Source of the DNA: Pararcticibacter amylolyticus
GTDB taxonomy: Bacteria > Bacteroidota > Bacteroidia > Sphingobacteriales > Sphingobacteriaceae
Direction of reading: 5' to 3'
Length of the DNA stretch: 54,669 nucleotides
Assembly (NCBI RefSeq): GCF_003130405.1
Contig: NZ_QEAS01000017.1
Span: 8,724-63,392 of the forward strand
This document shows, in pieces, positions 1-54,669 of this stretch. How positions within the stretch are numbered: position 1 is the stretch's first letter; each line of letters opens with the position of its first letter. A program made the position numbers and the translations under genes. The notes below the pieces were generated by a model. That model did no database searches, was not told the origin of the DNA, and saw only the letters and a list, made by a program, of their open reading frames with translations.

Positions 1-189
1 CGTTAATGTGAACGATATGACCGGCAGTAGTAATAACATGCAAATTTAAGATCAGTAATATATTATAAGACAGGGAGTAGGAAAGCGAGCCTGGGGACGG
101 ACAGACGGTATTTATTTATTGCTTATTCCCGAGATTTCTTCGTCACCCATAGCCGAAGGCTGATATCTGATATCCGGCAGCTAACAGCT

Positions 190-206
190 AATGGCCAAAA
201 GCCATT
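190..206. repeat. Short hairpin in the left-edge intergenic region
   Basis: Six-base arms aatggc and gccatt flank a five-base loop, preceded by tandem-like gctgatatc / ctgatatcc and gctaacagctaa words. This resembles the degenerate intergenic palindromes common in Bacteroidota. Nothing else was recognised in bases 1-260, which form the leader of dnaX and the downstream end of whatever lies left of the window. Confidence 0.3.
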
Positions 207-260
207 CTCCCGGTCACATACTATTTGCACATCCCCGGCCTTCTCCCTATCTTAGTGCCG

Positions 261-2090
261 ATGGATAATTTTATAGTGTCAGCGAGAAAATACAGACCCG
301 CAACGTTTGAAACAGTTGTAGGTCAGCAACATATCACGAACACCCTTAAAAACGCTATAAAAAACAATCAGCTCGCACAGGCATTTTTATTTTGCGGACC
401 TCGTGGCGTCGGGAAGACGACGTGCGCGCGTATCCTGGCAAAGACCATCAATTGCCAGAATTTGAGTGCAGAAACGGAGGCATGCGGGCAATGTGATTCG
501 TGCCGGTCTTTTCAGAACGGCAATTCATTCAATATTCACGAGCTCGATGCTGCATCTAACAATTCAGTTGATGACATCAGAAGCCTGATTGAGCAAGTAA
601 GAATACCTCCGCAAGCCGGAAAATATAAGATCTATATTATAGATGAGGTTCACATGCTGTCGCAGGCAGCCTTTAACGCCTTTTTAAAAACACTTGAAGA
701 ACCTCCCTCCTATGCCATCTTCATCCTTGCTACGACGGAGAAGCATAAGATACTGCCAACAATCCTTTCACGTTGTCAAATCTTTGATTTTAACAGGATC
801 AGGGTGGAAGACATGGCAAGCCATCTTTCATCTATCGCTCAGAAAGAAAACATCGCATTTGATGGTGACGGCTTACATCTCATTGCCCAGAAAGCAGATG
901 GGGGGCTAAGAGATGCTTTGTCTATGTTCGATCAGATTGTCAGCTTCTCAAACCGCAATGTCACGTACAAAGCGGTTATTGATAATCTGAACATTCTGGA
1001 TTACGATTATTACTTCCGCATCACAGACAGCCTGCTTTCCGAGAACATCGCAGAAAGCCTGCTTATTTTTGATGAGATCCTGGTAAACGGATTTGACGGG
1101 AATAATTTCATCACAGGGCTGGCCTCGCATTTCAGAAATTTGCTGGTTGGGAAAGACGGAGCTACGCTAAAACTACTGGAAGTAAGTGAAGGCATCCGGC
1201 TCAAATATCTTGAACAGTCGAAAAAGACTTCCGCTTCTTTCCTTTTGTCAGCTTTAAATATTACGAATCTGTGCGATCTGAATTATAAGAACAGTAAGAA
1301 CCAGCGATTACAGGTGGAGCTCTCACTTATTAAGATCTGCCATATTCCATCGGCGTTAAATTTGTCAACTTCTGCTCTCGCAGAGGTACAAAAAAAAAAA
1401 CCTGATACCTCAGGCATAGACAGTCAAACGGCGCCCCAGGAAAGTACACAGCAAGCAGTTCCTGTTTCCTCTTCTCCTGAAAGGCCTGTCGCTGAAAAAC
1501 CGGCAGCGGCTCCTCCTGCAATTCCTTCAGCAGGAACACAACCGACGCCAGGCCCTGCCAGCAATGCAGCAACGTCTTCGGCTCCTCCACCCGCCGTACC
1601 ACCCAAAATAGCCATCAAACCATTGAAAGCTATTCCGTCTATTATTCCGAATCTTAATGAGATAAGTTCTCCATCCGCTGTAGCCGAAGACGACTCGCCT
1701 CAATACATTTCAGGAAGCAGTAAAAAACCATTTGATGCGTCAAAACTCCTGCTGGAATGGAATGCCTATGCAGAAGAAGTAAAAAAACAGAGCAAAATTA
1801 ACCTGTTTACATTGATGACATCCAATGCCCCTTCTCTTTTAGATAACTACCAGATAGAGGTCATCATTGAGAATAAGATCCAGGAGAACCTTTTAAGCAT
1901 TGAGAAGATCGACCTACTTAACCGTCTCCGGGTAAGGCTGGAAAACTTTTCAATCGATGTCATCACACGCTATGCTGAAAAAAATGAAAAGAGAAAACTC
2001 TACACTGCACATGAGAAATACCTTCATATGGTAGAGAAAAACCCGCAGCTTGAAGAATTCAGGAGGAGGTTCAACCTTGAAATTGGCTAA
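261..2090 (+). CDS. dnaX: DNA polymerase III subunit gamma/tau
   Basis: This is the clamp-loader ATPase that opens and loads the sliding clamp and, as tau, couples core polymerases to the helicase. I chose the ATG at 261 (MDNFIVSARKYRP), which begins at the conserved family N-terminus, giving 609 aa. The Walker A motif GPRGVGKTT lies near residue 46, a Cys-rich zinc module (CGQCDSC) near 75, and the DEVH-type Walker B box (YIIDEVHMLS) near 120. The collar domain ends near residue 370. A Pro/Ala/Ser-rich linker follows (about 380-480), then a tau-specific C-terminal region. An uninterrupted run of 11 A sits at 1390-1400, exactly at the collar/linker junction; see findings for its possible use to make a short gamma form. 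The gene is followed by a strong hairpin terminator. Confidence 0.97.
   Translation: MDNFIVSARKYRPATFETVVGQQHITNTLKNAIKNNQLAQAFLFCGPRGVGKTTCARILAKTINCQNLSAETEACGQCDSCRSFQNGNSFNIHELDAASNNSVDDIRSLIEQVRIPPQAGKYKIYIIDEVHMLSQAAFNAFLKTLEEPPSYAIFILATTEKHKILPTILSRCQIFDFNRIRVEDMASHLSSIAQKENIAFDGDGLHLIAQKADGGLRDALSMFDQIVSFSNRNVTYKAVIDNLNILDYDYYFRITDSLLSENIAESLLIFDEILVNGFDGNNFITGLASHFRNLLVGKDGATLKLLEVSEGIRLKYLEQSKKTSASFLLSALNITNLCDLNYKNSKNQRLQVELSLIKICHIPSALNLSTSALAEVQKKKPDTSGIDSQTAPQESTQQAVPVSSSPERPVAEKPAAAPPAIPSAGTQPTPGPASNAATSSAPPPAVPPKIAIKPLKAIPSIIPNLNEISSPSAVAEDDSPQYISGSSKKPFDASKLLLEWNAYAEEVKKQSKINLFTLMTSNAPSLLDNYQIEVIIENKIQENLLSIEKIDLLNRLRVRLENFSIDVITRYAEKNEKRKLYTAHEKYLHMVEKNPQLEEFRRRFNLEIG
1390..1400 (+). 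promoter_or_regulatory. A11 slippage-prone tract in dnaX (candidate gamma/tau switch)
   Basis: Eleven consecutive A residues encode part of Gln-Lys-Lys-Lys (residues 377-380). One extra A would read K-K-K-T then TGA at once, giving 381 aa. One A fewer would read a few codons and then TAG, giving 385 aa. Both products would stop just after the clamp-loader core. Thermus dnaX is known to use a poly-A transcriptional slippage site in this way; its use here is inference. Confidence 0.6.
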
Positions 2091-2108
2091 AATTCACGAT
2101 TTAAGAAT

Positions 2109-2152
2109 GGAGCCGAACAGCGTTTGTATATTCACCGACGCTGTTCGGCTCC
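2109..2152. terminator. Bidirectional terminator between dnaX and the acidic-protein gene
   Basis: A perfect 15-bp stem (2109-2123 with 2138-2152) encloses a 14-nt loop between two convergent genes. No clear T tract is seen, so termination strength is uncertain. Confidence 0.6.
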
Positions 2153-2213
2153 CCATATTACTGGGCGATAGTAATCTGCAGATCTCCTATCGTAAATCCT
2201 AATCTCAACCTTA

Positions 2214-2663
2214 CTAGCTGAGATATTCATTGTCTTCAGAATCGGCTGCATCGTTTTTAGGATACCCCTCCTCATCAAGATCATCGCGGTCGTCTTCAGC
2301 AGTACGGGCAAGTTCTTCGTCGAGATTACTCAGTTTAGTGATCTTTCCACTATCGATGTGCATGCCATATTCGTCGATCTCCGGCTCGATGTCGTCATTT
2401 ACCCTCCTGTATTCGTCTACAGCAGTCAGATTGGCTTCGTCGTAATCGGAATCGAAGTCAGTCCCGTTCTTTGCCGCTGTATTATATGGATCCGGATGAT
2501 CGTAATCTTCATCTTCACTCCTGACGTCAATTTCAAAGCTGTCATCTTCCTCATTAAAAGAAAGATCTTCACGTCCGGCGTCTGCCCCGTCTTCTTTCAT
2601 CCTTTTATCGCGGTCCAGGTTCTCGTCATTAAACCCGGGATAGAATTTATTATTTCCATTCAT
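2214..2663 (-). CDS. Highly acidic hypothetical protein
   Basis: I do not recognise a family. The ATG at 2663 gives 149 aa beginning MNGNNKFYPGFNDEN; an in-frame extension to 2744 is possible but adds a hydrophobic stretch unlike the rest. About one third of residues are Asp or Glu, spread along the whole chain. There is no signal peptide or membrane segment and few hydrophobic runs, so the protein is probably cytoplasmic and largely disordered. Such composition is seen in nucleic-acid-mimic or chaperone-like small proteins, but no function can be assigned. It converges on dnaX and is divergent from icd. Confidence 0.7.
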   Translation of the reverse strand: MNGNNKFYPGFNDENLDRDKRMKEDGADAGREDLSFNEEDDSFEIDVRSEDEDYDHPDPYNTAAKNGTDFDSDYDEANLTAVDEYRRVNDDIEPEIDEYGMHIDSGKITKLSNLDEELARTAEDDRDDLDEEGYPKNDAADSEDNEYLS

Positions 2664-2864
2664 GACATTCAGATTTATCTGCATATAAAAGGAATAATAA
2701 TGGTTAAATGTTTGTAATAATGTGATTGAAATCGGAGCAAACACATCTGTCTGTACAAAACTTATTTAATAAAAACGCGCTTTAAAGGCAGAAGAGAAGG
2801 GTCTCGGGTATTTTACAGGTATTCCCTTCTGAAATTGCATACAAAACAATTTCATCTTAGTTTA

Positions 2865-2872
2865 TATATTTG
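2865..2872 (+). promoter_or_regulatory. Candidate -7 element for icd
   Basis: TATATTTG fits the Bacteroidota -7 consensus TAnnTTTG and lies 36 bases before the icd start. A TTG at the expected 19-nt spacing is not present, so the -33 box is weak. Confidence 0.4.
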
Positions 2873-2908
2873 GAGAAATCAGAACTATTACCCAAACAAA
2901 ATTCAATT

Positions 2909-4141
2909 ATGTCTATACAAAAAATCAAAGTAACCAACCCCGTAGTAGAGCTTGATGGCGATGAAATGACCCGCATCATCTGGAAATTTATCAAAGACAA
3001 ACTTATTCTTCCATATCTTGATTTGGATATCAAATATTATGATCTTGGGATAGAGCATCGTGATGCAACAAACGATCAGGTTACCATTGATGCTGCCCAT
3101 GCAATCAGAGAGTACGGTGTAGGGATCAAATGTGCGACAATTACGCCTGATGAAGCCAGGGTAGAAGAATTCGGACTTAAACAAATGTGGAAATCACCTA
3201 ACGGTACCGTGCGTAATATTCTCGACGGCACCGTTTTCCGTGAGCCTATCGTGATGAAAAATGTTCCCCGTTTAGTTCCTAACTGGACGGCTCCGATCTG
3301 TATCGGCCGTCACGCTTTTGGCGACCAGTATCGTGCTACCGATTTTGTCACTAAGGGAAAGGGAAAACTGACTATAACGTTCACTCCTGAGGATGGAGGA
3401 GAAACTCAGAGTTATGAGGTGTTCAACTTCAAAGGTGACGGTGTCGCACTTGCTATGTATAATACGGATGAATCAATAAAAGGCTTTGCCCGTGCCTGCT
3501 TCAACCAGGCATTAATGAAGAAATGGCCTTTATATTTATCCACCAAAAACACCATTTTAAAGAAGTACGACGGCCGCTTCAAAGATATTTTCCAGGAAAT
3601 TTATGAACAGGAGTTCAAAGCCGAGTTCAGCAAAAACGGACTTACTTACGAACACCGTCTGATCGATGATATGGTGGCTGCTGCACTTAAATGGAACGGC
3701 AATTTCGTATGGGCATGTAAAAACTATGATGGAGACGTTCAGTCTGATACAGTAGCTCAGGGTTTCGGTTCACTGGGACTAATGACCTCTACCCTTGTGA
3801 CGCCTGACGGAAAGACAATGGAAGCTGAAGCTGCTCACGGAACCGTTACCCGCCATTACCGTGAATATCAGAAAGGCAATCCTACGTCTACTAATCCAAT
3901 CGCTTCTATCTTTGCCTGGACAAGGGGACTTGAGTTCAGGGGTAAGCTTGACGGTAACCAGGAGCTTATTGATTTCTGCCATACACTTGAGAAAGTGTGT
4001 ATAGAAACCGTAGAAAGCGGTAAAATGACCAAGGACCTCGCTATTACTATCAAACCAAAGGTTGAGCATGGTACGGATTATCTTTATACAGAAGAATTCC
4101 TTGAAGCAATTGACCAGAATTTAAAGGCCAAACTGGGATAA
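2909..4141 (+). CDS. icd: NADP-dependent isocitrate dehydrogenase (eukaryotic-type homodimer)
   Basis: The enzyme oxidatively decarboxylates isocitrate to 2-oxoglutarate in the TCA cycle, producing NADPH. The ATG at 2909 ([22 protein letters not shown]) gives 410 aa, the usual length of the eukaryote-like subfamily rather than the E. coli type. Diagnostic stretches are [12 protein letters not shown] at the N-terminus, the isocitrate-binding [18 protein letters not shown] region near residue 95, DDMVAAALK near 250 and [11 protein letters not shown] near 310. It is a single-gene unit with a hairpin terminator immediately downstream. Confidence 0.97.
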
Positions 4142-4165
4142 GAAAATTTAAAGATAAGGTAAATG

Positions 4166-4195
4166 AAAAAGGGTGGCACAATGGCCACCTTTTTT
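4166..4195 (+). terminator. Intrinsic terminator of icd
   Basis: A stem made from A5-GGGTGGC and GCCACC-T6, with one G-T pair, is followed directly by T residues. The SYLF gene converges from the other side with its stop at 4197, so the element may work in both directions. Confidence 0.8.
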
Positions 4196-4196
4196 C

Positions 4197-4880
4197 TTAT
4201 TGATACAAGCCGTTTAATGTAGACTTAAGAGTAGTGACATCTGAAGATGAGGCCTTTGAACTGCCCGAGAACAGGGTTTTAGAGCTTTCAGCGTGTCCAT
4301 AAAAGTCGGCAATAGCTGCATTATCAATCTCTAATGCCGCTCCGCTAAGGCTGATTCCTGCAAAAAGACCTTTGCTTCTTGAATAAGAATACACCTCTGC
4401 CTCCAGCTTGGAATCTGTACTGGCAGTTGAGCTCCGCCCAAGAGGACCCGCGGCCACTGAAATATCCCCCCCTAGCGTAAACGAAGACTTGGAGATATTC
4501 AGCAATGTCTCTTTATTTTTGAATATCAGGACCAGATCAACAGCCTGAACCCCTGCCTGAAAGCCAAAGCTCCCTCCTGTAAGAGTTACAAATACGGGAT
4601 CACTCCATTTGCCGCTGGCGTCTTTCACCATTGCGAGACCTTTACCCCTTTTTCCTCCCACAACAAGCCCTGCATTTATCATCTTAGGGATAATAATTAT
4701 ACCTTCTGTCATTTCCAGCAACTGAGACGGAATTGACTCTTTCATCTTTCCAAATTCCTTCAATACTGTTATGGATGCCTGGATCTTTCTGACCTCTTTC
4801 TCCTGCGCATTTGCAGACAGGCTAACTGCAAAGGCAGAAATCAAAAGTGTAACTGTGATAAATTTTCTAACTGTTTTCAT
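4197..4880 (-). CDS. Secreted SYLF (YSC84-like) lipid-binding domain protein
   Basis: The protein has 227 aa. An N-terminal signal peptide of about 25 residues ends at ANAQ-EKEV, placing it in the periplasm. The rest matches the SYLF/Ysc84 pattern: IPSQLLEMTEGIIIIPKMINAGLVVGG, then KWSDPVFVTLTGGSFGFQAGVQ, then DLVLIF, then SVAAGPLGR. SYLF domains bind phosphoinositides or lipids in eukaryotes; the bacterial role is unknown. It has its own unit and faces the META-lipoprotein gene divergently. Confidence 0.88.
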   Translation of the reverse strand: MKTVRKFITVTLLISAFAVSLSANAQEKEVRKIQASITVLKEFGKMKESIPSQLLEMTEGIIIIPKMINAGLVVGGKRGKGLAMVKDASGKWSDPVFVTLTGGSFGFQAGVQAVDLVLIFKNKETLLNISKSSFTLGGDISVAAGPLGRSSTASTDSKLEAEVYSYSRSKGLFAGISLSGAALEIDNAAIADFYGHAESSKTLFSGSSKASSSDVTTLKSTLNGLYQ

Positions 4881-5071
4881 ATTTCAACTTTAATAAAGAA
4901 CGGACATATTAAAAACACGGCCGCTTTGCTTATGATGCTAAGAACGCATATTTAACCCGAACCCGGATAATATGGAGAACATAAGCCTGAATAATTAACA
5001 AAATTTAACATTCAGATGTTGTTATGCTGGCTAAGCTTTTACCGTATAATCATAAACAACATAATAAAGCT

Positions 5072-5488
5072 ATGAAAGTTATACTAAGAAACCTGTTTGG
5101 AGTAATATTGACAACCCTTATATTAAGCTCCTGCGCGTCCCGTAAAGACCAGGCAGCTGCCGGTCTGGAAGGAAGAAAATGGAACCTCGTATCGGTTGGA
5201 GGGAAGCAGGCTGGTGCAGCAAATGCATTTATCCAGTTCGGAAAAGAAGCAGGAAAGATCAATGGAAAAGGGGGGTGTAATGGATTTGGGGGTACTTATT
5301 CCGGCGATGGTTCCAAGATCAAAATAGAAGGGATCATAAGCACCAGAATGGCCTGCGACGATCTGGATACCGAAAATGCTTTTTTCAGGGCACTCAGAGC
5401 TGCGGACCGTTACAAAGTGCAGCAGGATACCCTGTATCTATATGAAAATGACATTCAATTAGCCGTATTGAAAGGCGCACCTCTGTAA
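5072..5488 (+). CDS. META-domain lipoprotein (HslJ-like)
   Basis: I chose the ATG at 5072 because it gives a classic lipoprotein signal (MKVILRNLFGVILTTLILSSC, lipidated Cys21); the upstream start at 5024 would bury it. The mature part carries the META pattern: GRKWNLVSV near the start, GKINGKGGCNGFGGTYS in the middle and MACDDLDTENAFFRAL before the end. The total of 138 aa is typical for a single META domain. Related HslJ is linked to novobiocin or heat-shock phenotypes in E. coli; the role here is unknown. A Crp-like regulator starts 20 bases downstream, suggesting an operon. Confidence 0.88.
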   Translation: MKVILRNLFGVILTTLILSSCASRKDQAAAGLEGRKWNLVSVGGKQAGAANAFIQFGKEAGKINGKGGCNGFGGTYSGDGSKIKIEGIISTRMACDDLDTENAFFRALRAADRYKVQQDTLYLYENDIQLAVLKGAPL

Positions 5489-5508
5489 GCTTATTACTAT
5501 CTTTGGTG

Positions 5509-6093
5509 ATGTTTGAATTATTGCACCAGAAGATGCTTGAAAAGGTAAGCATAACGGCTGAAGAATTCGAGATCTGCAAGCAATCGTTTACCGCGAGAAA
5601 ACTGAGAAAACATCAATACTTTTTGCAGCAGGATGATATTGCCAGGTATACCGCTTTTGTTATCGAAGGTGCTTTGAGAATGTTCGCTTCGGGCGAAAAA
5701 AAACCGGGAGAACTGACCATTCAATTTGCTTTTCAGGGCTGGTGGATCAGCGACAACTATAGTTTCTTTTCAGGTGAGCCATCAGTTTATAACATAGAGG
5801 CTCTGGAGGATTCCTCTATCCTTGTGATCAGTAAACAAGCGTGGGAGGAACTGTTCGACCGGGTTCCCAAAGTTGAGCGATATTTCAGAATCCTCCTTCA
5901 AAACAATTATGTCGCGACACAAAGGCGCCTCGTAAGCACCCTTTGCCAATCGGCAGAAGAAAAATACCAGACCCTGATTAAAGCGCAGCCAGACATTATA
6001 AAACGTGTCCCACAACATATGATCGCTTCGTACCTGGGAATCACCCCTGAGACATTAAGCCGGATCAGGCGGCAAACAGCTCGTTTAAAATAA
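5509..6093 (+). CDS. Crp/Fnr family transcriptional regulator
   Basis: The ATG at 5509 gives 194 aa; in-frame TTG and GTG lie just upstream. An N-terminal cyclic-nucleotide-binding-like beta-roll (about 1-125: FLQQDDIARYTAFVIEGALRMF, then the SDNYSFFSGEPSVYNIEALEDS region) is joined by a dimer helix to a short C-terminal helix-turn-helix (VPQHMIASYLGITPETLSRIRRQ, about 165-188). The Arg of the canonical cAMP pocket is not evident, so the ligand, if any, is unknown; many Bacteroidota members of this family have none identified. It probably shares a transcript with the META lipoprotein. Its stop codon lies inside a perfect 25-bp inverted repeat. Confidence 0.9.
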   Translation: MFELLHQKMLEKVSITAEEFEICKQSFTARKLRKHQYFLQQDDIARYTAFVIEGALRMFASGEKKPGELTIQFAFQGWWISDNYSFFSGEPSVYNIEALEDSSILVISKQAWEELFDRVPKVERYFRILLQNNYVATQRRLVSTLCQSAEEKYQTLIKAQPDIIKRVPQHMIASYLGITPETLSRIRRQTARLK

Positions 6094-6135
6094 GAAATGG
6101 CATTGATCTGGATCAATGCCATTTCTTATTTTAAA
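6084..6135 (+). terminator. Perfect 25-bp inverted repeat acting as terminator
   Basis: Arms 6084-6108 and 6111-6135 are exact reverse complements separated by only two bases. The left arm begins in the last codons of the Crp-like gene and contains its stop. The centre is GATC-TG-GATC. The outer bases are A/T-rich, so the right arm ends in a T-rich tract after the GC-richer core, as an intrinsic terminator does. Confidence 0.8.
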
Positions 6136-6161
6136 TCAATGCGCAGAAGATCTTGCTTACT

Positions 6162-6169
6162 TAATTTTG
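6162..6169 (+). promoter_or_regulatory. Candidate -7 element for the YceI gene
   Basis: TAATTTTG fits TAnnTTTG and lies 29 bases before the YceI start. No TTG is present at the right distance for a -33 box. Confidence 0.35.
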
Positions 6170-6198
6170 TCTTTAGAAAATAACTCATAAACAAAGAC

Positions 6199-6786
6199 AT
6201 GAAAAAGATCATTTTATCGGCTGCAATTCTTTTCGCCGGCTCATCTCTATTTGCTCAGACAAACTGGTCTGCAGACAAAGTACATTCGACAGTAAAATTT
6301 TCTGTACCTCACCTGGTAATATCGGAAGTTGAAGGACAATTTAAGACCTTTGATGGCACTATATCAGCCAAAACTGCAGATTTTAATAATGCTGCCATTA
6401 CTTTTAACGCAGACGTAAAAAGCCTTGACACGGAGAACAGCGACAGGGACAAACACCTTTTGGGAAGTGACTTTTTCGATGCTGAGAAATACCCCACTAT
6501 GTCTTTCAAAAGTACTTCTTTCAAAAAGGTAAGCGGCAATAAATATGTTCTGACCGGCAATTTAACTCTCCATGGCGTTACAAAACCAGTAAAGTTCGAC
6601 GTAACCTACGGAGGTATTGCGAAAGATGGTTATGGTAACACAAAAGCAGGATTTAAAGCCACTGGTGTTATTAAGCGCTTCGATTACGGACTAAAATGGA
6701 ATGCGCTGACTGAAGCTGGTGGTGCAACTGTCGGCAATGAAGTGACCCTCAATCTCAAATTGGAATTTACCCAACAGAAGGGATAA
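6199..6786 (+). CDS. YceI family periplasmic lipocalin-like protein
   Basis: The protein has 195 aa with a signal peptide ending at SLFAQ-TNW (about residue 20). The mature chain has the YceI pattern: WSADKVHSTVKFSVPHLVISEVEGQF, then DVKSLDTENSDRDKHLLGSDFFDAEKYPTMSFKS, then a NLTLHGVTKPVKFDV strand near residue 120. YceI proteins form a beta-barrel that binds isoprenoid or polyprenyl-type hydrophobic ligands. It stands alone between a strong upstream terminator and a hairpin downstream. Confidence 0.94.
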   Translation: MKKIILSAAILFAGSSLFAQTNWSADKVHSTVKFSVPHLVISEVEGQFKTFDGTISAKTADFNNAAITFNADVKSLDTENSDRDKHLLGSDFFDAEKYPTMSFKSTSFKKVSGNKYVLTGNLTLHGVTKPVKFDVTYGGIAKDGYGNTKAGFKATGVIKRFDYGLKWNALTEAGGATVGNEVTLNLKLEFTQQKG

Positions 6787-6823
6787 TTTAAAAAGGTGAG
6801 TCTAAACACATGTTATAGAACAA

Positions 6824-6854
6824 AGCCAGAACCCGCTTCCAGCAGGTTCTGGCT
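6824..6854 (+). terminator. Intrinsic terminator after the YceI gene
   Basis: A 10-bp perfect stem (AGCCAGAACC paired with GGTTCTGGCT) with an 11-nt loop is followed by TCATTTAT, a weak T tract. Confidence 0.7.
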
Positions 6855-6875
6855 TCATTTATCGATATTGGTTAT

Positions 6876-7703
6876 ATGAAATCCTCTATTTTAAGCAATA
6901 TTACCAGGGATTTAAAACCTAATGATGAAATCATGCCGGCGTTATTTATTGGTCACGGTTCACCAATGAATGGTATTGAAGATAATGATTTCAGCCGCAA
7001 CTGGCACAAGCTGGGACAGGAGATTACCAAACCAGCTGCCGTTCTGGTGATATCCGCCCATTGGTTTACCAGGGGAACAAGAATCACAGCAATGGACTCG
7101 CCTCCTACTATTCACGACTTTGGAGGCTTTCCGCCTGAACTCTTCGCGGTACAATACCCGGCTCCCGGAGATCCTCAACTTGCTGCAGAAACTGCCCGCC
7201 TTGTACATTCGACAGAAATCGTGCAGGATCACGACTGGGGACTGGATCACGGTGCATGGACAATTGTACGGCATATGTATCCGGAAGCCAATATCCCTGT
7301 ATTGCAGATGAGTATTGATTTCACAAAGCCGCCTCAATATCACTATGACCTGGCTGCAGAACTGGCAGACTTAAGAAAAAAAGGCGTTCTGATTATGGGC
7401 AGTGGAAATATGGTGCATAACCTGAGGATGCTGTCGTGGGAAATGATAAATGGCGGAGGTTACGACTGGGCGGAAAGCATGAACGACAAATTTAAAGAAC
7501 TGATTACCTCTGGCAACCATAAAGAACTTATCGGATACGAGAAACTGGGAAGAGAAGCGTTGATGGCTATTCCTACTCCGGAGCACTATCTGCCACTTCT
7601 TTATATTCTCGGACTGAAAAAGAGCAATGACAAGGTATCTTTCTTCAATGACAAAGCTGTCGGAGGCTCCCTTACCATGACATCAGTTAAGTTCTCGCAA
7701 TAA
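6876..7703 (+). CDS. ygiD: 4,5-DOPA-extradiol-dioxygenase-like protein (YgiD/LigB family)
   Basis: The protein has 275 aa from the ATG at 6876; a second ATG at 6933 (MPALFIGHGSPMN) would also keep the whole domain and matches the usual family N-terminus. Metal-ligand and active-site signatures of class III extradiol dioxygenases are visible: the HGSP His, SAHWF, DHGAWTIVRHMYP, and GSGNMVHNLR. The fold opens catechol rings in an Fe(II) or Zn(II)-dependent way. The natural substrate in bacteria is not established; DOPA activity is known for E. coli YgiD. It appears monocistronic. Confidence 0.92.
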   Translation: MKSSILSNITRDLKPNDEIMPALFIGHGSPMNGIEDNDFSRNWHKLGQEITKPAAVLVISAHWFTRGTRITAMDSPPTIHDFGGFPPELFAVQYPAPGDPQLAAETARLVHSTEIVQDHDWGLDHGAWTIVRHMYPEANIPVLQMSIDFTKPPQYHYDLAAELADLRKKGVLIMGSGNMVHNLRMLSWEMINGGGYDWAESMNDKFKELITSGNHKELIGYEKLGREALMAIPTPEHYLPLLYILGLKKSNDKVSFFNDKAVGGSLTMTSVKFSQ

Positions 7704-7803
7704 AGGACTTCACAAATTACATTTTACATATTTTTTTCAACCTTTTCACATTCTTTTTGTATTTTAAGGCCAGAAAAGCAAAATCAACTTACTCAGTTTG
7801 ATC

Positions 7804-8463
7804 ATGTTCCGGCTAATAAACAAAAAAGAAGGGTTATTATTTACCGCAATTACCTTTGCTGCTACGCTGGGCAATCATTCGATTCCTTCAAACCTGCCGG
7901 ATCCCGGAAAAGACAGCGTATTTCACAGTTTTAACAGCGTTCGTCATATAGTTCATACACCCGCTTATTACGACAGAGAGTTCCTCGAAAAACTTAAATC
8001 TTTCAAAGAAAACATCAGAATAAAAGACAGTTGTATAGTTGCAGGGAAGGATACTGTATTGTTTCCGCGCACTCTCCAGGCTTTTAAAACGTATACTTTT
8101 ACTGCTGCTTCGGGAGAAAAGCAATACCGGCTCACCCTTAAAAGAAAAAACTATACCACGATTGTATTCAGTTTCCAGAGCGACCTACCAGGTAAAACAG
8201 GTCATACTGAGGCCGGAGAGGCAGTGCTCGATCCTTTTTTCTTTAACGGAACAAATGCATTCGATGATCTTGAGACCGGGGAAATTTTCCCCGCCTATGA
8301 ATACATCAGAAAGAATTCACAGCATTTTTTAAGTATACATTGCTGTGTAGATCCGGATGATGAGGGACGTTTAAGGGCTGTCGTTGCTTTTCATCCCAAT
8401 CCCTACCCGGTAAAAGAACGAACATCTCCGATCCTCAAGACCGCAAGCAAGACACAGTTGTAA
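7804..8463 (+). CDS. Hypothetical protein, possibly secreted
   Basis: I do not recognise a family. The ATG at 7804 gives 219 aa; a TTG two codons earlier is possible. The N-terminus (MFRLINKKEGLLFTAITFAA) is a basic stretch followed by a hydrophobic segment, compatible with an uncleaved anchor or weak signal peptide. The middle holds alternating beta-prone stretches (YRLTLKRKNYTTIVFSFQ) and a DPFFFNGTNAFDD segment. The C-terminus is Pro/Lys/Thr-rich. It sits between ygiD and the DMP19-like gene; the next gene has its own promoter, so no operon is implied. Confidence 0.6.
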   Translation: MFRLINKKEGLLFTAITFAATLGNHSIPSNLPDPGKDSVFHSFNSVRHIVHTPAYYDREFLEKLKSFKENIRIKDSCIVAGKDTVLFPRTLQAFKTYTFTAASGEKQYRLTLKRKNYTTIVFSFQSDLPGKTGHTEAGEAVLDPFFFNGTNAFDDLETGEIFPAYEYIRKNSQHFLSIHCCVDPDDEGRLRAVVAFHPNPYPVKERTSPILKTASKTQL

Positions 8464-8523
8464 GATCCTCACGGAAGGGGAGACCGGAACGCCGGAAAAA
8501 TTAAATCCCCAAAATATAAGCTG

Positions 8524-8553
8524 TTGACTTGTAATAAAAGATTCGTATATTGC
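8524..8553 (+). promoter_or_regulatory. Bacteroidota-type promoter of the DMP19-like gene
   Basis: TTG at 8524-8526, exactly 19 nt, then TATATTGC at 8546-8553, one base off TAnnTTTG. The start codon is 20 bases further on. Confidence 0.65.
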
Positions 8554-8572
8554 AAGCCCTTGATTATAAACC

Positions 8573-9187
8573 ATGAAGATGAACGGAGGTGTTTTAAAAT
8601 TACGGATCTTTTGTCTCTCTGCAATACTATTATTTCTGACAGGCTATGTATGCCGGGCTCAATTCCCTTCTGATTCATCGGTAATGGAAGGCGGGCTGGC
8701 GGGACAGGTACTCGCTTCGGCAAAAGAGCACAAGAACAGAACGATCTACACCACTTTAAGTCCGAAAATTATCGACGCTACGCCTGACAAAAATTTAAGC
8801 CAGGTGGTTACTGATTACGCAAGATCAAAAATGAACTGGAGCCTGAGCAACGAAATTGAAGTTCTGGCAAACGAGAGTGACATAGTGCGATCAGTTTATA
8901 TTATTTCGCAGATAGAAGCAGAAGTCAACACAGGAGGGTTTAAGCAGCTGTTTTCGGGAAGTGCATCTAAGCTCGGCGAATTAGGAGAGACCGCTTTCAG
9001 GGCCATAAACGCCCACTCGTTTGCTGAAGTTCTCAAAAAAGCTACCACTTTATATCACCAGGAAGGGCTGACCGACAAATTTAAAGACCTGGATGAGCAG
9101 TTCTACTCACTTTATGATAAAGAAGACCTGTGTAAGCTCAGGGTAAATTATATCAGAAAGAACAAAAAGGCCTTTAAAGCCAGCTAA
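8573..9187 (+). CDS. Secreted DMP19/DUF4375-like protein
   Basis: The protein has 204 aa with a clear signal peptide (LRIFCLSAILLFLTGYVCRAQ, cleavage near residue 29). The mature C-terminal two thirds resemble DMP19 (DUF4375): an IEAEVNTGGFKQLFSGSASKLGEL core matching the family's EVNNGGFxQYFFN motif, an AFRAINAHSFAEVLKKA helix, then DLDEQFYSL and a closing NYIRKNKKAF. Neisserial DMP19 was described as a DNA-mimic protein, but most homologues have no known function. A secreted version makes a DNA-mimic role unlikely here. Confidence 0.7.
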   Translation: MKMNGGVLKLRIFCLSAILLFLTGYVCRAQFPSDSSVMEGGLAGQVLASAKEHKNRTIYTTLSPKIIDATPDKNLSQVVTDYARSKMNWSLSNEIEVLANESDIVRSVYIISQIEAEVNTGGFKQLFSGSASKLGELGETAFRAINAHSFAEVLKKATTLYHQEGLTDKFKDLDEQFYSLYDKEDLCKLRVNYIRKNKKAFKAS

Positions 9188-9246
9188 GTTATTTAACATA
9201 TATTTCTACATTCGCAATCTCCCTGTTAATTTTCAAAAAGAGAGAT

Positions 9247-10182
9247 ATGCCTGCTTCCAAACACACTCATGCGCCTGCCCTGCTTGTAATACTGGCATTT
9301 GCCACTGTCTACATCGTATGGGGATCCACTTACTTTTTTATTCAAAAAGCGGTACATACTCTTCCTCCCTTTTTAATGGGAGCAATAAGGTTTATAACGG
9401 CCGGCATGATCTTGTTCGGCTGGTGTGCTTTAAAGAAGGAAAGACTCTTCAATCCACAACATATCAAAACAGCGGCAATAACAGGTATCCTCCTGCTTTT
9501 TATCGGCAATGGAGCGGTGATCTGGGTTGAACAATTTATGCCCAGCGCCATGGTTGCAATAATGGTTTCTTCTGCGCCCGTCTGGTTCGTTCTGCTGGAT
9601 AGGCCCAAATGGTCTGAAAATCTGAAAAGCACCAGCACTCTCTCCGGGCTGCTGGCTGGTTTTGCGGGCGTTATACTTCTTTTCTGGAATGAGATCAGCA
9701 GCTCCTTACATTCGGGCAATCAGCAACAGAAGCTTTCCGGTTTGTTGTTGCTCGTTATTGCATCAGCAGCCTGGTCGGGAGGCTCTTTATATTCGAAATA
9801 CAGATCAGAAGGCGGATCTTCAACTGTCAGTACATCCTGGCAGATGATAGCAGCCGGGCTTGCTTTTTTACCCTGCAGCATTTTCTCGGGAGAGTTGACG
9901 CATACAAGATGGGAAAGTGTTTCAACCGAAAGCTGGCTGTCTCTTTTATACCTGATATTAATGGGGTCCATCGCGGCATACACTGCTTATGTGTGGCTTT
10001 TACAGGTCAGGCCGGCTACACAAGTGAGTACTTATGCTTATGTCAATCCTGTCATTGCAGTCTTGTTAGGAGTGCTTTTTGCGAATGAAAAGGTATCGTG
10101 GGTACAGATTGCGGGGCTTGTTATTATCCTTGGAAGCGTGTTGATGATCAATTTAGCCAAGTACAGGAATAGCAGGAACTAA
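9247..10182 (+). CDS. EamA family (drug/metabolite transporter) permease
   Basis: The protein has 311 aa with ten predicted membrane helices in two EamA repeats (about 12-140 and 160-300). The N-terminal signature TVYIVWGSTYFFIQKAVHTLPPF and the C-terminal YAYVNPVIAVLLGVLFANEKVSW are typical of the YedA/RhaT-like exporter branch of the DMT superfamily in the inner membrane. The substrate cannot be deduced. It is a single-gene unit converging on the SPFH-Arc operon. Confidence 0.92.
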   Translation: MPASKHTHAPALLVILAFATVYIVWGSTYFFIQKAVHTLPPFLMGAIRFITAGMILFGWCALKKERLFNPQHIKTAAITGILLLFIGNGAVIWVEQFMPSAMVAIMVSSAPVWFVLLDRPKWSENLKSTSTLSGLLAGFAGVILLFWNEISSSLHSGNQQQKLSGLLLLVIASAAWSGGSLYSKYRSEGGSSTVSTSWQMIAAGLAFLPCSIFSGELTHTRWESVSTESWLSLLYLILMGSIAAYTAYVWLLQVRPATQVSTYAYVNPVIAVLLGVLFANEKVSWVQIAGLVIILGSVLMINLAKYRNSRN

Positions 10183-10308
10183 ACTCTCATGCTATTGACA
10201 AGCCCTGGCCAGCCATTACCGTTTAAGCCTGACTGCCTTCATCAAATCTTCATAAAAGATTTTATTCTTTGCAGAACAATAAACTCATCATATATATATC
10301 TTTTTTTT

Positions 10309-10336
10309 CAGGGCTGGATTTTGCTAGCCAGCCCTG
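10309..10336 (+). terminator. Terminator hairpin between the EamA gene and the Arc-like gene
   Basis: A perfect 9-bp stem (CAGGGCTGG with CCAGCCCTG) is followed on the plus strand by a T-rich tract that runs into the stop of the convergent Arc-like gene. It is preceded by eight T, so it can also serve as a hairpin for the minus-strand transcript. Confidence 0.65.
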
Positions 10337-10513
10337 TTATTCTTTATCTTTCTTTTCGACTGATTTCTTTAACCTTCCACTTTCTTTCAGAGCTTTGTGA
10401 AGCATCCATTCAATCTGGCCATTCACACTCCGGAATTCATCTGCCGCCCACTTCTCAATTGCCTTCATTGTTTCTGCATCTATCCGTAATGCAAATGACT
10501 TTTTTTCCCCCAT
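10337..10513 (-). CDS. Arc-like ribbon-helix-helix DNA-binding protein (58 aa)
   Basis: This short gene begins with MGEKKSFALRIDAETMKAIE. The pattern of a short beta strand (KKSFALRID) followed by two helices (AETMKAIEKWAADEF and SVNGQIEWMLHKALKES) is that of Arc/MetJ ribbon-helix-helix repressors; the FALRID strand and the SVNGQIEWML helix are the Arc-family hallmarks. A Lys-rich tail follows. It starts four bases after the SPFH stop, so the two are co-transcribed. A palindrome over the operon promoter is a plausible autoregulatory operator, which is inference. Confidence 0.85.
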   Translation of the reverse strand: MGEKKSFALRIDAETMKAIEKWAADEFRSVNGQIEWMLHKALKESGRLKKSVEKKDKE

Positions 10514-10517
10514 AAAA

Positions 10518-11372
10518 CTACTGATGTAATGTTCCGGTGTTAACTACAGGCTGAGTTTCACGATCGCCGCAAAGTACCACCATTAAGTTACTAACCATTG
10601 CAGCCTTCCTTTCTTCATCCAGCTCAATGATCTGCTTTTCTGAAAGCAAAGATAATGCACTGTCGACCATTCCTACGGCTCCCTCCACGATTTTATGCCG
10701 GGCTGCAACGATAGCAGAGGCCTGCTGACGACGAAGCATAGAATGAGCTATTTCCGGAGCATAAGCGAGATAAGCGATCCGGGCTTCAATAACTTCAATT
10801 CCTGCAATTTCCATTCGTTCCGCAATTTCCTGTTCTAATGCATGATTGACATCGTCAAAATTGGTGCTGAGCGTTATTGTAGCTTGCTCATCTTCGAAAT
10901 GGTCATAAGGGAAACTTCCGGCTAATTTTCTGACAGCCGAATCTGTCTGAACCTTAATAAAGTTCTCATAATTGTCGACTTCAAAAGACGACTTGAACGT
11001 ATCTCTTACTTTCCATACCAGAATCACACTGATCAGGATTGGATTCCCCATCTTGTCATTTACCTTTATCTTCTCACTTTCGAAATTGCGGGCTCTTAAA
11101 GATATATTGATCCTTCCGCAAAATGGATTAACCCAGAAAAGCCCGTTTTTATTGACACTTCCTTTATAATCCCCAAAAAGCAGAAGTACAGCCGCATTAT
11201 TGGGACTGACGATTAAAAGCCCCTTGACAACGAGAATAAATAAAGGAATCAGGATAAAACAGATGACCTCCGGACGCCTGTAAAAAAGAAAGGCCGTCAC
11301 TAACGAGACTATCAGAAAAGCGCCCAGCATCAGATAACCGCTTGCTGCAGATACTATTTTTTCAACTTTCAT
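10518..11372 (-). CDS. SPFH/Band 7 domain membrane protein
   Basis: The protein has 284 aa. Two N-terminal hydrophobic segments (about 10-27 and 34-54) are followed by an SPFH domain: [28 protein letters not shown], then [29 protein letters not shown], then the [28 protein letters not shown] block. The late region ([39 protein letters not shown] in outline) is the typical helical extension. Such proteins form stomatin/flotillin-like oligomers at the inner membrane and often organise proteases or membrane microdomains. It is the first gene of a two-gene operon with the Arc-like regulator. Confidence 0.9.
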
Positions 11373-11379
11373 GTCAATA

Positions 11380-11410
11380 TATATTTGATATCATTTCAAT
11401 ATCAAATATA
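11380..11410. promoter_or_regulatory. Palindromic operator over the SPFH-Arc promoter
   Basis: Arms 11380-11391 and 11399-11410 are perfect 12-bp reverse complements with a 7-nt spacer. Each arm contains TATATTTG. On the minus strand the copy at 11410-11403 fits the -7 consensus TAnnTTTG and lies about 30 bases before the SPFH start. A dimeric repressor bound here would block initiation. Confidence 0.55.
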
Positions 11411-11535
11411 AAACAAAAAATTATTTCAGGAAGGTTTAAAATATTTTTTCACCTATGAACTGCCAAACGAATTATGCTCTTCCCGTGTTAGGAATTAAGA
11501 TCATATAAAGACTGACAGATTAAAAAAACAAACTC

Positions 11536-11712
11536 ATGGCAAAATTCAAATTTGGAGACAAGGTGATTACCCCTGACGGTAAAGCAACCGTTGAAATGGA
11601 TCAGGAAGAAGGATCTGAAGATGTAAAAGTGCAGGTGCAGGGAGAAGATAGTTTTAAGATCTATCCGGCAGAAGAACTGTCATATGACAATGATAAAGAC
11701 TACGACCAGTGA
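11536..11712 (+). CDS. Small acidic hypothetical protein (58 aa)
   Basis: The protein begins MAKFKFGDKVITPDGKATVE and ends YDNDKDYDQ. The KFGDKVxTPDGKATV stretch looks like the first strands of a small SH3/KOW-like barrel, followed by alternating charged strands (DVKVQVQGEDSFKIYPAEEL) and an acidic tail. No family was recognised with confidence. It is monocistronic with an exceptionally strong terminator, which argues that it is really expressed. Confidence 0.65.
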   Translation: MAKFKFGDKVITPDGKATVEMDQEEGSEDVKVQVQGEDSFKIYPAEELSYDNDKDYDQ

Positions 11713-11719
11713 TATAGTG

Positions 11720-11761
11720 ATAAAGGAACAGGATCTGCCAGTGCAGATCCTGTTCCTTTAT
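11720..11761. terminator. Bidirectional intrinsic terminator
   Basis: A perfect 19-bp stem (11720-11738 with 11743-11761) with a 4-nt CAGT loop lies between the 58-aa gene and the convergent aminopeptidase gene. Its outer edge overlaps the first base of the aminopeptidase stop codon. The A-rich and T-rich flanks serve both directions. Confidence 0.85.
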
Positions 11762-13539
11762 TAAATTGCTTTAGCTTTCTCTTTCAGCCAAAGCCGTTCT
11801 TCTTCGTTTAGCAGGGGTGATAATGTATCGGCCACCCACTGATTGTATCCGTTTAACCAATGGATATGATAGTTCTGGAGCAGATCCTTTTTTACCAGCC
11901 TGGTATCTATAACACAGAGAGTGAGGGTTTCAAAAGTATAGAACTCTCCAAATTCATTTACGGTATCGCGGACAGCAAGAACCAGGTTTTCTATCCGGAT
12001 CCCGTATTGCAGAGGCCGGTACAACCCGGGTTCCACAGATGTGATCATACCTGGCACTATTTCGACCGGGAGATTTGACGGATTAAAAACCTGCGGGCCT
12101 TCATGCACATTTAAGAAATATCCAACACCATGGCCTGTGCCGTGCCCGTAATTAAGCGCATGATCCCAGAGGGGCTTTCTTGTTATTGCGTCAATCTGGT
12201 AGCCTTTAGTAGTTTTAGGAAAACGGGCCGTAGAGCCATCTATCATTCCTTTCAATACCAGTGTATAATCAGTCATCTCATCTTCAGAAGGGTTTCCGAG
12301 AGAGATTACACGCGTGATATCAGTAGTTCCACGCTTATACTGCCCACCAGAGTCAAGCAGAAAAAGCCCTTCGGCACGCAATTCCACATTACTCGAAGGG
12401 GTCGCTTTATAGTGAGGCAATGCCCCATGCTCTCTATAACCGGCAATGGTGTCAAAACTTTCTCCGACAAATTCTTCCTGCGCTGCCCTGAACTGGTAAA
12501 GCTTCTCTCCTACCGATATCTCGGTTAACGAAGATTGTCCGATATTTTCTTCAAGCCATTTAAAGAAGCGCGTCAGCGCGACTCCGTCCCGAACCATTGT
12601 CAGGCGGGTATTCTCAATCTCCACTTCATTCTTAACCGCCTTGAAGTTTGTACTTGGATTGGTGTCGAGTATTACTTTTACCTTTTTCGGCAGCTTTCTG
12701 AACAGGGAATAGCAATTTTTTTTAGGATCTAGTAGTATGACCGAACCTGAAGGGATAGCCTGCAGTTCCTGTGAAATACGGCTATACGGCACTAATTCCA
12801 CACCCCAATTGGCGAACTTGCCTTTTTCCTCTTCACTCAACTTCGATTCGTCTATGAAAAGTATTGCTTTTTCTTCTGTTATCAGCGCAAATGCAAGTAC
12901 TACAGGATTACATTTCACATCACTTCCTCTTACATTGAATATCCATGCGATATCATCCAGGGAAGAAACCAGATGAAAACCTGCCTGGTATCTTGCCAAT
13001 GCAATCCGGATCCGGGCGAGTTTTGAAGGAACGGACTCGCCGGTTATTTCATCAGGAATTATATATGCCTCTTTTTCGGGGAGCGCCGGACGATTTTCCC
13101 AGATACTGCTTAAATAGTCCTTTTCACTGTTAATTTCAATTCCCGCAAATGTCAGCTCCTGTTCAAGCAGAGCGGAAAGCTGTACCGAGATCAGATCTCC
13201 GTCAAACGCCACGACAGCTCCCTCCGTCAATCTTTCAGTTAGCCAGCTGATATATTCCGGCATTGCCTGTGCCTGTAATTTCACCAGTTGAAATCCACTC
13301 CCCTGCAGTTGTTCTTCTGCCTGCACAAAATATCTTGCATCTGTCCAGAGCCCTGCAAAATCGCGGGTAATTACAAGAGTTCCGGCCGATCCGGTGAACC
13401 CGGAGGTAAAAGCAATACATTTATACCTGTCAGGTACATATTCACTTATATGGGGGTCGGCAGAAGGGATAATATAAGCATCGACCTCGTCTTCCTCCAT
13501 TTGTCTGCGTATTCCCGCAAGTTTATCCAGAAATGTCAT
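11761..13539 (-). CDS. pepP: Xaa-Pro aminopeptidase (M24B family)
   Basis: The enzyme removes an N-terminal residue preceding proline from peptides in the cytoplasm. At 592 aa it is the long APP1-like form with two creatinase-type N-terminal domains (about 5-130 and 160-310) and a C-terminal pita-bread metallopeptidase domain. The five dinuclear-metal ligands are all visible: D396 in LLDSGGQY, D407 in GTTDITR, H470 in GHGTGHGVG, E503 in SVEPGLY and E517 in RIENL. A C-terminal extension (WLNGYNQWVADTLSPLLNEEERLWLKE in outline) is typical of the long form. It is monocistronic. Confidence 0.95.
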   Translation of the reverse strand: MTFLDKLAGIRRQMEEDEVDAYIIPSADPHISEYVPDRYKCIAFTSGFTGSAGTLVITRDFAGLWTDARYFVQAEEQLQGSGFQLVKLQAQAMPEYISWLTERLTEGAVVAFDGDLISVQLSALLEQELTFAGIEINSEKDYLSSIWENRPALPEKEAYIIPDEITGESVPSKLARIRIALARYQAGFHLVSSLDDIAWIFNVRGSDVKCNPVVLAFALITEEKAILFIDESKLSEEEKGKFANWGVELVPYSRISQELQAIPSGSVILLDPKKNCYSLFRKLPKKVKVILDTNPSTNFKAVKNEVEIENTRLTMVRDGVALTRFFKWLEENIGQSSLTEISVGEKLYQFRAAQEEFVGESFDTIAGYREHGALPHYKATPSSNVELRAEGLFLLDSGGQYKRGTTDITRVISLGNPSEDEMTDYTLVLKGMIDGSTARFPKTTKGYQIDAITRKPLWDHALNYGHGTGHGVGYFLNVHEGPQVFNPSNLPVEIVPGMITSVEPGLYRPLQYGIRIENLVLAVRDTVNEFGEFYTFETLTLCVIDTRLVKKDLLQNYHIHWLNGYNQWVADTLSPLLNEEERLWLKEKAKAI

Positions 13540-13710
13540 GTTGTTTGTTTTTTATAAAGAACCGGCAAGTTACAAAAAAGCTATTTGGTATCAGCGGGCA
13601 TTGGTTGGCTTTTCACCGGGGTTTATATTCTAATTCCCTGCACTTGATATCAAAGACAGAGGGGTTAACAGTAATAACCAAAACCCGATAGCTTTTACTA
13701 CTTTAGAGCT

Positions 13711-14610
13711 ATGTTTAAGCAACTGGCAAAAAAAGAGGAACACGGCTTTGAATGGCTGGACTTATCGCAGCCTGAAAATGAGGAACTGAAGCAAATTGCA
13801 GAGAAATACAACTTACATGAAGCGTCTGTTCATGACTGCCTTCAGCCGGACCATCTTCCGAAGTATGAAGCTGTAAATGGTTACTGCTTCATCATCTTTC
13901 GTATTTATGCGGACCAGCAGTCTATGGAAGCAGATACAGTGCAGGAGCTTACAGACAAAATCGCGATCTTTTTCTCTGATAAATATATTATAACCATACA
14001 CCGCCAGGAACAAGGCTTTGTCAACAGCATCGCAGACCTGTTGCAAACTCAGAAGCTCAAATCGACGCGGCAGCTGCTGAACATACTTATTAAATATTGC
14101 CTTCAGACATACGATGCTCCCTCTGCCAAACTTGCAAAGGATATTGATTATTACGAAGAATGTGTGTTCCTGAGAAGCAGAAAGGTTCCATTACTGAAAG
14201 GACTTTACTACCTGCGCAGAAAAATTGACCTGGTGAGAAGAATGCTGATCCTCTCGTATGATATCATTGATAATCTTGACACGGAGGATGAAGGAAATGT
14301 GAACACCCGCGATACCCGGGACCTATACATTAAACTTCAGAATGTTTACGATAGCCTATATGACAATATCAACCAGCTCCTTAACGCCTATTTTTCCACC
14401 TCCTCCCAAAGGACGAATGAAATCATGAGGGTCCTTACCATTTTTTCAGTATTCTTTATGCCGCTCACATTCATTGTCGGCATTTATGGCATGAACTTTA
14501 AATACATGCCGGAACTTGATTGGCACTTAGGTTATCCCGCTGTTATGCTTTTGATGGTGATTATCACTATTGCTGTATTTATATGGTTTAAGCGGAAAGG
14601 CTGGCTATAG
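13711..14610 (+). CDS. corA: CorA family divalent cation transporter
   Basis: The protein has 299 aa. An N-terminal cytoplasmic alpha/beta domain (HEASVHDCLQPDHLPKYEAVNGYCFIIFR and YIITIHRQE) and a long stalk helix lead to two C-terminal membrane helices (about 238-258 and 272-293). The family-defining YGMNF motif (GMN at residues 260-262) lies in the periplasmic loop between them and is followed by acidic Pro-Glu-Leu-Asp. CorA pentamers carry Mg2+, and in some members Co2+, Ni2+ or Zn2+; selectivity cannot be read from sequence. No Mg-responsive leader was recognised. Confidence 0.94.
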   Translation: MFKQLAKKEEHGFEWLDLSQPENEELKQIAEKYNLHEASVHDCLQPDHLPKYEAVNGYCFIIFRIYADQQSMEADTVQELTDKIAIFFSDKYIITIHRQEQGFVNSIADLLQTQKLKSTRQLLNILIKYCLQTYDAPSAKLAKDIDYYEECVFLRSRKVPLLKGLYYLRRKIDLVRRMLILSYDIIDNLDTEDEGNVNTRDTRDLYIKLQNVYDSLYDNINQLLNAYFSTSSQRTNEIMRVLTIFSVFFMPLTFIVGIYGMNFKYMPELDWHLGYPAVMLLMVIITIAVFIWFKRKGWL

Positions 14611-14681
14611 AGGAGTCCATCTGGTAAAACTAATATGAACCCGGCTTGTATGTAAAGTATCTACATTGAAAAACAAGCTAT

Positions 14682-16010
14682 ATGAAAGTCATAATTATAG
14701 GTGCCGGCTTTGCCGGACTTGATCTGGCGCGAAAACTCAACAACAGAGAAGGGATTGAGGTACTGCTCATTGATAAACTCACATATCATCAATTTCAACC
14801 ATTGTTTTACCAGGTTGCCACTTCAGCACTTGAACCCAGCAGTATTTCATTTCCCATACGGAAGGTTTTCCACAAAAGCCCTAACGTGCGGATCAGGATA
14901 GCACGTGTTAAGTCAATTAACCATTCTGACAATCTGATCGTCACAGATACTGGTTCATATGCCTATGACATCCTGGTAATTGCGACCGGCGCAGACACCA
15001 ATTATTTTGGAAATGACAAGCTTGCATCAAAAGCTCTTCCCATGAAGTCAACGATGGAAGCAGTAAAACTGAAGAACCATCTGATAAACAAATTTGAAGA
15101 TGCATTAGAGATCACCGATCCTGCGGAGCGGAAAAAGTTCCTTACAGTAGTTATTGCCGGAGCGGGGCCGACGGGAGTAGAACTGGCAGGTGCTATTTCA
15201 GAAATGCGGAAAAATATGCTGCCTAAGGATTATCCTGAACTGGATTTTAACATGATGGACATTTACCTGCTCGACGGACTTGAGAGACCTCTTTTTAACA
15301 TGAGCCCCGAGTCGGGATCAGATGCCTCAGGCTATCTTAATGAGCTTGGGATTATACAAAAGATGAAAACCATCGTTAAAGATTATGACGGGGAAAATAT
15401 CCTGCTCGGGGACGGAAGCGTTATCCAGTCAAAAACACTAATTTGGGCAGCAGGTGTAAAAGGCAACGTCCCGAAAGGACTTGATCCGGATCTCATCATA
15501 AAAGGCAGGATTAAAGTAGACAGATATAACCGTGTCCCGGGGACCTCCAACATCTATGCGATAGGCGATATTGCAGCCATGGAAACCCCGCTTTATCCTA
15601 AGGGACATCCGCAACTAGCCAGTGTAGCAAAATCGCAGGGCAAATTTCTCGGAAAGAACCTGATAAGGACAAGTATGGGAGAACCTATGCTCGAATATGA
15701 GTTTGAAAACAAGGGCACCATGGCGACCATAGCACGCGGGCGGGGAGTCGTCGACATGGAGAAGCCATTTAAAACACATCTTAATGGGGTGCTTGCGTGG
15801 ATCACCTGGATGATGCTGCACGCCTCATTATTATACGGAGGAAAGAACCGGGTGATTGTCTTTGTAAACTGGCTATATAAATTGTTCAGCTTCGATCAGA
15901 CACTTCGGCTTGCCGAACGATACTACTCCCTGATCAGTGATGAGCATCTCGAAAAAATAAAAAGCGAAGATTGCCAGGAAGCCGAACAAAGAGAAAAAGC
16001 ACAGATGTGA
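14682..16010 (+). CDS. ndh: Type II NADH:quinone oxidoreductase-like flavoprotein
   Basis: The protein has 442 aa. An FAD-binding Rossmann motif at the N-terminus (IIGAGFAGLDLARKL) and an NAD(P)H-binding motif near residue 158 (VIAGAGPTGVELAGAISEM) frame the two-dinucleotide fold. QPLFYQVATSALEPSSISFPIRK near 40 and AIGDIAAM near 290 are typical of NDH-2. A C-terminal segment (NGVLAWITWMMLHASLLYGGKNRVIVFVNWLYKLF region) is the amphipathic membrane anchor. NDH-2 passes electrons from NADH to menaquinone without pumping protons. The next gene converges with no spacing. Confidence 0.92.
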   Translation: MKVIIIGAGFAGLDLARKLNNREGIEVLLIDKLTYHQFQPLFYQVATSALEPSSISFPIRKVFHKSPNVRIRIARVKSINHSDNLIVTDTGSYAYDILVIATGADTNYFGNDKLASKALPMKSTMEAVKLKNHLINKFEDALEITDPAERKKFLTVVIAGAGPTGVELAGAISEMRKNMLPKDYPELDFNMMDIYLLDGLERPLFNMSPESGSDASGYLNELGIIQKMKTIVKDYDGENILLGDGSVIQSKTLIWAAGVKGNVPKGLDPDLIIKGRIKVDRYNRVPGTSNIYAIGDIAAMETPLYPKGHPQLASVAKSQGKFLGKNLIRTSMGEPMLEYEFENKGTMATIARGRGVVDMEKPFKTHLNGVLAWITWMMLHASLLYGGKNRVIVFVNWLYKLFSFDQTLRLAERYYSLISDEHLEKIKSEDCQEAEQREKAQM

Positions 16011-16238
16011 TCAGGTACGTAGCCCCTTTAATTGTTCTTTCAGCCTGCTTTGCAGGTCGGTTTCCAAATTTCCTGTGTTGTCTTCCAGGATCCACTCCCC
16101 TTCAGAAGCCCGGAAACTGGCCAGATGTTCGCTATTAGAGAATACCTGATAAACGTCAGAATCTCTTTCCGTTTTCACTATGTAATCGGCGAATGTACCG
16201 TCCGCTAACATCACCTGTATATCAAATTGCTCAGTCAT
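16011..16238 (-). CDS. Small hypothetical protein (75 aa)
   Basis: The protein begins MTEQFDIQVMLADGTFADYIVKTE. Predicted strands (FDIQVML, DYIVKTE, VYQVFSN, LASFRAS, GEWILED) suggest a small all-beta fold followed by a charged C-terminal helix (LETDLQSRLKEQLKGL). It has no signal peptide. Its stop abuts the ndh stop without a gap. I do not recognise a family. Confidence 0.6.
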   Translation of the reverse strand: MTEQFDIQVMLADGTFADYIVKTERDSDVYQVFSNSEHLASFRASEGEWILEDNTGNLETDLQSRLKEQLKGLRT

Positions 16239-16573
16239 AATTCAAATTTTAGAAGATAACCAAGAGGGAGCGTTTATGTTTCACAACGCTCCCGTATATT
16301 AAATAAGGAACCTTTAGGTTGCAGTGAACTCCCATTCACAATAAGAATGAAAAAAACATAACCGCCAAGAAAATCATTGATCTAAAACAGCCCTGAAAAA
16401 GAAAATGAGACTACTGTAGTGGATGAAGGTCACTGTACAGTCTTACTGCACAAAATCAAGAACATCGGCTGCACGTATTTTTACGGGTATCGATATTCCT
16501 GTCCCCGCTTTTTACATTTTCTTACCTACTGTTTTCTAATTAGTTAATAAAAAACAACATTAAATTGACCACA
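16239..16573. other. Intergenic region with palindromes, no gene seen
   Basis: A hairpin with 8-bp arms (16266-16273 and 16286-16293) lies in the leader of the 75-aa gene. Two short palindromes, ACTACTGTAGT at 16410-16420 and ACTGTACAGT at 16432-16441, share ACTGTA words 19 bases apart. They sit 130-165 bases upstream of a sigma-54-like promoter, where enhancer-binding proteins usually bind. No open frame with a plausible start was found. Confidence 0.5.
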
Positions 16574-16590
16574 TTGGCACAGCTTTAGCA
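16574..16590 (+). promoter_or_regulatory. Sigma-54-like (-24/-12) promoter
   Basis: TTGGCACAGCTTTAGCA: the GG (16576-16577) and GC (16588-16589) are exactly 10 nt apart, as in the RpoN consensus TTGGCACGNNNNTTGCA. The departures are A for G after GGCAC and A for T before GC. Transcription would start near 16600, about 24 bases before a small gene. Confidence 0.55.
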
Positions 16591-16623
16591 TAATAGTTAA
16601 CATCAACATTAAACTCAGCGATT

Positions 16624-16776
16624 ATGAAAAAGAACATAAACATCAACCAGATTGATAATTTAACAAGAAACACAGACAAACAACTTATGCAAATGCTGAT
16701 GGCCGATCTCGAAAGCATGAGAGGCAAAAAGAATCAGAGTTCTTCAACAGACGCCAGAAGCAAACAAGCTGCATAG
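16624..16776 (+). CDS. Small peptide gene (50 aa)
   Basis: It encodes a peptide beginning MKKNININQIDNLTRNTDKQ, continuing with a Met/Leu-rich amphipathic helix (LMQMLMADLESM) and ending in a polar Lys/Ser/Thr/Arg tail. It has no signal peptide and no Cys. It is framed by a sigma-54-like promoter 24-50 bases upstream and an intrinsic terminator 30 bases downstream, which supports it as a real transcription unit. It could be a short regulatory protein or a precursor peptide; there is no GG leader motif and no modifying enzyme nearby. Function unknown. Confidence 0.55.
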   Translation: MKKNININQIDNLTRNTDKQLMQMLMADLESMRGKKNQSSSTDARSKQAA

Positions 16777-16799
16777 ACACTATATATCATCTACCTATG

Positions 16800-16835
16800 A
16801 AAAAAGGGGAACCTGCACAGGGTTCCCTTTTTTGT
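16800..16835 (+). terminator. Intrinsic terminator of the 50-aa gene
   Basis: The core stem GGGAACC (16807-16813) with GGTTCCC (16821-16827), extended by A-T pairs, is followed by TTTTTTG. Confidence 0.8.
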
Positions 16836-16918
16836 TTTCCATCTTTCCGGCTGTTCACGTTTTCATGCACCGATTACTAACAAAATAACTATACTTGCAT
16901 TGCTTAATTAAAACAATC

Positions 16919-17902
16919 ATGTCGCAACTTTATCCCTTCAAATTCAGAACAATATTTAAAGACAAAATCTGGGGCGGAGAGAAAATCCGCACTTACCTGG
17001 GAAAAGATTATTCGCCACTTCCCAACTGTGGTGAAACCTGGGAGATCTCGGGCGTAAAATCAGATGTTTCAGTGGTTGAAAACGGACCTCTTGAAGGTCA
17101 AAGTCTTGCTCAACTACTCGAAGTACACAAGGAAGACCTGGTGGGAAAATCTGTATACCAAAGATTCGGAAATGAATTTCCTCTCCTGGTCAAATTCATT
17201 GATGCCAATGATGATCTTTCTATCCAGGTTCATCCTGACGACGAACTGGCCAGAAAACGCCATAATTCTTTCGGAAAAACTGAGATGTGGTATGTAATTG
17301 AAGCAGATCCGGGTGCTACACTTATTTCAGGCTTCAATCAGCCCGTTGATGAAAAAGTGTATCTTGAAAAGCTGAACAGCGGCAAACTTACCGATATCCT
17401 GAATAAGGAGAAAGTTGCATCCGGCGACGTCTTCTTTTTGCCTGCCGGCAGGGTGCATACCATCGGGAAAGGTCTGCTTATCGCAGAAATACAACAGACT
17501 TCAGACATTACTTATCGTATTTACGATTTCGACAGGGTGGATGATCAAGGAAATAAACGTGACCTTCATACAGAAGAAGCTCTTGCTGCTATCGATTATA
17601 AGTTCTACGATCAATATAAATCTTCTTACGACAAGAAGAAGAATGAACCTGTAGAAGTAGCAAAATGCCCCTACTTCACAACTAACATCCTGGATTTTAG
17701 CCAATCTGTTTCGAGAGACTACAGCTCCTTCGACTCATTTGTCATTCACGTCTGCGTGCAGGGATCTTATACCCTAAAGTATGACGGAGGGGATCTGAAT
17801 GTTCAAATGGGAGATTGTATTCTTCTTCCGGCGACCATCGGTAAAGCCGGCCTTGAAACGTCAACAGGATTTAAAATCCTGGAGAGCTACATACAGGAAT
17901 AA
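16919..17902 (+). CDS. manA: Mannose-6-phosphate isomerase, type I
   Basis: It interconverts mannose 6-phosphate and fructose 6-phosphate, linking mannose use and GDP-mannose synthesis to glycolysis. I chose the ATG at 16919 (MSQLYPFKFRTIFKDKIWGG), giving 327 aa, the short Bacillus-like type I form. Zinc ligands are visible: Q103 and H105 in IQVHPDD, E122 in KTEMWYV and H180 in GRVHTIG. The cupin barrel continues through AEIQQTSDITYRIYDFDR. It is monocistronic. Confidence 0.95.
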   Translation: MSQLYPFKFRTIFKDKIWGGEKIRTYLGKDYSPLPNCGETWEISGVKSDVSVVENGPLEGQSLAQLLEVHKEDLVGKSVYQRFGNEFPLLVKFIDANDDLSIQVHPDDELARKRHNSFGKTEMWYVIEADPGATLISGFNQPVDEKVYLEKLNSGKLTDILNKEKVASGDVFFLPAGRVHTIGKGLLIAEIQQTSDITYRIYDFDRVDDQGNKRDLHTEEALAAIDYKFYDQYKSSYDKKKNEPVEVAKCPYFTTNILDFSQSVSRDYSSFDSFVIHVCVQGSYTLKYDGGDLNVQMGDCILLPATIGKAGLETSTGFKILESYIQE

Positions 17903-18246
17903 GTTATAAGTAGTATTTATAAGTGGTAAGTTTTGGCACCCTCAACTTATTCTTATAACCGGTTTCACGAGTACTAGCCTGGCGGTAAGTTCAAATGTTC
18001 TGTCTTGCCATGGAGAATAAAACATTCATATAAGCGTATTTTGCTGTATTCACTAATAAGAGAATACTTCAAAATATGCTTTATTTGAAATACCTTCTTA
18101 TCAAAGTAAATCTGATAATTCACGAAAATCAGCTATTTACGTTCCGCCTTTAGTGCGGCGCGCCGGGCTTCCCTGCAAGTTTACACTTACCTGTCTGACA
18201 AATAGAATAAAATACCGAAATTTCCTGCCCTTTAAATTGAACGAAC
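17903..18246. other. Intergenic region with inverted repeats, no gene seen
   Basis: It begins with an AT-rich hairpin of the TTATAAG/TAAGTT type (arms 17917-17932 and 17944-17958). A 20-bp imperfect inverted repeat with three mismatches follows (18032-18051 and 18062-18081). TCAAAGTAAA at 18101-18110 recurs in inverted orientation at 20142-20151, just downstream of the receptor gene. A short GC-rich patch containing GGCGCGCC lies near 18158. No promoter consensus stands out. Confidence 0.5.
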
Positions 18247-20130
18247 TTGATAAACCGCTTAATATATTTTTTTTCAATCGTTATTCTCTCAGTAGCCACG
18301 CCAAGGGCACTTTATGCGCAGAAACCGGTTATATTAAATGATAAACTTGATCAGCACATATTCCAGTTTAATGAAATAGAAATATTTGAAGATCCGTCCG
18401 AAACCCTCACTCTTGCGCAGGTCAAGGAAAGACATTTTACCCCTAGCACTACAAGTACACCGCAGACCACCAACCTCCGTTCAGCATACTGGTTTAAGAT
18501 TAAGATCGATGGCAATAGTATGAAGGGGAACAGGCATTTTCTGCTTGAATTCTTTGACCAGACAATTGATGAGATAACAGTTTTTATTCCGGATAGATCA
18601 GGAAGATATACCTCAAAAGTGCTGGGAGATAATTACCGGTTTCAGCAAAGAGAAATTATTCACAAAAACTTCGAAATCCCTATTGAAAATTTAGAAGGAG
18701 AACAAACTTATTATTTTAAAATTAAGTCGTGGCAAAGAGCCGACATCATTATCGTTCTGAGGTCTGTTAACTGGTTCATTCATTATGCACTCGACGAGTA
18801 TTTCTCGTTCGGTATCTTTTATGGAATGATCCTCGTCTTCAGCTTCTATAATCTTCTCATGTTCTTTGCCATAAGGCAAAAGCAGTATTTGTATTACGTT
18901 CTCTATATCTTGAGTATAGGCCTGTATGAAATGTCTACAGATGGTATTGCTTACCAGTATCTATGGCCCGCCTTCCCTGAATGGAACCAATATGCTTTTG
19001 GTGTTGCCTTGTTCCTGGTGAGTACCTTCTCTCTCCTGTTTACAAAAGAACTGCTCTTTGTTAAAGCAAAGGCGCCATCTTTAAATAAGCTTTTAAATGT
19101 ACTGATCATTCTTGGGGCTATCTACTTCACCGCGGGCATGGTCATATACCGGCCCTTATTCAACTATAAATTTTTCGAGTTTATCCCGCTGTCGGCAGCA
19201 TTCTATACAGGCATTCATATCTGGAGAAATGGATATCGTCCGGCCCGCTTTTTTGTTCTTGGATACGGTTTCCTTTTCCTTGGTTTCTCACTGAAGCTTC
19301 TGATCCTTTTGAGTGACGGATCACTCAATATCGGCGTCTTAAGTTACTACAGCCTTAGCCTGTGCTTTATAATTGAGATGATCCTCCTCTCTTTTGCAAT
19401 TGGGGATAAGGTCAGGATCCTTAAACATAAAAAAGATAAAGCTCAGCGAAGGATCATTCTTCAGATGAAAGAGACGGAAAAGCTGAAAGACCGGGTTAAT
19501 AAAGAGCTGGAGACCCAGGTACAACATCGCACCCGGGAAGTTGTGGAGAAATCAGCGATCATTGAATCTCAGAACGAAGATCTCAAAGCCATGAATTTAA
19601 TGCTCAAAGAGCAGGCAGAAGAGATCTCGCGGATGAACGTACTGCTTGAACAGGACAATATTGAGCTGCAGACAAACATTGAGAAAGTCAGCAGGGCAAG
19701 GGTAATGTCGGCGGAAGTCGATTTTACAGAGTTCAGCAGGATATACCCTGATAATGAATCATGCTATAAATTTCTCTCCGAATTGAAATGGGAGAAAGGA
19801 TACACCTGTTCTAAATGCGGATCTGCAAATTATTTCAATGGTCATACACCATACAGCCGCAGATGCAGTAAATGCAGTTATGAAGAGTCGGTGACCACTA
19901 ATACCATTTTACATAATACAAGGATCCCGGTCAACAAAGCGTTTTATATGATCTTCCTGCTCTATTCTACAAAAGGAAAAATATCATCACATAAACTTTC
20001 GGAAATTCTCGGAATCAGGCAGAGTACTTGCTGGGCCTATAGCAGCAGGATAAAAAAGATCATGGATGAGCGAAAGAAAGAAATAAAAAATGCGGGGGAA
20101 AAAGGGTGGAGTAAACTAGTGCTCGAATAG
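18247..20130 (+). CDS. 7TM-DISM receptor fused to an IS1595-type zinc ribbon/HTH domain
   Basis: The protein has 627 aa from a TTG start; a stop lies three codons upstream and the signal peptide (ends LYAQ-KPV) begins at once. Order: 7TMR-DISMED2 extracellular domain about 30-165, seven membrane helices about 187-386, a coiled coil about 390-480, then a cytoplasmic tail. The tail matches the transposase zinc-ribbon of IS1595 elements: YKFLSELKWEKGYTCSKCGS with C521/C524, CSKC with C540/C543, then TTNTILHNTRIPVNKAFYMI and a helix-turn-helix (about 578-606, KLSEILGIRQSTCWAYSSRI). No DDE catalytic domain follows. SusC starts 332 bases downstream. I infer a membrane-tethered sugar-sensing transcription factor for the locus. 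Confidence 0.85.
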   Translation: MINRLIYFFSIVILSVATPRALYAQKPVILNDKLDQHIFQFNEIEIFEDPSETLTLAQVKERHFTPSTTSTPQTTNLRSAYWFKIKIDGNSMKGNRHFLLEFFDQTIDEITVFIPDRSGRYTSKVLGDNYRFQQREIIHKNFEIPIENLEGEQTYYFKIKSWQRADIIIVLRSVNWFIHYALDEYFSFGIFYGMILVFSFYNLLMFFAIRQKQYLYYVLYILSIGLYEMSTDGIAYQYLWPAFPEWNQYAFGVALFLVSTFSLLFTKELLFVKAKAPSLNKLLNVLIILGAIYFTAGMVIYRPLFNYKFFEFIPLSAAFYTGIHIWRNGYRPARFFVLGYGFLFLGFSLKLLILLSDGSLNIGVLSYYSLSLCFIIEMILLSFAIGDKVRILKHKKDKAQRRIILQMKETEKLKDRVNKELETQVQHRTREVVEKSAIIESQNEDLKAMNLMLKEQAEEISRMNVLLEQDNIELQTNIEKVSRARVMSAEVDFTEFSRIYPDNESCYKFLSELKWEKGYTCSKCGSANYFNGHTPYSRRCSKCSYEESVTTNTILHNTRIPVNKAFYMIFLLYSTKGKISSHKLSEILGIRQSTCWAYSSRIKKIMDERKKEIKNAGEKGWSKLVLE

Positions 20131-20462
20131 ATCCAGCCTGGTTTACTTTGAATAACTTTTCCTGACACTGGTAAAACTCCCGGTCTCTTATGCTTTTTCT
20201 TCTCTCCGGCACCAGGTAAAGAACCGTATCAGAATGCTTCATGATTAGGCTATTCAAAAGCCTCCGCTCCTTGATTATCAGGAGAAAGAGCGCACTGACA
20301 CAAAGGTACCGAAGCGTATCAAACAAAACACAATAGCCTAATAATCAGATATTTACTTCAAATATTTTTCCTGATTCACTTGGAATTATCACTTCAAAGC
20401 AGATAACTTTGCTCAACCAGTTATATCGGAGAGACCAGTTAAGTCATCTAATTATTGTTATT
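20131..20462. other. SusC leader region, no gene seen
   Basis: An 11-bp perfect inverted repeat (20244-20254, ATTAGGCTATT, with 20332-20342) encloses a 77-nt loop, and a nested small hairpin lies at about 20247-20263. TTTACTTTGA at 20142-20151 is the complement of a word upstream of the receptor gene. The region ends with a candidate SusC promoter. A short minus-strand open frame here (20060-20326) overlaps the receptor gene and has no family features. Confidence 0.5.
20380..20411 (+). promoter_or_regulatory. Candidate promoter of the SusCD genes
   Basis: TAACTTTG at 20404-20411 fits TAnnTTTG; TTG at 20380-20382 lies 21 nt upstream, slightly longer than the usual 19. The SusC start is 51 bases downstream. 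Confidence 0.5.
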
Positions 20463-23450
20463 ATGAAAAAAAGACTATTACTTTTTATTTCTTTCATTCT
20501 GTTAGGATGCACAGCATCACTGGCACAGAATATAACCGTCCGGGGGACGGTTAAGGATCAGAAAGGAGAATCCCTTCCCGGAGTATCCCTGAAGGTTAAA
20601 GGATCCACCCAGGGGACGTCAACGGGAGTTAACGGAGACTATACAATAAATGTCCCGGGCAACGGGATTCTTGTTGTGTCCTATGTAGGTTTCAAAACTA
20701 TGGAGGTTCCCGTAAACAACCGTACGACTATCAATTTAACACTTAGCGAATCCAACCAGCAATTGGATGAAGTTGTAGTGGTAGGATATGGTACGCAACG
20801 AAGAGGGGATGTTACCACGGCCATATCTTCTGTCAGCACTAAAGACATAGAAGAACGGCCTATCGTACAAGCGGCACAGGCTTTACAGGGAAAAGCAGCT
20901 GGGGTGCAGGTGTCGCAACCCTCAGGAAAACCGGGACAAGGGCTTTCGATAAGGGTCAGGGGAGCCACATCTATCCAGGCTGGAAATGAACCTTTGTACG
21001 TGATCGACGGGGTACCTACTATGGACAGCCGCGATTTAAATGTCAATGATATTGCCAGTATTCAGGTCCTGAAGGATGCCTCCTCTGCCGCCATCTACGG
21101 TGCAAGAGCAGCTAACGGGGTGGTGATCATTACCACGAAAAGAGGTAAAGCGAATGTATCAAACATCAACTTCAGTGCCTACTACGGAACCTCAGAACTG
21201 GCAAAGAATATTGAAGTATTAAATGCTGACCAATATAAAACTCTGTTAACGGAACTCGACCCTACATCAGTACAGAATCTTTCGTCGTCTGAAGTAACAG
21301 ACTGGACCAAAGAGGTGTTCGGTACCGGTCACAATCAGAACTATCAGTTGTCATTTCAGGGAGGGACAGACAAAAGCCAATATTTTGTCTCAGGCGCTAT
21401 TACGAAAGATGAGGGAATTGTTAAGCCCGCAAGGTATAACCGCTACTCATTCAGAGCTAACCTTGATAATCAGGTGAAAGACTGGTTTAAAATCACATCC
21501 AATATCAGTTATTCGAATGCCAACATCAGGGATGTAAAAGATAATGACAACGCCGGCAGAAATGCTGTCGTACTTGGTGCTCTTGGTACTCCTCCTAATA
21601 TCGGAATCTACACCACTGATGATAAAGGCAGGACAATATACACTCAGAACCCTAACAAAAGCGGCTGGGATAATCCTTTAGCAGCCATCTATGGCCCGAC
21701 ACAAGGAACTTTAGACAACAGAATTTTTGGGAATGTGACAGGAGAGTTGTCTCTGTTAAAAGATTTGAAGCTCAAATCCAACTTTGGTATTGACTATTTT
21801 AATCATAAATGGGACTACTATTTAGATCCGGTTATGACAACCGAAGGGAGGAACGATGGGAACCATGGCCTGGCAAGGTCGGATAAATCGAATAATTTCA
21901 CCTACCTGTGGGAAAATACATTGAATTATGAGAAGAAATGGGATAAACACTCGCTGTCGGCTTTAGGGGGGATCACCATTCAGAAAAACAAATACAATCA
22001 GTCGTATATCGAGGGTAAAGACTTCCCGGACGACAATACCGTCAAAACGATTAATGCGGCTAATATTATCTCTAACGCCTACACAAACGAAAGCGCCTGG
22101 TTCTTAAATTCCTACCTGGCGAGAGTAATGTACAACTTTGACAGCCGCTATCTTGTAACAGTGAACTTTCGTGCAGACGGTTCTTCTAAACTTGATAAAA
22201 ACAATCAATGGGGCTACTTCCCTTCCGTATCTGCGGGATGGAGAATTTCCTCAGAACCATTCTTTAAAGTTAAAGCTATTAACGATTTAAAATTAAGGTT
22301 AGGCTGGGGGCAAAACGGGAATGTTGAAGGACTGAGCAACTATGCATCTCTGGGACTTAATACATTTACGCGCCACTCTTATGAATCAGGCGAAAAATAC
22401 AGGGGGCCGAACATCAATCCGCCCACAAAAATGCCAAATCCCGATCTGAAATGGGAAACTTCGACTCAGTCAAACATCGGGATCGATGTTGCTTTCTTAA
22501 ATTCAAGACTGACGTTTACGGCAGATGCTTATATCAAGAAAACCAAAGATCTGATACTTACGGTGGCACTTCCTGATGCGAGCAGCTACCGGGATGGAAT
22601 TGACAGAAATTCAGGGAAGCTTGAAAATAAGGGATTGGAATTCCTGATCTCCTCTGTAAATATCGACCGTCCGGGTTTTAAATGGAATACCGATGTCAAC
22701 TTTTCTCTTAACAGAAATAAGATTACAGAACTTCAGTTGCAGGGACTTTACCGCTACGCTGCTGTTGAGGGAAGAGACTATATAATCGCTTTGGAAAAAG
22801 GAGTTTCTCTAGGTTCATTTTACGGCTATGTCGCAGAAGGAGTTAATCCTGAAACTGGAAACATGGATTTTAAGGATCTCAATAACGACGGATCAATCAC
22901 GCCAGGAGACCGTACTTATATTGGCTCTGCGCAACCAAAGTTCATTTATGGTTTAAATAATGATTTAACTTACAAAAACTGGAATTTTTCCTTCCTGTTC
23001 CAGGGATCGCAGGGAAATAAGATCTTCAACGCTTCCAGAATCGAAACCGAAGGTATGTATGATACCAAAAACCAGTCGACAGAAGTGTTAAGAAGATGGA
23101 CAGAAAATAACCGGAATACTGATATTCCGAAAGCAGACTTCGGACAGGTGTCTAACTCCAGGGTTTCTTCAAGATTTGTGGAGAATGGATCTTTCTTAAG
23201 AATGAAAAGTGCGACACTGTCTTATAATTTTGAAAAATCACTCATCAACAGGCTGAAGATGAATAAGCTTACTGTCTACTTCACTGCTCAAAACCTGTTT
23301 ACAATTACCAATTATAAAGGGTTTGATCCTGAGCTCAATGCTTTTGCCAGCAGCAATGACAACCGTCCGACAGGCACTACTTTGGGTATAGACTATGGAA
23401 CTTATCCTTCTGCAAGGACATTTATTTTAGGCGTAAATGTTACATTATAA
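20463..23450 (+). CDS. SusC/RagA family TonB-dependent outer-membrane transporter
   Basis: The ATG at 20463 starts a clean signal peptide (MKKRLLLFISFILLGCTASLAQ) and gives 995 aa, normal for the family. An N-terminal carboxypeptidase-D-like domain (about 25-95: VRGTVKDQKGESLPGVSLKVKG) is followed by the TonB box region DEVVVVGYGTQRRGDVTTAIS and a plug domain with IRVRGATSIQAGNEPLYVIDGVP and DASSAAIYGARAANGVVIITTK. The rest is a 22-strand barrel ending in a beta strand (SARTFILGVNVTL). It imports oligosaccharides into the periplasm with its SusD partner, which follows 11 bases later. There is no N-terminal secretin-like domain, so anti-sigma signalling by this receptor is not expected. Confidence 0.96.
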   Translation: MKKRLLLFISFILLGCTASLAQNITVRGTVKDQKGESLPGVSLKVKGSTQGTSTGVNGDYTINVPGNGILVVSYVGFKTMEVPVNNRTTINLTLSESNQQLDEVVVVGYGTQRRGDVTTAISSVSTKDIEERPIVQAAQALQGKAAGVQVSQPSGKPGQGLSIRVRGATSIQAGNEPLYVIDGVPTMDSRDLNVNDIASIQVLKDASSAAIYGARAANGVVIITTKRGKANVSNINFSAYYGTSELAKNIEVLNADQYKTLLTELDPTSVQNLSSSEVTDWTKEVFGTGHNQNYQLSFQGGTDKSQYFVSGAITKDEGIVKPARYNRYSFRANLDNQVKDWFKITSNISYSNANIRDVKDNDNAGRNAVVLGALGTPPNIGIYTTDDKGRTIYTQNPNKSGWDNPLAAIYGPTQGTLDNRIFGNVTGELSLLKDLKLKSNFGIDYFNHKWDYYLDPVMTTEGRNDGNHGLARSDKSNNFTYLWENTLNYEKKWDKHSLSALGGITIQKNKYNQSYIEGKDFPDDNTVKTINAANIISNAYTNESAWFLNSYLARVMYNFDSRYLVTVNFRADGSSKLDKNNQWGYFPSVSAGWRISSEPFFKVKAINDLKLRLGWGQNGNVEGLSNYASLGLNTFTRHSYESGEKYRGPNINPPTKMPNPDLKWETSTQSNIGIDVAFLNSRLTFTADAYIKKTKDLILTVALPDASSYRDGIDRNSGKLENKGLEFLISSVNIDRPGFKWNTDVNFSLNRNKITELQLQGLYRYAAVEGRDYIIALEKGVSLGSFYGYVAEGVNPETGNMDFKDLNNDGSITPGDRTYIGSAQPKFIYGLNNDLTYKNWNFSFLFQGSQGNKIFNASRIETEGMYDTKNQSTEVLRRWTENNRNTDIPKADFGQVSNSRVSSRFVENGSFLRMKSATLSYNFEKSLINRLKMNKLTVYFTAQNLFTITNYKGFDPELNAFASSNDNRPTGTTLGIDYGTYPSARTFILGVNVTL

Positions 23451-23461
23451 TTAGAACGACC

Positions 23462-24946
23462 ATGAAAAAGCTTTTATATATTACTAAGATTGGTGTCGCC
23501 GCTCTTGCTGTTGTATGCTCCTCCTGCGAGAAACAGCTTGACCAACTTCCTTTATCCAACACTATCGTTGCAAACGATGGAAAAGGAACGGCGGGCTCTT
23601 CCATTACAGATGCAGCCAAAGCTGAGGCGGCAATTTCTGCCTGTTACGGAGTATTCAGGAATTCAGCGGCAACCTACTATGTGATGGATTACTTCCTCGT
23701 TGGAGACGGGCAATCCGATAATTCCTATGCAGGTGCCGACAACCCCTCCTGGTTCGAAGTTGATGAATTCAGAATGCAATCGACCAATGAGAGAGCTTCT
23801 ATCAACTGGGGATTTCTTTACAATCATATATCTACAGCCAACTCCATCATTGCAAATGTTCCTAAGATCACGGATGCTGCGCTAACAGCAACAAGAAAAA
23901 GTCAGATCGTTGGCGAGGCTAAATTTATGCGGGCAAGAGCCTATTTTGATCTCATCAGGATTTATGGAGACGTTCCTTTAGTGGTTGATGAGCTCCCTAC
24001 TATTACACCTGATAACCTTGAGGAGATCTATCCGCAATTATATCCCAGGAGAACGCCGGTATCTGAAGTATACACCCAGATTATCAAAGACCTGAACGAA
24101 GCTGCTACGACAGTTCCCGCAAACGGCCCTAATAAGATGACGGTTACTCCCGGCGTGGTTTACACTCTACTGGCAAAAGTTTATGCCACGCAAAAACCTG
24201 TAAACTGGTCATTGGTAAAGGAAAACTGTGATAAAGTGATTGCATTAGGTTACAGCCTGGTTCCTTCGTTCGAAAGCCTCTGGGATGGAGCCCACGAAAA
24301 TTCCAGTGAGGCGATCTTCGAACTGAACTTTGACGGATGGGAAACAGGTGGAAACTGGGGATCTGACATGTTTTATGGAACGGGATGGAAAAAATTTAAC
24401 ACTCCTTCAAATGATCTTGTCAAAGCCTATGATGATGAAGGCGATGCTGTTAGAAAAGCATCGACCATTCATTTCATGGATGTTACAGGCAAGTGGAATG
24501 ACAAATACTGGAGTAACTCTTATGCCCGTTTCCCGTTTGCAGCCAAAATGAGAAATACTTCAGGCTCTCAAAATATCATCATGTACAGACTGGCAGATGT
24601 TCTTTTACTGAAGGCGGAAGCTCTGAATGAGTCAGGCGATACAGAAGGAGCTAGAGCGCTGGTTAATCAAATCAGGCAGAGAGTAAGCCTGGGTCCTACT
24701 CCGGCTACAAACCAAAGCTCAATGCGGTTAGCAATTGAAAAGGAACGGAGACTGGAGCTGGCTTTTGAAGGCCACAGATGGTTTGATCTGGTCAGGACAG
24801 ACAGAGCTATTCCTGTAATGAAGGCCGTAAAAGACGGTGCAGGAAATAACCTGAACTACCCTATTTCTGAAAACAAGCTTTTATGGCCGGTTCCCCAGTC
24901 GGAAATGGACAAAAACTCACAGCTTACGCAAAACACAGGTTATTAA
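23462..24946 (+). CDS. SusD/RagB family glycan-binding lipoprotein
   Basis: The protein has 494 aa. The lipoprotein signal peptide ends at Cys22 (AVVCSSCEKQLDQLP), and mature SusD lids sit on the SusC barrel at the cell surface. Family marks are the early LDQLPLS segment, the TPR-like helices with GEAKFMRARAYFDLIRIYGDVPLV near 155-178, and the C-terminal RLADVLLLKAEALNESG and ELAFEGHRWFDLVRTDRA blocks. It is co-transcribed with SusC. A hairpin follows before the glycosidase genes. Confidence 0.96.
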   Translation: MKKLLYITKIGVAALAVVCSSCEKQLDQLPLSNTIVANDGKGTAGSSITDAAKAEAAISACYGVFRNSAATYYVMDYFLVGDGQSDNSYAGADNPSWFEVDEFRMQSTNERASINWGFLYNHISTANSIIANVPKITDAALTATRKSQIVGEAKFMRARAYFDLIRIYGDVPLVVDELPTITPDNLEEIYPQLYPRRTPVSEVYTQIIKDLNEAATTVPANGPNKMTVTPGVVYTLLAKVYATQKPVNWSLVKENCDKVIALGYSLVPSFESLWDGAHENSSEAIFELNFDGWETGGNWGSDMFYGTGWKKFNTPSNDLVKAYDDEGDAVRKASTIHFMDVTGKWNDKYWSNSYARFPFAAKMRNTSGSQNIIMYRLADVLLLKAEALNESGDTEGARALVNQIRQRVSLGPTPATNQSSMRLAIEKERRLELAFEGHRWFDLVRTDRAIPVMKAVKDGAGNNLNYPISENKLLWPVPQSEMDKNSQLTQNTGY

Positions 24947-24955
24947 TGACAATTA

Positions 24956-24985
24956 AAGGGAGGCTGGTTTTTATCCACCTCCCTT
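24956..24985 (+). terminator. Attenuating hairpin between SusD and the glycosidases
   Basis: Stem AAGGGAGG (24956-24963) with CCTCCCTT (24978-24985), extendable with one bulged C, followed by ATTGTATATAA. It may lower expression of the downstream enzymes relative to SusCD. Confidence 0.55.
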
Positions 24986-25032
24986 ATTGTATATAATCCA
25001 CATCCAGGCATCACTACATATAGAAATATTAC

Positions 25033-26475
25033 ATGAAAACTCCATCTTTGTCTATTCTCCTGGCTTTCCTCTATGTCCTCTTCGTTTTCTCTTCCTGCAG
25101 TAAAAAAACAGTCCAGGATAAGCTTAATCAAGTTAACAATGGAGATGGAGAAGTGTCCGTCTGGCTCACTACTTCGGACCAGTCCAGTCTTTTTAAAAAT
25201 CAAAACAACCGGCTTTCATTTAAAGGAGCACCGGGCGGCTCTTCTGTTTCTATTCTCGTGGATGACTCAAAATCTTTCCAGTCTATGGATGGGTTTGGTT
25301 ATTGTTTAACCGGCGGGAGTGCCATGCATATCTACAAGATGGAAAAGAGTGCACGGCAGGCTTTGCTGAAAGAGCTTTTTACGACGGATGCCAACAACAT
25401 CGGTATTTCTTATCTGAGAGTGAGCATAGGCGCTTCAGATCTTGATGAGAAACCCTTCTCATACAACGATCTTCCCCCGGGGGAAACGGATCCTGAATTG
25501 AAAAAATTCAGCCTTGATCCCGACAGAAAGTACCTCATTCCTCTTTTAAAGGAAATTATTTCTCTCTACCCGGATATAAAAATTCTCGGATCTCCCTGGT
25601 CTCCTCCCACCTGGATGAAGACCAACAATCAATCGAAGGGGGGCAGCCTGAAGCCCGAATGGTATGACGCTTATGCAAGATACTTCGTAAAATACATTCA
25701 GGGGATGAAGGCAGAAGGCATTCGTATTGATGCGATTACTGTTCAGAATGAGCCTCTGCATCCGGGCAACAACCCAAGCCTGCTGATGGTAGCAGACGCA
25801 CAGGCCGATTTCGTTAAAAATCACCTCGGACCGGTGTTCAAAGAAGCAGGGATCGACACTAAAATAATAATCTACGATCATAATGCTGACAGGCCCGACT
25901 ACCCTATTTCCATTCTCGATGACCCTGACGCCAGGAAATATATTGACGGATCGGCATTTCATTTATATGCCGGCAAGATCGACGCCCTGTCGGATGTCCA
26001 CAACGCTCACCCCGATAAGAATCTGTACTTCACCGAGCAGTGGATCGGAGCGCCGGGCAACTTCCCGGAAGACCTGAAATGGCATGTCCGCGAGTTAATA
26101 ATCGGGGCTACGCGAAACTGGTGCAAAACTGTACTTGAATGGAACCTGGCTGCCGACCCTCAGCAAAGACCCTATACTGATGGTGGTTGCAATGAATGCC
26201 TCGGAGCGCTGACAATTGACGGGAACAATGTAAAACGCAATCCTGCCTACTACATCATTGCACACGCCTCGAAATTTATAAGGCCTGGCTCCTTACGTAT
26301 CGAATCGTCTGTTTCAGCCGATCTGCCCAATGTAGCTTTCAAAACTCCGTCTGGCCAAATTGTCCTCATTGTGGTGAATAACAGCAGGGAAGCAAGATCT
26401 TTTAATATTGGTTTTAAGGGCAAGTTCACTTCAGCGTCGTTAAATAGCGGTTCGGTAGCCACTTTTGTATGGTAA
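25033..26475 (+). CDS. Glycoside hydrolase family 30 lipoprotein (glucanase/glucosylceramidase type)
   Basis: The protein has 480 aa with a lipoprotein signal (FVFSSC, Cys22), so it is probably exposed at the cell surface or in the periplasm. GH30 features are QSMDGFGYCLTGGSA near residue 80, the acid/base E240 in ITVQNEPLHPGNN and the nucleophile E335 in LYFTEQWIG, then WNLAADPQQRPYTDGGC and a C-terminal beta domain (NVAFKTPSGQIVLIVVNN). Members of this part of GH30 include beta-1,6-glucanases and beta-glucosidases. With SusCD and GH3 alongside, beta-1,6-glucan is a reasonable guess for the substrate, but it is not proven by sequence. Confidence 0.92.
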   Translation: MKTPSLSILLAFLYVLFVFSSCSKKTVQDKLNQVNNGDGEVSVWLTTSDQSSLFKNQNNRLSFKGAPGGSSVSILVDDSKSFQSMDGFGYCLTGGSAMHIYKMEKSARQALLKELFTTDANNIGISYLRVSIGASDLDEKPFSYNDLPPGETDPELKKFSLDPDRKYLIPLLKEIISLYPDIKILGSPWSPPTWMKTNNQSKGGSLKPEWYDAYARYFVKYIQGMKAEGIRIDAITVQNEPLHPGNNPSLLMVADAQADFVKNHLGPVFKEAGIDTKIIIYDHNADRPDYPISILDDPDARKYIDGSAFHLYAGKIDALSDVHNAHPDKNLYFTEQWIGAPGNFPEDLKWHVRELIIGATRNWCKTVLEWNLAADPQQRPYTDGGCNECLGALTIDGNNVKRNPAYYIIAHASKFIRPGSLRIESSVSADLPNVAFKTPSGQIVLIVVNNSREARSFNIGFKGKFTSASLNSGSVATFVW

Positions 26476-26573
26476 CTGATTATCAGAATTATTAATCACG
26501 ATGAAAAAGTATCTGTAATAGTTTTAAATTTATCGCCTGATAAGGTATATTATCATTTAACAACCAGTAGACC

Positions 26574-28814
26574 ATGATCCAAAAAACCATTCTTGTTATT
26601 CTTGCCATTATGGCATTATCCCAATCCGGGTATTCGCAAAAAAAAGCGGCTACGGAAGCGGAGATTAATCAAAAGGTGGAAGCCCTGCTTCAAAAAATGA
26701 CTCTTGAAGAAAAAATCGGCCAATTGAACCAGTACACGGGTGACTGGGAAGTGACGGGCCCCGTTACGAATTCAGGCAATAAAGTGGAAGATGTAAGGCA
26801 GGGCAAGATTGGTTCGATGCTTAATGTGAGAGGAGTTAAGCATACACGAGCCCTCCAGGAAGCAGCTATGCAGTCGCGGCTTAAGATTCCCCTGCTGTTC
26901 GGACAGGATGTCATCCACGGCTATCGTGTTACATTTCCCATTCCACTGGCAGAGGCTGCAAGCTGGGACCTCGATATCATTGAAAAATCGGCAAGAATTG
27001 CAGCCACAGAAGCTTCTGCATCCGGCATTCACTGGACTTTCGCCCCTATGGTTGATGTAGCGCGTGATCCGCGCTGGGGGCGTGTAATGGAAGGTGCAGG
27101 TGAGGATACTTATCTGGGCTGCCTTATTGCAAAAGCAAGAGTGAAAGGCTTTCAGGGTAAAGGCTTAGGCAATCTGGATGCAGTTATGGCCTGTGCAAAG
27201 CACTTTGCTGCTTACGGAGCGGCAATAGGCGGAAGGGACTACAATAGCGTTGATATGGGATTGCGTACGCTGTGGGAAGTATATCTTCCTCCATTCAAGG
27301 CTGCTGTAGATGCAGGTGCAGCAACCTTCATGAACTCTTTTAATGATATAAACGGCATTCCGGCAACAGGGAACAGCTATATTCAGCGCGATATCCTGAA
27401 GGGTAAATGGGGGTTTAAAGGCTTTGTAGTCAGTGACTGGGGCTCCATAGGCGAAATGATTCAGCATGGTTATGTAAAAGATAACTATGAAGCGGCAGAA
27501 GCTGCGATAAAAGCAGGGAGTGACATGGATATGGAGAGCAGAAGCTATATTAACAACCTTTCAAAGCTTGTAAAGGAAGGAAAGGTAAAAGAAGATCTTA
27601 TAAATGACGCTGTGAAGAGGATCCTTTATAAGAAATTTGAACTTGGCTTGTTTGATAATCCTTACCGCTTCAGTGATGAAAAACGCGAACGGCAGACTCT
27701 TAACAAACCGGAGTTCCTGGATGCGGCAAGAGATGTGGCAAGAAAAAGTATTGTGCTTCTCAAGAACGAAAATCAACTGTTACCTCTTTCTAAAGAACTC
27801 AAATCCGTTGCTCTTATTGGGCCACTGGTAAAGTCTGAAAAGGATATGCAGGGCTTCTGGTCTATTGACTGGGGAAAAGAAGACCACCTGATTTCCCTTT
27901 TCGAAGGGATGAAAAACCAGGCAGGGAAAACCAGGCTTCTTTATGCAAAAGGATGTGAGATAAGTGACACATCCCGTGCGGGTTTTACAGAAGCTCTTAA
28001 GGCTGCCAGTGAAGCTGAAGTGGTGGTGATGGCAATGGGCGAAAAGTATGACATGAGTGGTGAAGCTAAGAGCCGTGCGAATATTCATCTGCCGGGTGTA
28101 CAGGAAGAGTTGATCAGGGCCATACAGGCAACAGGAAAACCAGTCGTTGTATTACTTATGGCCGGAAGACCACTTGTGTTTAACTGGACAGCGGATCATG
28201 TACCCGCTATCGTTTATACGTGGTGGCTGGGAAGTCAGGCTGGAAACGCGATAGCAGATGTGTTATATGGCAACTACAATCCATCGGGAAAGCTGCCGAT
28301 GACGTTCCCCCGCTCTGAAGGACAAATTCCCATTTATTATAACTACTTCAACACTGGCAGGCCCGCTCAAAATGATCAGGATACGCATTATCGTTCCGGC
28401 TATATTGATATGCAAAAGAGTCCCCGCTTTGCATTCGGATATGGGCTGAGCTATACGACCTTTGAATATGGAGATCTTAAGCTCAGCGCTGATAAGATGA
28501 CCGGCAATGAAAAGATATCGGTATCCTTTACCCTGCGAAATACGGGCAAGACAGCTGGCGAAGAAGTGGCACAACTTTATTTGCGTGATATGGTTGCACA
28601 GCCAGTGCGTCCGGTTAAAGAATTAAAGGCCTTTCAGAAAGTACTGCTTAAACCGGGAGAAAGCAAAACAATCACATTCACAATCGATAAAGAGAAGCTT
28701 TCGTTTTACAACGACAACCTTGAATGGATAACCCAACCGGGCGAGTTCAAAATAATGATCGGAGGATCATCAGACGGTACAAAGCTGGAGCAAAGCTTTA
28801 GTTTAGTAGATTAA
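26574..28814 (+). CDS. bglX: Glycoside hydrolase family 3 beta-glucosidase
   Basis: The protein has 746 aa with a signal peptide (ends SGYSQ-KKA), so it is periplasmic. An N-terminal TIM barrel carries KHFAAYGAAIGGRDYN and the nucleophile D288 in GFVVSDWGS. The (alpha/beta)6 domain has the likely acid/base region around MAMGEKYDMSGEAKSRANIHLP. A C-terminal fibronectin-III-like domain (SVSFTLRNTGKTAGEEVAQLYL) closes the chain. It would hydrolyse imported gluco-oligosaccharides to glucose, the last step of the locus. It follows GH30 after 98 bases and ends in a strong terminator. Confidence 0.95.
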   Translation: MIQKTILVILAIMALSQSGYSQKKAATEAEINQKVEALLQKMTLEEKIGQLNQYTGDWEVTGPVTNSGNKVEDVRQGKIGSMLNVRGVKHTRALQEAAMQSRLKIPLLFGQDVIHGYRVTFPIPLAEAASWDLDIIEKSARIAATEASASGIHWTFAPMVDVARDPRWGRVMEGAGEDTYLGCLIAKARVKGFQGKGLGNLDAVMACAKHFAAYGAAIGGRDYNSVDMGLRTLWEVYLPPFKAAVDAGAATFMNSFNDINGIPATGNSYIQRDILKGKWGFKGFVVSDWGSIGEMIQHGYVKDNYEAAEAAIKAGSDMDMESRSYINNLSKLVKEGKVKEDLINDAVKRILYKKFELGLFDNPYRFSDEKRERQTLNKPEFLDAARDVARKSIVLLKNENQLLPLSKELKSVALIGPLVKSEKDMQGFWSIDWGKEDHLISLFEGMKNQAGKTRLLYAKGCEISDTSRAGFTEALKAASEAEVVVMAMGEKYDMSGEAKSRANIHLPGVQEELIRAIQATGKPVVVLLMAGRPLVFNWTADHVPAIVYTWWLGSQAGNAIADVLYGNYNPSGKLPMTFPRSEGQIPIYYNYFNTGRPAQNDQDTHYRSGYIDMQKSPRFAFGYGLSYTTFEYGDLKLSADKMTGNEKISVSFTLRNTGKTAGEEVAQLYLRDMVAQPVRPVKELKAFQKVLLKPGESKTITFTIDKEKLSFYNDNLEWITQPGEFKIMIGGSSDGTKLEQSFSLVD

Positions 28815-28815
28815 G

Positions 28816-28839
28816 AGAAGGAGGCGCACGCCTCCTTCT
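28816..28839 (+). terminator. Intrinsic terminator of the polysaccharide locus
   Basis: An 11-bp perfect stem (28816-28826 with 28829-28839) has a 2-nt loop and is followed by TTATTTC. Confidence 0.85.
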
Positions 28840-29057
28840 TTATTTCTGACACATAGACCTACTCCCGCATCGTACCATCCCGGTCTGCTTCTGTTGTTCC
28901 ACAATCTGCACCTTTCATCGCGACCAGATAACAGATTAATGTAAATTGTTTGTATACAAAATCCCTTCCTATATATATAAAATCTCTAAAATTATCGAAA
29001 AGAACAAACATTTAACGGCGTTTTGCAATTTATTAGGTGATTAAAACGCATTGAACC

Positions 29058-32000
29058 TTGAGAAGATTCGGTACCCTCACTTTAAAAATTATTCTTTGGA
29101 TCATCGGCATCATTATTTTTCTGGTGCTTCTGGTATTTATTCTGATACGAGTTCCGGCTGTTCAAAACTGGGCACGCACGAAAGCGGTCAGCTACCTGGA
29201 AGGTAAGATTGGCACAAAGGTTGAAATTAACCGCATCAGCCTGGACCTTCCGAAACTGATCGTACTGGAAGATATCTATTTTGAAGATCAGAAAAAGGAC
29301 ACTTTACTTGCGGGGGACACCCTTAAAGTAGATGTGAGCCTCTTGAAATTACTTGACAACAAACTGGAGATTAACGAGATCGACCTTCGAGGCATCACCG
29401 CTAATGTACAACGTAATGCCGACAGCGTTTTTAATTTCGATTACATCATTAAAGCGTTTGCAGGAGAACAGAAGAAAGAGCCTAAGCCTGAGGATACTAC
29501 TTCTACGATGAAGTTCTCTATCGACAAAATTAATCTCGACCGGATCAGGATCAGTTATGCTGATGCGCCTTCCGCTAATGACGTCCGCTTTTATCTGGGT
29601 CATTTTGATACACGTATAAAGGAATTCGACCTGGATAGCATGAGATTTAATGTCCCTAAAATCACGCTTGCCAATGTCAATGCAAGGGTAGTTCAGGGAA
29701 AGCCAGCAGCAGAGTCCAAGCCGATGGCTCAGCATGAAGCGGAAAGCAGTGAGCCTCTTGGCATTGATTTCAGTTTCGGCGTCCTTGATCTTTCTAAAAT
29801 CAAAGTCTATTATCAGAATGACGTTTCGGCGATGAAGGCTGATGTCGATCTCGGAAAACTACAGGTTGAATCAGATAAACTGGATTTAAAGAAACAGCAT
29901 ATCAGCCTGGAAAACCTTGATCTCACAAACTCAAATATTCTGTTCCAGCTGGGCAGGAAACAACAGGCAAAAGTAGTTACCCAGGAAGCGAAAAAAGCAG
30001 CAGAGGCTACCGCTAACAACTGGAAATTTACCGTTACCGACATCAACCTAGAGAACAATAACATTCGCTTTGATGATTTTAATATGCCGGTACTGAAACG
30101 GGGAATGGACTTTTCTCACCTCAGCATAAACAGTCTTAGTTTGAATGCTGAAGACCTGGTTTATGCGCTTGATACCATATCAGGGAAGATAAACTCCGGA
30201 AGTTTCAGGGAAAAAAGCGGCTTTGATCTGAGGAAATTTGAAACCGAGTTTTTCTATGGCGCAAAAGAAGCTTATCTGAAAGACCTGGATATTCAAACTC
30301 CCGTAACAAGGATCCGCGATAATATCAGAGTGACTTATCCTTCCATCGCCAGCATTTCTTCAAATCTTGGAGAACTGGGCATAGAAGCCAATTTAAAAGA
30401 GACAAAGATTGGCTTCAGAGATATTCTCACACTTGCTCCGGCCATGGCAAATACAGTGCCGTTGAAAGGCAACACGAATGCTGTACTCAATATAAATGGC
30501 AGGATTAGGGGAAAAGTTAAAAGCCTTGAGATCCCTAATCTTGAAATATCAGGACTGGGCGCTACCAGGATTAAAGCATCTGCCAAAACAAGAGGCCTTC
30601 CTGATATGAACGAAACCTGGCTCGATGTAAAGATAGATGAATTCAGTACAAGACGCTCTGATATTCTGGCTCTTGTTCCGCGCGGAACGATCCCTTCTAA
30701 CATCAGCATCCCGGAAGCAATCCGGCTGCAGGGATATTTCAAAGGAAGCATGTCAAACTTCAGTACTGACCTTAATGCGAATACGAGCTATGGTAGTTTA
30801 CGAGCCATCGCTTCCTATGATGCTAGAATTAAGGGCAAGGAAAAGTACAAAGCCAATATAAGAGCATTTAACCTCAACGCAGGCAAGTTTATCAAAAATG
30901 ACAGTATAGGCCGTATCACTCTCGCTGCTAATGTTGTCGGAGAGGGTATTGATCCTAAAACAATGAGAGCACGGGCAGTTGCGAAGCTCATCAAAGCGGA
31001 GTATAATGGCTATGCTTACCGGAATCTTACAGTCGACGGCACAGCAGGACGCGGCACTATCAGCGCAAAAGCAAACATGAGCGATCCGAATATTGACTTT
31101 GATCTCATTGCAAATGCAGACATGAGGAAGAAATATCCGTCAGTAAAGCTTGATTTGAACGTCGACAGCATTGATATGGGGAAACTAAATCTAATGAAGG
31201 ATGACCTGCGTTTCCATGGCAAGCTGTCAGCAGATCTTCCTACTGCCGATCCCGATTATCTGAACGGAAGTGTTGTATTGAGCAACGCATTGATTGCAAG
31301 GAACGGCGAGAGATTTACACTTGACACCGTCAGTATCGTGTCGACGGCGAATGCAGACAGCAGTACATTGAAACTGCGATCCGAAATTATGTCGGCTAAC
31401 CTGAGAGGCAAATATAAACTCACACAGATTGGCTCTGCTATGCAGGATCTGATAAGCAAGTACTTTTCAACCGGCCCTAAAGCACAACCGGCGAAATACG
31501 AACCGCAAAATTTCACGTTCAATGCAAGAGTGGTAAATACTCCCATCTTTGAAAAATTTGCACCCGATCTGAAGGAGCTTGCGACGATTGTACTTTCAGG
31601 GAGTTTCGATAGCAGAGCCGGCACCCTTAATGTAAATGGTTCCGTCCCGCGCATCCTTTACGGATCGAATGACATCAACAATCTGCAAATAAAAATCAAT
31701 ACAACTGACAGTGCCCTGGCGTACGCCTTTACTGTCGACCGGCTCAACGTAAGCCAGTTTCAGTTATTCGCTGCAAGAATTGCCGGAGATGTTAAGAATA
31801 ATACACTAAGCACTGATATTAGCACCCGGGATAAAAACAACAAGCAAAATTACCGTATCGCCGGAGCATTAAAAGCTTTGCAGGATGCATATCAGCTAAG
31901 TCTTAATCCGAATGGACTGATGTTGAATTACACTGACTGGAATGTCAGCCAGGACAATGCAATTCAGTTTGGAGGAAAAGGAATCCAGGCTACCAATTTC

Positions 32001-34106
32001 ATTCTCTCCAATTCAGATCAGAAGCTTAGCATCAACACAACCCCTCCCGGGTTGAATAATCCGCTGGTAATCGACTTTTCAAATTTTAAAATTGAAACAC
32101 TTACGAATATAGCCGGGCAGGATTCCTTGTTAGCAGGCGGCACAATTAACGGGAAGGCAAATGTCAGAAACTTCGACACCTCTCCTGTTTTCACATCTGA
32201 CCTGACGGTACAGGATTTCAGCTTCAGAGGGGATACAGTAGGAAATATAGCCATAAAGGTAAATAATGAACAGGCTAACACCTTTGCAGCAAACGTCGGG
32301 ATTACAGGAAAAGGAAATCAGGTGAATCTGGATGGGTATTACTATACAAACAACAGCAGTTTTGACCTGGATTTGGATATTGTCAATCTGAATATGAAGA
32401 GTATTGAGGGATTCACAATGGATAACATGAAAAATGCAAAAGGGAATCTGAAAGGTAAACTGGATATTACCGGTACTGCAAATGCCCCAGCCATCAGAGG
32501 CTCTATAGGTTTTCAGGATGCCGCATTTACAGTTCCCATGCTGAATTCGCATTTCAGTGTTCAGAATGATGCAGAGATAAGATTTAATGATGAAGGCATC
32601 CGACTGAGCAACTTTGCATTAATCGATTCCGCAAATAATAAGTTGTCTCTTAACGGTACGGTCTTCACCAAAACTTACACCGACTATCGTTTCGACCTGG
32701 CATTGAATGCTGATAATTTCAGGGTGATAAACTCCACAGCAGCCGACAACGATTTATACTACGGCAAATTATTCATTAACAGCCGGCTCAACATTAAGGG
32801 AACACCTGCCTCACCATCGGTTGATGGCAGCCTGAAGATTAATGAAGCTACAAATCTCACTCTAGTACTGCCAGCTACAGACCCGTCTATTGAAGACAGG
32901 GAAGGCATAGTGGAGTTCGTAGACAAAGATAACCCTAAGCTGTCAAAAACATTTAAGAACCCTGCGGATACACTGAATAAATCAGCCCTGACGGGGATGG
33001 ATATTTCAATCAATATCGAACTTGCGAAAGAAGCTGTCCTGAATGTAATTGTCGATCCGGGCAATGGAGACATGCTTACCATGCGCGGACAAGCTCAGCT
33101 GAACGGAGGAATTGACCCAAGCGGAAAAATTTCTCTGACAGGGAACCTGACACTGGAAGAAGGTTCTTATAATCTGTCATTTAACTTTTTGAAGCGCAAG
33201 TTTGATATTCAGAAAGGGAGCACTTTAACATGGAATGGAGATCCTCTGGCGGCCGACGTAGATGTTACAGCGGTCTACGTGGCAGAGACAGCACCTATAG
33301 ACCTGGTTGAAGCACAGTTAGGAGACGCACCTCAAACTACACTCAATACCTACAAACAGAAATTACCTTTCAATGTGAGTTTGAACCTGAAGGGCGAACT
33401 GATGAAGCCGAATATCTCCTTCGATATTGTTTTGCCGGAAAAGAACTATAATGTATCATCAGACATCGTCAATAATGTAAACGGAAGGCTCACCCAATTG
33501 CGAAACGAGCCTTCAGAGCTCAACAAACAGGTTTTTGCACTGTTACTGCTCAACCGGTTCATTTCCGAAAATCCCTTTGCCAGCAGTGCCGGAGGAGGAG
33601 GCGGACTGGAGTCTACAGCGAGACAAAGCGTCAGCCGGCTACTTTCTGACCAGTTGAATAACCTGGCAAGTGATCTGGTGGGGGGAGTTGAGCTTGAATT
33701 CGATTTGCAGTCAAGTGAAGATTATACCACCGGTGAAATGCAAAACCGCACCGACCTCAATGTCGGACTTTCGAAGCGCTTGCTGAACGACCGATTAAAA
33801 GTGACTGTCGGAAGCAATTTTGAGCTGGAAGGCCCGCGTCAGCAAAACAGGAAAACAAACAATATTGCCGGCGACATCCAGGCAGAATATCAGCTCTCAA
33901 AGAATGGCAGATACCTGTTAAGAGCTTACCAGAAGAATGAATATCAGGTTGCCTTACAGGGCCAGGTCATTGAAACGGGTGTGGGCTTTGTTGTAACAAT
34001 GGACTACAATAAGTTTAAAGAGATATTCAGATCCAGGGCTGACGAAGATAAGAGACGCCGGCGCTTACAAAAATCTGCTAAAGAAACAACTAAGGAGAAT
34101 GATTAA
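29058..34106 (+). CDS. tamB: TamB-like translocation and assembly module protein
   Basis: The protein has 1682 aa from a TTG start; a TGA two codons upstream excludes extension. An N-terminal signal anchor (IILWIIGIIIFLVLLVFILI, about 9-30) is followed by a very long stretch of repeated beta strands forming the AsmA/TamB-type groove. The C-terminal DUF490 domain (about 1240-1660) has ISLTGNLTLEEGSYNLSFNFLKRKFDIQKGS, DPLAADVDVTAVYVAETAP and the terminal KRLLNDRLKVTVGSNFELEG block. It spans the periplasm and is thought to move phospholipids or help insert outer-membrane proteins. The next gene, tamL, overlaps it by 8 bases, so the two form one unit. Confidence 0.93.
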   Translation: MRRFGTLTLKIILWIIGIIIFLVLLVFILIRVPAVQNWARTKAVSYLEGKIGTKVEINRISLDLPKLIVLEDIYFEDQKKDTLLAGDTLKVDVSLLKLLDNKLEINEIDLRGITANVQRNADSVFNFDYIIKAFAGEQKKEPKPEDTTSTMKFSIDKINLDRIRISYADAPSANDVRFYLGHFDTRIKEFDLDSMRFNVPKITLANVNARVVQGKPAAESKPMAQHEAESSEPLGIDFSFGVLDLSKIKVYYQNDVSAMKADVDLGKLQVESDKLDLKKQHISLENLDLTNSNILFQLGRKQQAKVVTQEAKKAAEATANNWKFTVTDINLENNNIRFDDFNMPVLKRGMDFSHLSINSLSLNAEDLVYALDTISGKINSGSFREKSGFDLRKFETEFFYGAKEAYLKDLDIQTPVTRIRDNIRVTYPSIASISSNLGELGIEANLKETKIGFRDILTLAPAMANTVPLKGNTNAVLNINGRIRGKVKSLEIPNLEISGLGATRIKASAKTRGLPDMNETWLDVKIDEFSTRRSDILALVPRGTIPSNISIPEAIRLQGYFKGSMSNFSTDLNANTSYGSLRAIASYDARIKGKEKYKANIRAFNLNAGKFIKNDSIGRITLAANVVGEGIDPKTMRARAVAKLIKAEYNGYAYRNLTVDGTAGRGTISAKANMSDPNIDFDLIANADMRKKYPSVKLDLNVDSIDMGKLNLMKDDLRFHGKLSADLPTADPDYLNGSVVLSNALIARNGERFTLDTVSIVSTANADSSTLKLRSEIMSANLRGKYKLTQIGSAMQDLISKYFSTGPKAQPAKYEPQNFTFNARVVNTPIFEKFAPDLKELATIVLSGSFDSRAGTLNVNGSVPRILYGSNDINNLQIKINTTDSALAYAFTVDRLNVSQFQLFAARIAGDVKNNTLSTDISTRDKNNKQNYRIAGALKALQDAYQLSLNPNGLMLNYTDWNVSQDNAIQFGGKGIQATNFILSNSDQKLSINTTPPGLNNPLVIDFSNFKIETLTNIAGQDSLLAGGTINGKANVRNFDTSPVFTSDLTVQDFSFRGDTVGNIAIKVNNEQANTFAANVGITGKGNQVNLDGYYYTNNSSFDLDLDIVNLNMKSIEGFTMDNMKNAKGNLKGKLDITGTANAPAIRGSIGFQDAAFTVPMLNSHFSVQNDAEIRFNDEGIRLSNFALIDSANNKLSLNGTVFTKTYTDYRFDLALNADNFRVINSTAADNDLYYGKLFINSRLNIKGTPASPSVDGSLKINEATNLTLVLPATDPSIEDREGIVEFVDKDNPKLSKTFKNPADTLNKSALTGMDISINIELAKEAVLNVIVDPGNGDMLTMRGQAQLNGGIDPSGKISLTGNLTLEEGSYNLSFNFLKRKFDIQKGSTLTWNGDPLAADVDVTAVYVAETAPIDLVEAQLGDAPQTTLNTYKQKLPFNVSLNLKGELMKPNISFDIVLPEKNYNVSSDIVNNVNGRLTQLRNEPSELNKQVFALLLLNRFISENPFASSAGGGGGLESTARQSVSRLLSDQLNNLASDLVGGVELEFDLQSSEDYTTGEMQNRTDLNVGLSKRLLNDRLKVTVGSNFELEGPRQQNRKTNNIAGDIQAEYQLSKNGRYLLRAYQKNEYQVALQGQVIETGVGFVVTMDYNKFKEIFRSRADEDKRRRRLQKSAKETTKEND

Positions 34107-36417
34107 GAGATATATAGCCTGCTTTTTATTTTCATTTGCACTTTTGAGCTCCTGTAACGTCACTAAGAACGTACCAGAGCGTGATTACCTGTATACAGGT
34201 GGGAAAGTTAAAATTGACAACAAAGACGTTAAGAAAAAACAAAGGAAGGCACTGGAGGCCGATCTTACAAGCTTGCTGAGACCTAAACCTAATAGTTCGA
34301 TTTTAGGTTTAAGGCCCAAACTGTGGATCTACAATATTACAAAGGATGCGAAAAGTGGTCCCCGTAAATGGATCAAAAAATGGGGCGAACCTCCGGTTCT
34401 TTTTAGTTCCGTTAAAGTTGATTACAACCGTGATTTAGTTGTAAACCGGCTGGAAAATCAAGGCTTTTTCAGGGCTATGAGCACATCGGATACCACAATT
34501 AGAGGGAAAAAAGCATTTCTTACCTATCACGCCTCTACAGGTCCGCAGTATATGATCAGTAGTGTGAAGTTCATGACTGACAGTTCTGATCTTGGTAAGG
34601 CTGTATCGGCTACCGCTTCCAGATCAATGTTAAAAACAGGAGACAGTTACAATCTTGATGTTATTAAATCAGAACGCGAGCGTATCGATACCCGGCTAAA
34701 AGAACAAGGTTTTTATTATTTCAGTCCCGAAAATTTACTTATTGAAGTAGACAGCACAAGCGGCACACAACACAAAGTGGATCTCTATATGACCGTAAAG
34801 GGAGCAACTGCTGAAAAAGCGAAAGATATTTATACGATCAATAATATCTATATCTACCCTAATTTCAGGCCTGTAGATACTTTAAAAGGCAGAGCACCAA
34901 ATGCTGTTAAGTATAAAGACTTCTACGTCATTGACAGAAAAAACACATTCAAGCCACAGGTATTTGAGCGGACCATGTTCTTCCATAAAGGAGACGTTTA
35001 TAACCGTACCGATCATAATCTTTCCCTGAGCAGGCTTTCCAGTCTGGGTACATTTAAATTTGTAAAAAACAGGTTTGATGAACCAGATACGGGAAAAGCG
35101 ATGCTTGACTCATATTATTATCTAAGCCCATACCCCAAGAAATCAATCCGGGCAGAAATAACCGGCAGAACAAATTCAGCAAACTTTACCGGTTCTGAAT
35201 TCACCCTGAGCTGGAGAAACAGAAACGCGTTCAGAGGAGCAGAATTACTTACAATTTCTGCTTATATCGGAACTGATGTTCAGTTTTCAGGTAACAACAG
35301 CGGGAATAATATTTTCCGGTATGGCGCGGAAGCATCGCTGAATATTCCCAGATTTATCAGTCCTTTTAAAATTAACTCAACCAGCGCATTTATTCCGCGG
35401 ACCCGTATTACCCTTGGATACGACTTCCTCGACAGGCAAAACAGCTATACCCTGAGATCTTTCCGTACATCCTTTGGCTACATATGGAAGGAAAGTATCG
35501 AAAAGGAACATCAGTTAACCGTTCTGGGCGTGAACTATGTACAACCTTCAAAGGTGTCTGACCAATACAAAGCCTTAGCAGACTCTATCAGGTCGTACAA
35601 GCTGGCGATCGACAAACAATTTACATTTGGCCCTATCTATAATTTTAACTACACGAATACGCAAAAGTCTTACAAAACCAACACATGGTACTTCAATGGA
35701 AATTTTGACCTTTCGGGAAATCTGCTGGGTATTATACAGGGCGCAGAGATGGGTAACCGGAAAAAGCTGTTTGGAGCACAATATTCCCAATATGTCAGGA
35801 CAGAGCTGGATTTCAGGTATTACCGGAAGCTGGGAACTGTGTCACAATGGGCAAACCGTGTGATCCTCGGGTACGGTCATGCTTACGGGAATTCCCGCTC
35901 ATTGCCTTATGTGAAACAGTTTTTTATCGGAGGAACAAATAGTTTACGGGCTTTCCGTGCCAGGACACTTGGGCCCGGGACATACAGAGATGTCCGGCTG
36001 GATGATGACGATGACAATTACATAGCGGCTGACCAATCAGGAGACATCAAACTTGAGTTCAATACAGAGTACCGCCCTAAGCTGTTCAGTATAGTCCGGG
36101 GTGCCCTGTTTGTCGATGCGGGTAATGTCTGGCTTCTCAGAGAAGATATTGACGAAGACAACCCTCAGAGTACCGAAGGCAGAAGGTTTGGCGCGAAGTT
36201 TACTAAAGACTTCATGAAAGAATTGGCTGTAGGCGCAGGCGCAGGTGTGCGTATCGACGCGTCTATACTGGTTTTAAGGCTTGACCTTGCATTCCCCTTA
36301 CGTAAGCCATGGCTTCCCGAAGGAGAACGTTGGGTTATTGACGACATCGACTTCGGCAGCAAATCATGGAGAAAAGACAATCTGGTATTTAACCTTGCTA
36401 TAGGATATCCGTTCTAG
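34099..36417 (+). CDS. tamL: TamA-like Omp85 lipoprotein (TamL)
   Basis: The protein has 772 aa. Unlike proteobacterial TamA it starts with a lipoprotein signal (FALLSSC, Cys19), the hallmark of the Bacteroidota TamL variant. POTRA-like domains occupy about 25-350 (VKVDYNRDLVVNRLENQGFFRA and RIDTRLKEQGFYYFSPE are typical repeats). The barrel follows, with the Omp85 motifs FIGGTNSLRAFRARTLGPG near 610-630 and GDIKLEFNTEYRPKLFSIVRGALFVDAGNVWLL near 650-680. It ends with a beta signal (DNLVFNLAIGYPF). It works with TamB in outer-membrane assembly or lipid transport. Confidence 0.92.
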   Translation: MIKRYIACFLFSFALLSSCNVTKNVPERDYLYTGGKVKIDNKDVKKKQRKALEADLTSLLRPKPNSSILGLRPKLWIYNITKDAKSGPRKWIKKWGEPPVLFSSVKVDYNRDLVVNRLENQGFFRAMSTSDTTIRGKKAFLTYHASTGPQYMISSVKFMTDSSDLGKAVSATASRSMLKTGDSYNLDVIKSERERIDTRLKEQGFYYFSPENLLIEVDSTSGTQHKVDLYMTVKGATAEKAKDIYTINNIYIYPNFRPVDTLKGRAPNAVKYKDFYVIDRKNTFKPQVFERTMFFHKGDVYNRTDHNLSLSRLSSLGTFKFVKNRFDEPDTGKAMLDSYYYLSPYPKKSIRAEITGRTNSANFTGSEFTLSWRNRNAFRGAELLTISAYIGTDVQFSGNNSGNNIFRYGAEASLNIPRFISPFKINSTSAFIPRTRITLGYDFLDRQNSYTLRSFRTSFGYIWKESIEKEHQLTVLGVNYVQPSKVSDQYKALADSIRSYKLAIDKQFTFGPIYNFNYTNTQKSYKTNTWYFNGNFDLSGNLLGIIQGAEMGNRKKLFGAQYSQYVRTELDFRYYRKLGTVSQWANRVILGYGHAYGNSRSLPYVKQFFIGGTNSLRAFRARTLGPGTYRDVRLDDDDDNYIAADQSGDIKLEFNTEYRPKLFSIVRGALFVDAGNVWLLREDIDEDNPQSTEGRRFGAKFTKDFMKELAVGAGAGVRIDASILVLRLDLAFPLRKPWLPEGERWVIDDIDFGSKSWRKDNLVFNLAIGYPF

Positions 36418-36433
36418 AGTTGTAAGGGAGTGG

Positions 36434-36505
36434 TAAGTAATAAGTTCTAAGTAGTAAGTAATGTATTGGTCGCAAAAGAACCAGATCTCCGAAACTTATT
36501 ACTTA
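36434..36505. repeat. AT-rich inverted repeat, one copy of a dispersed family
   Basis: Perfect 13-bp arms (36434-36446 and 36493-36505; left arm TAAGTAATAAGTT) enclose a 46-nt loop that itself repeats TAAGTAGTAAGTA. Related sequences lie at 17901-17958 and, as one arm only, near 46630-46647. The element borders the broken end of the FecR gene. Confidence 0.6.
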
Positions 36506-37443
36506 TAACTCAAAAATGGAGTATCGATGACCTTCTGAGTGGACGCTTGTCAAACGAGATTGTGATCTGACGGCTGAGTAACCGGGGATCTTTTATTTTA
36601 AACCTGACAGAGTATGATTTTCCAACTGTTCTGATAACCCGACTTAAATATGTAGGATTAAAAGAAAGAGCACCGGCCTTCCGGAAAAGAAAGCTGTTAT
36701 TTTCAAAGCGAACTTTTCCCCGCATGCCCTTCTTTTGAGATCAGCCTCTCTTCGCCGGCCTGCAAAACAAGCTCATGATCAGGGCTTCCTTCTGGCAGAA
36801 TAGATACTTTACCTGCCAGCACGGAAACTTTGACACTGCCCGCCTGGTCCTGCCTTAAATTAAATAAGGCCTCCGAAACACGTATCATTGTTTTTCCTGC
36901 ATGTACCCAAAACGGTCTTTCAACATTTAGAGAGACATCAAAAAAGCCCTCCCCCTTCAAAGTGACTTTGCGGAAGTCTCCATCGCTGAAGTTTTCAGCA
37001 TAGCTGATACTACTACTTGAGTTAAGCCAAACCTTACTTCCATCCGGGAGTACGATTTGCCGGTGCTCTCCCGGAAGAGTCTCTGCTGTGAAAAGTTTAT
37101 TGTAAGTTTTACGATAATAGTGATATGCGCTTATACCTGAAAAAAGAATAATAAGTGCTGAAGCTATTATTCCTGCAAGTCTTAAAGGGGTTAGGATATT
37201 TACTTTTTTCTCCTTTTCTTCTGTCTTAAGATTGCTTCTGAGATTCTGCCATGCAGCCCGGGTATCGATTTTGAAATTTACAGGATAGTCTCTGGTCTTA
37301 TCCCATGTGTTCTGAAGTTCCTTTAGCAAATCTGTACGCACCGGATCTTCCTCCAGCCACTCCAGTAACTCCTCAGTCTCCTGCAATGATAACTCATTGG
37401 ACAAGTATCTGCTCATTAAGCTCCAGTACTTCCCATCCTCCAT
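36499..37443 (-). pseudogene. FecR family anti-sigma factor, frameshifted and truncated
   Basis: The first 246 codons (37443 to 36703) encode a normal FecR: cytoplasmic N-domain, membrane helix (about 88-108), and periplasmic FecR domain with GEHRQIVLPDGSKVWLNSSSS and GEGFFDVSL. The frame then ends with GHAGKSSL-stop. The family's C-terminal domain continues in another frame (36725 to 36510: FLFRKAGALSFNPTYLSRVI and LLSRQITISFDKRPL). A third frame carries its last helix (QKVIDTPFL) and runs into the AT-rich repeat. At least two frameshifts and a lost 3' end indicate decay, unless the first frame alone still binds sigma. FecR normally relays a TonB-receptor signal to the ECF sigma factor encoded upstream. 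Confidence 0.8.
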
Positions 37444-37445
37444 AC

Positions 37446-37553
37446 TCAGGCAATAACCAGCTGTGCAAGATCAAGCACTTCAAATAAATCTATTACTGAA
37501 GTTTCTTCATCCATACATTTTTGAATTGCGGCATCTAAAATCTGCTCTTCCAT
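37446..37553 (-). CDS. Possible 35-aa leader peptide between sigma factor and FecR genes
   Basis: The frame begins MEEQILDAAIQKCMDEETSV and ends in a hydrophobic-acidic helix (LFEVLDLAQLVIA). Its TGA is followed after two bases by the FecR ATG, an arrangement that favours translational coupling. No homologue was recognised, and a frame this short may be chance. Confidence 0.3.
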   Translation of the reverse strand: MEEQILDAAIQKCMDEETSVIDLFEVLDLAQLVIA

Positions 37554-37588
37554 TGTGTGTCGTTTAATAATAAGACATCAAGCCCCCC

Positions 37589-38143
37589 TCATACCCCTAT
37601 CGTCGTTAAAAGAAAATTGCAAATAATCAGGAAAAGGGTAATCAAAAGATATTTTCTGAGATGCGCCAGAGCTTTAGCCATCTGATTCTCCACCACCTCT
37701 ACTGAAACATTAAGACAGGCAGCAATCTCATTATAATTTAGCTGCTCATACCTGCTTAGGATAAAGATCATCCGGCAGACATCAGGAAGCGATTTAACAG
37801 CTATATCAATCTGACTCCCGACCTCCTTCAGAGCCATCAGGCGTGCAGTGAACTTAATGTCTGCCTCTGATTCCCTTCCCCATTGCTTATCCTCTTTTAA
37901 GCCATTTCCATATTTCCTGATGTAGTAGATAGAATGATTGATAGTACTCTTAGTAAGATAGGCCTTCAGTGGAATAGCCACCTTTAATGAATCCCTCCGC
38001 TCCCATAGTTTACGGAACACATTCTGCACGATATCTTCAGCAATAGCTTTATCCTGAACGATACGATAAGCAGTGGCGCATAACGGTTGATAGTGCACCT
38101 GAAAAAGTGCTTCAAAACCTGATATATCCAACAACAACGACAT
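37589..38143 (-). CDS. ECF-type RNA polymerase sigma-70 factor
   Basis: I prefer the ATG at 38143 (MSLLLDISGFEALFQVHYQP), giving 184 aa; an upstream ATG at 38161 adds six residues. Region 2 is FEALFQVHYQPLCATAYRIVQDKAIAEDIVQNVFRKLWERR (shown in outline) and region 4 is LPDVCRMIFILSRYEQLNYNEIAACLNVSVEVVENQMAKALAHLRKYL. A hydrophobic C-terminal tail is common in Bacteroidota members. It belongs to the FecI-like group paired with FecR, but no SusC/TonB receptor gene follows, and the FecR partner is damaged. Confidence 0.93.
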   Translation of the reverse strand: MSLLLDISGFEALFQVHYQPLCATAYRIVQDKAIAEDIVQNVFRKLWERRDSLKVAIPLKAYLTKSTINHSIYYIRKYGNGLKEDKQWGRESEADIKFTARLMALKEVGSQIDIAVKSLPDVCRMIFILSRYEQLNYNEIAACLNVSVEVVENQMAKALAHLRKYLLITLFLIICNFLLTTIGV

Positions 38144-38241
38144 GGTATCCGCTTTCTGCAAAATGTGCTGTAGTCCAAGACGTAACAGGTTTTCAGAACG
38201 TTACAATTGGAAAAAGAATTTTATTAATACGGGCTTTTTTC

Positions 38242-38249
38242 TATATTGC
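38242..38249 (+). promoter_or_regulatory. Candidate -7 element for mdh
   Basis: TATATTGC, one base off TAnnTTTG and identical to the element before the DMP19-like gene, lies 37 bases before the mdh start. The position of the -33 box reads TTT rather than TTG. Confidence 0.4.
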
Positions 38250-38285
38250 GCGCATTTAATAAACATATTTAAACCATACAAATAA

Positions 38286-39215
38286 ATGAAAGTTACAGTA
38301 GTTGGTGCAGGAGCCGTTGGTGCAACCTGCGCAGATAATATCGCAAGAAAAGAATTAGCTCAGGAACTTGTTTTATTGGATATCAGGGAAGGTTTTGCTG
38401 AAGGTAAAGCTATCGATATGATGCAAACTTCTGCTCTTCTTGGCTTCGACACGAAAGTAAAAGGTGTTACCAACGATTACGAAAGCACTGCTGGTTCTGA
38501 TGTAGTGGTGATCACTTCAGGACTTCCAAGAAAGCCCGGCATGACCCGCGAGGAACTAATTGGAACAAATGCAGGCATTGTACAGTCTGTTACTGAGAAC
38601 ATCTTAAAATACTCACCTGAAACGATCATTGTCGTTGTATCAAATCCTATGGATACGATGACTTACCTTACGCTTAAGACTTCCGGGTTGCCTAAGAACC
38701 GTATTATCGGTATGGGAGGAGCACTTGATTCATCCCGATTTAAGTATTACCTGAGTCAGGCTCTTGGTTGCTCTCCTGCCGACCTCAACGCTGTTGTAAT
38801 CGGAGGACATGGCGACACAACCATGATCCCTTTAATCAATCATGCAACATGGAATAGTGTTCCCGTTACTCAATTCCTCAGTAAAGAAAAACAGGATGAA
38901 ATTGTTGCAGCTACAATGGTTGGAGGTGCAACTCTTACCAAACTCATCGGAACTTCTGCATGGTATGCACCAGGCGCAGGTACCGCAATGCTGGTTGAAA
39001 GTATCCTGAGAGACGAAAAGAAACTCGTTCCATGCTGCGTTGCCCTCGACGGCGAATATGGTCAGAGCGACATCGCTATCGGTGTTCCGGTTGTGATCGG
39101 CAAGAACGGATGGGAAAAAATTGTCGACATTAAGCTTAGCGACGAAGAACAGCAGGCATTCGCTAAAAGCGCAGAAGCTGTGCGTAGCATGAATAGTGTT
39201 TTAGAACTGGCATAA
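38286..39215 (+). CDS. mdh: Malate dehydrogenase (LDH-like type)
   Basis: It interconverts malate and oxaloacetate with NAD in the TCA cycle. The protein has 309 aa. The Rossmann motif GAGAVGATCADNIA lies at the N-terminus with the NAD-selecting acidic residue in LLDIREG. The substrate-binding loop RKPGMTREEL and VSNPMDTMTYL follow, and the catalytic H175 is in GGHGDTTMIPL. It resembles the tetrameric, lactate-dehydrogenase-like MDHs of Bacteroidota and Chlorobi. A retropepsin-like gene starts 23 bases downstream, and a terminator-like hairpin lies inside that gene. Confidence 0.96.
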   Translation: MKVTVVGAGAVGATCADNIARKELAQELVLLDIREGFAEGKAIDMMQTSALLGFDTKVKGVTNDYESTAGSDVVVITSGLPRKPGMTREELIGTNAGIVQSVTENILKYSPETIIVVVSNPMDTMTYLTLKTSGLPKNRIIGMGGALDSSRFKYYLSQALGCSPADLNAVVIGGHGDTTMIPLINHATWNSVPVTQFLSKEKQDEIVAATMVGGATLTKLIGTSAWYAPGAGTAMLVESILRDEKKLVPCCVALDGEYGQSDIAIGVPVVIGKNGWEKIVDIKLSDEEQQAFAKSAEAVRSMNSVLELA

Positions 39216-39238
39216 GCTGTTCGGGGATTAAGTAAAGA

Positions 39239-39661
39239 ATGATAGAAATATCTTTAGAGATTTTAAATCTGCACGACGACGGCTTCCATCCTTTGGTGGA
39301 AGTCGTCGTTTTTAATAAGCTGTTTAAAGCTGTTGTTGATACCGGTGCCTCGCGAACCGTGTTTGACAAGAACACTATAGAAACATTTACAGATGCCGGA
39401 AAGCTCCTCCTGACTGACAAGCTATCCACGGGATTGGGGACAAACACAATGGAAAGCTATACCCTGCTAATCCCTGAATTAGCCATCGGCGATCTTTTAA
39501 TAGACGATTTCGAAGTTGCTGTTCTGGATCTTTCCTCTATCAATACCGCTTATGAGAAACTCGAATTCACCCCTGTAATTGGAGTGATCGGTGGAGATAT
39601 CCTGATGAAATACTCTGCTATTATAAACTATGCAGACCAAAAACTTTCTTTCTGCCTCTAA
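39239..39661 (+). CDS. Retropepsin-like aspartic protease (clan AA)
   Basis: The protein has 140 aa with no signal peptide. The catalytic VVDTGASRTVFD (D34) and a late GVIGGDILMKYSAIINYADQKL stretch match single-domain bacterial retropepsins, which act as dimers. Substrates are unknown. It is placed between mdh and a truncated haemoglobin gene; either a separate promoter or readthrough from mdh would be needed, since a terminator-like hairpin overlies codons 12-24. Confidence 0.85.
   Translation: MIEISLEILNLHDDGFHPLVEVVVFNKLFKAVVDTGASRTVFDKNTIETFTDAGKLLLTDKLSTGLGTNTMESYTLLIPELAIGDLLIDDFEVAVLDLSSINTAYEKLEFTPVIGVIGGDILMKYSAIINYADQKLSFCL
39273..39313 (+). terminator. Terminator-like hairpin inside the retropepsin gene
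   Basis: Arms ACGACGAC+TTCCA (39273-39280, 39284-39288) and TGGAAGTCGTCGT (39297-39309) pair over 13 bp with a 3-nt bulge and an 8-nt loop, followed by a run of five T. It is 58-100 bases after the mdh stop. Confidence 0.6.
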
Positions 39662-39709
39662 GTTCTGCTTTATAAGATTACCCCATCAAACCCATAGTAA
39701 ATTTACAGG

Positions 39710-40105
39710 ATGAAAAGAGACATCGAATCCAGGCAAGATATTCAAATCATTGTAGACTCTTTTTATCTAAAAGTAAGGAACGATACGCTGATCGGACACA
39801 TCTTTGAAGATGTTGCCAAAGTTGACTGGGCCACTCATCTTCCTAAGATGTATGATTTTTGGGAAACAGTCCTTTTCGGAGAAAAAGGGTTTAAAGGAAA
39901 TCCAATGGAGGTTCATTTTAAGCTCAACAAAACCTACCCCCTCGAAGAAGAACATTTCGAACGCTGGAAAGAATTATTTAATGAAACCGTAAATGAAAGG
40001 TTTGATGGAACGTATGCGGTTTTGATAAAACAAAAAGCTGCATCTATTGCAGGACTGATGCTTTTTAAGATTAAAGGGGGATTAATCAACAGGCCAGGAA
40101 AATAG
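39710..40105 (+). CDS. Group III truncated haemoglobin
   Basis: The protein has 131 aa. The pattern IVDSFYLKVRNDTLIGHIF near the start, THLPKMYDFWETVLFG near 45 and the proximal-His region LEEEHFERWKELFNETVNERF near 83-103 fit group III (P-type) 2/2 globins. It would bind haem and O2 or NO in the cytoplasm; the physiological role of this group is poorly known. It lies 48 bases after the retropepsin gene and converges on gyrB. Confidence 0.9.
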   Translation: MKRDIESRQDIQIIVDSFYLKVRNDTLIGHIFEDVAKVDWATHLPKMYDFWETVLFGEKGFKGNPMEVHFKLNKTYPLEEEHFERWKELFNETVNERFDGTYAVLIKQKAASIAGLMLFKIKGGLINRPGK

Positions 40106-40116
40106 CTCCCGGCCTG
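40090..40116. terminator. Weak bidirectional hairpin between the globin gene and gyrB
   Basis: A 6-bp GC-rich stem CAGGCC/GGCCTG spans the globin stop and is followed by AAGAATAATTATATTTT before the gyrB stop. Confidence 0.4.
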
Positions 40117-40131
40117 AAGAATAATTATATT

Positions 40132-42096
<1,965 letters not shown>

Positions 42097-42112
42097 TTAA
42101 AAAGCATAGCTT

Positions 42113-42120
42113 CAAAGATA
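42113..42120 (-). promoter_or_regulatory. Candidate -7 element for gyrB
   Basis: On the minus strand TATCTTTG fits TAnnTTTG, 22 bases before the gyrB ATG. No clear TTG is present at -33. Confidence 0.4.
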
Positions 42121-42245
42121 GCGATTTTTGGCCGGATTTCCCGTATTTCATGGAGAAAAACCCCTGCTAATGTGCGATTTTACCTTTCCTCTACATATTG
42201 AAGGAAACAGCTATCGAAGTATATTTTCTTAGTCTGGCATACATA

Positions 42246-42275
42246 TTGAATACTCCGCACGAAAGAGTATATTTG
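42246..42275 (+). promoter_or_regulatory. Bacteroidota-type promoter of the OmpH-like gene
   Basis: TTG at 42246-42248, exactly 19 nt, then TATATTTG at 42268-42275: a full match to the Bacteroidota consensus. The start codon is 32 bases downstream. An ACATATTGAA word at this -33 box is repeated about 50 bases upstream. Confidence 0.75.
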
Positions 42276-42307
42276 CGTAAATTTTGTATCCACGAATAAT
42301 TATTTAA

Positions 42308-42919
42308 ATGAAGATATCGTTCAAAACAATTTCGAAAATCAGTGCAGGACTGGCAATAGCAACAGTAATAGCTTCCTGCGGAAACAAGGAACAAACAAAA
42401 ACTCCTTCGGCGTCAGGTTCTGCCCCCGCGGCAACTTCTGCTTCAGCAGGACAGGAGAAGATTGTTTTCGTAAACTCCGACTCACTTGTAAACAACTACG
42501 ACTACTTTAAAGAAATTAAATCCAAGCTCGAATCGAAATCTAAAAAGGCTCAGCAGGATCTTACCAGCAAAGGAAACGCATTCCAAAGAGAAGTTGCAGA
42601 TTACCAGCAAAAAGCCAAGGATATGAGTGCCGATGAACGGGCTTCAACAGAGCAAAGGCTTGCCCGTAAACAACAGGAGCTTGCTGCATTTAATCAGAAC
42701 GCGAGTTCTGCTCTCGCAAATGAGTCTGCTTCAGAGAATGAAAGACTTTACGACAAGGTCGCAGAATTTTTAAAAACCTATGCAAAGGAAAAAGGATATA
42801 AAATGGTGCTTACATACTCTAAAAGCAACCCTTCGCTTCTTTTTGCAGACGAGAGTCTTGATGTTACAAATGATGTTGTAAAAGGTCTTAATGAAGCCTA
42901 CAGCAAAGCAAAGAAATAG
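42308..42919 (+). CDS. OmpH/Skp family periplasmic chaperone-like lipoprotein
   Basis: The protein has 203 aa. A lipoprotein signal ends at Cys24 (VIASCGNK), followed by a Ser/Ala/Pro linker. The OmpH pattern then begins: KIVFVNSDSLVNNYDYFKEI, a long Gln/Lys-rich coiled-coil arm (about 70-150) and a closing strand KGYKMVLTYSKSNPSLLFADESLDVTNDVVKGLNEAY. Skp-like proteins hold unfolded outer-membrane proteins; this lipid-anchored version would act at a membrane face of the periplasm. It has its own promoter and terminator. Confidence 0.9.
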   Translation: MKISFKTISKISAGLAIATVIASCGNKEQTKTPSASGSAPAATSASAGQEKIVFVNSDSLVNNYDYFKEIKSKLESKSKKAQQDLTSKGNAFQREVADYQQKAKDMSADERASTEQRLARKQQELAAFNQNASSALANESASENERLYDKVAEFLKTYAKEKGYKMVLTYSKSNPSLLFADESLDVTNDVVKGLNEAYSKAKK

Positions 42920-42981
42920 AGCTGACTAACACATCATATTTGCGATCTTAAGATAATTAAGATCCTGATTTCACACAGAAG

Positions 42982-43009
42982 AGGTTGCAGAAAACTGCGA
43001 CCTTTTTTA
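42982..43009 (+). terminator. Intrinsic terminator of the OmpH-like gene
   Basis: A 9-bp stem AGGTTGCAG/CTGCGACCT with one T-G pair and a 4-nt AAAA loop is followed by six T. Confidence 0.8.
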
Positions 43010-43082
43010 TTATCTGAGGATCATATCAGCTTTAATCCGCTTACTAAAAGCCTTTAGCTGATGATCAATAACATGCTGACAT

Positions 43083-43553
43083 ATGACACATGAAGATTTT
43101 ATGAGAATTGCAATTTCCTTGTCCCGGGAAAATGTAGAGAAAGGCGGCGGAGGTCCCTTTGGCGCTGTGATAGTTAAAGATGGCAGGATTGTCGCAAAGA
43201 GCTCCAACATGGTCACATCTTCCAACGACCCGACAGCCCATGCTGAAATAGCAGCCATAAGACTCGCGGCAAAAGAACTGAATTCATTTGACCTCAGCGG
43301 CTGCATCATCTATACAAGTTGCGAGCCTTGTCCCATGTGCCTGGGGGCGATCTACTGGGCAAGGATATCTGCGGTGTATTATGCAAATACCCGCTTTGAT
43401 GCAGAAAATATTGGATTTGACGATAAATTCATCTATAGTGAATTAAACCTCTCTATGCAGGAAAGAACGCTTCCCTCAACTCAAATCCTGCACAACGAAG
43501 CTCTCGATGTGTTCAAAAGCTGGGGAGCATCTCAGGATAAGATCCCGTATTAA
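43083..43553 (+). CDS. guaD: Guanine deaminase (cytidine-deaminase-fold type)
   Basis: The protein has 156 aa. It deaminates guanine to xanthine in purine salvage. Zinc-site residues are visible: H53 and catalytic E55 in DPTAHAEIAAIR, and C83 and C86 in SCEPCPMCLGAIYWA. The C-terminal ENIGFDDKFIYSEL and MQERTLPSTQ stretches match Bacillus GuaD rather than TadA, as does the extended tail ending KIPY. It is a single gene converging on the S4-domain gene with a 3-base gap. Confidence 0.9.
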   Translation: MTHEDFMRIAISLSRENVEKGGGGPFGAVIVKDGRIVAKSSNMVTSSNDPTAHAEIAAIRLAAKELNSFDLSGCIIYTSCEPCPMCLGAIYWARISAVYYANTRFDAENIGFDDKFIYSELNLSMQERTLPSTQILHNEALDVFKSWGASQDKIPY

Positions 43554-43556
43554 GAG

Positions 43557-43973
43557 CTAATCTTCTTCGTCGTTCCAAAATCCCCCGGGCTCGTTATCAA
43601 GAAGATCATCGATCTCCCGCCTGTCTTTCTTGGTAGGACGCCCCGTGCCGCGGTCCCTGGTCAGAGCCGGCGAATGAAAGGCTGATTTGTAACGGGCTGT
43701 TTCTTCTTCGGGCGTAATGTCTTCATAAAACGTAACTGCGGTTTTAGCATCTGTCCGGTTGTACGAAAGTCCCGTTACTTTAAGCTGCTTGCGTTCTATT
43801 CCCTTCGACACATGATATATCTCTCCTACTTTTACTTCATACGAAGGCTTCACGTTCTGGCCTTTTAATTTTACGCGCCCGGCTTTACAGGCATCAGTCG
43901 CCAGGGTACGCGTTTTAAATACTCTTATCGCCCACAAATACTTATCGATTCTTAATTTTTCTTTTTCTGCCAT
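43557..43973 (-). CDS. hslR: S4-domain RNA-binding protein (Hsp15-like)
   Basis: The protein has 138 aa. An N-terminal S4 domain (KLRIDKYLWAIRVFKTRTLATDACKAGRVKLKGQNVKPSYEVKVGEIYHV in outline, residues about 5-55) is followed by a basic, then acidic, tail (RGTGRPTKKDRREIDDLLDNEPGG). This is the Hsp15 layout; E. coli Hsp15 rescues stalled 50S subunits carrying peptidyl-tRNA. It is monocistronic. Confidence 0.88.
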   Translation of the reverse strand: MAEKEKLRIDKYLWAIRVFKTRTLATDACKAGRVKLKGQNVKPSYEVKVGEIYHVSKGIERKQLKVTGLSYNRTDAKTAVTFYEDITPEEETARYKSAFHSPALTRDRGTGRPTKKDRREIDDLLDNEPGGFWNDEED

Positions 43974-44061
43974 TCCTCTTTTCCTCTGTCTTCCTCAATC
44001 TCCGAAACAATACAACAAATTAACAAATAAAAGCAACCTCATTCAACAAAATGGGAATTCA

Positions 44062-44069
44062 TAATTTTG
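44062..44069 (+). promoter_or_regulatory. Candidate -7 element for dapD
   Basis: TAATTTTG fits TAnnTTTG and lies 50 bases before the dapD start; no TTG at the expected -33 position. Confidence 0.35.
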
Positions 44070-44119
44070 TAAAACCAACAATACAACAAAAAGCTTTATT
44101 TTGCTGAAAATTAAAATAC

Positions 44120-44938
44120 ATGATTGCTCAACTACAAAAACAAATTGAAGAAGCATGGGCAGACCGCAACCTGCTTAACTTTAGCGAATATGCTAATGCT
44201 ATTGAAACCGTTATCGTAATGCTCGATAAAGGCGAATTGAGAGTAGCAGAACCAATTGCAGGGGGATGGCACGTCAACGAATGGATCAAAAAGGCAGTTA
44301 TCCTGTACTTCCCCATCCGGAAGATGGAAGAAATTGAAGTAGGCCCTTTCGTATTTCATGATAAGATGAAACTAAAAACCAACTATAAGGAACTGGGTGT
44401 ACGCGTAGTCCCTCATGGTTTAGCCCGCTATGGTGCATATCTGGCAAAGGGAGTGATTATGATGCCATCGTATGTGAATATAGGTGCTTATGTAGATGAA
44501 GGTACAATGGTGGATACCTGGGCTACAGTAGGATCTTGCGCCCAGATAGGCAAGAATGTACATTTGAGCGGCGGAGTTGGTATCGGAGGAGTACTTGAAC
44601 CTGTACAGGCAGCTCCTGTTATAATTGAGGACAATTGTTTTGTCGGATCGAGAGCAATTGTAGTTGAGGGTGTACATGTTGAACAGGAAGCCGTGATTGG
44701 TGCGGGAGTAGTCCTTACTGGTTCAACAAAAATCATTGACGTTTCCGGAGATGAACCTGTCGAATACAAGGGCCGCGTACCTGCCCGCTCAGTCGTTATT
44801 CCGGGTTCTTATACTAAAAAATTCGCCGCCGGAGAATATCAGGTACCCTGTGCGCTGATCATAGGTCAAAGAAAAGCATCAACAGATAAGAAAACTTCAC
44901 TGAACGATGCATTACGTGAACATAACGTGGCTGTTTAA
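44120..44938 (+). CDS. dapD: 2,3,4,5-tetrahydropyridine-2,6-dicarboxylate N-succinyltransferase
   Basis: It catalyses the succinylase-branch step of diaminopimelate and lysine synthesis, feeding peptidoglycan. The protein has 272 aa. An N-terminal helical domain (about 1-90) is followed by a left-handed parallel beta-helix with hexapeptide repeats (about 105-225; VNIGAYVDEGTMVDTWATVGSCAQIGKNVHLSGGVGIGG region). RVPARSVVIPGSYTK is the typical exit from the helix. The glycosyltransferase gene starts on the last base of the stop codon (TAATG). Confidence 0.96.
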   Translation: MIAQLQKQIEEAWADRNLLNFSEYANAIETVIVMLDKGELRVAEPIAGGWHVNEWIKKAVILYFPIRKMEEIEVGPFVFHDKMKLKTNYKELGVRVVPHGLARYGAYLAKGVIMMPSYVNIGAYVDEGTMVDTWATVGSCAQIGKNVHLSGGVGIGGVLEPVQAAPVIIEDNCFVGSRAIVVEGVHVEQEAVIGAGVVLTGSTKIIDVSGDEPVEYKGRVPARSVVIPGSYTKKFAAGEYQVPCALIIGQRKASTDKKTSLNDALREHNVAV

Positions 44939-45939
44939 TGACTAAATTTCTTATTATCCAGACTGCCTTCATAGGAGATGTGGTACTGGCCACTGCTTTG
45001 GCCGAAAAACTGCACCAGCATTTTCCTGCCGCACGCATCGATATGATGGTTCGTAAGGGGAATGAGATGTTGCTGAAATCACATCCCTTTCTGAATAAAG
45101 TCTGGATATGGGATAAGAAAAAGAAAAAGCTAGCGAACCTGCTGCGCCTATCAAAAGAAATAAGGAAAGAAAGATATGATGAAGTGATAAATCTTCAGCG
45201 TTTTTTTTCAACCGGGTTATTAACTGCCCTGTCAAAGGCAGACAGAAAAAGAGGGTTTGATAAAAACCCTCTTTCTTCATTCTTTGATATCACCCAAAAA
45301 CACGATATGCAAAAGGACGGAGCCTGCCACGAGACAGAACGTAACCAGCAGCTCATCGCAGATCTCACAGATGGTATTCCTGCCCGGCCACGCTTGTACC
45401 CAACCATTCAGGACTTTAAAAAAGCAAATAATCTTACTTCATCACAATCCTATATTTGCTGTGCGCCCGCGTCAGTCTGGTTTACCAAACAATACCCCAG
45501 GGAGCATTGGATTACTTTTATCAGGAATATTGCTCCTGAATTGAAAGTTTATCTTTTAGGAGGGCCTGGTGACAAAGATCTCTGCGATGCCATTATCACA
45601 GGATCGGGAAACCCACAAGCAGAAAATCTTTGTGGTTCGTTATCCTTTCTTGAGTCAGCAGCGCTGATGTCTGGTGCAAAAATGAACTATGTGAATGATT
45701 CCGCACCAATGCACTTTGCGTCAGCTGTAAATGCTCCAGTTACGGCTATCTATTGCTCTACGGTTCCCGGATTCGGATTCGGGCCCTTATCTGATAAAAA
45801 AAACATAGTTGAAATAGACTATCCTCTGTCATGCCGCCCATGTGGCCTGCACGGCTATAAGGCATGCCCCCAAACGCACTTTAAATGTGCACACGATATT
45901 CCACACCAACGACTAATTGAGATTTTAAATGAATGCTGA
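44938..45939 (+). CDS. Glycosyltransferase family 9 (heptosyltransferase-like)
   Basis: The protein has 333 aa. The N-terminus FLIIQTAFIGDVVLATALAEKLHQHFP and the ADP-heptose-type binding segments (VYLLGGPGDKDLCDAI, LCGSLSFLESAALMSGAKMNYVNDSAPMHFASAVNAPVTAIYCST region) mark GT9, which builds lipopolysaccharide core. A Cys-rich C-terminal segment (CRPCGLHGYKACPQTHFKC) is seen in the RfaF-like branch. It overlaps dapD by one base and tsaC by 11 bases, so the three are translated from one mRNA. Confidence 0.9.
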   Translation: MTKFLIIQTAFIGDVVLATALAEKLHQHFPAARIDMMVRKGNEMLLKSHPFLNKVWIWDKKKKKLANLLRLSKEIRKERYDEVINLQRFFSTGLLTALSKADRKRGFDKNPLSSFFDITQKHDMQKDGACHETERNQQLIADLTDGIPARPRLYPTIQDFKKANNLTSSQSYICCAPASVWFTKQYPREHWITFIRNIAPELKVYLLGGPGDKDLCDAIITGSGNPQAENLCGSLSFLESAALMSGAKMNYVNDSAPMHFASAVNAPVTAIYCSTVPGFGFGPLSDKKNIVEIDYPLSCRPCGLHGYKACPQTHFKCAHDIPHQRLIEILNEC

Positions 45940-46492
45940 CATAATAAAAGCTATTGAGGTACTTAAAGCAGGCGGGCTCATCCTCTACCCAACCGACACG
46001 ATATGGGGAATTGGATGCGACGCAACAAATGAACAGGCGGTTGAAAAAGTGTTCAGATTAAAGGGGCGGGATGCAGGAAAAAGCCTCATTGTACTCCTCG
46101 ATTCAGAAAACAAACTTGAAAGCTATATTAAAGAAGTGCCAGCCCTGGCATATGACCTGATCGAATACACGGAAAAACCGTTAACAATTATCTATTCAGG
46201 AGCTAAGAATCTGGCAGCCAATGTAATTCATGAAGATGGAAGCGTGGGTATCAGAATACCCCGTCACCCCTTTTGTCAACAGCTGATTCAAAGATTCCGC
46301 AAGCCGATCGTTTCCACTTCTGCTAATATTAGCGGAGAGAAATCCCCGGCTAACTTCTCTGAGATTTCCGAAAAAATCATTGAGGGGGTAGACTACGTTG
46401 TTTCTATAGACCAAAATGACGATACTCCCAAAATCCCTTCTACTATTATGAAACTGGAAGCCGACGGACGTTTTGTTTTTATAAGAAAGTAA
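45929..46492 (+). CDS. tsaC: L-threonylcarbamoyladenylate synthase (TsaC/Sua5/YciO family)
   Basis: The protein has 187 aa. It makes threonylcarbamoyl-AMP for the t6A37 modification of ANN-reading tRNAs. Motifs are GGLILYPTDTIWGIGCDATN at the N-terminus, RLKGRDAGKSLIVLL with the KxR site, and the VGIRIPRHPFCQQLI and PIVSTSANISGEKSP blocks. It is the short single-domain form without the Sua5 extension. It is the last gene of the dapD-GT9-tsaC run. Confidence 0.93.
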   Translation: MNADIIKAIEVLKAGGLILYPTDTIWGIGCDATNEQAVEKVFRLKGRDAGKSLIVLLDSENKLESYIKEVPALAYDLIEYTEKPLTIIYSGAKNLAANVIHEDGSVGIRIPRHPFCQQLIQRFRKPIVSTSANISGEKSPANFSEISEKIIEGVDYVVSIDQNDDTPKIPSTIMKLEADGRFVFIRK

Positions 46493-46565
46493 GGTGCCGG
46501 TTTTCAGCAACTGCCGAAATACCTCAGATATCTCCATTAAGAAGATTCACTGTTCCGCTGCCCCT

Positions 46566-46592
46566 GAAAAGAGGTCACTGGAGGCTCTTTTC
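46566..46592 (+). terminator. Possible terminator after tsaC
   Basis: An 8-bp stem GAAAAGAG/CTCTTTTC (46566-46573, 46585-46592) lies 74 bases after the tsaC stop. No T tract follows directly. Just downstream (46630-46647) is one arm of the AT-rich repeat family. Confidence 0.4.
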
Positions 46593-46700
46593 AAGGTGAA
46601 CATTATGCCTTTTATTTACTAAAACGGGCAACTTACTGCTTATAACTCATCTCAATTCTTCGTCATTTCCTTAATTCCATTATTTTTGCAGGCTAGGGTT

Positions 46701-48116
46701 ATGGAACAATATCTTCAGCATCCGGTATTTAGGAAGTTAGGCAAGTTGGCAGACGAAGCAGGTCTATCGGTATATGTGATTGGAGGTTTTGTAAGAGACA
46801 TCTTCCTTGAGCGACCATCAAAAGACATTGATATTCTGGTGGTTGGAAATGGCATTGAGTTCGCAGAAAGAGTTGGCCACGCTCTGAAAAGTCAGGTTTC
46901 CGTATTTAAAAACTTTGGCACTGCGATGCTGAAATATAAAGAGCTGGAGATCGAGTTTGTAGGTGCACGAAAAGAATCTTACAGATCTCATTCCCGGAAG
47001 CCGATCGTTGAAAACGGAAGCCTGGAAGATGATCAGAAAAGAAGAGATTTCACGATAAATGCAATGGCGATAAGCCTGAACAGTTCTTGTTTCGGCCGGT
47101 TAATCGATCCCTTCGACGGAGTATCCCACCTCGACGAACGCCTGATAAAGACTCCTCTCGACCCTCAGGAAACATTTTCAGACGACCCGCTGCGAATGAT
47201 GAGAGCGATCCGTTTTGCATCACAATTAAATTTCAAAATAGCAGAAGATGCACTGGAAGCTATCAGTCTGAATAAACACAGGATAGAAATTGTATCAAAA
47301 GAAAGAATTACCGACGAATTGAACAAGATTATTCTGTCGCCTGTGCCTTCTGTAGGATTCAATTACCTGTTTGATACCGGGCTGCTCCACCTGATATTTC
47401 CTCAAATGACTGAACTATGTGGGGTTGAGTTTATCAATGGAAAAGGCCATAAAGACAATTTCTACCATACTCTGGAAGTTCTCGATAATATTTCTCTATA
47501 CAGCAACGACCTTTGGTTACGGTGGGCTGCCATCCTTCACGACATTGCCAAACCGGCGACTAAACGATTTGATGCAAAACAGGGATGGACATTTCATGGA
47601 CATGAAGACAGGGGCGCACGCATGGTTCCTAAGATTTTCGCGCAGCTAAAATTACCATTGAACGAGAAGATGAAATTTGTTCAAAAGCTCGTTCAGCTGC
47701 ACCTCAGACCAATTGTCCTTGCACAGGACGAGGTAACCGACTCGGCGGTCAGACGGCTTCTATTTGATGCAGGCGAGGATATAGACAGCCTGATGATGCT
47801 TTGCCATGCAGACGTGACTACGAAGAACGAATATAAGAAAAAGAAGTACAGGCAAAACTTCGAGCTGGTAAAGCAAAAGCTGAAAGACGTTGAAGAACGT
47901 GATCAGATCCGCAACTGGCAACCACCTGTTACAGGACTGGATATCATGGAAACATTTGGCATCAAAGCGGGAAGAGAAGTGGGGATCATTAAAAACCACA
48001 TTCGGGAGGCTATTCTGGAAGGAGAAATAAAGAACGCCAGGGAAGATGCTATTAAGTATATGATTGAAAAGGCCAGGGAAATCGGCTTAAACCCTGTAAA
48101 GGATATAAATAATTAA
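46701..48116 (+). CDS. cca: CCA tRNA nucleotidyltransferase with HD domain
   Basis: It adds or repairs the CCA end of tRNAs. The ATG at 46701 (MEQYLQHPVFRKLGKLADE) gives 471 aa. The nucleotidyltransferase core has the GGFVRDIFLERPSKDIDILVVG motif with the metal Asp pair, then RRDFTINAMAIS and DPLRMMRAIRFASQL. The central HD domain has LRWAAILHDIAKPATKRF and the FHGHEDRGARM segment, as in hydrolase-bearing CCA enzymes. A hairpin with T9 follows. Confidence 0.95.
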   Translation: MEQYLQHPVFRKLGKLADEAGLSVYVIGGFVRDIFLERPSKDIDILVVGNGIEFAERVGHALKSQVSVFKNFGTAMLKYKELEIEFVGARKESYRSHSRKPIVENGSLEDDQKRRDFTINAMAISLNSSCFGRLIDPFDGVSHLDERLIKTPLDPQETFSDDPLRMMRAIRFASQLNFKIAEDALEAISLNKHRIEIVSKERITDELNKIILSPVPSVGFNYLFDTGLLHLIFPQMTELCGVEFINGKGHKDNFYHTLEVLDNISLYSNDLWLRWAAILHDIAKPATKRFDAKQGWTFHGHEDRGARMVPKIFAQLKLPLNEKMKFVQKLVQLHLRPIVLAQDEVTDSAVRRLLFDAGEDIDSLMMLCHADVTTKNEYKKKKYRQNFELVKQKLKDVEERDQIRNWQPPVTGLDIMETFGIKAGREVGIIKNHIREAILEGEIKNAREDAIKYMIEKAREIGLNPVKDINN

Positions 48117-48139
48117 TTTTCAAACTTTCTTATAGAAAA

Positions 48140-48167
48140 GGCGTTAATGTTACGCCAATTTTTTTTT
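48140..48167 (+). terminator. Intrinsic terminator of cca
   Basis: Stem GGCGT/ACGCC (48140-48144, 48152-48156) with a 7-nt loop is followed by AA and nine T. Confidence 0.75.
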
Positions 48168-48191
48168 ATTTCGCATATAATTCAAATCAAC

Positions 48192-48845
48192 ATGGCTATC
48201 TACAGATTCAGGGTTTCATTTGAAGATTACGATGATGTGGTAAGGGATATTGACATTAAATCCACCCAAACATTTGAGGATCTGCACCTTGCTATTCATA
48301 AAAGTACCGGGTACAATTCGGAACAATCCTCGTCCTTCTTCGTAAGCAACGATCAGTGGATAAAAGGGACCGAAATTGCACTCTTGCCGAGTCAAAGAAA
48401 AATTGATCGGGGCGTTACATTAATGAAGGGAACGAAACTCAGTAAGTTCATAGACGATCCTCATCAGAAATTCTATTATGTATACAACTTCGACCGGCCA
48501 TTTGACTTTCATGTCGAACTCGTGAAAATTTTAGATGACGATCCTGGCAAAGAATATCCGGTCATAGTTAAATCAATCGGAGAAGCTCCCAAACCAATCG
48601 GACCTGTTGTGGGCGCGGCTGTAAACCCGGCAGATGGTTCATCTGACGAAGAAGACTTCCTCAATGATACCGAATATGGCTTTGGAGAAGAGGACACTGA
48701 AGACATGGAGACAGTCGATTCTGTAGACGATCTGGAAGGCACCGTTAATGACGAACAGGAAGAGGAGAAGGACGAGTTCATGGATGAGTTCTCTGATAAT
48801 GAGAATTACGACAATGACGAGTTTAACAATAAAGAGGACTTTTAA
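48192..48845 (+). CDS. pRiA4b ORF-3-like (IS1096 TnpR-like) protein with acidic tail
   Basis: I chose the ATG at 48192 (MAIYRFRVSFEDYDDVVRDID), giving 217 aa; the earlier ATG at 48147 adds residues not expected in the family. Residues 1-135 match the plasmid pRiA4b ORF-3 domain: VVRDIDIKSTQTFEDLHLAIHKSTGY, then LSKFIDDPHQKFYYVYNFDRPFDFHVELVKI. The family was named from plasmid and IS-linked genes, but chromosomal copies are widespread and have no known function. Residues about 150-217 are strongly Asp/Glu-rich. It is monocistronic between cca and miaA. Confidence 0.85.
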   Translation: MAIYRFRVSFEDYDDVVRDIDIKSTQTFEDLHLAIHKSTGYNSEQSSSFFVSNDQWIKGTEIALLPSQRKIDRGVTLMKGTKLSKFIDDPHQKFYYVYNFDRPFDFHVELVKILDDDPGKEYPVIVKSIGEAPKPIGPVVGAAVNPADGSSDEEDFLNDTEYGFGEEDTEDMETVDSVDDLEGTVNDEQEEEKDEFMDEFSDNENYDNDEFNNKEDF

Positions 48846-48852
48846 TAATTAT

Positions 48853-48886
48853 CACGGCCTTTAGCTACCAGAGGCCGTGTGTTTTT
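48853..48886 (+). terminator. Intrinsic terminator upstream of miaA
   Basis: A perfect 8-bp stem CACGGCCT/AGGCCGTG with an 11-nt loop is followed by TGTTTTT. Confidence 0.75.
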
Positions 48887-48910
48887 CTGTCGTGCCTCCC
48901 TGAGATCATA

Positions 48911-49825
48911 ATGAATAGCGTGGACCTAAAAAAACTGATAGTAATTGCAGGCCCAACCGCAGTGGGCAAAACAGAGCTTGCTATTAAAATTGCAGAACAA
49001 TTTCAAGCAGAGATCCTATCAGCTGATTCCCGCCAGTTTTACCGCGAGATGAGTATTGGCACTGCTAAACCATCGGATGAAGAGCTTGGAAGGGTAAAAC
49101 ATCATTTTGTAAATTCCTTATCTGTAAATCAGGAATATTCAGCAGGAGATTTCGAATCTGAAGCGTTAGCGGTGCTGGAAGGGATTTTCAAACACAAAGA
49201 GTTCGCGGTATTGGTTGGCGGTTCAGGACTGTTTATCAAAGCTGTAACGGAAGGATTCGATGATCTTCCAAAAGCAGATACAGGTATAAGAGAACACCTT
49301 AATGCAATCTATACGGAGAAAGGGATTGTCCCTTTACAGGAACAGTTAAGAGATCTGGACCCTGATTATTATCAGAAAGCAGACATCAATAACCCTCAAA
49401 GGGTGATCAGGGCGCTTGAAGTCTCCCTGAGCACCGGGTTGCCATTCTCTTCCTTCCGGGTACAGAATAAGAAAGAAAGGCCCTTTAGTATCATAAAAAT
49501 TGGTCTCAATACTAACCGGGAATTCCTCTATAACCGTATTAACGAACGGGTTGACATGATGATCAAAAGTGGGTTAGTCGAAGAGGTACGGGATTTGCTG
49601 CCATTGAGAAATCTCAACGCACTAAATACAGTAGGGTACTCTGAAATATTTGAGTTTCTGGACCACAAGATCACCATGCTGGAGGCCATAGAAGCGATTA
49701 AACAAAATACCAGGAGGTTCGCGAAGCGACAGCTAACGTGGTTTAGAAAGGATACTGAAATAAAATGGTTTGAACCTTCGCAGTATCCGGAGATTATAGA
49801 CTATATTAATGATCTAAGCCTCTGA
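48911..49825 (+). CDS. miaA: tRNA dimethylallyltransferase
   Basis: It transfers a dimethylallyl group to A37 of tRNAs that read UNN codons. The protein has 304 aa. Motifs: P-loop VIAGPTAVGKTELAIKIA near the start, LSADSRQFYREMSIGTAKPS, HHFVNSLSVNQEYSAGDFE, LVGGSGLFIKAVTEGFDDLP and NPQRVIRALEVSLSTG, with the C-terminal KQNTRRFAKRQLTWFRKD. It is monocistronic, converging on the DUF3467 gene. Confidence 0.96.
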   Translation: MNSVDLKKLIVIAGPTAVGKTELAIKIAEQFQAEILSADSRQFYREMSIGTAKPSDEELGRVKHHFVNSLSVNQEYSAGDFESEALAVLEGIFKHKEFAVLVGGSGLFIKAVTEGFDDLPKADTGIREHLNAIYTEKGIVPLQEQLRDLDPDYYQKADINNPQRVIRALEVSLSTGLPFSSFRVQNKKERPFSIIKIGLNTNREFLYNRINERVDMMIKSGLVEEVRDLLPLRNLNALNTVGYSEIFEFLDHKITMLEAIEAIKQNTRRFAKRQLTWFRKDTEIKWFEPSQYPEIIDYINDLSL

Positions 49826-49875
49826 TTCGATCTGCTGCCCTTCATCTCTGCTGCAAGGTCTGCCTAACTGTTTAT

Positions 49876-50190
49876 TTAAGCCTGCGCCGTTGGTCCTCCA
49901 AAGTTCATTGGAAATGATTGCCCCTCCTCTGGTATCTTGATCCTGCCGTTAACGGCCTCAAATTTCTCAATGTTATCTTCCAGAGCATTTAGCAGCCTCT
50001 TGGCATGTTCAGGTGTCAGTATGATCCTTGATTTAACTCTCGCCTTCGGGACGCCTGGCATTACCCTGATAAAATCGATCACAAACTCCGTATTAGAATG
50101 AGTAATCACAGCAAGGTTCGAATATGTACCTTCTGCAACGTCTTCTGAAAGTTCTATATTTAATTGATTATCTATATTCTGCTCTTCCAT
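49876..50190 (-). CDS. DUF3467 domain protein
   Basis: The protein has 104 aa. The pattern NIELSEDVAEGTYSNLAVITHSNTEFVIDFIRVMPGVPKARVKSRIILTPEHAKRLLNALEDNI (in outline) is characteristic of DUF3467. Genes of this family commonly lie just downstream of rpoC in Bacteroidota, as here, but their function is unknown. The rpoC terminator lies between, so it may have its own promoter or rely on readthrough. Confidence 0.9.
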   Translation of the reverse strand: MEEQNIDNQLNIELSEDVAEGTYSNLAVITHSNTEFVIDFIRVMPGVPKARVKSRIILTPEHAKRLLNALEDNIEKFEAVNGRIKIPEEGQSFPMNFGGPTAQA

Positions 50191-50327
50191 GCTGTAAAGA
50201 TAAAAAAGTCCGTAAAAAAATCTTTATTTCAAAAACCTTTACCATTAATACGTATATAAACGGGAATGTTTCATTCCTGCTGCTTTTTATTTTCCGTCCG
50301 GCTTAAGATCTGCTTGCCCGGGGCAAA

Positions 50328-50368
50328 AACAGAAAAGGCCTTCCTTTACCAGGAAAGCCTTTTCTGTT
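50328..50368 (-). terminator. Intrinsic terminator of rpoC
   Basis: An 18-bp stem with one mismatch (50328-50345, 50351-50368) and a 5-nt loop lies just past the rpoC stop and is followed on the minus strand by a T run. Confidence 0.85.
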
Positions 50369-50386
50369 ATAAAATCAGACAATATA

Positions 50387-53300
50387 TTAGTCTTCTTTTG
50401 AAGCCATTAACTTGTCGTACTCTTCCTGAGAACCAACAATGATTCTTTCATAACCACGTAAGCCAGTTCCTGACGGAATTAAGTGACCAACAATAACGTT
50501 TTCCTTCAAACCTAGCAGGTTATCACGCTTACCACTGATCGCCGCTTCATTCAACACCTTTGTAGTTTCCTGGAAGGAAGCCGCAGAAATGAATGATTTG
50601 GTTCCTAAAGAAGCACGGGTAATACCCTGAAGTACAGGACTCGAGGTCGCAGCAATAGCATCCCGGGCCTCTACGAGCTTCATATCTCTGCGCTTAAGAA
50701 TAGAATTCTCCTCTCTTAATTTCCTCACAGAAATGATCTGACCAGCCTTAACATTAGTAGAATCTCCGGGCTCAGTTACAACTTTCTTGTCGTAGATCTC
50801 GTCGTTCTCTAACATGAAGTCCCAGCGGTCTACTGCATCCTTTTCAAGGAAGCGGGTATCTCCCGGATCTTCTATCTGAACCTTCTGCATCATCTGGTGT
50901 ACGATCACCTCAAAGTGCTTGTCATTGATCTTCACACCTTGCAGACGATAAACTTCCTGGATACCATTGACCAGATATTCCTGAACCGCCGCAGGGCCCT
51001 TGATAGCAAGGATATCCGCCGGAGATATAGAACCATCTGATAAAGGCATACCTGCCTTTATAAAGTCATTGTCCTGCACCAGAATGTGCTTGGAAAGAGG
51101 AACCAGGTATTTCTTGATCTGACCGTCTTTAGACTCAATAGCAATTTCACGGTTACCACGCTTTACGCCGCCCAATGTCACAACACCATCGATTTCAGTA
51201 ACAACTGCAGGGTTAGACGGGTTACGGGCCTCAAATAGCTCAGTCACACGAGGAAGACCTCCCGTGATATCCCGGGTTTTACCTGTAGAGCGGGGAATCT
51301 TGGCGATAACCTCTCCCATCTTAACAACAGTACCTTCGTCCACCGCAATGTGTGCACCCACCGGAATATTGTATCCTTTAATGGTACTGCCATGGTTATC
51401 TGAAATCCGGATCACAGGGTTTTTGGTCTTATCACGTGTATCGATAATAACCTTCTCTCTGTGGCCTGTTTGCTCGTCTGATTCTTCACGGAAAGTTACA
51501 CCTTCAATAACAGCTTCAAACTCAATCCGTCCTCCGAACTCGGAGATAATTACAGCGTTATAAGGATCCCAGCTACAAATTCTGTCACCCTTAGTCACAG
51601 TAGCTCCTTCCTTTACATACAGATAAGAACCATAAGGAATATTGTTGGTCATAATAACCCTTCTCGTTCCAGGCTCAACAATGCGGAATTCACCGGAACG
51701 ACCAAGAACAACCTCTACCGGACCTTCTTCTGTTTCATAAGGAACACTTCTTATATTCTCAAATTCAATGATACCATCGAACTTCGCATTAATCTGAGAT
51801 TCAGCTGCGATGTTTGACGCGGTACCACCCACGTGGAATGTACGAAGAGTCAGCTGAGTTCCTGGTTCACCGATAGACTGTGCTGCGATCACTCCGACAG
51901 CCTCACCGGCCTGCACCCGCTTACCTGTTGCCAGGTTACGTCCGTAACAAAGTGCACAAACACCTCTTTTACTTTCGCAGGTTAATACGGAACGGATCTC
52001 GATACCTTCAAGAGCCGAATGCTCGATTCTGTGAGCAACTTCTTCATCGATATCCTGATTAGCAGCCACCAGCATTTCTCCCGAGATAGGATCAAATACA
52101 TCATGAAGTGAAGTACGGCCTAAAATACGTTCGTATAGTGGCTCTACGATATCTTCATTGTCTTTAAGAGCCGTAGTATAAATTCCCCTCAAAGTACCGC
52201 AATCAGGTTCTCCAACGATCATATCCTGCGCAACGTCATGTAAACGACGGGTCAGGTAACCAGCATCAGCGGTCTTAAGAGCCGTATCCGCAAGACCTTT
52301 ACGTGCACCGTGGGTAGAGATAAAGTACTCGAGTACCGAAAGACCTTCTTTAAAGTTCGAAAGGATCGGGTTTTCAATAATCTCTCCACCAGAACCAGAT
52401 TTCTGAGGCTTCGCCATCAGACCACGCATACCGCATAGCTGACGGATCTGCTCCTTAGAACCACGGGCTCCGGAATCAAGCATCATATAAACTGAGTTGA
52501 ATCCCTGGTTGTCAGTGGAAAGGATCTCCATCACATTCGCTGTAAGGCGGTTGTTGATACGGGTCCAGATATCGATGATCTGGTTGTAACGCTCGTTGTT
52601 GGTAATGAATCCCATATTATAGTTATTCATTACTTCTTCAACTTCCCTTGAAGCCTGTTCGATAAGTTTCACCTTAGCTTCAGGAATGTTAAGATCCTGA
52701 AGATTAAATGAAAGGCCTCCGCGGAATGCACTCTGGAATCCAAGTTCTTTTATATCATCAAGGAACTGAGCAGCACGAGCCATACCAGTGATCTTTACTA
52801 CTTCACCAATAATGTCTCTCAAAGACTTTTTAGTAAGAAGTTCGTTGATATAGCCTACTTCTTCAGGCACCATCTGGTTAAACAGAACACGCCCGACCGT
52901 AGTATCAATCAGTTTATTAACGATAGAACCATCTTCTTCCTTCACATCAGTCTTAACCTTTATGAAGGCATGAAGATCTAGCTTCTTCTCGTTATATGCG
53001 ATAATTACTTCTTCAGCAGAATAGAAGATCTGGCCTTCTCCTTTCACTACCCGCTTCTCATCAGTCTTACGGCCCTTTGTAATATAATACAGACCCAATA
53101 CCATGTCCTGGGAAGGAACGGTAATAGGAGTACCATTTGCAGGGTTCAGAATGTTGTGAGAAGCCAGCATCAGGATCTGAGCTTCCAGGATCGCAGCATT
53201 ACCAAGCGGCACGTGTACCGCCATCTGGTCACCGTCAAAGTCAGCGTTGAACGCCGTACAAACAAGCGGATGCAGCTGGATCGCTTTACCTTCAACCAGC

Positions 53301-54661
53301 TTAGGCTGGAATGATTGAATACCCAGTCTGTGCAGTGTCGGAGCACGGTTTAACAGTACCGGATGCCCTTTCAATACGTTTTCCAGAATATCCCATACAA
53401 TTGGATCTTTTCTGTCAACGATCTTCTTGGCTGATTTCACAGTCTTCACCACACCTCTTTCAATCATCTTACGGATGATGAATGGTTTGAACAGCTCAGC
53501 AGCCATATCTTTCGGCAAACCACACTCATGAAGTTTGAGGCTTGGGCCTACCACGATAACCGAACGGGCAGAGTAGTCAACACGTTTACCTAAAAGGTTC
53601 TGACGGAAACGGCCTTGCTTTCCTTTCAGGATATCTGAAAGAGATTTTAAAGCCCTGTTACCTTCAGTCTTCACTGCATTCACCTTACGGGAGTTATCGA
53701 ACAGCGAGTCAACAGCTTCCTGCAACATTCGCTTTTCGTTACGTAAAATCACCTCAGGAGCCTTAATCTCAATAAGACGCTTAAGACGATTATTACGAAT
53801 AATCACACGACGGTAAAGGTCATTCAGGTCGGACGTAGCAAAACGTCCACCTTCTAAAGGAACTAACGGACGTAGTTCCGGAGGAATAACAGGAACGATC
53901 TTAACGATCATCCATTCCGGATGGTTCTCTATATTTGCGCGGGCGCTACGGAATGCTTCTACAACCTGCAGACGTTTTAATGCCTCATTCTTACGCTGCT
54001 GAGAAGTTTCATTGGCAGCCTGATGGCGCAGATCGTACGATTGCTGATCCAGGTCAAGCCTCTTTAATAATTCCTCAAGAGCCTCAGCTCCCATTTTAGC
54101 AACAAACTTCTGAGGATCTTTATCATCCAGATACTGGTTTTCCTTAGGAAGCGTATCCAGAATATCCAGATATTCTTCTTCTGTAAGGAAATCCATTTTG
54201 TTGATTCCGTCCGTCTCTTTAATACCCGGCTGGATGACAACATACCGCTCATAGTAAATGATCAGATCAAGCTTCTTAGTCGGAAGGCCAAGAAGATAAC
54301 CGATCTTGTTAGGCAATGAACGGAAATACCAGATGTGAGCAACCGGCACAACCAGATTGATATGTCCCATCCTCTCACGACGTACTTTCTTCTCAGTTAC
54401 CTCAACACCACAACGGTCACAAACGATACCCTTGTAACGGATACGCTTGTACTTACCGCAATGACATTCATAATCCTTAACCGGACCGAAAATACGTTCG
54501 CAGAATAAACCATCACGCTCGGGCTTGTAAGTACGGTAGTTGATGGTCTCCGGTTTTAAAACTTCACCGCTTGAACGCTCCAGAATTGACTCAGGAGATG
54601 CTAAGCTGATCGTGATCGAAGTGAAGTTACTTTTTATTTTATTATCCTTTTTATAAGACAT
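50387..54661 (-). CDS. rpoC: DNA-directed RNA polymerase subunit beta'
   Basis: The protein is complete at 1424 aa. The N-terminal zinc site has [20 protein letters not shown], the clamp and lid regions follow ([22 protein letters not shown]), and the catalytic Mg loop [12 protein letters not shown] lies near residue 475. The second zinc site is around [18 protein letters not shown] near 890, then the trigger-loop/bridge region with [25 protein letters not shown]. Its length and the SKED tail fit Bacteroidota. The gene ends near the right edge, so rpoB is expected just outside. Confidence 0.98.
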
Positions 54662-54669
54662 AGCTCTTT

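Follow-up and report, generated by a model that had tools for sequence, protein, structure and literature searches.

The regulator gene and its neighbours

The window, by which we mean the whole 54 669-nucleotide stretch of DNA that was analysed, contains at 18247–20130 on the forward strand a single open frame that begins with TTG and encodes a protein of 627 aa. This protein comprises an N-terminal helix, a DISMED2 sensor domain (18373–18759, residues 43–171; Pfam 7TMR-DISMED2, E 5.8e-29), a 7TM domain (18796–19410, residues 184–388; Pfam 7TMR-DISM_7TM, PF07695, 4.1e-44), a helical linker resembling an S-helix coiled coil (19411–19710, about residues 389–488), an IS1595-type zinc ribbon (19747–19881, residues 501–545) and a helix–turn–helix (HTH) region (19915–20088, residues 557–614). 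The ribbon, which here lies at the C-terminus of a longer protein, was matched by Zn_ribbon_IS1595 (PF12760; 1.8e-6, 28.2 bits against a cut-off of 25.4), and all three Pfam domains scored above their cut-offs. The HTH region aligned with profile positions 1–59 of 215 in the NCBIfam IS1595 transposase model; the score, 30.6 bits, falls short of the cut-off of 75 set for this model. A sequence-only reading of this DNA had described the same order of sensor, seven helices, coiled coil, zinc ribbon and HTH in one protein, and had expected the tail to match transposase zinc ribbons significantly; Pfam, NCBIfam and AlphaFold agree with the description, and the ribbon match is significant.

The four cysteines assigned to the ribbon in that reading, C521, C524, C540 and C543, were unchanged across 57 aligned sequences (window included), as were many HTH residues and the pair R428/T429 of the S-helix-like linker (consensus ERT, HRT in the window). 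The absence of the DDE catalytic domain, which it had also claimed, was borne out, as Pfam found no PF12762 match in the window protein and the genome's sole match lies on another contig, C2. The same Pfam scan found no histidine kinase and no receiver domain, and the sensor, the membrane part and a DNA-binding domain (its role assigned by homology) are thus carried in one chain free of phosphorelay domains. PADLOC gave no defence-gene match. The protein is very likely to be a DNA-binding regulator, and we refer to it below as the regulator.

An AlphaFold model of the full protein, based on the 57-sequence alignment, had a mean pLDDT of 80.5 and a pTM of 0.62. The predicted order is an N-terminal helix (residues 2–16), a domain rich in beta structure, seven helices of membrane type, one long helix reaching residue 488, in which confidence was low at 445–480, and a tail made of ribbon strands (529–548) and three helices (562–574, 581–588 and 592–614). 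The tail modelled alone reached 82.0 (pLDDT) and 0.73 (pTM). The top two PDB matches of the full model in Foldseek were RetS periplasmic domains (3jyb and 2xbz). The tail model found no PDB fold with E up to 0.001 (262 matches at E up to 10), and the first of these weak matches (E >0.001) were zinc-ribbon-like ribosomal proteins and Lrp- and MarR-type regulators. No sequence relative of the window regulator was found in the PDB up to an E value of 1.

Downstream of the regulator and on the same strand lie susC (20463–23450, from a probable ATG start; automatic start 20409), susD (23462–24946, by Pfam), a GH30 gene (25033–26475), for which the best NCBIfam model was endo-1,6-beta-glucanase (418 bits, below the cut-off of 700), and a GH3 gene (26574–28814) of the beta-glucosidase BglX type, above that model's cut-off. 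Pfam and NCBIfam thereby support the earlier placement of the regulator before SusC, SusD, GH30 and GH3 genes. Further along, 29058–36417 encodes a TamB-like protein of 1682 aa and, next to it with an 8-base overlap of the frames, a 772-aa member of the Omp85 superfamily. The window genome contains at least 56 SusC genes, an estimated 1 % or so of its genes if these number some 5,300.

This neighbourhood was examined among relatives in loci over 9 kb, which, after the removal of six repeats, left 101 regulators (100 of the DISM type and one propeller protein). SusC, SusD, GH30 or GH3 lay within six ORFs of 96 of the 101 regulators, as assigned with profiles built from the window's own genes; the exceptions were L051, L063, L184, L185 and L186. 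The sequence-only reading had anticipated a link of homologues to susC. The link to carbohydrate loci proved strong and reaches beyond SusCD, the next same-strand ORF being SusC in 41 and GH30 in 20 of the 101. At L184 (11501–16903), a GH81-type protein with a CHU_C domain is encoded directly upstream of the regulator, and no SusC gene is near the regulator in that family.

The set of SusCD, GH30 and GH3 resembles the Bacteroides locus bt3309–bt3314, where SusCD is joined by GH30_3 and GH3 and the substrate is fungal 1,6-beta-glucan, as given in the available part of PMC5481569. By this analogy, the window enzymes point to fungal 1,6-beta-glucan as the likely substrate. The regulators differ between the two loci, as that of Bacteroides is predicted to be of the SusR type (BT3309; same part of PMC5481569), whereas a 7TM-DISM protein with a transposase-type tail occupies the place here.

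Origin and spread of the transposase-type tail

Over 120 aa, the window tail shares 40 % identity with the beginning of a longer IS1595-type transposase-like frame from the same family, which, as judged by eye, runs on into a DDE-type region. Phylogenetic inference was carried out on 92 tails (55 from regulators, one from the propeller protein and 36 labelled transposase), thinned from 168 distinct sequences. The 55 regulator tails and the propeller tail formed one clade among the IS1595 transposases (support 100/94), in a tree of few columns with a midpoint root and many inner forks left open. One sequence labelled as a transposase, L244, fell inside this clade; its frame is 172 aa, and we take it to be a regulator cut by the end of the locus. 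Based upon these sequence comparisons, the tail was almost certainly captured from an IS1595 transposase and, as all 56 tails lie in one clade inside these transposases, the capture was apparently old and single.

Occurrence of the regulator was surveyed at several levels. In a first search, 45 of 60 relatives matched, mostly through the sensor. A profile of the tail found some match in 131 of the 301 genomes of the window's family, and 110 of the 301 carry the regulator, that is, a match within a frame whose length ranges from 622 to 1101 aa. When the remaining 21 tail-matching genomes were searched again, no frame exceeded 366 aa, a size typical of transposases or fragments; one of the 21, the incomplete genome G179, shows the end of a tail together with a match of the sensor type and could carry a regulator. 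At the level of the class, 91 of 395 genomes matched the tail search and, among the matches listed, frames as long as a regulator occur in 12 genomes from four other families; the other listed matches outside the home family lie in much shorter frames, such as those of transposases or fragments. Relatives were encoded in 403 of 409 candidate stretches from GTDB contigs, and the best 80 of the 403 were retained to give 79 loci, mainly from Mucilaginibacter and Pedobacter, and also from Chitinophaga and others. Because the architecture is so widespread among genomes, a recent chance insertion in one genome only, raised earlier as an alternative, is ruled out. Between 17900 and 20470 there are three inverted pairs of at least 14 nt, none of which flanks the gene or its tail as terminal inverted repeats would.

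An older insertion could still have left the tail as a fossil, having replaced an ancestral output and since lost its DNA binding, with the receptor working in some other way. Such a history would suit a relative with a LuxR-type output that is known at a SusC–GH30 locus. We consider it highly improbable, since none of the 57 sequences departs from the zinc ligands or from many of the HTH residues, the tail is more conserved than the protein as a whole (mean column identity 74 % over 17 tails and 59 % over 16 full proteins) and one clade of tails has been retained across several families.

A candidate operator ahead of susC

Our study identified a candidate operator, GGTANNNAASCGTATCA, which usually occurs as a pair of direct repeats 77–79 or 86–92 bp apart ahead of the target gene. 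In the window, a motif scan placed site 1 (GGTAAAGAACCGTATCA) at 20215–20231 and site 2 (GGTACCGAAGCGTATCA) at 20305–20321, 90 bp from site 1, both on the forward strand. Between them, a palindrome, CTCCTTGATTATCAGGAG, occupies 20267–20284, and a TGATNATCA element at this place recurs in many relatives; past site 2, the alignment of relatives revealed a conserved extension (CTAATWATCAG..TTA) at 20337–20355. These are followed, before susC, by a promoter-like TTG N21 TAACTTTG at 20380–20411, which we take to resemble the Bacteroidota promoter consensus. Two binding stretches had been proposed in the sequence-only reading, 17900–18250 and 20130–20460; the candidate sites (20215–20321) fall inside the second, and none was found in the first. 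Among the regulators as a set, only 3 of 101 have a pair in the 400 bp that precede their own gene, indicating that direct autoregulation is not general. A 14-nt inverted repeat (20241–20254 and 20332–20345, 93 % complementary) was also seen around the palindrome and the second site.

The same arrangement was found in 23 aligned regulator-to-susC regions, which contain two GGTANNNAAGCGTATCA copies about 90 bp apart with TGATNATCA between them and, past the second copy, CTAATTATCAG and TTACA, then a TTG...TANNTTTG promoter-like pair. Within the 6.3-Mb window genome, the two window sites were the sole exact matches to the motif; up to two mismatches, there were 85 matches compared to 44 for a reversed control. 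Sites in intergenic regions were called with at most 3 of 14 positions off and GTAT kept. By this rule, of the 61 regions that separate a regulator from a neighbouring SusC or GH30 gene, 55 held at least one site and 49 held at least two, whereas the reversed motif gave one site in two of the same regions and two sites in none. Pairs at 76–95 bp occurred in 68 of 87 loci of the two main families (19 were without a pair), compared to two loci with a pair at 96–115 bp, four at 56–75 bp and none with the core reversed. The spacing of 78 pairs was 77–79 bp in 9, 86–92 bp in 68 and 94 bp in one; a wider histogram, in which three loci were counted twice, also displayed gaps between the clusters. On this comparative evidence, we consider it likely that the GGTANNNAASCGTATCA motif is the operator of the regulator.

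Other explanations for the conserved region were rejected. No Rfam family reached its gathering score between 17500 and 20700, and a structured RNA around the sites was discarded on this basis. A reverse-strand ORF spanning the operator region (20060–20326) was judged spurious. Inverted ends were detected for several related IS1595 elements, and an origin of the operator in transposon ends was examined by scoring 20 of them with the operator matrix; 20 of 500 shuffles reached the best score, uncorrected for the 20 tests made, and the operator motif is unlike the ends of these elements.

The placement of the sites also bears on the direction of control. The protein might be a membrane-tethered repressor, its two sites blocking or looping the promoter until sugar is sensed, and sites eight to nine helical turns apart, with spacings clustered at 77–79 and 86–92 bp, would suit looping. 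However, site 2 in the window ends 58 bp upstream of the −33-like TTG, and an operator upstream of the promoter is more usual for activators. We therefore regard repression as unlikely and favour activation from these sites.

Association of the motif with the regulator

Across the 301 genomes of the window's family, an exact pair was found in 67 of the 110 with the regulator and in 14 of the 191 without it, and 11 genomes together had 15 matches to the reversed pattern. The pattern allowed start-to-start spacings of 82–100 bp only and is blind to pairs at 77–79 bp, which qualifies the 43 regulator genomes that lack an exact pair. Shared descent inflates all of these counts, and tests on them treat genomes as independent, which is untrue. 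Of 99 pairs in the family, 63 had a regulator no more than 15 kb away (for 50 of them, at 149–1336 bp from the tail and on its strand) and 17 were in genomes without one. The other 19 were distant from any regulator, in genomes that carry it: 11 are outside ORFs and directly before carbohydrate genes, namely SusC (1), GH30 (4), GH3 (1), GH18 (2), PL14 (2) and an alginate-lyase-family gene (1), six are inside ORFs and two are in repeats without a carbohydrate gene next to them. GH5, GH16 and GH81 genes also neighbour regulators; taken with the GH18 and PL14 genes that follow distant sites, they suggest a wider range of targets in fungal walls or glucans. A second locus in the window's genome (L031) has an operator pair at 4209/4297 before a GH5-CBM6 gene, followed by two tandem regulators (4209–10140), and a further pair at 19463/19553, its first core with one mismatch, before a SusC gene (19463–20000).

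In another family, f36, the regulator occurs in 10 of 244 genomes. The scan used the same cores with a wider gap allowed, and at least three of the ten regulators were already among the earlier loci. A pair lay within 180 bp past the tail in nine of the ten, the tenth genome having a pair elsewhere, and pairs were present somewhere in 10 of 10 regulator genomes compared to 15 of 234 others. In total, 28 pairs in 25 genomes were found against 13 matches for the reversed pattern, so the excess consists mainly of the nine adjacent pairs.

Individual exchanges of domains were also seen. One relative, 46 % identical over the sensor part, has a GerE/LuxR HTH (22.4 bits, cut-off 23.5) in place of the tail; it lies before SusCD and GH30 genes and, in this one case, no site was found in its intergenic region. 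Searching with this protein, all others among the matches listed, down to 1.5e-93, have regulator-length frames. Conversely, the propeller protein, encoded on the reverse strand of L037 (16108–19380; 1090 aa), joins Reg_prop/Y_Y_Y domains to the same transposase-derived tail (zinc ribbon 24.6 bits, cut-off 25.4), and Pfam found no kinase or receiver in it. In the tree, its tail groups with those of DISM regulators, including one encoded in the same genome, in an eight-member clade (support 96/95). Pairs at 78–79 bp lie before and after this gene, the later one with one mismatch per core, and a DISM regulator about 5 kb away could use those sites. From its sequence, this one case would extend the tail to a second sensor class.

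More distant relatives gave a varied picture. A family with a diverged tail (f12) showed a changed core, of the AARYGYAA type, whose repeats in three loci are spaced 67, 77 and 67 bp; another (f49) had an AAGYGTATA site soon past the regulator in 3 of 3 loci, one with a second copy elsewhere; both patterns were picked after viewing the sequences. Across 11 loci in three families further removed, the pair in its present form did not occur. Spacings of 67, 77–79 and 86–92 bp step by about one helical turn. As sequence comparisons, the swap and distant-family cases are few but agree.

It could be argued that the regulator is real but that the motif is the operator of a different, co-inherited factor, the tail acting by protein contacts or binding elsewhere. 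The tie between motif and tail is comparative, 43 of 110 regulator genomes lack the exact pair and the palindrome between the sites may belong to another factor. Against this, the pair tracks the regulator in two families, is absent in the one LuxR-HTH swap and present in the one case of the tail on another sensor, and the diverged tail of f12 comes with a changed core, albeit by a post hoc pattern. We regard a separate factor as quite improbable and retain the motif as the probable site bound by the tail.

Proposed mechanism and relation to known systems

Taken together, this evidence suggests a membrane-tethered one-component transcription regulator of fungal-glucan genes acting via GGTANNNAASCGTATCA repeats, a reading to which we assign, as a whole, a probability of about 0.78. 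The DISMED2 domain, presumably outside the cytoplasm, would sense a glucan-derived sugar or a partner protein. To judge from fold and signature, the 7TM bundle and the S-helix-like coiled coil may carry the signal inward and hold a dimer, and the linker with its unchanged RT pair could act as a switch (after the available part of PMC1592074). On comparative evidence, the presumably dimeric zinc ribbon and HTH, without the DDE nuclease, would bind the direct repeats upstream of the target promoter. From the positions of the sites, the bound regulator would most likely activate susCD–GH30–GH3 and other fungal-wall carbohydrate genes; the fuller proposal, an activator answering to beta-1,6-glucan products, has in our view an even chance of being correct.

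The sensor and 7TM domains are shared with 7TMR-DISM receptors with DISMED2, such as RetS, but the output of the window protein is a transposase-derived zinc ribbon and HTH. These are homologous to those of IS1595-family transposases, from which the regulator differs in having no DDE domain, no flanking ends that could be found and a retained place at carbohydrate loci. Hybrid two-component systems contain Reg_prop/Y_Y_Y domains, which one relative joins to the same tail, yet Pfam finds no kinase or receiver in that relative or in the window protein. Proteins with the ChiS-family DNA-binding domain likewise fuse a DNA-binding domain to sensor parts, and a figure legend in PMC8092284 includes 7TMR-DISM among their architectures; their HTH is a different variant from the window tail, and the available part of that paper mentions no transposase origin. 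A 7TMR-DISM diguanylate cyclase appears in the available part of PMC5342196. Our literature search, with subscription journals mostly outside its range, found no description of an output of the transposase type on a 7TM-DISM protein.

New transcription factors that arose from captured transposases are known chiefly in eukaryotes. The present case would be bacterial; it apparently arose once, has left many descendants and comes with a binding site that can be predicted. It seems rather probable that one ancient capture founded a transcription-factor family with its own direct-repeat operator, and that the module spread in Bacteroidota, with operator and tail changing together, was transferred to another class of sensor and came, in some genomes, to serve a scattered regulon of fungal-wall enzymes. 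Regulators of Bacteroidota polysaccharide loci include SusR, hybrid two-component systems and sigma/anti-sigma pairs; the family would add a class to these and would allow regulons to be predicted in Mucilaginibacter, Pedobacter and related soil bacteria.

Matches were also found in 239 plasmid records. Four regulator-like ones were examined, from Flammeovirga, Persicobacter (two) and Aureibacter. All four have DISMED2 and 7TM domains and three have a PF12760 match, one of these below the cut-off; the motif was not seen downstream of the gene in any of the four. Their annotation reads only '7TM diverse intracellular signaling domain-containing protein'. The Flammeovirga plasmid-borne relative lies upstream of ribokinase and sugar transporter genes (L345, 6576–12577), which suggests other sugars in other families.
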